A stretch of DNA of 38,567 bases from NCBI GenBank assembly GCA_017881725.1, contig JADGQO010000027.1:1-38567 (forward strand), given 5' to 3'. Under the pieces are notes generated by a model. The model ran no database searches and had not been told where the DNA came from. It saw nothing but the letters and a program-made list of their open reading frames with translations. Shown here one piece after another: positions 1-38,567 of the stretch (position 1 is the stretch's first letter; the number at the start of each line of letters is the position of its first letter). The translations under genes were made by a program, and so were the position numbers. This DNA is from Fibrobacteria bacterium (lineage in GTDB: Bacteria; Fibrobacterota; Fibrobacteria; UBA11236).

Positions 1-242
1 TGGCGCCGAAGGCATACAGCGGCGCCGCCGTATCGGTGGTCGCTTTGATTTGCCAGGTTTGGGACACAGTATCGTATGCAGTAAAAGCGCCAACGGAAGC
101 GTTTCCCCGACCGCCCAATACGTAAATCACCCCGCCCAAGGAGGCCAAATAGGGTTGGCTTTCCCCCAAGGGTAACCAATCGCGGGGAGGAACCGGTCGG
201 GGTGGCAATTTTTGAAACGGAGGGGTGCTGGCTTTAATCTTT
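1..242 (-). pseudogene. Detached 3' part of the MITE-disrupted kelch lipoprotein gene (continues beyond window)
   Basis: Read on the minus strand, this stretch encodes residues closely matching the kelch segment of the paralogous lipoprotein at 1937-4537, including DWLPLGESQPY, a GGVIYVLGGRG kelch motif and FTAYDT. It is the natural continuation of the gene at 303-1922 but is separated from it by a 120-bp inserted element. The insertion adds 124 bp with its target duplication, which shifts the frame, and a stop lies inside the element. No start codon with a ribosome binding site was seen, so this part is probably not translated. It runs off the left edge, so its full length is unknown. Confidence 0.75.
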
Positions 243-246
243 TTAA

Positions 247-366
247 CAGGGTGTTGAAAAAGGCGATTTGCGTATCATGCACGTTACCTATGATAATCGA
301 AATCAGACCGATTTCGCCAGTTCGAACCCGTTTTCAGGGTATCGAAAAGACTTTTTCAACACCCTG
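247..366. mobile_element. 120-bp MITE-like element with 16-bp terminal inverted repeats and TTAA target duplication
   Basis: The ends CAGGGTGTTGAAAAAG (247-262) and CTTTTTCAACACCCTG (351-366) are perfect inverted repeats. TTAA flanks both sides (243-246 and 367-370). Aligning the flanks with the intact paralogue around 2950-3000 shows that removing 124 bp restores a gap-free match, so this is a clean insertion with a 4-bp TTAA duplication. Because TTAA is palindromic, a TA or TAA duplication cannot be excluded. There is no room for a transposase, so the element is non-autonomous and must have been moved by an enzyme encoded elsewhere. It truncates the lipoprotein gene and supplies its last codons and stop. 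Confidence 0.88.
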
Positions 367-1922
367 TTAAGAATCAAACCCCCATATTCATCCGTAACAC
401 GCAGGATACAGGGAAACAGTTTGAACATATGGTTCGGTACCGTAACATCCGTGTCACCACGGGCGGTCGGGACAAAGACTCCAGTTCCACCGATGTCCCA
501 CTCCAATTTTGTTGGTTTCCCGAACATATCCGTTCCCCTTCCTCGCAGGTGCAGCACGGTCCCGGGCATCACGATCGTATCGGGGGAGACCTGGACTGCG
601 GGCGGAGTGTGAACGACATCGATACGGATATCCGCCGGCCAATCGATGCCTGCGTCGTTTGTTGCCACGCAAACTAACGACACCGTTTCGGGTATAAGCC
701 CGGCGGTATACCGTAAGGTATCCGCGCCTGAACCCGCCGCAGAGGCGTATCTCACGATCTTCAGCGTGTCCGTATACGGCAATAAGGTCGGTCGCGTGGG
801 ATCCTCCCCCGCCCGCATGCCATGGGCCGTCCATGTAAGCGCACTGATTTTCCGGTAGGGACTGGAAAAAACGGCGATGATTTGCCCGGACTCGCCTAAA
901 CGCAAGGTCGGGGCTTTCGGGGTTACCGTGACGATGGTCATTAGCGCCGAAGGCGGAGGCACCCTGACTCCCACCGATTCGAACCATTCCCCGAATTTTC
1001 CGCTCTTGGTTTGGACAATCACGCGATATTCCCAGGCTTGCTCCGGGACTCCGCCCGAAAACATGGACCCCAAGGTATCCACGTATTGAGTGTCGGTGAG
1101 GCGGGAGCGATTGATGGGCTGCCCCTGAATGCGCGGGGCGTTGAGAGAATCGCGCAGGACGGCGTAGCCTAGAAGATCGGTCCGCCTGGAGGGATTCCAG
1201 GCGATTTTCACGCGGCTGTTTACGGTATCTATCATCGCCACATGAAGTCCGGTTACCAGGGGGACGCCTTGGTACGGCGGCCGCAAAGTGTCCTTGCGAT
1301 CGGTCCGCGCTCCGGCCTTGATGCTGAAGCCGGTGAACAGGGCCGAGTAGTCCGAAAGGCTGGTGGAGATGACCGCGGCGTAGCTGCCCGCCGCCAGACC
1401 GCCGATTTCGAATCGGCCGTCCTCCCCGACATTGGTGTAGACCGTGGTACCCAAAAGCTGGACCAGGGCAGAGTTGGAATTGTGGTTCGGCTGCAACGCC
1501 ACGAAGCCGGAAAGCGTGCCGGGCAGGGCCAAAGTATCGTTCTTAATCGTCGCGGGACCGTCGTTGACGCGCACGGAATCCTGTAATGCCACAAAATCGC
1601 CTTGCGCCGAAAAGACGTTGTACTGGCCCGCCGGAACCCCGGTCAGATCGTATTTGCCGTCCGCATTGGTTTCCAACTTGTAAACTCCCGCCGCTTCCTT
1701 GGCGAGGCCCGGCTTGGGGTTGTTGTCCACCGGCACGAGTTGCACGCGCGCTCCCGCCGCCGGAGTCCCGTCGGGCCGGAAAATCTTGGGCCCCGCGCCG
1801 CTGCCGGAATCGCCCGTGGGCGCGACCTTGTCGGTTTGACACGCGGAAAAAACCAGCGACAGGCACAGGCCCAGTTTAAGCAGTGGGTTGTAGGGGCTCA
1901 TTAGCGAATGCTTCGCGGGCAT
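303..1922 (-). CDS. Truncated carboxypeptidase-regulatory-like lipoprotein (disrupted by MITE)
   Basis: This is a 539-aa predicted lipoprotein. The N-terminus has a signal peptide ending in LVFSAC (Cys28). Next come carboxypeptidase-regulatory-like beta-sandwich segments (for example PDGTPAAGARV) and a fibronectin-like region. It is a close paralogue of the 866-aa protein just upstream (same ITWNPSRRTDLLGYAVLRD-type block) but stops where that protein enters its kelch propeller. About the last 18 residues, from RVLKKSF to the end, are encoded by the inserted element. I chose the ATG at 1922, which has AGAGGAAG upstream, over the TTG at 1940. The gene starts 14 nt after the stop of 1937-4537, so the two are probably co-transcribed. 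Whether the shortened lipoprotein is still functional cannot be judged from sequence. Confidence 0.8.
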   Translation of the reverse strand: MPAKHSLMSPYNPLLKLGLCLSLVFSACQTDKVAPTGDSGSGAGPKIFRPDGTPAAGARVQLVPVDNNPKPGLAKEAAGVYKLETNADGKYDLTGVPAGQYNVFSAQGDFVALQDSVRVNDGPATIKNDTLALPGTLSGFVALQPNHNSNSALVQLLGTTVYTNVGEDGRFEIGGLAAGSYAAVISTSLSDYSALFTGFSIKAGARTDRKDTLRPPYQGVPLVTGLHVAMIDTVNSRVKIAWNPSRRTDLLGYAVLRDSLNAPRIQGQPINRSRLTDTQYVDTLGSMFSGGVPEQAWEYRVIVQTKSGKFGEWFESVGVRVPPPSALMTIVTVTPKAPTLRLGESGQIIAVFSSPYRKISALTWTAHGMRAGEDPTRPTLLPYTDTLKIVRYASAAGSGADTLRYTAGLIPETVSLVCVATNDAGIDWPADIRIDVVHTPPAVQVSPDTIVMPGTVLHLRGRGTDMFGKPTKLEWDIGGTGVFVPTARGDTDVTVPNHMFKLFPCILRVTDEYGGLILNRVLKKSFRYPENGFELAKSV

Positions 1923-1936
1923 GGAATATCTTCCTC

Positions 1937-4537
1937 TCAATCAAGGGGCGAATACTGGTAAAAGGCCGGCAGGTCCGGGCTTCCCGGGGTTGCGACAGCC
2001 GTATAGGTCAGGATAAAAATGCTGCTGCCCAAGGTGATGGAGGCGAAATGGTCGCCCGTGACGTGATGCATGCTTACTGGTTGATAAATATCGTAACTCG
2101 ACCCTGGTTCTCTCTCAATTTGAAGAAAGCCTGTCTGAGGATCCAGATATAAACTAAACGTGGATCCAGAAATTGATTGAAACTCTATCGTATATCCAAA
2201 TTCGCCTCTCCGAACAGGCAAATTCCACATCCATGACTCGTTGATTCCACTCGCATCAACAAAAAACTCTTGATTATTTTCCCATACCCTGGCACCTCCG
2301 TCCGGGAGCAAAGGCAAAGGTTTAAATCGACCCCATACTGAACTCCACAATTTTGATCCCAGCGACCACATCCCTGTTTCGGGATCAAAACTTGCCACCT
2401 GCCAATTGCAATACACCCCCAAAATACGGTCTTTCGTCACGATCAAATCGGTAGGCAATCCATTCCAAAGGGGTGCCAAATCATAGTACATGAGGCTGCC
2501 TTCAAACCACGGCGCAGAATCATAGGTTGACCAGGAACCAATCGCCGGATCGAACGCCTGGGTGACACCGGCAACTTTGGTTGCTCGGTTCGCTCCTGCG
2601 ACAATGTACAGTTTGTCCTGGAACACCACGGCTGTAAATCGATCGCCCGGTAAGGTAGGTGCTGGAGGCGGCGGTGCAACAACCCATTCGTCCGCGATGG
2701 GATCATAAACTTTCAAGGCATTCCGCGTGGGCATGTACAGCCTTCCATTCAAGGCGTACAGCGGCGCGGCGGTATCGGCAGTCGCTTTGACCTGCCAGGT
2801 TTTGGATGAGGTATCATAAGCCGTAAAGGCGCCAACGGCAGCGGTTCCCCGTCCGCCCAAAACGTAAATCACTCCGCCCAACGTAGCCATATAAGGTTGA
2901 CTTTCCCCCAAGGGCAACCAATCGCGGGGATGTACCGGTCGAGAAGGTAATTGTCGGAACGGGAGGATGTTGACGGAAACCGTTTTCAGGATCAAACTGC
3001 CGTATTCGTCCGTGACCCGCAGGATGCAGGGAAAGGACTTGAATCCCTGGTTCGACACCGTAACATCCGTGTCACCATGTGTGGACGGGACAAACACCCC
3101 CGTTCCGCCGATGTCCCAGGCCAACTTCGCGGCTTTGCCGTACATGTCGGTTCCTTTGGCCCGAAGATGCAGCACGGTCCCGGGCACCACCGTCGTGTCG
3201 GGAGAGACCTGAACAACGGGCGGATTGAGAACCACACCGATATAGATATCCGCCGGCCATTCCATGCCGGCGTCGTCGGTCGTGACGCAAACCAACGACA
3301 CGGATTCGGGCTTGAGCCCGGCGGTATACCGTAACGTATCTGTGCCGGAACTAGGCGGAGCGGCGTATCGTTTCGTCTTCAAGGTGTCCGTATACGGCAA
3401 AGAGACTGCCGATGTGGTATCTTTCCCGAACCGAATCCCCTTGGCCATCCACGTGACCGCGCTGATTTTCCGGTTGGGATTTGAAAAGACGGCGATGATC
3501 TTCCCGGACTCGCCCAACCTCAAGGTCAGGGACATCGGGGTCAAATTGACGGAGGTCATAACCGCCGAAGGCGGCGGCACGTTGACGCCTACTGATTCGA
3601 ACCATTCCCCGTATTTTCCGTTCTTGGCCTGTCCAATCACGCGATACTCCCAGGCTTGTCCCAGGGTTCCGACCGAAAGCGAGGGCGACAGGGTATCCAC
3701 GTATTGCGTGTCGGTGATACGTGAGGGGTTAATGGGCTGCCCCTGGATACGCTGGGTGTTGAACGGATCGCGCAGCACGGCGTACCCCAGGAGATCGGTT
3801 CTCCGGGAAGGGTTCCACGTGATTTTCACCCGGCTGTTCAGGGTGTCCATCATCGCCACCTGGAGACCGGTAACTACGGGAATGCCGATAAAATTCATGC
3901 GGAATGGTTCTTTGATGTCGGTCACCCCACCTATTTGCACGGCGAAGCCGGTGAAAAGGTTGGTGTACTCCGGGAGGATGGTGGAAAACCGGGCGGCATA
4001 CCGGCCCTGGGGCAGTCCACCGATTTCGAAGCGGCCCTGATCGTCCAGGTTCGCGAATACCGTCGTCCCCAGTAACTGCAAGGTTACGGTAGAAGGATTG
4101 TGGTTGGGCTCCAGGGTCACCACGCCGCGGACGGAGCCGGCCGTCCGCAAGGTATCCGGGGGCAGGGCGGTGGAGTCTCCGAAAAGGGTAACGGAGTCCT
4201 GCAAGGACGCCAGATCGCCCTTGGCGGCGATGATGTTATACTGGCCGGAAGGTAAACCCTTCACGGAGAAGGCTCCCTCCGCGTCGGTTTTCAATTTGTA
4301 GATGTCGGCCGATGCCTTGGCGAGGCTCGCTTGCGGCAAATATCCCACGGGAACGACGTGGATTTCCGCGTCCGCCACCGGCTTTCCGTCTTCCCCGAAA
4401 ATGCGTCCCGAGCCGGCGCTGGAAACTTGGGGTTGGGTCACCTGGACAGTCCCGTGCTCGGAGTTGCAGGAGCACAAGAACAGCGCTGCGGCCGCCAGAA
4501 ATGCAGGCGCTTTGGAATGAGGTTGGCTGGTCTTCAT
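1937..4537 (-). CDS. Carboxypeptidase-regulatory-like/kelch-repeat surface lipoprotein
   Basis: This is an 866-aa predicted lipoprotein. The signal peptide ends in LCSC (Cys24). It is followed by a carboxypeptidase-regulatory-like domain (DGKPVADAEIHVVP), a second such repeat (GSVRGVVTLEPNHN), a fibronectin/Ig-like middle, and a C-terminal kelch-type propeller with motifs such as GGVIYVLGGRG and FQDKLYIVAGANR. The ATG at 4537 overlaps the stop of the TIGR02147 gene (ATGA, 4534-4537) and has GGAGG at ideal spacing, so translation is probably coupled. It is likely anchored in the outer membrane and may bind a ligand at the surface, but no substrate can be named. The downstream gene is a truncated paralogue, so this pair arose by tandem duplication. 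Confidence 0.88.
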   Translation of the reverse strand: MKTSQPHSKAPAFLAAAALFLCSCNSEHGTVQVTQPQVSSAGSGRIFGEDGKPVADAEIHVVPVGYLPQASLAKASADIYKLKTDAEGAFSVKGLPSGQYNIIAAKGDLASLQDSVTLFGDSTALPPDTLRTAGSVRGVVTLEPNHNPSTVTLQLLGTTVFANLDDQGRFEIGGLPQGRYAARFSTILPEYTNLFTGFAVQIGGVTDIKEPFRMNFIGIPVVTGLQVAMMDTLNSRVKITWNPSRRTDLLGYAVLRDPFNTQRIQGQPINPSRITDTQYVDTLSPSLSVGTLGQAWEYRVIGQAKNGKYGEWFESVGVNVPPPSAVMTSVNLTPMSLTLRLGESGKIIAVFSNPNRKISAVTWMAKGIRFGKDTTSAVSLPYTDTLKTKRYAAPPSSGTDTLRYTAGLKPESVSLVCVTTDDAGMEWPADIYIGVVLNPPVVQVSPDTTVVPGTVLHLRAKGTDMYGKAAKLAWDIGGTGVFVPSTHGDTDVTVSNQGFKSFPCILRVTDEYGSLILKTVSVNILPFRQLPSRPVHPRDWLPLGESQPYMATLGGVIYVLGGRGTAAVGAFTAYDTSSKTWQVKATADTAAPLYALNGRLYMPTRNALKVYDPIADEWVVAPPPPAPTLPGDRFTAVVFQDKLYIVAGANRATKVAGVTQAFDPAIGSWSTYDSAPWFEGSLMYYDLAPLWNGLPTDLIVTKDRILGVYCNWQVASFDPETGMWSLGSKLWSSVWGRFKPLPLLPDGGARVWENNQEFFVDASGINESWMWNLPVRRGEFGYTIEFQSISGSTFSLYLDPQTGFLQIEREPGSSYDIYQPVSMHHVTGDHFASITLGSSIFILTYTAVATPGSPDLPAFYQYSPLD

Positions 4538-5373
4538 TTTTCCTCCACCTCGCGGCTCAACGGGAACACCTGGAAATTGCATTGGTAGACTCTTTTTTTA
4601 GTGCCGGGTTTTTCGCTCAATGCCAGCAAGCGTTTCCGCAAGGCCTTGATGTCCTCCCGCGCCTTTTCGAAATCCTCGGCTTCCAGCGATACCGTCACCG
4701 AGGAAATATCCCGCTCCTCCTTGGGGTAACGGTCCAATGCCTGGACCCCGAGCTCCATGTTCGCCTTCAGGAAGTTTTCCAAATGGATGGATTTGATGGC
4801 CGCGTCTTTTTTGAGGATGGCGGCGGTGGGGCGGTAAATGCCGTTGGGGTCTACGGCGATGAGATTCAATCGGTCCAGGAGTTGCACGGCCTTCTTGGCC
4901 TGTTCGGGACGGATGGACGGGGACAGGCGTCGCGCCAAATCCGCGAAGTCGCCGCGATAGGGATAGAAAAGCAGGAGTTCCCGGATAGCCGCATGGTACC
5001 ACTTGCTGTAATACTCGAACTTGTCTTTGCCCACCAGATCGATCTTGAGCTCCTTAAAGGCCAGGATCTTTTCCAGGTAATGGTTTTTTTCCTCCAGGGA
5101 ACCCGCTTGCCCATAATGAACCAGGGTTTGGAAAAAATCCTCCTCGTTCGGTTTCAGCTCGAGCAGTTTCGCGAGCTTGACCGAATATACGCCGGTCAAA
5201 GTGATGCGCCCTTTGAGGATGTCCGAAAACCATCCGGTGGAGCTGGCACCCACTTTTTCCGCCACGAATCGATGGGAAAAGCGCGGGCTGTCGGTTTTTT
5301 CGGCCGCGTAGCGTAAACGCAGGTATTCCCGAAAATCCGTGAATTGGAATATATCCGGTCGCTGGGCGGGCAT
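4534..5373 (-). CDS. TIGR02147 / DUF4423 family protein
   Basis: This 279-aa protein belongs to the family first described as a Fibrobacter succinogenes paralogous family (TIGR02147, DUF4423). Diagnostic features are the N-terminal FQFTDFREYLRLRY motif, the KVGASSTGWFSDILKGR segment resembling a helix-turn-helix, and a C-terminal region around ISSVTVSLEAEDFEKARE. There is no signal peptide, so it is cytoplasmic. The family is presumed regulatory because of the HTH-like N-terminus, but its function is not established. It lies between two kelch lipoprotein genes, 83 nt after the stop of the upstream one, and overlaps the downstream one by 4 nt. That arrangement suggests it controls or is tied to expression of these lipoproteins, which is an inference. 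Confidence 0.9.
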   Translation of the reverse strand: MPAQRPDIFQFTDFREYLRLRYAAEKTDSPRFSHRFVAEKVGASSTGWFSDILKGRITLTGVYSVKLAKLLELKPNEEDFFQTLVHYGQAGSLEEKNHYLEKILAFKELKIDLVGKDKFEYYSKWYHAAIRELLLFYPYRGDFADLARRLSPSIRPEQAKKAVQLLDRLNLIAVDPNGIYRPTAAILKKDAAIKSIHLENFLKANMELGVQALDRYPKEERDISSVTVSLEAEDFEKAREDIKALRKRLLALSEKPGTKKRVYQCNFQVFPLSREVEEK

Positions 5374-5379
5374 GCCTAA

Positions 5380-5408
5380 ATAATACTCCGGGAATGCCGC
5401 CAGTTCAG
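5380..5408 (-). promoter_or_regulatory. Candidate internal promoter for the TIGR02147 gene
   Basis: On the minus strand CTGAAC (5408-5403) is followed after 17 bp by TATTAT (5385-5380), resembling sigma-70 boxes. Transcription would start almost at the ATG at 5373, giving a leaderless or near-leaderless message. This is only a sequence match. The gene could equally be read from the upstream operon promoter. Confidence 0.25.
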
Positions 5409-5424
5409 GGATAAATAGTTGGGT

Positions 5425-5447
5425 GGCGCTCGAAAGATTAGAGCGCC
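5425..5447. repeat. Intercistronic hairpin between lipoprotein and TIGR02147 genes
   Basis: GGCGCTC (5425-5431) and GAGCGCC (5441-5447) are perfect arms around a 9-nt loop, 10 nt past the stop of the 784-aa lipoprotein gene. No T-run follows on the minus strand, so it is not a classic terminator. It could act as an mRNA-stabilising or attenuating stem-loop that uncouples levels of the two genes. Confidence 0.5.
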
Positions 5448-5456
5448 GATCCCGAA

Positions 5457-7811
5457 CTATGGAAGGGGAGGATATTCGTACAGGGCGGGCAAGCTGTCCG
5501 CCTGGGGCGACGATTTGTCATAGTATGAAAGGACATACAGCTTTCCGGAAACGACGGTGGACACGAACCTATCTCCTTGACTGTAGATCGCGGAAGCGTG
5601 ACTCCAGGTGCGAACGCCGGGGTCATAGACTTCGACGTTGATTCGATTCGGAGCGGATTCCCACAGGGCATATAATTTCCCGTTCAGGAATTGATAGGTG
5701 CTTTGGGGAGTCGTTACCGTCACGTAAGGGGATGTGAAGGCGCCGGAGATTTGTGGGGCCGGAGCCGAGGTCCACGTTTCCCGATCCATGTCGAAGATCT
5801 CCATAATCGCATTGCCGGCCAGGAAATAATTGAAACCGTTCATTTCGCCCAGGAATTGATAAGGGGAGTATGTATTGGGCATAGAACCAACGGAACTGGT
5901 GGCATTCGTCTCGGGATCATAATCCTGCAACCGAAAGGAATTATCGCTCCAATAAATTTTCGACCGTCCGGGAAATATGACCGAACCGTCGAACATGTAA
6001 TTAATGTACCCTCTATTGACGGATTGATTCGCATCAATATCATAATAGGCGGAACTGCCGTTCGAGTAGTAATAATATCCGGAGTAGGAGCTTATCGCGA
6101 ACGCCACGATTTTATTTTGGAACACCACGTTCGGTCCGGGATGATAAATCGATCGAGAAAATGGCCAGGACGGTTTTTCCACCCATTTGTCTTGAACGGG
6201 GTCATACGCCGTGAGCTTTTCTTCGCTGGTCATAAAGATTTGGCCCGCCGCTAAGATCGGATCGCCCAGGATAGGCGCTTCCGCTATGGAAGTCCATTTG
6301 CCCGTGGCGGGATCAAATGCCGCCGAAGCGCCGTGCGGATCGGCTCCGCTGCCGCCGAAGGTATACAACTTGTCGTTTAACGCGGCGACGGGCATTTCCA
6401 CCGGAAAACTTCCGGCATGGTTATAGGCCGCGATGGGACGGTCCGCCAACCTCTTCCAGGCCACCACAGGAAGACTCAGCGAGTCCTTCCACACCGTCCC
6501 CGCGTCATCGGTAATCAGGACACGGAAAAATTTGTTTCCCACCGTATCGGGCGCGGTGAAGGACAGGCTGTCCAATCCCGCGCTATCGTGATAAGCTTGC
6601 TTCCGCAACACTTGGCCCTTTTTATCCTCCCATGCCAATTGCACGACTTTCCGGGTGGGATTGGCGAAGCGCACTTTCACCACGCCGCGCTCGCCGACCT
6701 GCGTGTATAAAATACTGGTACTGTCCGCGCCGAAATTGATGGCGGTGGTTACACGGGAAGGCGAGACCGCGACCACGGAAACCTTATCAAAGAAGGCTCC
6801 TTGGTTGTCCGACAAATCCTGGATGGCGATGCGGTAAGTGAGCGGGTAGGATGTGGTATCCACAAGGCCGGTCGTGTCATACGTATAAGTCCCGGTGGTG
6901 GGAGAGTAAACCGTTACCGTGTGATGCTGGGGGTAAATGGTGTCGATCCAGACCGTGTCGACGGCACCGAGCCGAATGCTCGGGAGACTGTATTGGCTCC
7001 CATAATAGGGCGGTACTTGCAGGGAAGAAACAAAATAGGGCGTACGCTCCAGGACATAATTCGCCAACCGGGGGAAATTCGCGGCCCGCCAGGAAATCCG
7101 CGCCAGGCCATGCAAGGTGTCCAGAGTGACCGTCAGGCCTTTCACGGTCGGAATACCGGTATAGGGCGGCTCCCATGCCTGCGCGGCGCTGTCCTTTCCG
7201 CCAGCGGAAACCTGGGCGGAAAATACCGCGGTGCGATATCCGGAACCCGTGGCGGAAACGCGCACGCGATAGCGGCCCTGGGGCATGCCCGCGAATACAA
7301 AGCCCGCTTTGGGATCGGGTAAGGCGATGAAGGGCGAGCCCTGGATTTGCAATTGGAAATTTCGGGGATCGTCGAAGGGTTGGATGGCGAGTTTGCCGGT
7401 AAACGCCCCGACCGGCCGCAGGGTGTCGGCGGGAACGACGGTGGAGTCTACGGCCACCGAGACCGAATCGCGCCAGGAAGCCAAGCCTGAGCTTTCGATA
7501 AGGATATTGTAAAGCCCGGGCGACAATCCGGTAATGACGTATTCCCCTTTGCCATTCGTGTGCGTGAGGACGGGCGTGGAGGCGACGGCGGACCGTTTCC
7601 CCAAAGCGTCTTCGGGTTGGGGAAGATAATCCGCCGGGAAAACGCGCACTTTGGCATCGGCCACAGGGTTGTCGTTCCCGGTGAAAACCGCTCCGCTGAG
7701 GAGCGGGCCGGGCGGGACGTTCAGCGGCGCCACGGTGTCCGAATTATTGCAAGCGGACAAAATCAAGGCAAACATCCCGACGGCGGACATGCCTTTGAAT
7801 GAAGTTTTCAT
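5457..7811 (-). CDS. Carboxypeptidase-regulatory-like/kelch-repeat surface lipoprotein (first gene of operon)
   Basis: This is a 784-aa predicted lipoprotein. The signal peptide ends in LILSAC (Cys21). After it come carboxypeptidase-regulatory-like segments (NPVADAKVRVFPADYLP), a middle Ig/fibronectin-like region, and a C-terminal kelch-type propeller (ALNDKLYTFGGSG, FLNGKLYALW). It has the same architecture as the 866-aa lipoprotein but is more diverged in sequence. I chose the ATG at 7811 because GGAG lies 6 nt upstream. The TTG at 7823 lacks such support. A TATATT -10 box and two dyads lie upstream. It is followed by a hairpin and the TIGR02147 gene. Outer-membrane or surface location is likely; no ligand can be inferred. 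Confidence 0.87.
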   Translation of the reverse strand: MKTSFKGMSAVGMFALILSACNNSDTVAPLNVPPGPLLSGAVFTGNDNPVADAKVRVFPADYLPQPEDALGKRSAVASTPVLTHTNGKGEYVITGLSPGLYNILIESSGLASWRDSVSVAVDSTVVPADTLRPVGAFTGKLAIQPFDDPRNFQLQIQGSPFIALPDPKAGFVFAGMPQGRYRVRVSATGSGYRTAVFSAQVSAGGKDSAAQAWEPPYTGIPTVKGLTVTLDTLHGLARISWRAANFPRLANYVLERTPYFVSSLQVPPYYGSQYSLPSIRLGAVDTVWIDTIYPQHHTVTVYSPTTGTYTYDTTGLVDTTSYPLTYRIAIQDLSDNQGAFFDKVSVVAVSPSRVTTAINFGADSTSILYTQVGERGVVKVRFANPTRKVVQLAWEDKKGQVLRKQAYHDSAGLDSLSFTAPDTVGNKFFRVLITDDAGTVWKDSLSLPVVAWKRLADRPIAAYNHAGSFPVEMPVAALNDKLYTFGGSGADPHGASAAFDPATGKWTSIAEAPILGDPILAAGQIFMTSEEKLTAYDPVQDKWVEKPSWPFSRSIYHPGPNVVFQNKIVAFAISSYSGYYYYSNGSSAYYDIDANQSVNRGYINYMFDGSVIFPGRSKIYWSDNSFRLQDYDPETNATSSVGSMPNTYSPYQFLGEMNGFNYFLAGNAIMEIFDMDRETWTSAPAPQISGAFTSPYVTVTTPQSTYQFLNGKLYALWESAPNRINVEVYDPGVRTWSHASAIYSQGDRFVSTVVSGKLYVLSYYDKSSPQADSLPALYEYPPLP

Positions 7812-7860
7812 GTTGGACTCCAAGTTGCAGAAAAACGATTGGGAAGCACGATACTGCGTG

Positions 7861-7894
7861 AATATACCATTTGGACGATTCCGGATCGGAATCG
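7861..7894 (-). promoter_or_regulatory. Promoter with operator-like dyad upstream of the lipoprotein operon
   Basis: On the minus strand a TATATT -10 box (7866-7861) lies about 50 nt before the start codon at 7811. A perfect dyad, CGATTCCG (7876-7883) and CGGAATCG (7887-7894) with a 3-nt centre, covers the position expected for the -35 box, and no good TTGACA match is visible there. A dyad over a weak -35 box is the usual layout for regulator control, either repression or activation. The binding protein is unknown; the TIGR02147 product is an obvious candidate. Confidence 0.5.
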
Positions 7895-7896
7895 GT

Positions 7897-7919
7897 TGTC
7901 ACCATTTTTAATGGTGACA
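7897..7919. repeat. Palindrome copy 1 (ACCATT-aaa-AATGGT core)
   Basis: Arms TGTCACCATT (7897-7906) and AATGGTGACA (7910-7919) are a perfect 10-bp inverted repeat around three T residues. It lies 56 nt beyond the stop of the Wzi-like gene and directly beside the operator-like dyad of the lipoprotein operon. The core recurs at 18101-18123 and 28038-28052. No T-run follows on either strand, so a protein-binding site fits better than an intrinsic terminator. Confidence 0.65.
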
Positions 7920-7975
7920 CGCTCCCGTGTCTTCAAAATCTAGCGGATATTGAGGCTCGGTTCCGGCGGTTTTGT

Positions 7976-9517
7976 TCACCATCCGAGGCTGACATCTAGC
8001 CCTCCCCGCCGGCCCTCTCCGTGGCCCCAACCCTCGGACCACCATAGACGGGCCTCGGCAAAGCGACTGTAGAAGCAAGCCAGCTCCTGGGTAGCCCGCC
8101 AGGTCGAGCGCGCGTCCCCCAGCCATTCCTTGGTGAGCCCATCGATGGCGTCGTTATGGATGGTCCCCAGAACGGCCTGACGTCCGACGCCCTTCTCATT
8201 CCACTCCCAGCGTTCGCGGGCCTGCAAGTATCGCCACGGCCGCCAGCTCGCCTGGACGTCCACGCTGCGTGAATCCGGGCCGAGTTTGCTTCCGCTCACC
8301 ACGTTGTATTGTTTGAAACTCGTCTGGGGTTCGCGCCCGTTGTACGTCCAGGGTTCGACATGGGAATACTCAAGGACCAGGTCCGCATCGGCCCACTGCG
8401 ACGGCAAAACCCATTGCATCCCCGCCAGGCCGGCCCAACGGTTTTCCCAGAAGGTATCGAAAAAACTGGTCGGTCCAAGCAAATCGTCGAGGAACAGCTC
8501 GCCCCATACCGAAACGCCCCATGGGGACGCGTAGGTCGCGTCGAAGGCCATGGCCGCATTGTCGCGCCCGCCGCTATTGGCTTCCGAAAATGTGAGCGGT
8601 ACGAAGGGGAGCAAATAGGCCGGGTCCGGGTCGCGCCCTTCATAAATGACGATGTCCTGATAGGCCAAAGCCAAGGACCTTAAGGGCTTGAACTCCAGGC
8701 GATGGAGGTTGGCGTATTTTTGGATTCCATAATCCGTGTCCGTCATCTTGAGCAGGTAATCGTCGAGTTGCAGCCACGGCGCGAAATCCATCCTGCCCTC
8801 CACCAGGTAATAGGGAGGCGTTTCGCGGCCGGCGGTAAGCGAAGAAAAGTATCCTGGGCCCATATGGACATGATCCCGGCCGGCCTTGATCGACCACCAA
8901 TCCTGGTCATATTTCACGTAATATTCGAAGCGGTTGTATGTGCGGTAATCAAGCAGCGAATCACCGGCCCCCTTTTCAACCGAGTAGGTCTCCCCATATT
9001 CCGGATCGAACTGATGCGTAAAGCGCGCCTTGTCCACCTTTTCCGTGTAGACCAGTGCATGGGTGAAATAAGTCAGCCGTCGGCCCACAGTCCCATAAAT
9101 GCGAGCGCCCAGGGCGGTGACCAGATCCGATCCCAAGGTATCGCCTCCGTTGCCTTGGGATCCCGAAAACTCGATTAGGGGGGAGACCAGGAAGGAATTG
9201 CCCCTAACCGTATCCGACCAATGCCCCAGCTCACCGCCCGGGAATGGGCGTCCCGTCAAGAGAAACACCGAGTCATACGCCGATAGACGAGCGGAGTCCA
9301 GGTAACCGCGGAGGGACTGGGCGGATTGCGGAAAGACTTGATCCGGGAAAAGTGCTCCGGTGCGCGTTTGGACTCGACGCAGCGACTGGAAGGCGGGACT
9401 GTCGGCGGCGACGTCCAGGTCGGGCGATGTAGATGTTGCCGCGCTTGCGGCCGAGAACCCTATAGAAACCGCCAGCCAGGCGGCAAGCAGCCTGACCGCA
9501 ATCTCTCGGTCTTTCAG
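7976..9517 (-). CDS. Wzi-like outer-membrane capsule assembly beta-barrel protein
   Basis: The product of about 513 aa resembles capsule-assembly Wzi-family barrels. It has a Tyr/Trp-rich beta-strand pattern and a KAGRDHVHMGPGYFSSL segment typical of the family; E. coli Wzi is about 480 aa. It probably sits in the outer membrane and helps retain surface polysaccharide. The first conventional start in frame, GTG at 9268, would cut off a clear signal peptide, which is readable upstream as RLLAAWLAVSIGFSAASA. I therefore extend the gene to a CTG at 9517, preceded by GGGG; an ATT at 9502 is the alternative. No ATG, GTG or TTG exists in the added part. The CTG lies next to the gmd stop, which suggests coupling. 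Its neighbours (gmd, Wbp-type genes) support a polysaccharide role. Confidence 0.75.
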   Translation of the reverse strand: MKDREIAVRLLAAWLAVSIGFSAASAATSTSPDLDVAADSPAFQSLRRVQTRTGALFPDQVFPQSAQSLRGYLDSARLSAYDSVFLLTGRPFPGGELGHWSDTVRGNSFLVSPLIEFSGSQGNGGDTLGSDLVTALGARIYGTVGRRLTYFTHALVYTEKVDKARFTHQFDPEYGETYSVEKGAGDSLLDYRTYNRFEYYVKYDQDWWSIKAGRDHVHMGPGYFSSLTAGRETPPYYLVEGRMDFAPWLQLDDYLLKMTDTDYGIQKYANLHRLEFKPLRSLALAYQDIVIYEGRDPDPAYLLPFVPLTFSEANSGGRDNAAMAFDATYASPWGVSVWGELFLDDLLGPTSFFDTFWENRWAGLAGMQWVLPSQWADADLVLEYSHVEPWTYNGREPQTSFKQYNVVSGSKLGPDSRSVDVQASWRPWRYLQARERWEWNEKGVGRQAVLGTIHNDAIDGLTKEWLGDARSTWRATQELACFYSRFAEARLWWSEGWGHGEGRRGGLDVSLGW

Positions 9518-9518
9518 G

Positions 9519-10556
9519 TTAAACCCCGAAAGCCTTCAAATCAGCCTTCATCATGATCTCGACGAGCTTCTCGAACTTGACCTTAGGCTCCCAGCCCAAC
9601 TTTTTCCGGGCCTTGGTCGGATCTCCCAAAAGCAATTCCACTTCCGAGGGGCGGAAGAATTTCGGATCCACTTCGACGATGACCTTGCCGGTTTTTTTAT
9701 CCCGGCCCACCTCGTTCACGCCCTGGCCTTCCCATTGGATGTCATACCCGGCATACGGCGCGGCCTTCTCGATAAACTCGCGGATGGTATGCATCTCGCC
9801 GGTGGCGGCCACGTAATCGTCCGGCTCCGGCTGTTGTAGCATCATCCACATCATCTCCACGAAGTCCTTAGCATAGCCCCAGTCCCGTTTGGCGTCCAGG
9901 TTGCCCATGCGCATGGTTTCCTGCAAGCCGGCTTTAATCTTGGCCATGGAGAGGGTCACCTTGCGCGTTACGAAATTCTCGCCGCGCCGCGGGCTTTCAT
10001 GGTTGAACAGGATGCCGTTGCTGGCGTGCATGTTATAAGACTCGCGGTAATTCTTGACGATCCAATAAGCGTACAGCTTGGCCACGCCGTAGGGCGAACG
10101 CGGATAGAACGGCGTGTTTTCGGTTTGGGGAATCTCCTGGACCTTGCCGAAAAGCTCGGACGTGGAGGCTTGGTAGACACGAGCGTTCAACTTATTGCTG
10201 CGTACCGCTTCCATCAGGCGCAAAACGCCGGTGGCATCCACGTCGGCGGTAAACTCAGGGGAGTCAAAGGAGACTTGCACATGGCTTTGAGCGGCGAGGT
10301 TGTAAATCTCATCGGGTCGTACTGCGGTCACAATGCGGTTGAGGCTACTGGAGTCGCCCATGTCGCCATAGTGCAGATCGTAAACCAATCCGGTTTTCCG
10401 GGCCTGATTGCGGGCATCTTCAATTCGGTCGCGGTTGAACAGGGACGTACGCCGGATGATGCCGTGCACGTCGTATCCTTTTTCCAGGAGCAACTCCGCC
10501 AGATAAGAGCCATCCTGCCCTGTAACACCGGTTACGAGGGCTACTTTCTTTGCCAT
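9519..10556 (-). CDS. gmd: GDP-mannose 4,6-dehydratase
   Basis: The 345-aa protein converts GDP-D-mannose to GDP-4-keto-6-deoxy-D-mannose, the first step toward GDP-fucose, GDP-rhamnose or perosamine donors. It is an extended short-chain dehydrogenase. The N-terminal NADP-binding motif [10 protein letters not shown], the [11 protein letters not shown] motif, the catalytic YGVAK and the [20 protein letters not shown] block are all diagnostic. The ATG at 10556 is chosen, with AAGGA at good spacing; upstream codons in the frame are not protein-like. No GDP-fucose synthase or other follow-on enzyme is in the window, so the final sugar cannot be named. It precedes the Wzi-like gene on the same strand, which fits capsule or O-antigen synthesis. 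Confidence 0.96.
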
Positions 10557-10693
10557 ATAGAGATTCCTTTTCGCTCCCGCCGAGATTTTTGGGTTCTGAA
10601 ACCCACCCCGTTGTAGGCTTTTCGCCTGCTTCCCAACCACATTTTAGCCCAAGGAAAATAGAAAAAAAGCCCTTTCTTGCTAACTTTCCCCCC

Positions 10694-11989
10694 ATGAAGA
10701 TTCGCGTCGGACTGATTGGTTTGGGGACCGTGGGCTCGGGTGTTTTGGACCTCCTGGAGCAGCATCGGGCTTTCTTCACCAAGGAGCTCGGATTCGATTT
10801 CGAAGTGGTGGCCATTTGCTCCCGCTCGCAAGCGCGCCTGGATCGATTCAAAGCGCGCGCGCCCTGGGCAACGCGCGACCCCTTGGCCTTGGCGGCCAAC
10901 CCCAACGTCGACGTAATCGTAGAGGTCGCGGGAGGCGACACGCATCCGAAAGCCTGGTTGGAGTCCGCCTTCGCGCATAAGAAGCACGTGGTCACCGCCA
11001 ACAAAGCCCTCTTGGCCAAGCACGGCAAGGAATTGTTCCCCCTGGCCGCCAAACAGGGTTGCTTCCTGCTTTTTGAAGCGGCGGTGGGCGGGGGCATCCC
11101 GATTATCCGGACCTTGCAGGAAAGTTTCATCGGCAACGATATTCACGGGCTGGCCTGCATCATCAACGGAACTTGCAATTATATCCTGACGGAGATGACG
11201 CGCGGCAAATTGCCTTTCGCGACCGCGCTGCAGCGGGCGCAGGAGTTGGGTTACGCGGAGGCGGACCCGGCTTTCGACATCGAAGGCACGGACTCGGCGC
11301 ATAAGGTGGCGCTGCTCGCGTCCTTGTGTTACGGGCGCCGCGTGGACGTGGAGGACATGTCGGTGGAAGGCATCACATCGGTGTCGGCCATGGACATCGA
11401 AATGGCCGAGGAGCTGGGCTTCTGCATCAAGCTCTTGGGCACGGTGTCGCAAGACAAGCAGGGGCGTATCCAGGCGGACGTGTATCCGGCCTTGCTCGAG
11501 AAGCGGCATCAATTAGCCACGGTAGATGGAGTGTTGAACGCCGTGTTCCTCAAGACTTCGGCGGTCGGACCCTTGTTGCTGACGGGCGCGGGAGCGGGCA
11601 AGTTGCCGACCGCGAGTTCGGTGATATCGGATCTCGTCGCGCTGGCGCGGCAATTGGCGACGGGCAATCCCAAGCCCATGAACATGGGGTTCTTTGCCGA
11701 TGCCCATCATGCGAAGTTGTTGCCCATCGATGAATTGGAGACGGAGTTCTACTTGCGGCTCACGGCGGTCGACAAGCCCGGGGTGCTGGCCAAGGTGACG
11801 GCCATCCTCGGTGAGGAAGGAATCTCCATACGCGCCTTGATGCAAAAACCCGAGCATGATCCGGAAAACGTGCCGGTGATTTTCCTGACGCATACGGCCA
11901 AGAACGCCCATGTGCGGCGGGCCTTGCAGCGCATCGACGCGCTGGATATCATCCGCGCGCCCACGCAGGTAATCCGGTTTTACAAATAG
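10694..11989 (+). CDS. hom: Homoserine dehydrogenase
   Basis: The 431-aa protein reduces aspartate semialdehyde to homoserine with NAD(P)H, the branch step toward threonine and methionine. Visible features are the N-terminal dinucleotide motif GLGTVGSG, the conserved TANKALLAKHG segment, the IINGTCNYILTEM motif, the YAEADPAFDIEGTDSAHK substrate-binding block, and a C-terminal ACT domain (LRLTAVDKPGVLAKV) that usually mediates allosteric feedback by threonine. The start is the ATG at 10694 just before MKIRVGLIG; no strong Shine-Dalgarno sequence precedes it. It is divergent from gmd, with a 137-bp shared upstream region, and is a housekeeping gene among surface-polysaccharide genes. Confidence 0.96.
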   Translation: MKIRVGLIGLGTVGSGVLDLLEQHRAFFTKELGFDFEVVAICSRSQARLDRFKARAPWATRDPLALAANPNVDVIVEVAGGDTHPKAWLESAFAHKKHVVTANKALLAKHGKELFPLAAKQGCFLLFEAAVGGGIPIIRTLQESFIGNDIHGLACIINGTCNYILTEMTRGKLPFATALQRAQELGYAEADPAFDIEGTDSAHKVALLASLCYGRRVDVEDMSVEGITSVSAMDIEMAEELGFCIKLLGTVSQDKQGRIQADVYPALLEKRHQLATVDGVLNAVFLKTSAVGPLLLTGAGAGKLPTASSVISDLVALARQLATGNPKPMNMGFFADAHHAKLLPIDELETEFYLRLTAVDKPGVLAKVTAILGEEGISIRALMQKPEHDPENVPVIFLTHTAKNAHVRRALQRIDALDIIRAPTQVIRFYK

Positions 11990-12050
11990 GACGTTGGCTA
12001 AAGCCGGCGGTTAGGAAAAAGCCCTGTGTCGCGCGGCGCGATCTTAAAAC

Positions 12051-12368
12051 TCACTCCAGGTTTTCGACGTCCAGCAGGTCTTGTGGTCGGCCCGCAGCTT
12101 TCTTGTTTTGGATCAAATGCGCTTTGGAAATAATGGGCACGTTGAGTCCGAAGAAATCCGCTTCGATCCGGCCCGCAAGAATATCGGAGTTGTCCACGCC
12201 ATCCAAAGACGTGATGAGGTCGATGAGGATATCCATGTCGCCGGTAAATCGCGGATAGCCGTGGTAAGCTACTGCGTAACCGCCGACCAGGGCAAAGTCA
12301 ACTTTTTCTTCGAGTAATAAGGTTTAGAACTCTTTGAAGTCTCGGTTCAGATTCTTGTCTGGATTCAA
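12051..12368 (-). pseudogene. Decayed MNT/DUF6036-like nucleotidyltransferase
   Basis: On the minus strand the reading starts at a TTG (12368) with GGAGG upstream. It gives an N-terminus ending DFKEF, a TAA stop (12326-12324), then in the same frame KVDFALVGGYAVAYHGYPRF and TGDMDI, the nucleotidyltransferase GG and DxD signature. The sequence then jumps directly to LIDLITSLDGV and continues to a typical end, GRPQDLLDVENLE. Family members usually have tens of residues between DxD and the DLITS region, so an in-frame deletion is likely in addition to the stop. Such proteins commonly form two-gene modules with a small partner, as here. It is almost certainly inactive. Confidence 0.7.
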
Positions 12369-12486
12369 AATATTGCCTCCGTAGAAAGGCCATCGCATCC
12401 AATCGCTTCGAAGTCGTCCGGGAAAGCCAGTACTCCTTATCGACGCTTGGATCATGAAGCTTACGTATGGATACATGGCGCTGCAA
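12298..12486 (-). CDS. Small partner protein of the nucleotidyltransferase module
   Basis: The 62-aa reading contains KLHDPSVDKEYWLS and LDAMAFLRRQYF followed by RLQRVLNLITRR. This pattern is familiar from small proteins encoded next to DUF6036-like nucleotidyltransferases. Their function is not settled, and a toxin-antitoxin-like role is possible. The TTG at 12486 is my preferred start; the ATG at 12552 would add an unconserved segment overlapping the epimerase gene. Its 3' end overlaps the N-terminal part of the decayed nucleotidyltransferase in another frame by about 70 nt. It may be an orphan after loss of its partner. Confidence 0.55.
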   Translation of the reverse strand: MQRHVSIRKLHDPSVDKEYWLSRTTSKRLDAMAFLRRQYFESRQESEPRLQRVLNLITRRKS

Positions 12487-12526
12487 TGAATTTTCCGATG
12501 ACTTCACGTTTGCCTCTATCCTAATC

Positions 12527-13627
12527 TTAATCCAAAAATTCCTCGATCGCATCCGCGATGACCAGCGAGCAATCCTTCGGAAAATCGATCGCCAACTTTT
12601 GGATCCGTGCGTAATCCTCCAGGCTATCCAGCCAGGGCTGCGCCGCTGTCAAGATGGCGTTGAAATCCGTGCCCGTGAGTTTCAAAGCGCCGGCGCGGAC
12701 ATAATGCATGTATTCGGTCTCCTCGCGAATTACTAACGCGGGTACGCGCAGGACGGCGGCCTCTTCCTGCATGCCGCCGGAGTCGGTCACGCAGAAGCGC
12801 GCATTCTTCATCAGGCCGATCATCTCCAAATAGCCGACGGGATCGATGACGCGGATGCCGGGGCTTTGGAAAGCCAAACCGAATTCCGCCATATTCTTGA
12901 CCGTGCGGGGATGCAGGGGAATCATCACGGGGCATTTCGCGGCGATGGCTTCGAGCGCGCGCACCACTTCCGCCAACCTGCCGCGCTCATCCACGGTTTC
13001 CTGGCGGTGCAGGGTGGCGAGGACGTAACCGGCGTGTGACAGGCGGCGGCGGGCCAATAGTTCCAGGTCGTCGACCAGGGCGGCCGTGCGGCGGCAACTG
13101 TCCACCACGGTATTTCCCGTCACGCGCCAGCGTCCGGACGCGATGCCCTCCGCGCGCAGGTTATCCGCGTCCGCTTCCGTGGGCACGAACATCAAATCAC
13201 TGAGGCGATCGACCACCAGGCGGTTGACTTCCTCGGTTTGCCGGGGATTGTGCGACCGGCAGCCGGCTTCGACGTGGATGAGGCACATGCCGTCCGCTTT
13301 GTGCTTCGCGGCCGTCAGGGCGGCTCCCAAGGTGGTATTGGTGTCGCCATGGACCACGACCGCGTCGGGCTTGTGCAGCTGGAGAAGCGGCTCCAGGCGT
13401 TGCATGAGCATTCCGACCTGTTCGGCCGGAGGCAGGCCGCCGCAGGCCAAGACCGCGTCGGGTCGGCGCAGCTTGAGTTCGTCGAAAAACACCGCGTCCA
13501 TATTGGGCGAATAGTGCTGCCCGGAATGGATCAGCAGATGCCGGAAGCGCACGTCGAAGAGCGGAACCAGCGGGGACATCTTGATGATCTCCGGGCGGGT
13601 GCCGATGACGGTCATCAGGGTTTTCAT
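12527..13627 (-). CDS. wecB: UDP-N-acetylglucosamine 2-epimerase family (WecB/WbpI-like)
   Basis: The 366-aa protein is a non-hydrolysing UDP-sugar C2 epimerase. Features are the N-terminal TVIGTRPEIIKM, HGDTNTTLGAA, the active-site block HVEAGCRSHNP with EEVNR, and the C-terminal VTDSGGMQEEA motif that binds the UDP moiety. WecB makes UDP-ManNAc; WbpI epimerises UDP-2,3-diacetamido-glucuronate. The next two upstream genes are WbpD- and WbpB-like, so context favours the WbpI substrate, although sequence alone does not decide. The start ATG (13627) lies 10 nt after the acetyltransferase stop, so the three genes form an operon. It is cytoplasmic. Confidence 0.9.
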   Translation of the reverse strand: MKTLMTVIGTRPEIIKMSPLVPLFDVRFRHLLIHSGQHYSPNMDAVFFDELKLRRPDAVLACGGLPPAEQVGMLMQRLEPLLQLHKPDAVVVHGDTNTTLGAALTAAKHKADGMCLIHVEAGCRSHNPRQTEEVNRLVVDRLSDLMFVPTEADADNLRAEGIASGRWRVTGNTVVDSCRRTAALVDDLELLARRRLSHAGYVLATLHRQETVDERGRLAEVVRALEAIAAKCPVMIPLHPRTVKNMAEFGLAFQSPGIRVIDPVGYLEMIGLMKNARFCVTDSGGMQEEAAVLRVPALVIREETEYMHYVRAGALKLTGTDFNAILTAAQPWLDSLEDYARIQKLAIDFPKDCSLVIADAIEEFLD

Positions 13628-13637
13628 GGCCGGGTCT

Positions 13638-14144
13638 TCATTCGAGATCGCGGATGCGCTCCCCCAGCTTGTCGATTTCCGCGACGGGCCGCGCGGGATT
13701 GCCCATCACCAGCGTATAGGGCGGCACGCTTTTGGTCACCACCGCGCCGGAAGCGACCATGCAGTATTCACCCAGTTCGATTCCGCAGATGATGGTGGCG
13801 TTGGCGCCGATGCTGGCCCCGGTCTTAACCAGCGTAGGCAGGATTTTCCAATCCGTGTTGAAGGCGCGCGGCACGCGGTCGTTGGTGAAAACGGCGTGGG
13901 GTCCGACGAACACGTCGTCTTCCAGGGTGATCCCGTGGTAGACGGAGACGCCGTTCTGGATCTTGCAGCGGTCGCCGATTTTGACTTTGTGATCGATGTA
14001 ACAGTCCTTGGAAATGATGCAACCGGCTCCGACTTCCGCATCTTCCCGCACCTGCGCGTTGATCCAGATTTTGGTTCCGACCCCGATTTTTGCCTGGGGA
14101 GAAACGGAGGCGGTCGGATGGATATACGCGGAATCGCTGGGCAT
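13638..14144 (-). CDS. WbpD-like UDP-amino-sugar N-acetyltransferase
   Basis: The 168-aa protein is a left-handed beta-helix (hexapeptide-repeat) acyltransferase, with repeats running from about residue 12 to 150 (for example [25 protein letters not shown]). Its length and the ending [10 protein letters not shown] match acetyltransferases such as WbpD/WlbB, which acetylate the 3-amino group of UDP-2-acetamido-3-amino-glucuronate using acetyl-CoA. The ATG has AAGGA 6 nt upstream. It sits between the oxidoreductase and epimerase genes expected for that pathway. The aminotransferase that would make its substrate is reduced to a stub at 15071-15169, so its substrate must come from another locus or the step may be lost. 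Confidence 0.88.
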
Positions 14145-14171
14145 CGGAATCCTTATTTCGGTGGTTCGAGG

Positions 14172-15071
14172 TTATTTCTGCTGTTCGATGATTTCCAGGG
14201 CGCGCAAACCGTCCACGCCCATGGCCAATTCGCCCGGCTCCCCGGTCACCACGTAGTTCAGGAAGGCCGCCAATTCGCTCAGGAGCGGCTCGGTCTTGGG
14301 GACGAAGCAATCCCTGTGGATGAAGGCGTTGTTCATGGTGTAGGACGAGTATTCGACCAACTCCTGGGACATGAGGTTGGCCTCGTAATAGGCCTCGGCC
14401 GTGGCCACTTCGATTTTGCGCTTCTTGAAAGGCGTCAGCCAGTTGGTCGTAATGCCGGCGACCACGTCGCGTTCCAGTGAAAAGGACAAGACGGCGTTGT
14501 CCTCGTGATGGTCGGCGATCTTCCGGGATTTATGGATGGAAGAGTCGGTGATTTCGCGCTTGGAAATGTAGCGGATCAAATCGATGTCGTGCACGGAAAG
14601 ATCCGTCAACACACCCACGTCCGCGATGCGCGGCGGGAACGGGCCCACGCGCGTGATCTGGATGCTGTACAGCTCCTTGCCCTCCAGCTCCTTGATGAGC
14701 GCCGTGACCACGGGATTGAAGCGTTCCACGTGCCCGACGGCGAGCTTCACGTCGTTCTCGCGCGCCAGGCGGAGCAGTTCCAGGCCTTCCGCCACCGTGG
14801 AGGCCAGCGGTTTTTCGATGAGGACGGGAATTTTCCGCGCCAGGAATTTCCGGGATACCTCCGAATGCAGGAAGGTCGGCACACAGATGATGGCCGCGTC
14901 CGGGGTGACGGCTGCGAGCAGCTGATCCACGTTATGGAACAACGGCTCCTCGTAGGCGTGCGTCGGGGCGGACTCACAGAGCGCCACGATTTGGATCCCC
15001 GGGATTTTTTTGACGACGCGGTAATGGTTTTTGCCCATGGAACCGAGTCCGATGATGGCCAAGCGCAGCAT
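14172..15071 (-). CDS. Gfo/Idh/MocA oxidoreductase, WbpB/WlbA-like
   Basis: The 299-aa NAD-dependent sugar dehydrogenase has the N-terminal Rossmann motif IIGLGSMGKNHYR, the EKPLA motif of the Gfo/Idh/MocA family (IEKPLAST), and the VGHVERFNPVV and DLSVHDIDLIRY blocks. WbpB/WlbA enzymes oxidise C3 of UDP-N-acetyl-glucuronate, which is then transaminated and acetylated. The ATG at 15071 is preceded by a perfect GGAGGTGA Shine-Dalgarno sequence, and shares its A with the TGA of the 32-codon upstream stub, so re-initiation is likely. It is followed by the acetyltransferase and epimerase genes. Confidence 0.9.
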   Translation of the reverse strand: MLRLAIIGLGSMGKNHYRVVKKIPGIQIVALCESAPTHAYEEPLFHNVDQLLAAVTPDAAIICVPTFLHSEVSRKFLARKIPVLIEKPLASTVAEGLELLRLARENDVKLAVGHVERFNPVVTALIKELEGKELYSIQITRVGPFPPRIADVGVLTDLSVHDIDLIRYISKREITDSSIHKSRKIADHHEDNAVLSFSLERDVVAGITTNWLTPFKKRKIEVATAEAYYEANLMSQELVEYSSYTMNNAFIHRDCFVPKTEPLLSELAAFLNYVVTGEPGELAMGVDGLRALEIIEQQK

Positions 15072-15169
15072 CAGGTCACCTCCAGGAGGGCGGTGCAAAC
15101 GGTTTCAATGTCGGCGTCGATTTCGGCTTGGTACCGCAGGTACTGGATTTTTAGGTCGCAAAATTCCAT
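15071..15169 (-). pseudogene. N-terminal remnant of a DegT/DnrJ/EryC1 (WbpE-like) aminotransferase
   Basis: A 32-codon reading begins at an ATG (15169) with MEFCDLKIQYLRYQAEID, the hallmark N-terminus of DegT/DnrJ/EryC1/StrS PLP-dependent sugar aminotransferases. It diverges after ADIETV and ends in TGA overlapping the start of the WbpB-like gene. Full-length enzymes are about 360-400 aa. The aminotransferase is exactly the enzyme missing from the neighbouring WbpB-WbpD-WbpI-like set, so an internal deletion of about 1 kb is the simplest explanation. The stub may still be translated as a leader, since its end carries the Shine-Dalgarno sequence of the next gene. Confidence 0.75.
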
Positions 15170-15195
15170 TGCCGGGTTACCCAATTAAAGAGTTC

Positions 15196-15201
15196 ATTAT
15201 A
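15196..15201 (-). promoter_or_regulatory. Consensus -10 box for the amino-sugar operon
   Basis: TATAAT on the minus strand lies 27 nt upstream of the ATG of the aminotransferase stub and could drive the stub plus the three downstream genes. No convincing -35 hexamer is seen 16-18 bp upstream, so the promoter may need an activator or belong to another class. Confidence 0.45.
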
Positions 15202-15367
15202 CCCCTTGGCGTCCATCGAGGCGATACCTCGTCGCGGCTACACAAGAAAGCTAAATAAAGTAGCCCTCGCGGCCCGGAGAGTATGGACAGCGCCGCATTC
15301 CTTGTACCTTAAGCTGGATCGCGAAAGGGCCGGAACCCCATCTGTTCCGAGTGAAACCGGATAAGGA

Positions 15368-16810
15368 ATGCTTGCCAGGAAATTTGAGAAGTATCTGATT
15401 TTCGCTTCGGATGTCCTGTGCATCAACCTGGCCTTCGCGCTGATATTCTGGCTCCGTTACAAAAGCAGCTTGTTTCCGGAGTCGCTCGACCCGGAGAAGA
15501 GCTTCGAGCATTACACGCACATTACTTTCGTGCTGTCCCTGGTTTGGATCGCCTACTTTTTCATCAGCGGGCTGTACCGGGATTGGTATTTGCAATCGCG
15601 CGCCGTGCAGCTCCTGGTGGTCTCCAAGGAAATCACCACGGGTTGCATCCTCATCTTCGCCATCACCACGGGTTCCGATATCCTGGAGCGCATCACCGAG
15701 CATCGGCTGACGGACGTTTTCACCTGGTCGCGCGCCGCCACCTTCCTGACCTACTGGGGCACCTTTCTTTTATCCGTGAACCTCGGGCGCATGGGCGTGC
15801 AGGCCCTGGTGCGGCGCATGCTGCAGCGCGGCATCGGGCAGGATCGCATGCTCATCCTGGGCGCGACGGAATCGGGCTTCCAAATCCAGAATGAGCTGAA
15901 GGCCTGTCCGGAAATGGGCTGGGACGTGTTCGGCTATGTGGACGAAAACGCCTCCCTGCGCGGAAACCCGTTCCATGGCTATCCCGTCTTGGGAAAGTAC
16001 GCCGACCTGCCCGATTTAATAGCGCGCCATCGCATCGGCGGAATCATCATCAGCCATGAGTCGGCTTCGCATAACGAGATTATCCGCGTGCTGACCCACG
16101 TGGCGGAATTCCCACTCGCCATTTTCATCGTGCCGGATTTGTACGACGTGGCCAGCGGCCATTTCAAAACCAGCGCCGTGCACGGCATGACCCTGAAAGT
16201 CCTGTTTCCCGAGCATATGCCCGCCTGGGAGGCGCAACTGAAGCGCCTGATGGACATGGCCTTTTCCATCATTGGATTGGCCCTAGGCTTTCCGCTGATG
16301 GTTCTCGCGGCCTTCGCCATCAAGCTCGATTCCCCGGGGCCGGTGTTCTATAGCCAGGAGCGCATCGGGCAATACGGGCGTCGCTTCCGCATCCATAAGT
16401 TCCGCACCATGCGCACCGACGCGGAGAAACAAGGGCCGCAATGGGCCACGGCCAAGGACAACCGGATCACGCGGCTGGGACGTGTCCTTAGGCGCAGCCG
16501 CATCGACGAGCTACCGCAACTGTGGTGCATCCTGATCGGGGACATGAGCCTGGTGGGCCCGCGTCCGGAACGCCAGCATTTCATCAACCAATTGAAACAC
16601 GAGGTGCCGCTGTACTTGCGCCGCCTGAAAATGAAGCCGGGCCTGACCGGATGGGCGCAAGTGAAGCACCGCTACGACACCAGCATCGACGACGTGAAAA
16701 CCAAGGTCCTGTTCGACCTGTGGTATTTCGAGAACATGTCGTTGTCGGTGGACTTGTTGATTCTGCTGCGGACAGTTTGGGTGGTGATCACGGGTCAAGG
16801 CGCGCGGTGA
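15368..16810 (+). CDS. Polyprenyl-phosphate sugar-1-phosphate transferase (WbaP/EpsB-type)
   Basis: The 480-aa membrane protein would start polysaccharide repeat-unit synthesis by moving a sugar-1-phosphate from a UDP-sugar to undecaprenyl phosphate. The N-terminal third has four hydrophobic helices (about residues 10-30, 48-68, 80-105 and 120-140). A Rossmann-like central domain follows (RMLILGATESG). A further helix (IIGLALGFPLMVLAAFAI) precedes the catalytic C-terminal bacterial sugar transferase domain with DSPGPVFYSQERIG, HKFRTM and LVGPRPER. The length is typical of the family. It is divergent from the amino-sugar operon with a 198-bp shared intergenic region. The substrate sugar is unknown. 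Confidence 0.93.
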   Translation: MLARKFEKYLIFASDVLCINLAFALIFWLRYKSSLFPESLDPEKSFEHYTHITFVLSLVWIAYFFISGLYRDWYLQSRAVQLLVVSKEITTGCILIFAITTGSDILERITEHRLTDVFTWSRAATFLTYWGTFLLSVNLGRMGVQALVRRMLQRGIGQDRMLILGATESGFQIQNELKACPEMGWDVFGYVDENASLRGNPFHGYPVLGKYADLPDLIARHRIGGIIISHESASHNEIIRVLTHVAEFPLAIFIVPDLYDVASGHFKTSAVHGMTLKVLFPEHMPAWEAQLKRLMDMAFSIIGLALGFPLMVLAAFAIKLDSPGPVFYSQERIGQYGRRFRIHKFRTMRTDAEKQGPQWATAKDNRITRLGRVLRRSRIDELPQLWCILIGDMSLVGPRPERQHFINQLKHEVPLYLRRLKMKPGLTGWAQVKHRYDTSIDDVKTKVLFDLWYFENMSLSVDLLILLRTVWVVITGQGAR

Positions 16811-17124
16811 TCCCGTGGGGCTGGGTCGGCGCGCGGGATTCCGTGGGCTGGGCCGGCCCCGTGCTCCGGGCCTCGGACGGCTTCGGCCTCGACTGACGAT
16901 GGGTGGGGTCGATGGCCGGCCGGATGGGTTCCGCTGGGTCTTCGCGGCTCCGTAACGCGCAAGCTACTCCCTACTTTGTTTTCGACGCAGGCGCTGCTGC
17001 AAAGCTGGTCCGGCCGGCGACGCCTCGACCTACGCCGACTCGGCCCGGAGCACGGGGCCGACCCAGCGCTGCGGGGCGCGCGGGGGTGGAAGAGAAGAGA
17101 AATGCGGGGGAGTGGGTCATCGCC

Positions 17125-17151
17125 GGGGGGCGGGAGACTATGGGGTTGGGG
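17125..17151 (+). other. Canonical G-quadruplex motif
   Basis: Four G-tracts (17125-17130, 17132-17134, 17142-17145, 17148-17151) are separated by loops of 1, 7 and 2 nt, fitting the standard four-tract rule. It lies in the G-rich strand of the gene-free region. Any function is unknown. Confidence 0.55.
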
Positions 17152-17297
17152 CGATTCGGGGCCGCGACGGCGGTGGGGACGAGGCCGTGGAATAACGCGC
17201 GGCGGGGAATGCAGGGGAGAGTTAGGCTGTAGGGTTGGAGCGATTCGGGGGCCGCGACGACTCTGCGGACTGCGCGGTGGAACTACGCGCGGCGGAA
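17143..17297 (+). repeat. Two imperfect direct repeats, 89-bp period
   Basis: The segment starting at 17143 (GGGTTGGGGCGATTCGGGG, then CCGCGACG, CGTGGAATAACGCGCGGCGG) recurs from 17232 with a few changes (GGGTTGGAGCGATTCGGGGG, CCGCGACG, CGGTGGAACTACGCGCGGCGG). The spacing between matching points is 89 bp. It is non-coding and not matched elsewhere in the window that I can see. Confidence 0.6.
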
Positions 17298-17545
17298 GAC
17301 ACGGGGGTGGGGCCTCGGGAACTACCGGAATATCCACATAAAGGATGCAAGTTCAGTTCGCAGGCGATTCGGGTGAACCGCTGCTTATGCTGCCGAACAT
17401 CGTGGATCACATGGCGCATCACGGCACAGTTCTGCATATGGAGGGGTCGAGTTATGGAATGTAAAAGTCCAAGCAGGCCAATCGCGAACCCAACCCAAAA
17501 AGCTGCTGGTAATAGTAAGATTCCATCAAGGACACGCAAACAGTT

Positions 17546-17779
17546 GTGGCCATCGAACGTCGCTTGGCGCGTCTGATGGCCGGAAATTTGGGCGATTGGA
17601 AAACCATCGACACCATTAAAGAATTGAGGATTGACTATGGGCCAGGGTATCGGATCTACTGCGGGAAAAAAGGACAAACCTGGATCCTCCTCCTTGTCGG
17701 CGGCACGAAGCGCACGCAAGCGCGGGATATCCAAACGGCAAAAGCCTACTGGGCGGATTACGAAAATCGCACCGGATGA
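17546..17779 (+). CDS. HigB/RelE-type addiction-module toxin, N-terminally truncated
   Basis: The 77-aa reading matches the core and C-terminus of the putative addiction-module killer family (TIGR02683-like): RRLARLMAGNLGDWKTI, ELRIDYGPGYRIY, LLLVGGTKRTQARDI and AKAYWADY. Such toxins are mRNA interferases of about 95-110 aa. Here homology extends upstream to DSIKD (17519) but is then broken by three consecutive in-frame stops, so roughly the first 15-20 residues are missing. Translation could begin at the GTG at 17546, without a clear ribosome binding site. The antitoxin gene follows after 4 nt. I consider the toxin probably inactive, though a short active form is not excluded. Confidence 0.7.
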   Translation: MAIERRLARLMAGNLGDWKTIDTIKELRIDYGPGYRIYCGKKGQTWILLLVGGTKRTQARDIQTAKAYWADYENRTG

Positions 17780-17783
17780 TAAG

Positions 17784-18071
17784 GTGAGCGTTCCTTATGA
17801 ACCGGACCTCTTGAAGCGATTGGAAGAGCCTGGACATGCAAGGGCCTATTTAGCCGCATGCCTCCAGGATGATTTCCCGGGCACATTTTTTGTGGCGCTT
17901 CGCCAAGTCATCCAGGCGCGAGACGGTGTGACTAAGGTTGCAAAGAAGCTGCGCCTAAACCGGCCAGGGCTTTACCGCGCGCTTTCCGAAAAAGGGAATC
18001 CCAGCATGAAAACCATCATGGCGGTCATGGCGGCTTTGGGCCTTCACCTGGAAGTCTCGAAATCGCTTTGA
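17784..18071 (+). CDS. HigA-type addiction-module antitoxin (HTH)
   Basis: The 95-aa protein matches the antidote family paired with TIGR02683-type toxins (TIGR02684-like). The N-terminal part has YLAACLQDDFPGTFFVALRQ. A helix-turn-helix follows, covering VTKVAKKLRLNRPGLYRALS, then the family hallmark EKGNPSMKTIMAVMAALGLHLEV. I chose the GTG at 17784 (MSVPYEP), 4 nt after the toxin stop and with GGA about 7 nt upstream, because the longer frame from 17631 merely reads through the toxin gene. It normally binds and neutralises the toxin and represses the operon. Here it appears intact while the toxin is shortened. Confidence 0.85.
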   Translation: MSVPYEPDLLKRLEEPGHARAYLAACLQDDFPGTFFVALRQVIQARDGVTKVAKKLRLNRPGLYRALSEKGNPSMKTIMAVMAALGLHLEVSKSL

Positions 18072-18100
18072 GTCTCGTACGGCGGTAGGGAGTAGCCGAT

Positions 18101-18123
18101 AATCACCATTAAAAATGGTGATT
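18101..18123. repeat. Palindrome copy 2 (ACCATT-aaa-AATGGT core)
   Basis: Arms AATCACCATT (18101-18110) and AATGGTGATT (18114-18123) form a perfect 10-bp inverted repeat around AAA. It lies 30 nt after the antitoxin stop and 138 nt before the start of the barrel gene at 18261. It shares a 17-bp core (TCACCATT and AATGGTGA arms) with the copy at 7897-7919. There is no T-run after it. Part of the core (AAAATGG) recurs at 18125-18131. Confidence 0.65.
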
Positions 18124-18169
18124 CAAAATGGTCTGATCTCCCATTTTTCGTGGAATCGGGCCGGGGGCC

Positions 18170-18198
18170 TTGACCTTTCCCTCAGGTTTTCCGATTTT
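18170..18198 (+). promoter_or_regulatory. Candidate promoter of the barrel protein gene
   Basis: TTGACC (18170-18175, five of six to the -35 consensus) is followed after 17 bp by GATTTT (18193-18198, three of six to the -10 consensus), about 60 nt before the ATG at 18261. The weak -10 box makes this tentative. Confidence 0.3.
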
Positions 18199-18260
18199 CC
18201 CAAACGCGCATCACGATTTTCCATCGCATTTTGAATGACCCGCTCACAAAGGATTTACCC

Positions 18261-18869
18261 ATGTCGTTTCGAGAAAATGTTCTTGCCCTGTTCGCCCTTT
18301 CCGCAACCCTGGCCGGCGCCGCATTCGCGCAGCCCAGCTTCAGCTTGAAAACCAATTCGGATTTCCCCACCTTGGGCACGGATTTCGGTTACAAGTTTGG
18401 AAAAATCGAACCCTTCATTGGCATCAGCAATTATTCCATGCGCATGGAAAACCGGACGTCCTACGCGCCGAATTCACTTGAATCCGGCAGCAGCTCCTAT
18501 GCCCGGGCTTCGGTGTTCATTACATCGGTGGGTATGCGCATCGGTTTCCGCGACGAAGGCGTAAAGCCGTATTTGTTCGCCAACATGTACAAGCTGTTCA
18601 CCATCGTGGACATCGACGGCAATTCGCCACAAGAGGATGACCAAATCGAATCCACATACAGCCCATTCGGATTGGGTGCGGGCTTCGGGGCGGAATATGC
18701 GGTGTCGAAAGGGTTCTCCGTGTTCGGCGAATACGGGTTCCGGACGCTGTTCCCCCACTCGACCACTAACGATCCCAACGCCTCTTCCCCGGGGGTTACC
18801 CGCACGGACGAGTTCACCGCCATGTTCAGCATGCTGAACGGCGCGGCGGGGATTCGGTTTTATTTCTAG
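18261..18869 (+). CDS. Small outer-membrane beta-barrel protein
   Basis: The 202-aa protein has a signal peptide (LALFALSATLAGAAFAQ, cleavage near residue 24). Short alternating amphipathic strands follow, such as GTDFGYKFGKIEPFIGIS, VGMRIGF, YLFANMY and FGAEYAVSKGFSVFGEYG, and it ends in IRFYF, a terminal aromatic residue typical of outer-membrane barrels. It resembles OmpA/Ail-like 8-stranded barrels in length, but no specific family is recognised. The ATG at 18261 is supported by AAAGGA 7 nt upstream. It stands alone, with the epimerase gene convergent downstream. Confidence 0.75.
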   Translation: MSFRENVLALFALSATLAGAAFAQPSFSLKTNSDFPTLGTDFGYKFGKIEPFIGISNYSMRMENRTSYAPNSLESGSSSYARASVFITSVGMRIGFRDEGVKPYLFANMYKLFTIVDIDGNSPQEDDQIESTYSPFGLGAGFGAEYAVSKGFSVFGEYGFRTLFPHSTTNDPNASSPGVTRTDEFTAMFSMLNGAAGIRFYF

Positions 18870-19021
18870 CTGAGTTCCGGTGCGGCCATTGAGAGCCGGG
18901 GTTTCTCTCCCTTGGGACCCGGAAGTGAGCCTGCGGTTTGCCGACCCAGGCGCTTGTGCAAATTCCCAAATCACGGGCTCTGCTCTCGGGTATTGACCGG
19001 AGCGCGCCATCCTTCGGTCCC

Positions 19022-20116
19022 TCAGCCCAAATTTTTTCGGTACCAGCCCATGGCGATATCCAAGCCCTGGCCGATGGTGTGGGTGGGGACGTAACCCAGG
19101 CGTGACTGCGCTTTGGAAATGTCGGCAAGGGAATGCATGATGTCGCCGGGACGATAAGGTCCGTACTCGGGTCGCAGGTCCTTGAGATCGGGACGTCCGT
19201 CGGATAAACGATCGCGCAGCAGGGTGAACAACTCGTTCAAATCCGTGCGGCCGCCCACGGCCACGTTGTAGGCCTCGCCGGCAACTCCGTTTTTTCCGGC
19301 GCTCCCGGCATTGTCGGAACCATTGCCCGGGCCCCCGGGCTTCCCGGGACCCGGAGCATCCGGAGCGGTGGCGGCCAAAAGGTTGGCTTGCACCACGTTT
19401 TCGATGAAACAGAAATCGCGGCTCACGTCGCCTTTGCCGTTCATGCGCACGGGTTCGCGGCGCAGCATGGCCCCGGCCCATTTGGGAATCACGGCCGCGT
19501 ACTGGCCTTCCGGATCCTGGCGCGCACCGAACACGTTGAAATAGCGGAGGCCCACGGTTTCCAAGCCGTACACGCGGCTATAAATGTCCGCGTATAATTC
19601 ATTGGTCCATTTCGAGAGCGCGTAGGGCGACAAAGGCTTGCCGACGCGGGCTTCGAACTTGGGCAGATTCGGCTCGTCGCCGTAAACGGAACTGCTGGAG
19701 GCGTAAACCATGCGCTTAACCTTCGCGTCGCGGGCGGCCAAGAGCATGTTCACCGTACCATCCACGTTAACCTGGTGGGTGGTTTGCGGATCGGCGATGG
19801 AACGGGGCACCGAACCCAAAGCGGCCTGATGCAGCACATAGTCGACGCCGGCAGTGGCGGACATGCAGGCGGAGGCTTCGCGGATATCGGCTTCGATGAA
19901 GGTGAATCGGCTCCAGGCGGATTCACCCACGATGGACCGGACTTCTTCCAGGTTCTTGCGATGGCCGGTGGCGAAATTATCCAGACCGCGGACGGTTTGA
20001 CCCAGGCGCAGCAAGTGTTCCACCAGATGCGATCCGATGAATCCGGCGGCTCCGGTCACCAGCCAGGTTTTGGGCTCACGGGCCAAGGCGGATTTTAAGC
20101 TTTCGAAAGCGGTCAT
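19022..20116 (-). CDS. NAD-dependent UDP-sugar 4-epimerase (WbpP/WbgU-like)
   Basis: The 364-aa extended short-chain dehydrogenase resembles WbpP/TviC-type UDP-N-acetylhexosamine 4-epimerases. The NAD motif is [10 protein letters not shown], followed by the [27 protein letters not shown], catalytic YALSK and [21 protein letters not shown] blocks. It would supply UDP-GalNAc or a related C4-epimer for surface glycans. Between [12 protein letters not shown] and [16 protein letters not shown] it carries an unusual Gly/Pro/Asn-rich stretch of about 30 residues not expected in the family. The ATG has GGAG 5 nt upstream. It lies 24 nt after the HAD gene, so the two form an operon. Confidence 0.92.
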
Positions 20117-20140
20117 TCTATCTCCAAGTCGCGAAGTTTT

Positions 20141-21076
20141 TCAAGTGGCATAGCGCGTGGGCTCGTTCCCGGGATTCCGGTCGCGGCCAGGCGCAGACGA
20201 TCCGGACGATCCGAAAATCAAGGTGAAAATTTCCGGTTGAACCGCGCGATCGTATTTCATGGCGACGCGACGCTCCAGAGCGCGGCAATGTTCGGGCGCA
20301 TAATCCCGCGCTGACGCCGCCTCGCGCACGGCGTCACCAGACGCGGCGGGATTTTTCGGACCGATGGCGAACAACAAAAGGAGCAACTTGGCCAACTTGG
20401 TTTTCCAAACCGGTTGCTTGCGAGGCACGTCCAATACGGGCCAATCGCGTTCGGCGGCGAGGCGTGATAATTTACGGGTGGGCCGCACGCAAATGGGGAA
20501 CTCCACGAACTCGAACAAAAACCGGTCATGATGGTGATCCGAATAGGCGAAAGCCAGCGCGCCCGCTCCATCATAGCCCAACGCTTTGAGGCGGACGATT
20601 TTATTGGCTCCGCGCAGGTTGCCGTCGGCATAGCGGGGCAGACGCAAGCTCCCCCGGGGCGGCCAGAGGATTTCCGTTCCCTGGATGTCGGCCATGGGCA
20701 ACAGCGTTTTCAGATGTCTCAAATAGAAGGTGGCGCTGGCGGAGACGATCACCACTTTGTGGCCCAGCAGATGATGCGTCCATAACCGCCGGAGCACCGG
20801 GGCATGGAAACGCGCGGCCAAATCCTCGCGTACGAAATCCGCGGCCAGTTGGTCAAGACGGGCGGGATCCTCAAAGGACATGGGGTACAGGAAAATGCGC
20901 TTCAAGGCGTGGCTGTCGACGATGCGGAGGAGAAACAATACGAGTCCCAGCCAATTCAGCGGCAGGAAAATCCGGCGCGCCGGACGTTGGCCATAATAAT
21001 AGCGCAGCCAATACAGGATGCTGTCGCCGTCGAGCAAGGTGTCGTCGAAATCGAAAAAGGCATGGACCCGGGGCAT
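20141..21076 (-). CDS. HAD-IB family phosphatase-like hydrolase
   Basis: The 311-aa protein has the HAD motif I DFDDTLLDGDS (nucleophile Asp9, acid Asp11), motif II VVIVSASATFY, and motif IV as FAYSDHHHD, the HAD-IB layout seen in phosphoserine-phosphatase-like enzymes. A helical cap with hydrophobic segment LNWLGLVLFLLRI lies near residues 41-53. The C-terminal 80 residues after the HAD fold (rich in Lys, Ala and Arg) are unassigned. The substrate is unknown; HAD-IB enzymes act on phosphoserine or lipid and sugar phosphates. The HAD and epimerase genes are adjacent and co-directional. No clear Shine-Dalgarno sequence precedes the ATG. Confidence 0.82.
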   Translation of the reverse strand: MPRVHAFFDFDDTLLDGDSILYWLRYYYGQRPARRIFLPLNWLGLVLFLLRIVDSHALKRIFLYPMSFEDPARLDQLAADFVREDLAARFHAPVLRRLWTHHLLGHKVVIVSASATFYLRHLKTLLPMADIQGTEILWPPRGSLRLPRYADGNLRGANKIVRLKALGYDGAGALAFAYSDHHHDRFLFEFVEFPICVRPTRKLSRLAAERDWPVLDVPRKQPVWKTKLAKLLLLLFAIGPKNPAASGDAVREAASARDYAPEHCRALERRVAMKYDRAVQPEIFTLIFGSSGSSAPGRDRNPGNEPTRYAT

Positions 21077-21135
21077 ACGGCAAAAATAGAATAGTTCAAC
21101 ATGCCAATAAGCTATCTTCTTCGGTCAGGGGCCTC

Positions 21136-23124
21136 ATGAACGTACGGAACGCGGCTGCAAGCTTGGATCAACTGACCCGTCGATGGGAAGCGGCCATCGC
21201 GACCTCGCCGTTGGTTGCCGGGTTGCGGCAACTCGCGGACACGGAGAAGCGGCTCAAGTCCGGGCGTCCGCTGATCGCGCGGGAGCGCGTCGCTTTGGAA
21301 AACCAAGGTAATGTCTGTACCGACTGGTCGCGCGTGCGTTTGGAAGGCGACGCCGCCTTGGACAATATCCGCGACAACCGCTTCGATGGCGACGTTCTCC
21401 TCTTGGGATTCGCGGGGGAATGGACCGGTCCGGGCAACAGCGTTTGGCCCGCCGGGATGTCGCATTGCCGCGTCCGCAACGCCGTGATCGGCAACGCCTG
21501 TCTTTACGATATCGCCAGCCTGGAGCGGCAAGTCATCGGGGACGGAGCGGTTTTGGTCGGCATCGGGGAAATCGATTGTCCCCGGCCCACTTTGTTTTCC
21601 TTCGGACAAGCCATCCATCCCGGCACGGAGACGGGCTTGCGGAGCGTATGGATTTGGGACGATATGACGCTGGAAGATTGCGTGACGGCTTCCAGCCTGC
21701 CGGTTGAAGCGCAGCAGGCTTTCCAAAAAACCGTCGACGCAGCGACCCGCGCATTAACCTCCGGCTTCGGCTACGTGGGCCCGCGCGCGGCCGTCCTGCA
21801 TACGCGTCATGTGCAGGGCGCCTGGATTGGACCGGGAGTCCTGGTGCAAGGCGCAACTTTGATCCGCGAATCCGCCCTAATGGGAGCGGAGCAAATACCG
21901 AGCATAGAACCGGAGAAAAGCCCCAGCGTGACTGCGGAAAAAAATCCCAGTGTGGCGGCCGAAAATATTCCCACGGTAGCCGCCGATGACGCGTGGATCG
22001 AGCACTCCCTGCTGCAACCCGGCGCGCGCGTCGAATCCGGCGGACGGGTTTCCCGCAGCCTGCTCATGGAACGCGCGTCCGTGGCCTGGGGCGGCATGGT
22101 GTCCCAAAGCGTGGTGGGCTCCGATACGCAGGTCCACAAAGGGGAACTCAACGCGTCCTTGGTCGGGCCGTTCGTCGGCTTCCATCATCAAAGCCTGCTC
22201 ATCTCGGCGCTTTGGCCCGAAGGGCGCGGCAATATTGCCTATGGCGCCAATGTCGGCAGCAACCATACCGGTAAAAAACCCGATCAGGAAATCCGCCCCG
22301 GGGAAGGAAATTTTTTCGGATTGGGATCGTCGATCAAGTTCCCGGCCAATTTCGAGGACGCGCCGTACTCGATCATCGCCACCGGCATCGTCACCCAGCC
22401 GCAGCGGCTCCGCTTCCCCTTCTCGCTGGTCAATCAACCCCACGCGGCTCCGGCCGATCTGCCTCCCGGCCTCAACGAAATCGTCCCCGGATGGATGTGG
22501 TCGGATAACTTGTATTCCCTGGTGCGCCGCGCCTATAAATTCGGGGATTCGGAACGCAGCCGGAATCCGAGCGACCCGGCCTCCTCTAAATGCCAAACCG
22601 GAAAACTCCGCGCGGGATTTTTCACCAGCCGGATTTTCAACCACGAAATGGCCGCCAAGGTTTTGCGCGCCCGCCAGGCCTTGTGCCAGGCGCCTTCCGA
22701 CCGGGAGTATTATCTCGAAGAGCAAATTCCAGGAATGGGAAAAAACTTTTTACGACCGAAAGCGTTGGAGCAAGCCCTCTCCGCCTACTCGGACTACCTG
22801 TGTTTCTTTCTCTTGCGCGCTCATGCGGACAACCCTCGCTCCGCATGGCCCGGGGTATGGTCGCCGTTGGTCGACGCGGTGGCGGCGGAATTGGATTCCG
22901 GTCCGGATATTCGTTTGTATTTAAAGTCACAGTTATTCCGCATTTTGGATCTGGGTCGCGCCGTCACAGCTTCGCTCGCGCGGGACGACAAACGCGGAAA
23001 AAAAATCTTCGACGATTACGCCGACTTCCATCCCTCTCCCGAAACCGACGGCGCCGTCTTGCGCCTGGGCGAGGACCTGGCGGACTTATCCTCGCGGCTT
23101 AACGAGTTCCTGGCGGCAGATTGA
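21136..23124 (+). CDS. DUF4954 family protein with left-handed beta-helix-like repeats
   Basis: The 662-aa protein matches the DUF4954 family known from Bacteroidetes, spirochaetes and Fibrobacter. Diagnostic blocks are YGANVGSNHTGKKPDQEI, GEGNFFGLGSSIKFP and YSIIATGIVTQPQ. The first half has imperfect hexapeptide-like turns (for example HCRVRNAVIGNACLYDI), suggesting a beta-helix as in sugar-nucleotide acyltransferases, so a nucleotide-sugar role is possible but unproven. Around residues 252-283 it contains four 8-residue repeats (feature at 21889-21984). Its stop overlaps the start of the following glycosyltransferase gene by 4 nt, so the two products probably work together. Confidence 0.85.
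   Translation: MNVRNAAASLDQLTRRWEAAIATSPLVAGLRQLADTEKRLKSGRPLIARERVALENQGNVCTDWSRVRLEGDAALDNIRDNRFDGDVLLLGFAGEWTGPGNSVWPAGMSHCRVRNAVIGNACLYDIASLERQVIGDGAVLVGIGEIDCPRPTLFSFGQAIHPGTETGLRSVWIWDDMTLEDCVTASSLPVEAQQAFQKTVDAATRALTSGFGYVGPRAAVLHTRHVQGAWIGPGVLVQGATLIRESALMGAEQIPSIEPEKSPSVTAEKNPSVAAENIPTVAADDAWIEHSLLQPGARVESGGRVSRSLLMERASVAWGGMVSQSVVGSDTQVHKGELNASLVGPFVGFHHQSLLISALWPEGRGNIAYGANVGSNHTGKKPDQEIRPGEGNFFGLGSSIKFPANFEDAPYSIIATGIVTQPQRLRFPFSLVNQPHAAPADLPPGLNEIVPGWMWSDNLYSLVRRAYKFGDSERSRNPSDPASSKCQTGKLRAGFFTSRIFNHEMAAKVLRARQALCQAPSDREYYLEEQIPGMGKNFLRPKALEQALSAYSDYLCFFLLRAHADNPRSAWPGVWSPLVDAVAAELDSGPDIRLYLKSQLFRILDLGRAVTASLARDDKRGKKIFDDYADFHPSPETDGAVLRLGEDLADLSSRLNEFLAAD
21889..21984 (+). repeat. 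Four in-frame 24-bp repeats inside the DUF4954 gene
   Basis: The stretch encodes EQIPSIEP, EKSPSVTA, EKNPSVAA and ENIPTVAA in succession, four 8-codon units. They interrupt the beta-helix-like part and look like a recently expanded minisatellite linker. Confidence 0.75.
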
Positions 23125-25109
23125 ACGCGCCGATGGCACCGCGCGCGCGCGTCCTGACCAATATTCATCTCCCGGCCGTGCCGGGCTTTTCCATCAAGAC
23201 CTTTGGCGATTACCTGACGCCAGGGCAAATCCTGGGAAAACCGCTCATCATAGGCGCTCCGCCAGAATCCGATCTCTTGACGGCGGGCGCCGATACGCCG
23301 GCTTCGGCTTGGCGGCCGGAATTCGAGCGCCGATCCCTTGCGGAAATCCTGTCCCGCATTCCCGCCTCGGAAAAACCCGACATCCTGATCATCGCCAGCC
23401 CGGAGTATTTGCCCGTCCCCCTCGACGTGGAACGATTCCCCGGCGCCAAGGCCCTGCTCATCACGGACTGGAACGTCTGCCTGCGCTTTCTGCCCAATCT
23501 TTGCCCGCTGTTCGACTTTTGTTTCACGGATTGGCCCGGATACCGGCTGCTCCGCCGGGCCGGAGTCGGCAATGTCCACCATCAGGCCCTGTTCGGCCAC
23601 GATCCCGCCGTGTTCCGGGACCTGGGAAGGCACCGTAACCTGGATGTTTCCTTTTGCGGGAACCTCAACTCCGGCCTGCACGGCGAGCGCAACCGCCTCC
23701 TGGCCCGCCTGGCCCTTTGGGGCGTGGGCCGCAGCGTGCACGTGCGCCAGGCTTTCGACTCGGACTACGTCGAGGTGCTCAACCGCAGCCGCCTGGTGTT
23801 CAACTATTCCATCCGACGCGAGGCCAACATGCGCCTGTTCGAGGCGATGGCCTGCGGGGCCGTCCCCCTGGTGGAGGAAACCAACCAGGAAGCCCCGATC
23901 CTGTTCCAGGAAGGAAAACATTATTTCAAATATCCCCTGGGCGGATTGGAAGCGGCCTTGGATCGCCTGCTGGCCGATCCCGCGCGCATCGCCGCAGTCG
24001 CGGAAGCAGGCCGTGAAGCCGTGCGCGGCCAAACCAAGTCCGAGCAAATCCGCGCCGCGCTGGATACCATCCTGCGCGCCGGATCGGGAGTGGCCTCTTT
24101 GGGAGTGGCCGCTTCCCCGGAAAACCTTGACGTAACCCGTGTGCTACCTGGCCTCCGCGACCCAGGAGTCGTAGAAGCCCGCCGTGACCCCGTTGCGGCC
24201 GCTGCCGGACGCAAAGCCCTGATCAAGCTCCGCGTTTTGGGCAAAGGTTATACCATGCAGGAAGCCTTGCAGGAAATCATGCAGCGATCGGGGGATACTC
24301 CCGGCATTGCCGAGGAAGCCCTGCCGGGGGCTTTTTTGTCCGCCTTGGAACGCCATCCGGGGAAAATGCTGCCCACAATCGATGCCTTGCTGACTCGCGT
24401 GTTGCCGCAAACGCCCGAGCCTTTGCTCGGATTCTTGAAGATGAAAAGGATCTTCCGGTCCGGCGCATGGACGGACGCGGCGGCGGCGGCCCAAGCCTTG
24501 CTCGTGACCCTTGAGTCCGCCGCGTATGGCCACGATTTATACGATCAGTTCCATCCGCCTTTGGATTTGGGCCTGGGGATGAACACGGATCTGAACAATG
24601 CCTACCGCCGGGATCTGGAAACCGCGTCCGGGGCTTTCCCGGGGAAACCGACAGGTTACCCCGCTCTCCTGCGCGCGCTGGCGCTGGCTTGCCAAGGCCA
24701 TGCCCTCTTGGCGCTGGGAAGGCCCGCCGAAGCATTGGAAGCGCTCCGGAAAATCCGGCCCCCGGATATCAACCCGGTCCCGGGTCTCGAACCCGCTCCG
24801 GGATCCATCCCGCGCCCGGGGATCATCCCGGACCCGGGCTACGCCTCCGTGGACGCGCACGGGGATCTCGCGGAAGCGCAGTTGGCACTGGGGGATGCCG
24901 CCGGATCCGCATCGACGTTGAGGGAGTGGTTCCGGCTTAAGCCTTTGGACACCAAGGTTTGGGACAAGGTTTACGAAGGATTGCAAAAGACCGGCGACAA
25001 AAATGGCCTCGTGGCTTTCCTGCGGGAAATTTCGGTTTACGCCGGGGCTTTTCTCGACGCGAACCAGGCGCGCATCATTTCAGATCTGCTTGCGAGAGAG
25101 CTGGCGTAG
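23121..25109 (+). CDS. CgeB-like glycosyltransferase with a C-terminal helical/TPR-like extension
   Basis: The 662-aa protein carries an N-terminal GT-B-type glycosyltransferase of the CgeB kind to about residue 320. It has a central FCGNLNSGLHGERNRLL segment and the nucleotide-sugar-binding block RLFEAMACGAVPLVEE, then DILFQE-like and HYFKYPLGGLEAALDRLL motifs. The rest is alpha-helical and TPR-like (HALLALGRPAEALEALRKI, LAEAQLALGDAAGSASTL) and contains a Pro-Gly repeat. Translation likely begins at the TTG at 23121 overlapping the DUF4954 stop; the ATG at 23133 is the alternative. Donor and acceptor are unknown. Coupling to DUF4954 and the sugar-gene surroundings suggest surface or protein glycosylation. 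Confidence 0.83.
   Translation: MNAPMAPRARVLTNIHLPAVPGFSIKTFGDYLTPGQILGKPLIIGAPPESDLLTAGADTPASAWRPEFERRSLAEILSRIPASEKPDILIIASPEYLPVPLDVERFPGAKALLITDWNVCLRFLPNLCPLFDFCFTDWPGYRLLRRAGVGNVHHQALFGHDPAVFRDLGRHRNLDVSFCGNLNSGLHGERNRLLARLALWGVGRSVHVRQAFDSDYVEVLNRSRLVFNYSIRREANMRLFEAMACGAVPLVEETNQEAPILFQEGKHYFKYPLGGLEAALDRLLADPARIAAVAEAGREAVRGQTKSEQIRAALDTILRAGSGVASLGVAASPENLDVTRVLPGLRDPGVVEARRDPVAAAAGRKALIKLRVLGKGYTMQEALQEIMQRSGDTPGIAEEALPGAFLSALERHPGKMLPTIDALLTRVLPQTPEPLLGFLKMKRIFRSGAWTDAAAAAQALLVTLESAAYGHDLYDQFHPPLDLGLGMNTDLNNAYRRDLETASGAFPGKPTGYPALLRALALACQGHALLALGRPAEALEALRKIRPPDINPVPGLEPAPGSIPRPGIIPDPGYASVDAHGDLAEAQLALGDAAGSASTLREWFRLKPLDTKVWDKVYEGLQKTGDKNGLVAFLREISVYAGAFLDANQARIISDLLARELA
24774..24845 (+). 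repeat. Four in-frame 18-bp repeats inside the glycosyltransferase gene
   Basis: The stretch encodes PVPGLE, PAPGSI, PRPGII and PDPGYA, four 6-codon units with a P-x-P-G core. It forms a flexible linker between helical segments of the C-terminal extension. Confidence 0.75.
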
Positions 25110-25187
25110 TCGCAAATCCGTTACCGTTTTAAACTAATCGCGATCAACGAATCCAACCGCCGAGGCGCGGAAATGCATGTGCCGTTC

Positions 25188-25228
25188 GCCGTTCCGAACC
25201 GGAACGGCAGCGTAACTTCTACGTTACG
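25188..25228. terminator. Two tandem hairpins between convergent genes
   Basis: GCCGTTCCG (25188-25196) pairs perfectly with CGGAACGGC (25200-25208) around a 3-nt loop. Two nucleotides later CGTAAC (25211-25216) pairs with GTTACG (25223-25228). They sit between the convergent glycosyltransferase (stop 25109) and rmlA (stop 25232) genes, where a bidirectional terminator is expected. No T-run follows on either strand, so termination may depend on other factors. Confidence 0.5.
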
Positions 25229-25231
25229 GTG

Positions 25232-26098
25232 TCAAACCTCTCCCTTGAACCGCGTCAGCAGGTAATCCCGGTAGGGGCTCTTGGGCATCTTGTCCACCGT
25301 TTCCTTGAACTTGTCCAAGGTGATGAACTTGCGCAGATAAGCGATTTCCTCCAGGCATCCGATTTTCAGGCCCTGGCGCGCTTCCAGGGTGTAGATGAAG
25401 GTCGAGGCTTCGAGCATGCTGGCATGCGTGCCGGTGTCGAGCCAGGCGATGCCCCGGCCCAGCAATTCGACGGAGAGTTTGCCTTGCTTCAGGTACGCCA
25501 GATTGAGATCGGTGATTTCCAACTCTCCGCGCGGGGAGGGCTTGAGCGACTTGGTCATGGCCACGACGTTGTTGTCGTAGATGTACAGGCCCGGCACGGC
25601 GTAATTGGATTTGGGCGCCTTGGGTTTTTCCTCCAGACCCACCACCTTGCGATCCGCGTCGAACTCCACCACGCCGTAACGCTCCGGATCCTTCACGTAA
25701 TAGCCGAACACCTTGGCTCCGTCCCGGAAGGACGCCACCGTCTCGTCCAGTTTCATGGCCCCGTAAAACAGGTTGTCACCGAGGATCAGGGTAACCGGAT
25801 CGTTACCTATGAATTTCTCGCCGATGGTGAACGCCCGCGCGATGCCGTCCGGCTTGGGCTGTACGGCGTATTCGATGTGGATGCCCCACTGGCTGCCGTC
25901 GCCGAGCAGGTGCTCGAAACGCGGGATGTCCTCGGGCGTGGAGATGAGGAGATATTCCCTGATGCCGCCCAGCATGAGCGTGGCCAGGGGATAGAAGATG
26001 AGCGGCTTATCGTAGATGGGAAGGAGCTGCTTGCTCGCCACCGAGGTGAGGGGGTAAAGTCGCGTGCCCGCGCCGCCCGCCAATATGATGCCCTTCAT
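25232..26098 (-). CDS. rmlA: Glucose-1-phosphate thymidylyltransferase
   Basis: The 288-aa enzyme condenses glucose-1-phosphate and dTTP to dTDP-glucose, the entry step to dTDP-L-rhamnose and other dTDP-deoxysugars. The N-terminal nucleotide-binding signature [11 protein letters not shown] is followed by [25 protein letters not shown], the [19 protein letters not shown] block and [14 protein letters not shown], all standard for RmlA/RfbA. The length is normal. The ATG has AAGGAG 7 nt upstream. The other rml genes are not in this window. It follows adk by 40 nt on the same strand, so the two may be co-transcribed. Confidence 0.97.
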
Positions 26099-26138
26099 GA
26101 TTTCGCTCCTTGAAAACTGTTTGTCAACGCCAGCCCCG

Positions 26139-26822
26139 TCACGAGGCTTCGGATCCCAACGGATTGGAATTCAAGGGCCGGGGATTTTCGGGCAGGCCCA
26201 GGGCCTTGCGGATGTCCGTGAAGACGGCGGGGATGGATTTGGTCGCGTCCACGCTATGCAGGATGTTGATGCGCTTGAAAAATTTAATCATGGGCTCGGT
26301 TTTGACGTGATAATCCTCGAGGCGCTTCTCGATGGCCTCTGGATGGTCGTCCGAGCGTTGCGCCAATTGGCCGCCGCATACGTCGCAAATACCGTCCACC
26401 TTGGGGCGATGGCCGATGAGGTTATAGTCCAGGCCGCACTTGGAGCAAACCCGCCGCGCCAGAACGCGTTCGGTGACGAGCGAATCCGGCGCATCCATGT
26501 GGATCACGGCGTTGATGTTGTAGCTCTCGAACAAAAATTCCGCCTGCGCGTAGTTGCGCGGAAATCCGTCCAGCACGAAGCCGTGATTCCAATTGTGCCA
26601 GGTCAGCCGTTCCGACACCACGTTGGCCACCAAATCGTCCCCGACCATCTGGCCTTTGGAAATGACGCGGTTCACCTTGGCCGCCAGCTTGGTATGGTTG
26701 GCGATATGCCACCGGAATATATCGCCGATGGAAATGTGGACGAAATCGTATTTATCGCAGAGAAGCTTGGCCTGGGTGCCTTTGCCGCAGCCCTGGATAC
26801 CCATAATGATGTATTTATACAT
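26139..26822 (-). CDS. adk: Adenylate kinase
   Basis: The 227-aa enzyme interconverts ATP plus AMP and 2 ADP. The P-loop [10 protein letters not shown] lies at the N-terminus. The AMP-binding block with FVLDGFPRN is present, and the LID region carries two Cys pairs (CSKCG and CDVCGG), predicting a zinc-binding LID. The C-terminal part is somewhat longer and more diverged than in standard enzymes. The ATG at 26822 directly precedes the conserved [10 protein letters not shown]; its AAGGA is about 13 nt upstream, which is longer than ideal. A TTG at 26849 is the alternative start. It is essential for nucleotide balance. Confidence 0.93.
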
Positions 26823-26930
26823 GTTGCCGATGCGTTCCTTCGGGGACAAAGTTAAAAACCCCAGCCCATTTTACGATGCCGCAAGGGGTAAAATCCCGTG
26901 GAAGCGGTGGCCCTGACAAGTCGCTACCTA

Positions 26931-27033
26931 GCGGATAACGCAAAAGCGGTCGCATCGGCTTGGCTGTAACTATCTGATAACGCCGAAGCGGTCGCATTGG
27001 CTATTCTGTACTCAGCGGATAACGCCAAAGCGG
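26931..27033. repeat. Three 42-bp-period repeats derived from the 3' end of the M6-like gene
   Basis: A GATAACGC-AAGCGG core occurs at 26934, 26976 and 27018, exactly 42 bp apart, with further shared sequence GGTCGCAT-GGCT in the first two. The third copy contains the last codons and stop of the 27012-30917 gene (the minus-strand FGVIR ending), so the other two are downstream duplicates of that gene end. Confidence 0.75.
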
Positions 27034-30000
27034 ATCCACTTTTTCTGCTTTCCGCCGGGGAAGGAGACCTCGACCAAAGCGGAGTAGACGTCCGGGGCCA
27101 ACAGGTGCAAATCCAAAGGTTGGGCATAGGCTTGCAGGCCGTCGGTGAGATTGTTCCAGCTTTGATCCTTGACGACGTTTCCGGCCAAGTTGTACACGCG
27201 GATTCTGGCTTTGGCCGCCGGCGCGCCCAGACGCAAGTGCACCGTGGCCTCCGGGCCGCGCAAGGGGCTGGGGAACAAGTAAAACTCCTCGATGACCTCG
27301 CGGTTTCCCACCGCCGCCGCCGCGCCCAGGGCTGAGGCATCCAAATAATTCTGACGCGCCGCGTTGCCGCCCGCCATGCCCCAGGATAGGCCGGCCGGGG
27401 CCGAGCTTTTCTTCAGCGTCCAGACGTTCACGGTTCCCGTGCCGTTCAGGTTCACGCGCGTGCCGCCGCTTTGCGCCACCAGCTCCAATTGCCCGTCACC
27501 GTCCAAATCCGCCAGGGTCAAATGCAGATCGGGATTGTCATTCGAGTCCAAGGTCAGGCCGCCCATGGTCAGCGGCCAATCCGAAGCATCGACGGATAAA
27601 ACTCCCATACTCGATTTCCGGGAAGGATCGAAGGACGAGGTCGTGAGCTTGCGTCCCAGGCTGTCCACGGCCAAAATCAAACCGTCGGGCGATCCGATGA
27701 GCACGGTGGGATGGCCGTTGAGCGACAGCGCCAGGGGCGTGCTGCGGATGGCCGTTTCCGGATGCAGTTTGCCGCCGTAGGTGAAGCCCACATTCTGATG
27801 CGTCTCCAACTGGAAAGGCCAGCCCTTCAGGAAGGCCCCGTGGAAGTTGAGCGCGAAGACGGCGTTGGCGCCGGAGAAAATAATGTCCGGATGGCCGTCG
27901 CCGTCCAAATCCGCCAGGGCGGGACTGGTTTTGTCCTCGCTGTAAAAGTCGTTGATTATCGAGATGACGCGCGGCCCGGTCGTATCCTTATAGACCGTAT
28001 CCACGAAATGCGCGCTGCGCGGGATGCGCTGCGGCCAACCATTAAAAATGGTGGTTTTAGGCGCGGCCTGGATGTCCAACAGGGTCGCGGCCCCGCGCGA
28101 TCCCAACAGGAACAAATCCACATGGCCGTCGCGATCGAAATCCGAAGCCGAAACTGTGAAGGTCTCTTCCGATCCGATGGCCTCCTCGCCGAAGGGCTTT
28201 TCCAATTGGGTAGCGCTGCGGTTACCCGCGTCGACGAGGACGGCCTGGCCCCCGGAGGCCGTCAGAGCCAGGTTCCAGGGCTTTCCGGATCCCGCAGCTC
28301 CAATGGCTCCATTCGCTCCACCCGTTCCACTGGGATAGGCGGCCATTCCGGTATAAGGCAAGTCGGGAAGCGTCACGCTGTCCAAAGCCTTGGCGTCCGG
28401 GCCATAGGCCACGGCCCGATGATCGCGCGTCACGATCCAGAAACGGTCGCCCGCCGCGACGGGGCCCAACAGTCCATGCGCCGACACGAAAAGGTCGACG
28501 GCCGAGGAGTCGCGCGATTGCGCCGAAAGGCCTGCGGCCCTCAGGCTCAGGCAATGGAAGGCGTCGGCCGTGAGGGCGGCCAGCAAGGTGTCGCCCAGGA
28601 CGGCGGACCCGATGGGCTTCCCGATTTTTCCGGCCAGGGAAGCGACGGGCACGGGCGCGGCATCGACGGTTTTTCCCGAGGGTAACAGGGTGGTTACGCT
28701 ATCGTATCCGGCTTTGGGATGCAAAGTGTCGAGCGGGGCGTTGACGGGCAGGCCCGCCGGAGTGAAAGCCTGCGTCAGGCCGCGATCGCTGAGGGAAACC
28801 ACATAGGAGGATTTTCCCGCCGGGTCCGCGCCGGACGGCTGTTTGAGCACGATCAGGCTTTGCTCTGACGCAGAGGGATCGACCTTGGCCGGCCAGGCGG
28901 AATTGGCGGCCGACTGCACGGTATTATCGTTGGGCCAGTAGACGCGCAGGGAGAGGGCCGAATCGCGGATATTGAAAATCGAATCGCCGCTGAAGCCGCT
29001 CATACCTTTTTCCAAAAGGGGCTTGTCCGGCACGGGCGACACCAGGCGGATATGCGTGCGGCCATCGTTCCAGGCATTGGTATTGGCTTGTCCGTAGGGA
29101 CCGATTTCGTCCAAGGTGGTCGGGTCGGCCCAGGTGGTGTCTTTCGGAGGATCCTTCCGGCGGCGGCTCAAGTGCGGGAGCATGTCCGATCCCGATCCAT
29201 AGTCGGCTGCGGCCTGGCCCAACTGATCCTTGAAGGCCTTGCCCAGGCTGAGCGATCCGTCCGCCTCGACCAACTCCACGCCCTTGTATTGGCTGCGCAA
29301 GGTGTCGCCCAAGTAGGCGTTTACGGCCCCGACTTTGAGGAACTCGGAAATGAACCATTCGTTCACGTGCCAAACCAATAGGCCCGAACCCGGCAGGCCC
29401 AAATCGTAACTGCTGGAACCCGTGATCACGCCTTCGGGCTTGCGAGTGTTTACCTTGCAATTCCTTCCCTTGTCGTCGCAGATGGAATCGAGGAAAATCG
29501 AATCCGCCTTCGCGAACGGCACCGTGATGGAGCCGTCCTTGCCGAAGGTTTTATCGCCCACGTCCTGGGCTTTACTGAAGGTGATGGTGATCGTACTGTC
29601 GGCGGCCGCGCGTTGGCGGTTTTCCACCAGCAGGTATTCGCGATCGTTGAGCGGCACCTTGACGAGCGTGGTGTGGGACGCGTCATGCGGCGAGGTGGGC
29701 GTGAAAATCTTATACTCGCTGAAGGGGCCGCCGGAGGGCCTGGCCGTGACCGGATCGTCCCAACCCATATAGGCGCGCACCCAGGCCGAAGGATAGACGG
29801 GCAGGAAGCCGTTCATCGTATTGTAGCCCGCATAGTCCATGAGGCAGAACGATCCGAGCTCGGAAATGCCCTGGTTCACGTCGAACATGTCCGGCATGCC
29901 CATTTGCCGCGCGAGTTGGTTGACCAGGATGCCGTTGATGCCCCAGTTCACCTTTTCCTGGCTGGCCGCCTCGGAGAGCATCATCACGTCCTTGAGCGTA

Positions 30001-30917
30001 TCGCCCGTGGAAAGTTTGACGCCCAGATTGGCCTTGCGCTTGTCCTTATCGGGCGGACCGCCGGCCTTGCCCGTGGTGGTGGCGGAATCGAAGGCATGGA
30101 ACAAATCCTGCGTGACGAAAAAGTCCGTGAAATCATTGGGCGTGTTGGCGCCCAAGGCGCCCAGTTGTCCACCATCCAAAAGACGCGAATGGCCCGCATG
30201 GAACAGGAGGTAACACCGGTGTGTCTTGGTGTTGCTGGCCAGGGAATCGGCCTTATTCTCGGCGGCGACTATCTTGAAGGGGTTGTTGGCGGAATCCATT
30301 TTGTCCGCCAACACCGCAGTTTCGTAGACGAAGGACATCAGGCTCTGGGCGCGTTCGGCGTTGAAGTCGCTGGTCTTTTGCTTGGCGGCTTTATCCAGCT
30401 CGGAAGGATTATAGGCCTTCATGTGTTGCGCAAGTTGATAGGGAATGATCAACCCTTTGGAATCCGGGGGCGGGAAAATCCTGGGCTTGATCGTGACCCG
30501 GCCGCCGCTCACCTTCTCGAAATAATTGCGCGCGAAATCGAAATGCTTTTCCAGATAATATCGATAGCGGCGCAGCGAGCCGTTGGGATCCAAGGTGTAG
30601 CTTTGAGCATGATCCGGATCGGCCGATCCAGAGCCCGCCGATCCAAAAGTGCCAAGGCCCGTGGTGGTCGGCTCATCCGGGTCTTCGGCTTTGAACTCCA
30701 CGTACAGGCAAAAAACCTCCAAGGTATCGGGGCTGCCGGAGGCGGCTGCGCTTTTGAACAACGGCGCGCGGGCTTTCCCGGCGTAAGCTCGGTCGGGCAA
30801 AATCAAGCAGGCCACGCCCAACACGGCGCAGAGAAAAAGATATAGGGGCCTCCGGAATTTTCGCCCTCGTACAGCCAACCGCGCTGAATCCACCCAATCC
30901 GTCACTCTCTCCGCCAT
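27012..30917 (-). CDS. M6-peptidase-like secreted protein with FG-GAP repeats and C-terminal sorting-like domain
   Basis: The 1301-aa protein has a signal peptide (about residues 22-46). An M6 (immune inhibitor A-like) metallopeptidase domain spans about residues 65-430, then FG-GAP/VCBS-type repeats (DFDRDGHVDLFLLG, DLDGDGHPDIIFSG, DLDGDGQLELVAQ), and a C-terminal beta-sandwich around YLFPSPLRGPEATVHLRL and KARIRVYNLAGNVVK resembling type IX-type sorting domains. At the place of the zinc-binding HExxH the sequence reads NQLAR (residues 333-337) before the conserved MGMPDMFD, while CLMDYAGYN and the PSAW-GW block are kept. It is therefore predicted to fold as an M6 peptidase but to be catalytically dead. 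It is likely secreted or surface-attached. Confidence 0.85.
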   Translation of the reverse strand: MAERVTDWVDSARLAVRGRKFRRPLYLFLCAVLGVACLILPDRAYAGKARAPLFKSAAASGSPDTLEVFCLYVEFKAEDPDEPTTTGLGTFGSAGSGSADPDHAQSYTLDPNGSLRRYRYYLEKHFDFARNYFEKVSGGRVTIKPRIFPPPDSKGLIIPYQLAQHMKAYNPSELDKAAKQKTSDFNAERAQSLMSFVYETAVLADKMDSANNPFKIVAAENKADSLASNTKTHRCYLLFHAGHSRLLDGGQLGALGANTPNDFTDFFVTQDLFHAFDSATTTGKAGGPPDKDKRKANLGVKLSTGDTLKDVMMLSEAASQEKVNWGINGILVNQLARQMGMPDMFDVNQGISELGSFCLMDYAGYNTMNGFLPVYPSAWVRAYMGWDDPVTARPSGGPFSEYKIFTPTSPHDASHTTLVKVPLNDREYLLVENRQRAAADSTITITFSKAQDVGDKTFGKDGSITVPFAKADSIFLDSICDDKGRNCKVNTRKPEGVITGSSSYDLGLPGSGLLVWHVNEWFISEFLKVGAVNAYLGDTLRSQYKGVELVEADGSLSLGKAFKDQLGQAAADYGSGSDMLPHLSRRRKDPPKDTTWADPTTLDEIGPYGQANTNAWNDGRTHIRLVSPVPDKPLLEKGMSGFSGDSIFNIRDSALSLRVYWPNDNTVQSAANSAWPAKVDPSASEQSLIVLKQPSGADPAGKSSYVVSLSDRGLTQAFTPAGLPVNAPLDTLHPKAGYDSVTTLLPSGKTVDAAPVPVASLAGKIGKPIGSAVLGDTLLAALTADAFHCLSLRAAGLSAQSRDSSAVDLFVSAHGLLGPVAAGDRFWIVTRDHRAVAYGPDAKALDSVTLPDLPYTGMAAYPSGTGGANGAIGAAGSGKPWNLALTASGGQAVLVDAGNRSATQLEKPFGEEAIGSEETFTVSASDFDRDGHVDLFLLGSRGAATLLDIQAAPKTTIFNGWPQRIPRSAHFVDTVYKDTTGPRVISIINDFYSEDKTSPALADLDGDGHPDIIFSGANAVFALNFHGAFLKGWPFQLETHQNVGFTYGGKLHPETAIRSTPLALSLNGHPTVLIGSPDGLILAVDSLGRKLTTSSFDPSRKSSMGVLSVDASDWPLTMGGLTLDSNDNPDLHLTLADLDGDGQLELVAQSGGTRVNLNGTGTVNVWTLKKSSAPAGLSWGMAGGNAARQNYLDASALGAAAAVGNREVIEEFYLFPSPLRGPEATVHLRLGAPAAKARIRVYNLAGNVVKDQSWNNLTDGLQAYAQPLDLHLLAPDVYSALVEVSFPGGKQKKWIRFGVIR
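28038..28052. repeat. Palindrome copy 3 (15-bp core, inside the M6-like gene)
   Basis: The 15-bp core ACCATTaaaAATGGT recurs here exactly, within the coding sequence (minus-strand TIFNGW). The arms do not extend as in the two intergenic copies, so this one may be coincidental. Confidence 0.45.
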
Positions 30918-30988
30918 GCATCCGCCTTTTTACCCGTCGCAAACCGCCACGCCTTAAACCGGCGCGACCCCGCTCGCAGGGCCTTTGG

Positions 30989-31015
30989 CCGCGCGGGGAT
31001 TTTTTCAACACGTTG
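30989..31015. repeat. Half-copy of the short repeat at 31893-31932
   Basis: CCGCGCGGGGATTTTTTCAA followed by CACGTTG matches, with six changes over 27 bases, the minus-strand left half of the hairpin element at 31893-31932. It also resembles the MITE end at 351-366 (TTTTTCAACAC). It lies between the lipoprotein gene (stop 31058) and the M6-like gene (start 30917), a 140-bp intergenic region in which I see no other signal. Confidence 0.4.
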
Positions 31016-31057
31016 TTCAAAATTACAAACTAGGCTTCGACCGGCCCCGTCCCAGAC

Positions 31058-31957
31058 CTACTCGAAGCGCTCCGAATCGCCGCGCTCCAGCTTGCGAAAA
31101 CCTGCCGGCACCTTCAGGAAAAACGGGTTGCGCCGCCAATGGGGATTGTCTTCCAGGGATTTGACGCGGATCTCCAGCAGGGGCCCAGTGCGGGAAAAAA
31201 TCCGGATGCGGGTGGGCACGGGCCGCCCCGCGCGTAAGGAATATTCCAAATATTCCGCCCGGAAAGCCGAGTCCTCGCGGCAGACCGACCGTACTTGTCC
31301 TGTGGCCGGATCCAATTCGGCCGTCCAGGTTTGGCCGTTCGCGGAGTATTGCAACCCCGCGACCCCGACGCGCCGCCAGGCCGGAGGCAATCCCGCCGCC
31401 GCCGCGCCCAACCCCGGGAAAAAGCCGCCCCACAAAGCGGAAAAGACGTCATGGACCGAGACTTCATGAATTCCCAGGTTTCCGAATTCGACATGCTCGC
31501 CCGCGCCTTCGGCATAGGCCGACCGATCGAACAAGGCCAAAGTCCACGTCTCCGGCAGCCAATAAAAACTGGCCGCCACCATCCCGGGCAGCCCGAACAA
31601 ATCCAATTTGTACCGACGTCCCGGGTCCGCCGCGAGCACCGCCGCGACCGAGGATTTGCGCCCATGATCGAAAGCCACGAGTTCCAATTCCGCCCGCAGG
31701 GAGTCCGGCGTCTTGGGTAACACAGGAGTTACCCCATGCAGGGCCGCTTCGCCGGGAACGTAATGGGGCGCGACGGCGCAGCCGGAAAAAAAGACAACGG
31801 TGGAAAGGAAAAGCAAAGTGGAAAGGCAAGGGAGGATGGGAAAGCCAAGAGAATTGGAAAAGTAAAAGCCGGCGGCGCGGGCCCGTCTGACGGGGTGTTT
31901 AACAAATCCCCGTGCGGACTTTTCCAACACCCTCATGAAGGGCGAAGCGAAGCCCAT
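31058..31957 (-). CDS. Hypothetical lipoprotein (DUF4292/LolB-like fold possible)
   Basis: The 299-aa product has a hydrophobic segment ending in a lipobox, VVFFSGC (Cys60). The mature part has alternating beta strands (RRYKLDLFGLPGMVAASFYW, TWTLALFDRSAYAEG, RIRIFSRTGPLLEIRVKSL), reminiscent of LolB/DUF4292-type lipoproteins that bind lipids, but I cannot assign a family firmly. The ATG at 31957 has AAGGTGA upstream and starts 4 nt after the TPR lipoprotein gene, indicating co-transcription. The N-terminal extension before the signal helix is unusually long (about 40 residues) because a hairpin element (31893-31932) lies inside the 5' end of the gene. Confidence 0.75.
   Translation of the reverse strand: MGFASPFMRVLEKSARGFVKHPVRRARAAGFYFSNSLGFPILPCLSTLLFLSTVVFFSGCAVAPHYVPGEAALHGVTPVLPKTPDSLRAELELVAFDHGRKSSVAAVLAADPGRRYKLDLFGLPGMVAASFYWLPETWTLALFDRSAYAEGAGEHVEFGNLGIHEVSVHDVFSALWGGFFPGLGAAAAGLPPAWRRVGVAGLQYSANGQTWTAELDPATGQVRSVCREDSAFRAEYLEYSLRAGRPVPTRIRIFSRTGPLLEIRVKSLEDNPHWRRNPFFLKVPAGFRKLERGDSERFE
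31893..31932. repeat. 40-bp hairpin element inside the 5' end of the lipoprotein gene
   Basis: GGGTGTT (31893-31899) and AACACCC (31926-31932) are inverted ends. The outward sequence resembles the ends of the 120-bp MITE at 247-366 (CAGGGTGTTGAAAAAG against GAGGGTGTTGGAAAAG on the minus strand). It may be a degenerate or deleted relative of that element, now read as codons 9-22 of the lipoprotein. Confidence 0.5.
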
Positions 31958-31961
31958 CCGG

Positions 31962-33779
31962 TCAATTCACCTTGCGGTGCGCCAGCGCATGATCCGGATC
32001 GAGCTTCAGGATGAGGCGCCATTTTTCCTGCGCGGCCTGGGTTTGCCCCAGCTTTTCGAGGATCAAGGCATAATGCTCCAGGATGGTCGTGTCCTGCGGC
32101 ATGCGCTGCAAGGCCTGCTCGATGAACTTGCGCGCCTGCGGGAAATCTTTTTTCTTGTAATACATCCAACCTTTGGAATCCAGGAAGGCCCCGTTCTCCG
32201 GCTCCATTTGCAAGGCGCGGCCGATGAGGCTCGCGGCCAGGTCCAACTCTTTTTCCTCTTCCACCAATTGGTAGCCCAGGTAATTCAGAATGGTAGCGTC
32301 GCTGGAATCCAGCTTGACCAGGCGCTTCATGGTTTCGATGGAGGCGGATCGATCGCCCAACTGCTCTTGCGCGATGCCCAATTCGAACAGGACCCGGCGG
32401 TTGTTCCCTTCCAGCTCCAGGGCTTTCCGGTAGAACTCCACGCCTTGCAGACGGAATCCCCTGGCCTTGGCCAACAGTACGGTATCCGGATTCGGACCGG
32501 CGGGGGACTTGCCGTCGGCGGCGGAGCGTAAGTCGGCTTCCAGTTTTTTTCCGACCTGGGTGTACACGATGCCTTTGATATAATCGGCGTACCAATCCTT
32601 GCCTTCCCCGGTTTTCGCGAGCAGGTCCAAGGCCTTTTGCTCCTGGCCCTCGCGGATATAATAGGACGCCAGTTTGGCCCAATACTCCGGCACCTTGCCA
32701 TCCAGGTCGATGGCTTTTTTAAGCTCCGACTCCGTCAAGGCCTTTTCCTTCAACTCCATGGCGGTGGATCCGATGAAGAAATGATAGACAGGATTATCCG
32801 GCTGGCCCTTGGACAGCTTTTGGAAAAGCTGCTTGGCCTCGGCGAAGCGGCGTTTTTCGTACAGCAAGGTCGCATAGGGGGAAAGGAATTCCCGTTCCTC
32901 GGGGCTTTGCTTGATCAACTCCTCGTAGGCCGTGATGGCGGAATCCGGCTGGTCCGCAAGGATAAAGGCCCGGGCTTTCTGCAAACGGTATTGGAGGTTG
33001 TCGGGATAGTCCTTGGCGAGCTTGCGCAACACGTCCAAAAGACTCGCGAACATCTCCTGGTCCTCGTAGAAGGACGCGAGCTTCTCGCCGAAAGCGGCGT
33101 TGCCGGTCCGGTCCCATGCGGTTTGGTACAGTTTGGCTTGCGCGTCCACCTTGCCGAGCAGTCGGTAATTCTGCGCCAGCTTTTCCACCAGACGCAAGGG
33201 ATAGTCGATTTTGGGGAGCAATTTTTCCATGACCGCGATGTGGCGCGGAAGGTCCTTGAGGCTTTCGTACAGCGTCGCCAGGGTATAGAGCAAATCCTTG
33301 TCGTCGCCGTCCAAGTCCATGGCCTTGTTGTAAAACGACAATGCGTTTTGGATATCGCCCTTGCGTAATTCGATTTCCGCCACGGTTTGATAGTCATGCG
33401 AGCTGGGCCCGCCCTTCAATTCCAGGCACTTCAAACCCGTCACCAGGGCCGAGTCAATACGGCCCATGGTCTTCAACTTGTCGGTGAGCAGGAAGCACAA
33501 ATCGCGGCTTTCCGGATCGTATTCATAGGCGATTTGGAAATAGGAGAGGGCGACGGCGTCGTTGCCTTCCATCTCCTGCTGGCGCGCGCGTAGGAAGAAT
33601 TCATGGGCGATGAAGGCCCGCTGCTCGATATGCAATTCCTGCTGCTTGACGGCTTCTTTGTCCGGCGGCGGCGCTTTGCGTGTCGGCGCGCAGGCGGATA
33701 GGGACAGGGCCATGCCCAGGGCGAGGATGCCCAGCGTTAAGGACGCGCGGGGCTTGGGGATACCGATCGGGCGCTTCAA
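31962..33779 (-). CDS. TPR-repeat lipoprotein
   Basis: The 605-aa predicted lipoprotein has a signal peptide ending in LSLSAC (Cys30) and then tetratricopeptide repeats over nearly its whole length (for example IQNALSFYNKAMDLDGDDKDLL, split as IQNALSFYNKAMDLD plus GDDKDLL, and AASLIGRALQMEPENGAFL). The terminal repeats ending in WRLILKLDPDHALAHRK resemble the widespread bacterial TPR lipoproteins that act as scaffolds in envelope assembly or secretion. The start is a TTG (33779) with GGGGGA 8 nt upstream; no ATG in frame would preserve the signal peptide. It is followed after 4 nt by the 299-aa lipoprotein, so both likely reach the outer membrane together. Confidence 0.88.
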   Translation of the reverse strand: MKRPIGIPKPRASLTLGILALGMALSLSACAPTRKAPPPDKEAVKQQELHIEQRAFIAHEFFLRARQQEMEGNDAVALSYFQIAYEYDPESRDLCFLLTDKLKTMGRIDSALVTGLKCLELKGGPSSHDYQTVAEIELRKGDIQNALSFYNKAMDLDGDDKDLLYTLATLYESLKDLPRHIAVMEKLLPKIDYPLRLVEKLAQNYRLLGKVDAQAKLYQTAWDRTGNAAFGEKLASFYEDQEMFASLLDVLRKLAKDYPDNLQYRLQKARAFILADQPDSAITAYEELIKQSPEEREFLSPYATLLYEKRRFAEAKQLFQKLSKGQPDNPVYHFFIGSTAMELKEKALTESELKKAIDLDGKVPEYWAKLASYYIREGQEQKALDLLAKTGEGKDWYADYIKGIVYTQVGKKLEADLRSAADGKSPAGPNPDTVLLAKARGFRLQGVEFYRKALELEGNNRRVLFELGIAQEQLGDRSASIETMKRLVKLDSSDATILNYLGYQLVEEEKELDLAASLIGRALQMEPENGAFLDSKGWMYYKKKDFPQARKFIEQALQRMPQDTTILEHYALILEKLGQTQAAQEKWRLILKLDPDHALAHRKVN

Positions 33780-33859
33780 ACCGGGATTCCCCCAGGTAAC
33801 CTGCGCGTTACGGAAACATGCTCGTTACGCAAGGAAAGGCCTGCCGCGCCGCGCATGGA

Positions 33860-34636
33860 TTACTTCGACACCGTCAGGTCGACGCTGCGGCCCAGGTAGG
33901 GCTGTCCGGAGGCGGGGCTTTGGGTGAGGACGGTACCGGGCAGGCTTTTCGCATCCTTCTTGGAGATGATCTTGCCCACCTTCAGGCCCAAATGTTCGAT
34001 TTGCGCTTTGGCCTCGCTCAAGGACAAACCGGTCAGGGTCGGCATGTTGGAAGGCGCCTGATCCTTGCCCAGGCTCAATTCGATTTCCACCGCGCGGTTT
34101 TTTTCCAAAGTGGATCCGGCCCGGGGGGTGGTTCCGATCACGGCTCCGGCGGGAAGCGCCGGATTTTGCACCTCGCGCACACGGCCCAGGCGCAAGCCAA
34201 GTTGCTCCAGGGTGATTTCCGCCTGGCGCAGCGAGAGGCCACGCAGGGCGGGCAGCTCCACACTTTTGAATCCCTTGCTGATGCGCACCCAAATGCGACG
34301 GCCTTGTTTGACTTCCGTGCCTTTTTCCGGGTATTGGCTCAGCACGCGGCCCGCGGGCACGTCGACGCTGTAATCACCGGTGGAATCGAGCATATACAAG
34401 AGGCCGCCTTGTCGCAGTAAATCCCTGGCTTTTTCCGGCGGCAAGCCACCGAGCGCCGGTACCTTCACCTTGCCGATGAACTTCCCCGCCACATAGGGCA
34501 TGATGAGCAGATTGGCGAGAAAATAAAAAACGATTCCGATCAGGAACCAGAGCAGCAGGGCGACGAAAAAGGGCTTGGAGAAGAAACGGGCCAGCACCGA
34601 ACGAGTCTTCCTCTCAGGTTTTGAGTTCTTCCTCAT
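33860..34636 (-). CDS. PASTA-domain single-pass membrane protein
   Basis: The 258-aa protein has a short basic cytoplasmic N-terminus, a transmembrane helix (about residues 25-50, FFVALLLWFLIGIVFYFLA) and three extracytoplasmic PASTA domains (starting near KVPALGGLPPEKARDLL, ELPALRGLSLRQAEITL and NMPTLTGLSLSEAKAQI). PASTA domains bind peptidoglycan fragments or cell-wall proteins in penicillin-binding proteins and Ser/Thr kinases. Here no kinase or transpeptidase domain is attached, which is common in Gram-negative stand-alone versions of unknown role. The ATG at 34636 overlaps the end of the Crp/Fnr gene by 23 nt. Translation is likely coupled to that gene. Confidence 0.9.
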   Translation of the reverse strand: MRKNSKPERKTRSVLARFFSKPFFVALLLWFLIGIVFYFLANLLIMPYVAGKFIGKVKVPALGGLPPEKARDLLRQGGLLYMLDSTGDYSVDVPAGRVLSQYPEKGTEVKQGRRIWVRISKGFKSVELPALRGLSLRQAEITLEQLGLRLGRVREVQNPALPAGAVIGTTPRAGSTLEKNRAVEIELSLGKDQAPSNMPTLTGLSLSEAKAQIEHLGLKVGKIISKKDAKSLPGTVLTQSPASGQPYLGRSVDLTVSK

Positions 34637-35306
34637 GGAGGATCAGCAAGTCCTTGCCGTCCAGCACAATATACCCTTTTTTCTGGAAGAAATTCAGCAC
34701 CCGGGAAACGGTTTCGCGCGTGGTGCCGGACATATCCGCGATGAATTGCTGGGTGGGCTTGTCCTTGACGATGATGATGGACTTCCCGTCCTTGGTCTTG
34801 GTGCGGATGCCCCGCTCTTCCATCAATTGCAACAGGGTCGCGGCCACGCGGCCGTACACGCGCATGAGGGCCAGCGAGGAAATCTGGCGGTTGGACTTGC
34901 GCAGGCGGCGCGACATCTCCCCGAGCAAGGTCAGGGACAAATCCGGCTGCTTGCGCATGACGTTCAGGAACTCCTCGCGGCGGATGGTCAGGAGGCGGGA
35001 GTCTTCCACCGCCCGCACCGTGGCCGACCGGGGCTCGCCGTCCAGAAGCGACATCTCCCCGAAGAACTCGCCTTCCTTGAGCGAAGCCAAAATCGCTTCG
35101 CGCCCGTCCTCGGCGGTCAACACCACCTTGACCTCGCCCTTGGCGATGATGAACAGGCTTTGGCTCGAATCGTCGTCCTCGTGCAGGATGATCTCGCCCT
35201 TGCGGAAGGACTTCTCGATGACCATCGCGGCCATCACGTCGAGCTGCGTGTCGTCCAGGGCGGAGAAGAGGTCGACGCCTCTAAGCAGTTCGTTCTTAAG
35301 ACCCAT
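34614..35306 (-). CDS. Crp/Fnr family transcriptional regulator
   Basis: The 230-aa regulator has an N-terminal cyclic-nucleotide-binding beta-roll (about residues 10-125, with GEFFGEMSLLDGEPRSATVRA, the cNMP-type phosphate-binding block split as GEFFGEMSLLDGEP plus RSATVRA). A long dimerisation helix follows, then a C-terminal winged helix with the recognition segment FIADMSGTTRETVSRVLNFF. The RSAT element suggests it can bind cAMP or a similar ligand, and there are no N-terminal cysteines for an Fnr-type cluster. The ATG has GGAG 5 nt upstream. It overlaps the PASTA gene and probably shares its transcript. Target genes are unknown. Confidence 0.93.
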   Translation of the reverse strand: MGLKNELLRGVDLFSALDDTQLDVMAAMVIEKSFRKGEIILHEDDDSSQSLFIIAKGEVKVVLTAEDGREAILASLKEGEFFGEMSLLDGEPRSATVRAVEDSRLLTIRREEFLNVMRKQPDLSLTLLGEMSRRLRKSNRQISSLALMRVYGRVAATLLQLMEERGIRTKTKDGKSIIIVKDKPTQQFIADMSGTTRETVSRVLNFFQKKGYIVLDGKDLLILHEEELKT

Positions 35307-35424
35307 GCTGGCTCCGTTACGGGTAAAGGTTTAAATCCAGAATCAAAGTGGTAATCGCAAAACGCAAATCCGCCTTCGAAGCCGCGCCTACCGGGGCCGC
35401 GAAGCCCGCGTCGATCCGCGCACG

Positions 35425-36705
35425 TCACATATCCAAGTGAATGGTCTGATGCCGTTTGGGGCCCAAGGAAATCAGGCCGATGGGAACTTCCAACAATTCC
35501 GCCAGGCGGTTCAAGTAGGCTTGCGCCAGCTTGGGCAAATCTTCCCAACGGGTGATTTCCACGGTTGGGGCTTTCCAGCCTTGCAAGGTTTCATAAATGG
35601 GCTGCACGTGTTCCAAGGTGGAGATTTGCGACGGGAATTGATCCATGCGCTTGCTCTTGAATTCGTAATGCGTGCACACCTGGATGGCGTCGAAGTCGTC
35701 CATGACGTCCATTTTGGTGATAGCCAGATGGGTGAGTCCGTTGACGATGGCCGCGCGGCGCACGAGCACGGCGTCGAACCAACCACAGCGCCTTTCGCGG
35801 CCGGTGGTGGCTCCGTATTCATGACCGATGCGGCGCAATTCCTTGCCGATGTCGCCGGTGATTTCCGTCGGGAAAGGGCCGTTGCCCACGCGCGTCGTAT
35901 ATGCTTTGACCACGCCGATGACCTGGTTAATGACCGTGGGTCCCACGCCCGAGCCCACGCACGCGGCGGCCGCGACGGTGTTGGACGAAGTGACGAACGG
36001 ATAGGTGCCGTGATCGACGTCGAGGACCGTGCCCTGCGCGCCCTCGAAGATGAGGCGCTTGCCTTGCTTGACGGCGGAGTTCACGAGCGCGACGGTATCG
36101 GTCACGTAAGGCGCCAGGCGTCGGCCCAAGGCGAGGTATTCGTCGTAAATGTCCGAGGCGGAAAGCGGTTCGCCGCCATACATCTTTTGGATCACTTCGT
36201 TATGCGCCGCCACCTGACGGCTGATTTTTTCCTTAAGCGAAGCCTCTTCCAAGAGGTCGCCCACGCGGATGCCGCTGCGGTTGACCTTGTCGTAATAGGC
36301 CGGTCCGATGCCGCGCCCGGTGGTGCCGATGGCGCTTTTCCCCGCAGCTTTTTCCTTGAGTTGATCCAGAACTTTGTGATAAGGCAAAACCACTTGCGCG
36401 TTATCGGCGATCCACAGGCGGCCGTCGATATTTATGCCCTTGGAACGCACTTCCTCGATTTCGTGCAGGAGCTGCGCCGGATCCAAAACCACGCCGTTGC
36501 CGATGACGCATTGCTTGCCCGGATGCATGATGCCGGCGGGAATCAAATGGAAGATGAATTTCTGATCGCCGACCTCGACGGTATGGCCCGCATTGGCCCC
36601 GCCCTGGAAACGGATCACCCAATCGGCCTCCTCGGTCAGGAAGTCCACGATTTTGGCTTTGCCCTCATCGCCCCATTGGGCGCCTACCACCACTCGATTC
36701 GGCAT
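35425..36705 (-). CDS. purA: Adenylosuccinate synthetase
   Basis: The 426-aa enzyme joins IMP and aspartate with GTP to form adenylosuccinate, the first committed step to AMP. It has the N-terminal WGDEGKAKIVD P-loop-type motif (slightly variant: most enzymes have GDEGKGK), GGANAGHT, the IGTTGRGIGPAYYDK signature and the late TTGRERRCGWFD block. The length is normal. The ATG at 36705 is chosen because the homology begins at MPNRVVVGAQWGDEG; the earlier start adds unconserved residues. The last gene downstream of purA on this strand is the Crp/Fnr regulator, after a 118-bp gap in which I see no feature. Confidence 0.97.
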   Translation of the reverse strand: MPNRVVVGAQWGDEGKAKIVDFLTEEADWVIRFQGGANAGHTVEVGDQKFIFHLIPAGIMHPGKQCVIGNGVVLDPAQLLHEIEEVRSKGINIDGRLWIADNAQVVLPYHKVLDQLKEKAAGKSAIGTTGRGIGPAYYDKVNRSGIRVGDLLEEASLKEKISRQVAAHNEVIQKMYGGEPLSASDIYDEYLALGRRLAPYVTDTVALVNSAVKQGKRLIFEGAQGTVLDVDHGTYPFVTSSNTVAAAACVGSGVGPTVINQVIGVVKAYTTRVGNGPFPTEITGDIGKELRRIGHEYGATTGRERRCGWFDAVLVRRAAIVNGLTHLAITKMDVMDDFDAIQVCTHYEFKSKRMDQFPSQISTLEHVQPIYETLQGWKAPTVEITRWEDLPKLAQAYLNRLAELLEVPIGLISLGPKRHQTIHLDM

Positions 36706-36793
36706 GTTCGCTTCGCACTCCGGTCCGCCCCTCCGCAAGTACGGATATCAGCTTTGGACCAAGGGGTAAAAGGTAAAAAAGCCGGGGGGATCG

Positions 36794-37300
36794 TCAAAAC
36801 TGGCCTACCTTATTGTGGGCGCAATCCTGTGATGACTGTCTCAGCCAACCGGACGGCTAGCCGCTACCTTGGGTCCTGCTCATGGTCCCGTGCTGCCCCA
36901 ATCCCCAGTGTACCTCCCCAGAACCGCGCAAACACGGCACTTTCTACCGCGCCTCCGATGCCAAAGTCATCCAACGGTGGGTGTGCCTTGGCTGTAAGCG
37001 GCCCTTTTCCGCCGCCACCTTTCAGGCTGCCTACTTGCAAAACAAACGCAGGACCAATCCCGAGGTGGCCAAGCTCCTCAGCTCTGGGGTCTCGCAACGC
37101 AGAATCGCACTTCCTTGGCCGTGGAAGCGGGGACCCGGAGAATACTGGGCTTCGAGGTCTCTTCCATTCCCGCCTCGGGACTCTTGGCCGCTTTCTCCAG
37201 ACAGAAGTACGGCGCCCGCGCGAATCATCGGCCCCAGGCCCTACAAAGCCTATTCGATAAAATCCGCAAGTCGCTGGATGCGTAAAGTAGGCCCGTTTGA
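36794..37300. mobile_element. Collapsed insertion sequence with terminal inverted repeats
   Basis: The left end TCAAAACTGGCCTACCTTA (36794-36812) and the right end, minus strand TCAAACGGGCCTACTTTA (37300-37283), are imperfect inverted repeats. Between them lies only a broken transposase reading. The 507-bp length is too short for an active element with this transposase type, so it is an internally deleted relic. I could not define a target-site duplication. Confidence 0.7.
36882..37285 (+). pseudogene. Broken zinc-ribbon transposase
   Basis: The 5' part reads CCPNPQC, then RWVCLGCKRPFSAATF, a four-cysteine zinc ribbon, then KRRTNPEVAKLLSSGVSQRRIA, the start of a helix-turn-helix. The catalytic region follows in another frame as SLAVEAGTRRILGFEVSSIP and SRQKYGARANHRP, ending at a TAA (37283-37285). 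In intact relatives these two parts are separated by about 60 or more residues, so an internal deletion joined them out of frame. The protein cannot function. The stop codon lies in the right inverted repeat. Confidence 0.75.
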
Positions 37301-37328
37301 AAAAGGCCTTCCCCGATGGGAGAAGGCC
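37300..37328 (-). terminator. Rho-independent terminator
   Basis: On the minus strand GGCCTTC (37328-37322) pairs with GAAGGCC (37311-37305) and is followed at once by TTTTT (37304-37300). It lies about 90 nt past the stop of the gene at 37416-37934 and would terminate that transcript. Its T-run borders the right end of the IS relic. Confidence 0.75.
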
Positions 37329-37415
37329 CGTTTCCAAGCGCCCGGTTTTGGGGTCGGAGGCTTGGATTCCGCTGCACGGGTTAATGTTCTTCGGCTGAAT
37401 TGACCTCGACCACGG

Positions 37416-37934
37416 CTAGTCGTCCTCTTCATGCGCGAACAAGGCCGACCACGAGGGATTGGTGCCGGCCAGTTCCACGGCCACCTTCCACTCGCGTCCC
37501 AGTATCTCGCGCGCTACGGAGCAATACTCGAGTTGAAAGCACGATTCGCAGGCGCTGTCGCAACCGTCCAGATGTTGCACGGCGAAACCGTTTTTCAACG
37601 GCGACTCCATGTCGATGGGCGAGTCCAGCATTTGCACGATGCCGCGATACGCGACGCGGGCGGGCAGCCGATCGAGAAAGTCCACTTGGATGGCGTGTTG
37701 CAGAAGTTCGAATTCGATTTCATTCAATAAGGCCAACAACTCCGTTTCCGGGAGCGCACCCGCCTCGGGCCATTCGCGGGCCGTCAAGATGTGACGCAAG
37801 GAAGTGAAAGCCGGGGTCGTTGGGTCCGACGCGGCCGAGCCGCTGGTCCAGTCCGACGCTCCATGGTTCCGGCCGACGGGCCTTTCGGATGGGGCGTTGT
37901 CATTGAAATCAGGATTTGATGGGCGCTTGAGCAT
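37416..37934 (-). CDS. Hypothetical protein with C-x3-C-x2-C-x5-C cluster
   Basis: I do not recognise this 172-aa protein. The N-terminal 40 residues are polar and probably disordered. A helical part follows (ELLALLNEIEFELLQHAIQ), then near residues 124-142 a cysteine cluster, DGCDSACESCFQLEYCSVA, which could bind zinc or an iron-sulphur cluster. There is no signal peptide, so it is probably cytoplasmic. The ATG at 37934 has GGAG just 3 nt upstream. A clear intrinsic terminator follows the gene (37300-37328). Real coding is supported by its isolated position, ribosome binding site and terminator. Confidence 0.65.
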   Translation of the reverse strand: MLKRPSNPDFNDNAPSERPVGRNHGASDWTSGSAASDPTTPAFTSLRHILTAREWPEAGALPETELLALLNEIEFELLQHAIQVDFLDRLPARVAYRGIVQMLDSPIDMESPLKNGFAVQHLDGCDSACESCFQLEYCSVAREILGREWKVAVELAGTNPSWSALFAHEEDD

Positions 37935-38159
37935 AGTCTCCGGTTCTTGTCATTAGGCAAGGCTTCTTGTGAATAGGCAATGCCAATTGTATCCCCGGCC
38001 ATTTTGCGTGATCCAGTTTTAAATCAATCACTTAGCTTGTAAAAACCCAAGCTGCTCAAAGAGACTGCAATGCCTAGAAAAGCGATGGAGGGTTTGAGGG
38101 AGCTTAAGATTTCCTTGACTTGCGGTCGGTGTAAGGTAATGAGGATCCCAAGTGCGCGT

Positions 38160-38191
38160 GGGGGCGGGGGTTGCGGGGAGGGGTGGGTGGG
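38160..38191 (+). other. Dense G-tract region (G-quadruplex on plus strand, C-rich transcript on minus strand)
   Basis: Six G-tracts (38160-38164, 38166-38170, 38175-38178, 38180-38183, 38185-38187, 38189-38191) lie in 32 bp. They start 5 nt beyond the stop of the barrel gene at 38197. The minus-strand transcript would be C-rich and nearly G-free, the composition of a rut site for Rho-dependent termination. The rest of the gap up to 37935 shows no feature. Confidence 0.55.
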
Positions 38192-38196
38192 AAACG

Positions 38197-38567
38197 TCAA
38201 AACTCCCAACCGGAATCGAGCCCCATCACCAAGGACAGGTCTCGATTGAAATCCCCGTTCCTTTGGATGAGACCGTCCTGGAAATGCAAATCATAAAACA
38301 CCGCGCCTACATGCGCGCCCAGAAGCCAACCATGTCCCACGTTGCCTTCCAGGGCCACGCGCGCCTTGCTGATCCACCCGATGGAGGGATGATTGGACGC
38401 GCCGTTCAGGAATTCCAAGTTGAGCGAAAGCGGTCGATTGCTCCCGAAGCGCACCAGGGGCCCGCCCACCAGATAGCCGCCCTCAAAATTGAACGCCTCC
38501 GCCGGATTGTCCAGCCCACGCAAGGCCAAATCGATATACCCGCCTTCGACGGCGAAGCCCAGGCCCA
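38197..38567 (-). CDS. Outer-membrane beta-barrel protein, C-terminal part (truncated by window edge)
   Basis: The open frame continues past the right edge, so only the last 122 residues are visible. They show alternating amphipathic strands (GYLVGGPLVRFG, PLSLNLEFLNG, SKARVALEGNVGHGWLLGAHV, split as SKARVALEGNV plus GHGWLLGAHV) and end in GLDSGWEF. The terminal aromatic residue is typical for outer-membrane barrels recognised by the Bam machinery. No family can be named. The TTG at 38529 is not taken as the start because strand-like sequence (GFAVEGGYIDL) continues upstream. Confidence 0.7.
   Translation of the reverse strand, partial: GLGFAVEGGYIDLALRGLDNPAEAFNFEGGYLVGGPLVRFGSNRPLSLNLEFLNGASNHPSIGWISKARVALEGNVGHGWLLGAHVGAVFYDLHFQDGLIQRNGDFNRDLSLVMGLDSGWEF

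Follow-up and report, generated by a model that had tools for sequence, protein, structure and literature searches.

Proteins of the TIGR02147 family are probably XRE-type activators of the operons that encode them together with their lipoprotein partners, acting as one-component regulators with a predicted DNA-binding domain. The locus from which this proposal starts lies in the window (the whole stretch of 38,567 nucleotides analysed here, from a Fibrobacteria bacterium) and comprises the following features, for which gene calls and start sites come from our own heuristic and the position of the TATTAT element was counted from the sequence.

7976–9268, minus strand: Wzi-like capsule assembly protein, the upstream neighbour
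7876–7919, minus strand: two dyads, TGTCACCATTAAAAATGGTGACA and CGATTCCGATCCGGAATCG, upstream of lipoprotein A
7811–5457, minus strand: lipoprotein A, 784 aa, with CarboxypepD_reg and kelch matches
5428–5444, minus strand: predicted 17-bp operator GCTCTAATCTTTCGAGC, which begins 71 bases ahead of the regulator's start codon
5380–5385, minus strand: predicted −10 element TATTAT, 51 bases past the operator centre, with no recognisable −35
5373–4534, minus strand: TIGR02147 regulator, 279 aa, between two CarboxypepD_reg/kelch lipoproteins
4537–1937, minus strand: lipoprotein B, 866 aa, with CarboxypepD_reg and kelch matches, in ATGA overlap with the regulator
1901–303, minus strand: lipoprotein C, 5′ part, its frame broken by a small inverted-repeat element
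about 246–372, no strand: MITE-like element with inverted ends, inside lipoprotein C

An earlier note had described a regulator sandwiched between two such lipoproteins and coupled to the second by ATGA; every gene it named is present on the minus strand, and the overlap is exact, with the regulator stop and the lipoprotein B start sharing 4537–4534. The lipoproteins are also, as claimed there, duplicated and diverging (identity is 63% between B and C over 483 residues and about 30% between A and B over 433). Lipoprotein C, just outside 1937–7919, the span of that note, is a mosaic: its first 667 bp share 93% identity with a gene of contig C180 and the remainder is B-like, with B-like sequence resuming at 9–244 beyond the inserted element, which has one more near-full copy elsewhere in the genome. 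The sandwich is a local arrangement, the orthologous regulator being preceded by an A-like lipoprotein in genome G003, by a divergent gene in G001 (locus L124) and by the lipoprotein of another regulator's pair in G004 (L121). Because lipoprotein A lies upstream of the predicted operator, it is probably carried on its own transcript.

Among the loci examined, the association of TIGR02147 with a lipoprotein gene is close to universal in Fibrobacterota. In the window's own genome a lipoprotein-like gene follows 20 of the 22 assessable codirectional TIGR02147 genes, against 29 of 145 ordinary pairs (23 genes, one dropped at a contig edge; a split gene, of which a single 63-aa piece was called, counts as one, and the contig-end fragment L079 was left uncalled); L064 and L077 of this genome have no adjoining lipoprotein gene. 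The corresponding figures are 26/27 against 20/90 control pairs in relatives, 29/30 (three orthologue groups) against 0/2 in a same-class genus taken for Fibrobacter, and 46/48 against 30/188 at named scan loci (54 genes, less two at edges and four with an opposite-strand neighbour), the scan and relative sets having contigs in common. Of 40 further loci from the same genus, retrieved afterwards, 39 show the pairing, with L223 a doubtful case among them. A neighbour tabulation had been suggested as a check on the regulator–lipoprotein link, which it supports at the Fibrobacterota loci examined. Where the genome title names another phylum, the product of the next gene has, judged by eye, a GNP-type stretch after a Cys at 12 of 30 loci (CGTExGNP, for example).

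The window regulator is a full TIGR02147 member, scoring 249.6 bits where the cut-off is 50 (residues 6–274, covering model positions 2–271 of 272), and matches DUF4423 at residues 114–272. That the family is expanded holds: the window's genome has 26 matches to the model (22 genes near full length, one gene split in three and a contig-end fragment), five genomes of the same genus have 34–84 each, and the six together span 25 to 84. The supposition that the protein is HTH-like is borne out by its N-terminal part, a DNA-binding-type fold in which helices at residues 34–41, 48–53 and 61–70 adopt the XRE-like arrangement, recognition helix included, that is present in TIGR02147; a winged-helix-like region (about 110–190) and long C-terminal helices follow. 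These relationships come from structure comparison with VIA-align, and families absent from its list may still be relatives. At the sequence level, HTH_3 matched 4 of 52 family members (best E 0.0099), the window member not among them, and in a sequence search of the PDB the family profile reached E 0.36 at best. Sequence libraries name TIGR02147 (Fsuc_second) and PF14394 (DUF4423) only as a paralogous family and a domain of unknown function, and the entries returned contain neither the operator, the partner box nor the mechanism proposed here. A literature search for the name TIGR02147 found no paper; DUF4423 is named in PMC12546842, in a passage that mentions Bd3700.

Upstream of TIGR02147 genes we find a 17-bp palindrome, GYTN-N9-NARC, in 16 of 58 clusters compared with 28 of 559 controls (p = 2.8e-7), with no enrichment of GYT palindromes at any of the nine other lengths between 13 and 22 bp. 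A stricter form, GCTC-N5..13-GAGC, precedes 17 of 47 genes from the genus and its relatives and 16 of 368 controls, all 17 having exactly N9. When TANNNT was sought 20–74 bases past the operator centre, 30 of 45 occurrences (33 upstreams, orthologues included) fell at 48–53, placing the −10 element about 51 bp from the centre with a peak at 50–53. Palindrome and −10 occur together in 14 of 69 clusters and 16 of 559 controls (p = 3.7e-7), and at shifted offsets in 1, 1 and 2 of 69 (p 0.03–0.11). The match to a −35 element (2.40 of 6, background 2.31) indicates promoters without one. Site plus −10 is lacking in 57 of 71 clusters; the conserved upstream elements of other groups are TGTTCC-GGAACA, GTATTC-GAATAC, GTGTTC direct repeats or none recognised, and the operator site is missing from all 18 genes taken from genomes whose titles name other phyla.

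Clusters were built at 60% identity with one member each, so that orthologues near 50% remain and independence is incomplete, and upstreams under 140 bases were excluded. The GYT/17-bp rule was framed after inspection of the data; among clusters new to the analysis the site occurs in 2 of 11 (p = 0.11 against 28/559), a test set that is too small. Most control genes were drawn from loci chosen for TIGR02147, and control matches near the family arise partly by construction. Since the 28 control matches at 17 bp exceed those at other lengths (5–12), sites seem to be present among the controls as well; of the 16 control genes with site and −10, three genes are counted twice, having been fetched in duplicate, and two are divergent from a TIGR02147 gene. 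Dyad searches of single upstreams without footprinting were weak alone (16/116 at p ≤ 0.05, orthologues kept), and exact direct repeats upstream of TIGR02147 genes of the window's genome gave no signal (2/21 at p ≤ 0.05).

In the window, 5428–5444 is the main conserved block upstream of the regulator in four orthologous loci and is likely to be its operator. The target suggested previously, the pair of dyads at 7876–7919, does not hold up: the dyads are real, but lie upstream of lipoprotein A, have the wrong form for the 17-bp GYT type and were not found upstream of the G003 orthologue. They were not scored as terminators. The palindrome between lipoprotein A and the regulator was also considered as a terminator of A, a reading rejected on finding the same palindrome at the same distance in L124, where no A lies upstream.

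A single further copy of the window 17-mer exists in the genome, ahead of a methyltransferase gene on C180, and the G003 counterpart of that gene has a GCTC palindrome upstream; a control search with the 17-mer read backwards, at up to two mismatches, also gave one match.

The palindrome varies with the recognition helix, and from this we infer DNA binding. All nine clusters with a GCTC operator share one helix type, carried by two other clusters as well, a pattern framed after seeing the data. Across 14 clusters, helix and operator distances are correlated (Mantel r = 0.50, p = 0.008), and remain so after removal of rest-of-protein similarity (r = 0.37, p = 0.010), which is itself correlated with the operator (r = 0.32, p = 0.04).

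We propose that a TIGR02147 protein would use its N-terminal HTH to bind, presumably as a dimer, the palindrome, which measures 17 bp in the group that includes the window's regulator. The centre of this site would lie about 62 bp before the start of transcription of the operon that encodes the regulator, the promoter having a −10 and no −35. The protein would thereby activate its own gene and the lipoprotein gene or genes that follow, often in translational coupling; where the palindrome recurs nearby, as at some loci, a few neighbouring genes would be activated too. The window regulator would thus activate itself and lipoproteins B and C from 5428–5444, as well as the methyltransferase gene on C180.

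An autorepressor acting on the same operon through the same palindrome would draw on the same palindrome and HTH evidence, and the XRE/HigA-type relatives listed by structure comparison are largely repressors. We nevertheless consider repression unlikely: the site centre, about 51 bp before the −10, lies beyond the core promoter, and the promoters have no −35. Class I activators bind upstream of the core promoter at promoters without a −35, and activation is favoured here because the site occupies that position. For a class I site, expected at about −61, the comparison is with predicted starts: the operator-to-−10 distance peaks at 50–53, the match to a −35 stays at background level, and both site and −10 are seen in 14 of 71 clusters. 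The likeness to activators such as CRP (a palindrome predicted near −62, no −35) is one of position only, with no sequence relation claimed, and TIGR02147 would be a local rather than a global regulator. From XRE/HigA-type regulators it differs in its extra winged-helix-like and long-helix C-terminal half, in a next gene of lipoprotein type instead of a toxin, and in its predicted activator position.

The linked lipoproteins have in common a box after the acylated Cys, about GGGxTETxN. With a PSSM trained without the window's own genome, 12 of 20 linked lipoprotein-like genes there score at least 7, compared with 1 of 61 unlinked (p = 2e-8), and the box is nearly confined to TIGR02147 operons in the DNA sampled. 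Lipoproteins A and B of the window have no clear box, theirs being degenerate (scores −0.7 and −2.8). Codon third positions vary, so the box is a protein motif, and a role as a DNA operator is ruled out. Three of the 12 other-phyla proteins with a GNP-type stretch score at least 7 with this motif. In a literature search no paper combined three or more of Bdellovibrio, lipoprotein and three box strings; papers with a box string alone may exist. The Bacteroidota lipoprotein export signal, K-(D/E)2 or Q-A-(D/E)2 (PMC5080379), is likewise a short motif adjoining the lipidated Cys, in that case of exported lipoproteins; unlike it, the box is tied to regulator operons in the DNA sampled and, judged from its consensus, departs from the pattern in having no K among the top residues of any column and one acidic-dominated column plus a mixed E/G column.

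The box raises a second question, and may serve surface sorting or feedback sensing. In Fibrobacterota and beyond, the box, at the mature N-terminus of a lipoprotein or secreted partner not yet exported, could bind TIGR02147 in the cytosol and tune the activator, so that each pair would sense export on its own, a loop that we regard as unlikely. It is consistent with the near-confinement of the box, with the GNP-type stretches at 12 of 30 other-phyla loci and with the secreted, apparently non-lipidated proteins with a GGNGGD-like stretch that follow TIGR02147 at 5 of 30 other-phyla loci (Bdellovibrionales, Bacteriovorax), partners that pure lipoprotein sorting leaves unexplained.

It is very unlikely that TIGR02147 is instead a cytosolic chaperone or translation partner of the coupled lipoprotein, with the palindromes belonging elsewhere. 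Close adjacency, including a 4-base overlap in 6 of the 22 codirectional pairs of the window's genome, and a box beside the signal peptide that could be a recognition handle would suit it, but the HTH and winged-helix-like folds, the covariation of palindrome and recognition helix and the same palindrome before non-lipoprotein genes nearby argue against it. A phase-variable or swapping surface-antigen system is barely credible: the duplicated, mosaic lipoproteins invite it, but lipoprotein C fits ordinary gene conversion between paralogues, no recombinase was noticed by eye in the ORF lists, and neither an invertible nor a slippage-prone repeat was found within the limits of the search. These covered the 25 longest of 61 inverted-repeat pairs, none an invertible promoter segment (the only close pair of long inverted arms near the operon start is the insert in lipoprotein C, elsewhere), and tandem repeats, with homopolymer runs covered from about 15 bases upwards; the only tandem repeat found is 19 bases × 2 inside the lipoprotein A gene. 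The earlier idea of a regulator for swapping or tuning presumed surface lipoproteins therefore survives in its regulator–lipoprotein tie, through pairing, fold and covariation, and not in its swapping or phase component.

If TIGR02147 proteins are activators of this kind, a large set of transcription factors that have gone unrecognised would come to light. A target could be predicted for every one of them and, in some groups, the operator and the residues that determine specificity as well, and a large unexplained Fibrobacter-type gene family would gain a testable role.

We place the TIGR02147 gene of the window on the minus strand among three lipoprotein genes (A, B and C), in the following arrangement:

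7811-5457, minus: lipoprotein A, gene call, with matches to CarboxypepD_reg and kelch repeats
5373-4534, minus: TIGR02147 protein, full-length family match, with DUF4423 in its C-terminal part
4537-1937, minus: lipoprotein B, overlapping the regulator gene through ATGA, with matches to CarboxypepD_reg and kelch repeats
1901-303, minus: lipoprotein C, gene call, with a CarboxypepD_reg match
246-372: MITE-like element whose inverted ends are CAGGGTGTTGAAAAAG; it interrupts the lipoprotein C gene
7876-7919: pair of neighbouring dyads lying upstream of lipoprotein A, not scored as terminators
5428-5444: predicted operator GCTCTAATCTTTCGAGC upstream of the TIGR02147 gene, by the palindrome rule
5385-5380: predicted -10, TATTAT, after the predicted operator

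The layout described in the earlier note, a regulator between lipoproteins and ATGA-coupled to the second, is thus present, and its view of the lipoproteins as duplicated and diverging holds, B and C sharing 63% identity over 483 residues. Within C, the first 667 bp (window 1260-1926) match a gene of contig C180 in the same genome (locus L125, 684-1350) at 93% identity, and the remainder is B-like; together with the B–C identity, this makes the lipoproteins mosaic, and the make-up of C suggests recombination among lipoprotein genes. In the own genome (G000), the MITE-like element has one further near-full copy at 97% (G000:C18:232-357) and several end fragments on other contigs. An equal arrangement, with similar neighbours, occurs in the same-genus genome G003 (A, regulator, B and another lipoprotein), in which the regulator is 68% identical and the lipoproteins have changed more (A 32%, B 41% identity).

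TIGR02147 was present in 61/61 genomes searched, from the window's own out to the class, and in 0/14 named controls. Pairing was scored for each TIGR02147 gene found by the gene caller, asking whether the product of the next same-strand gene has a hydrophobic stretch and then a Cys at its start. The proposed association of regulator and lipoprotein was borne out by tabulating neighbours: a lipoprotein-like gene came next for 20/22 TIGR02147 genes in the own genome, 26/27 in relatives and 46/48 in named loci from the genome scan (the last two sets share contigs), and for 29/30 in a same-class genus taken for Fibrobacter, whose 30 loci are the top-scoring ones in three orthologue groups rather than a random sample. 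Ordinary codirectional pairs gave 29/145, 20/90, 30/188 and 0/2, respectively. Three of the misses (L037, L128 and L143, the last two being the same gene) do have the Cys by eye, and 40 loci added later, all from five same-genus genomes, gave 39/40, with L223 doubtful. Some partners (L158, L160, L166, L168 and L169) carry unusual residues (Q, H, R) directly before the Cys, so that ordinary lipobox rules miss them. At G000:C6:21765-22566 in the own genome, a TIGR02147 gene is broken into three frame pieces, yet a lipoprotein with a box-like stretch comes next even there.

Upstream of orthologous regulators, short conserved dyads or repeats stand out from otherwise poorly alignable DNA. GCTC-N5..13-GAGC precedes 17/47 TIGR02147 genes compared with 16/368 others in own and related genomes, with a spacer of exactly N9 in 17/17. 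The 17-bp form GYTN-N9-NARC precedes 16/58 regulator clusters (grouped at 60% identity) versus 28/559 other genes (p=2.8e-7); none of the nine other palindrome lengths between 13 and 22 was enriched there, and clusters new to the analysis, a set too small to serve as confirmation by itself, had the palindrome in 2/11 (p=0.11). With the palindrome chosen regardless of any -10, and lying 52 to 117 bases from the start codon, 30/45 TANNNT matches 20-74 bases after its centre (33 upstreams) fall at 48-53. Palindrome and -10 together mark 14/69 clusters versus 16/559 (p=3.7e-7); shifted offsets of 28-33, 38-43 and 58-63 mark 1, 1 and 2 of 69 (p 0.03-0.11). No -35 element was apparent (mean match 2.40/6 against a background of 2.31; four or more matches in 2/30 only). 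Elsewhere in the family, repeated GTGTTC copies lie upstream of regulators with a G[LF]YxD helix (L033-L035, L039-L041, L045-L048, L050-L053, L055-L056), and TGTTCC-N-GGAACA precedes a second, GLYxD-helix group (L153, L157, L158, L160, L165).

In four orthologous upstream regions, the predicted window operator is the principal block of conservation. That it might be the terminator of A is ruled out by locus L124 of the same-genus genome G001, where a divergent gene instead of A precedes the palindrome. The dyads at 7876-7919, put forward earlier as the regulator's site, are not of the family operator type. A genome search with the window 17-mer at up to two mismatches found two places, both exact; the pattern written backwards, used as a control, has one match. 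Besides the window site, the 17-mer stands on C180, where a methyltransferase-domain gene, located past two more lipoproteins of this type, begins 72 bases after it. In G003, a similar protein at the corresponding position carries GCTCTGAAGATTAGAGC at -71. By synteny with G003, C180 probably continues the window locus. Five relatives likewise have a GCTC palindrome with a -10 in front of another gene close to a regulator–lipoprotein pair, a nearness that is partly by construction, since the loci chosen for TIGR02147 supplied most of the control genes; judged from their complete sequences, two of these proteins resemble histidine kinases. In a stretch of the own genome without TIGR02147 (L202, G000:C15), GCTCTTTTTCCGAGAGC and a correctly spaced -10 precede L202_12, a secreted-looking protein and possible remote target.

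Class I activators provide a yardstick in site position and promoter type. The predicted palindrome near -62, counted from predicted start sites, and the promoter without a -35 would agree with their geometry; because of these features and the self-proximal site, the TIGR02147 protein would fit an autoregulated class I activator. Action as a repressor stands well behind, and we place the activator well ahead.

The linked lipoproteins share a short box after the Cys. From 86 linked lipoproteins, with the own genome left out, a gapless motif eight residues wide was learned; its approximate consensus is G-G/T-x-T/S-E/D-T-x-N, and its start mostly lies 5 to 13 residues downstream of the Cys. In the own genome, 12/20 linked and 1/61 unlinked lipoprotein-like genes score >=7 (p=2e-8), the unlinked sample covering part of the genome: 0/19 in 20 stretches without TIGR02147 (only 10 of these 19 genes pass a stricter lipobox test) and 1/42 within TIGR02147 loci. 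Codon third positions vary in the box, so selection acts on the protein. The window's own lipoproteins score low (B -2.8, A -0.7). Beyond the box, nine partners differ from one another, with CarboxypepD_reg and kelch, DUF2341 and LamG-type domains, or nothing recognised. Among 30 loci in eight genomes titled as other phyla, 12 downstream lipoprotein-like genes have, by eye, a GNP-type stretch (only 3 score >=7 on the Fibrobacterota motif); five (L261, L269, L270, L278, L282; Bdellovibrionales and Bacteriovorax) have an apparently non-lipidated secreted protein with a GNGGD-like or GGNGGD-like stretch, by eye, after the signal peptide; and the remaining 13 have neither type, an opposite-strand neighbour, a contig edge or no gene called.

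The box may be either a mark for sorting or surface display, as LES is in Bacteroidota (PMC5080379), or a handle that lets the regulator sense its partner. We lean weakly towards partner sensing, because the box is nearly restricted to regulator operons and apparently non-lipidated variants exist in some Bdellovibrionales and Bacteriovorax.

Both elements, local activators and N-terminal tags on lipoproteins, are of known kinds. In the literature searched, TIGR02147 was not found, DUF4423 appeared in one paper, as an annotation in the passage concerned, and no description was found of the operator code, the box, or the combination of local activator and lipoprotein box. Window 7976-26098 looks like an envelope polysaccharide cluster, with a Wzi-like protein by Pfam and, by eye only, a GDP-mannose dehydratase, a UDP-GlcNAc epimerase and a sugar transferase; such surroundings would suit a role at the cell surface.
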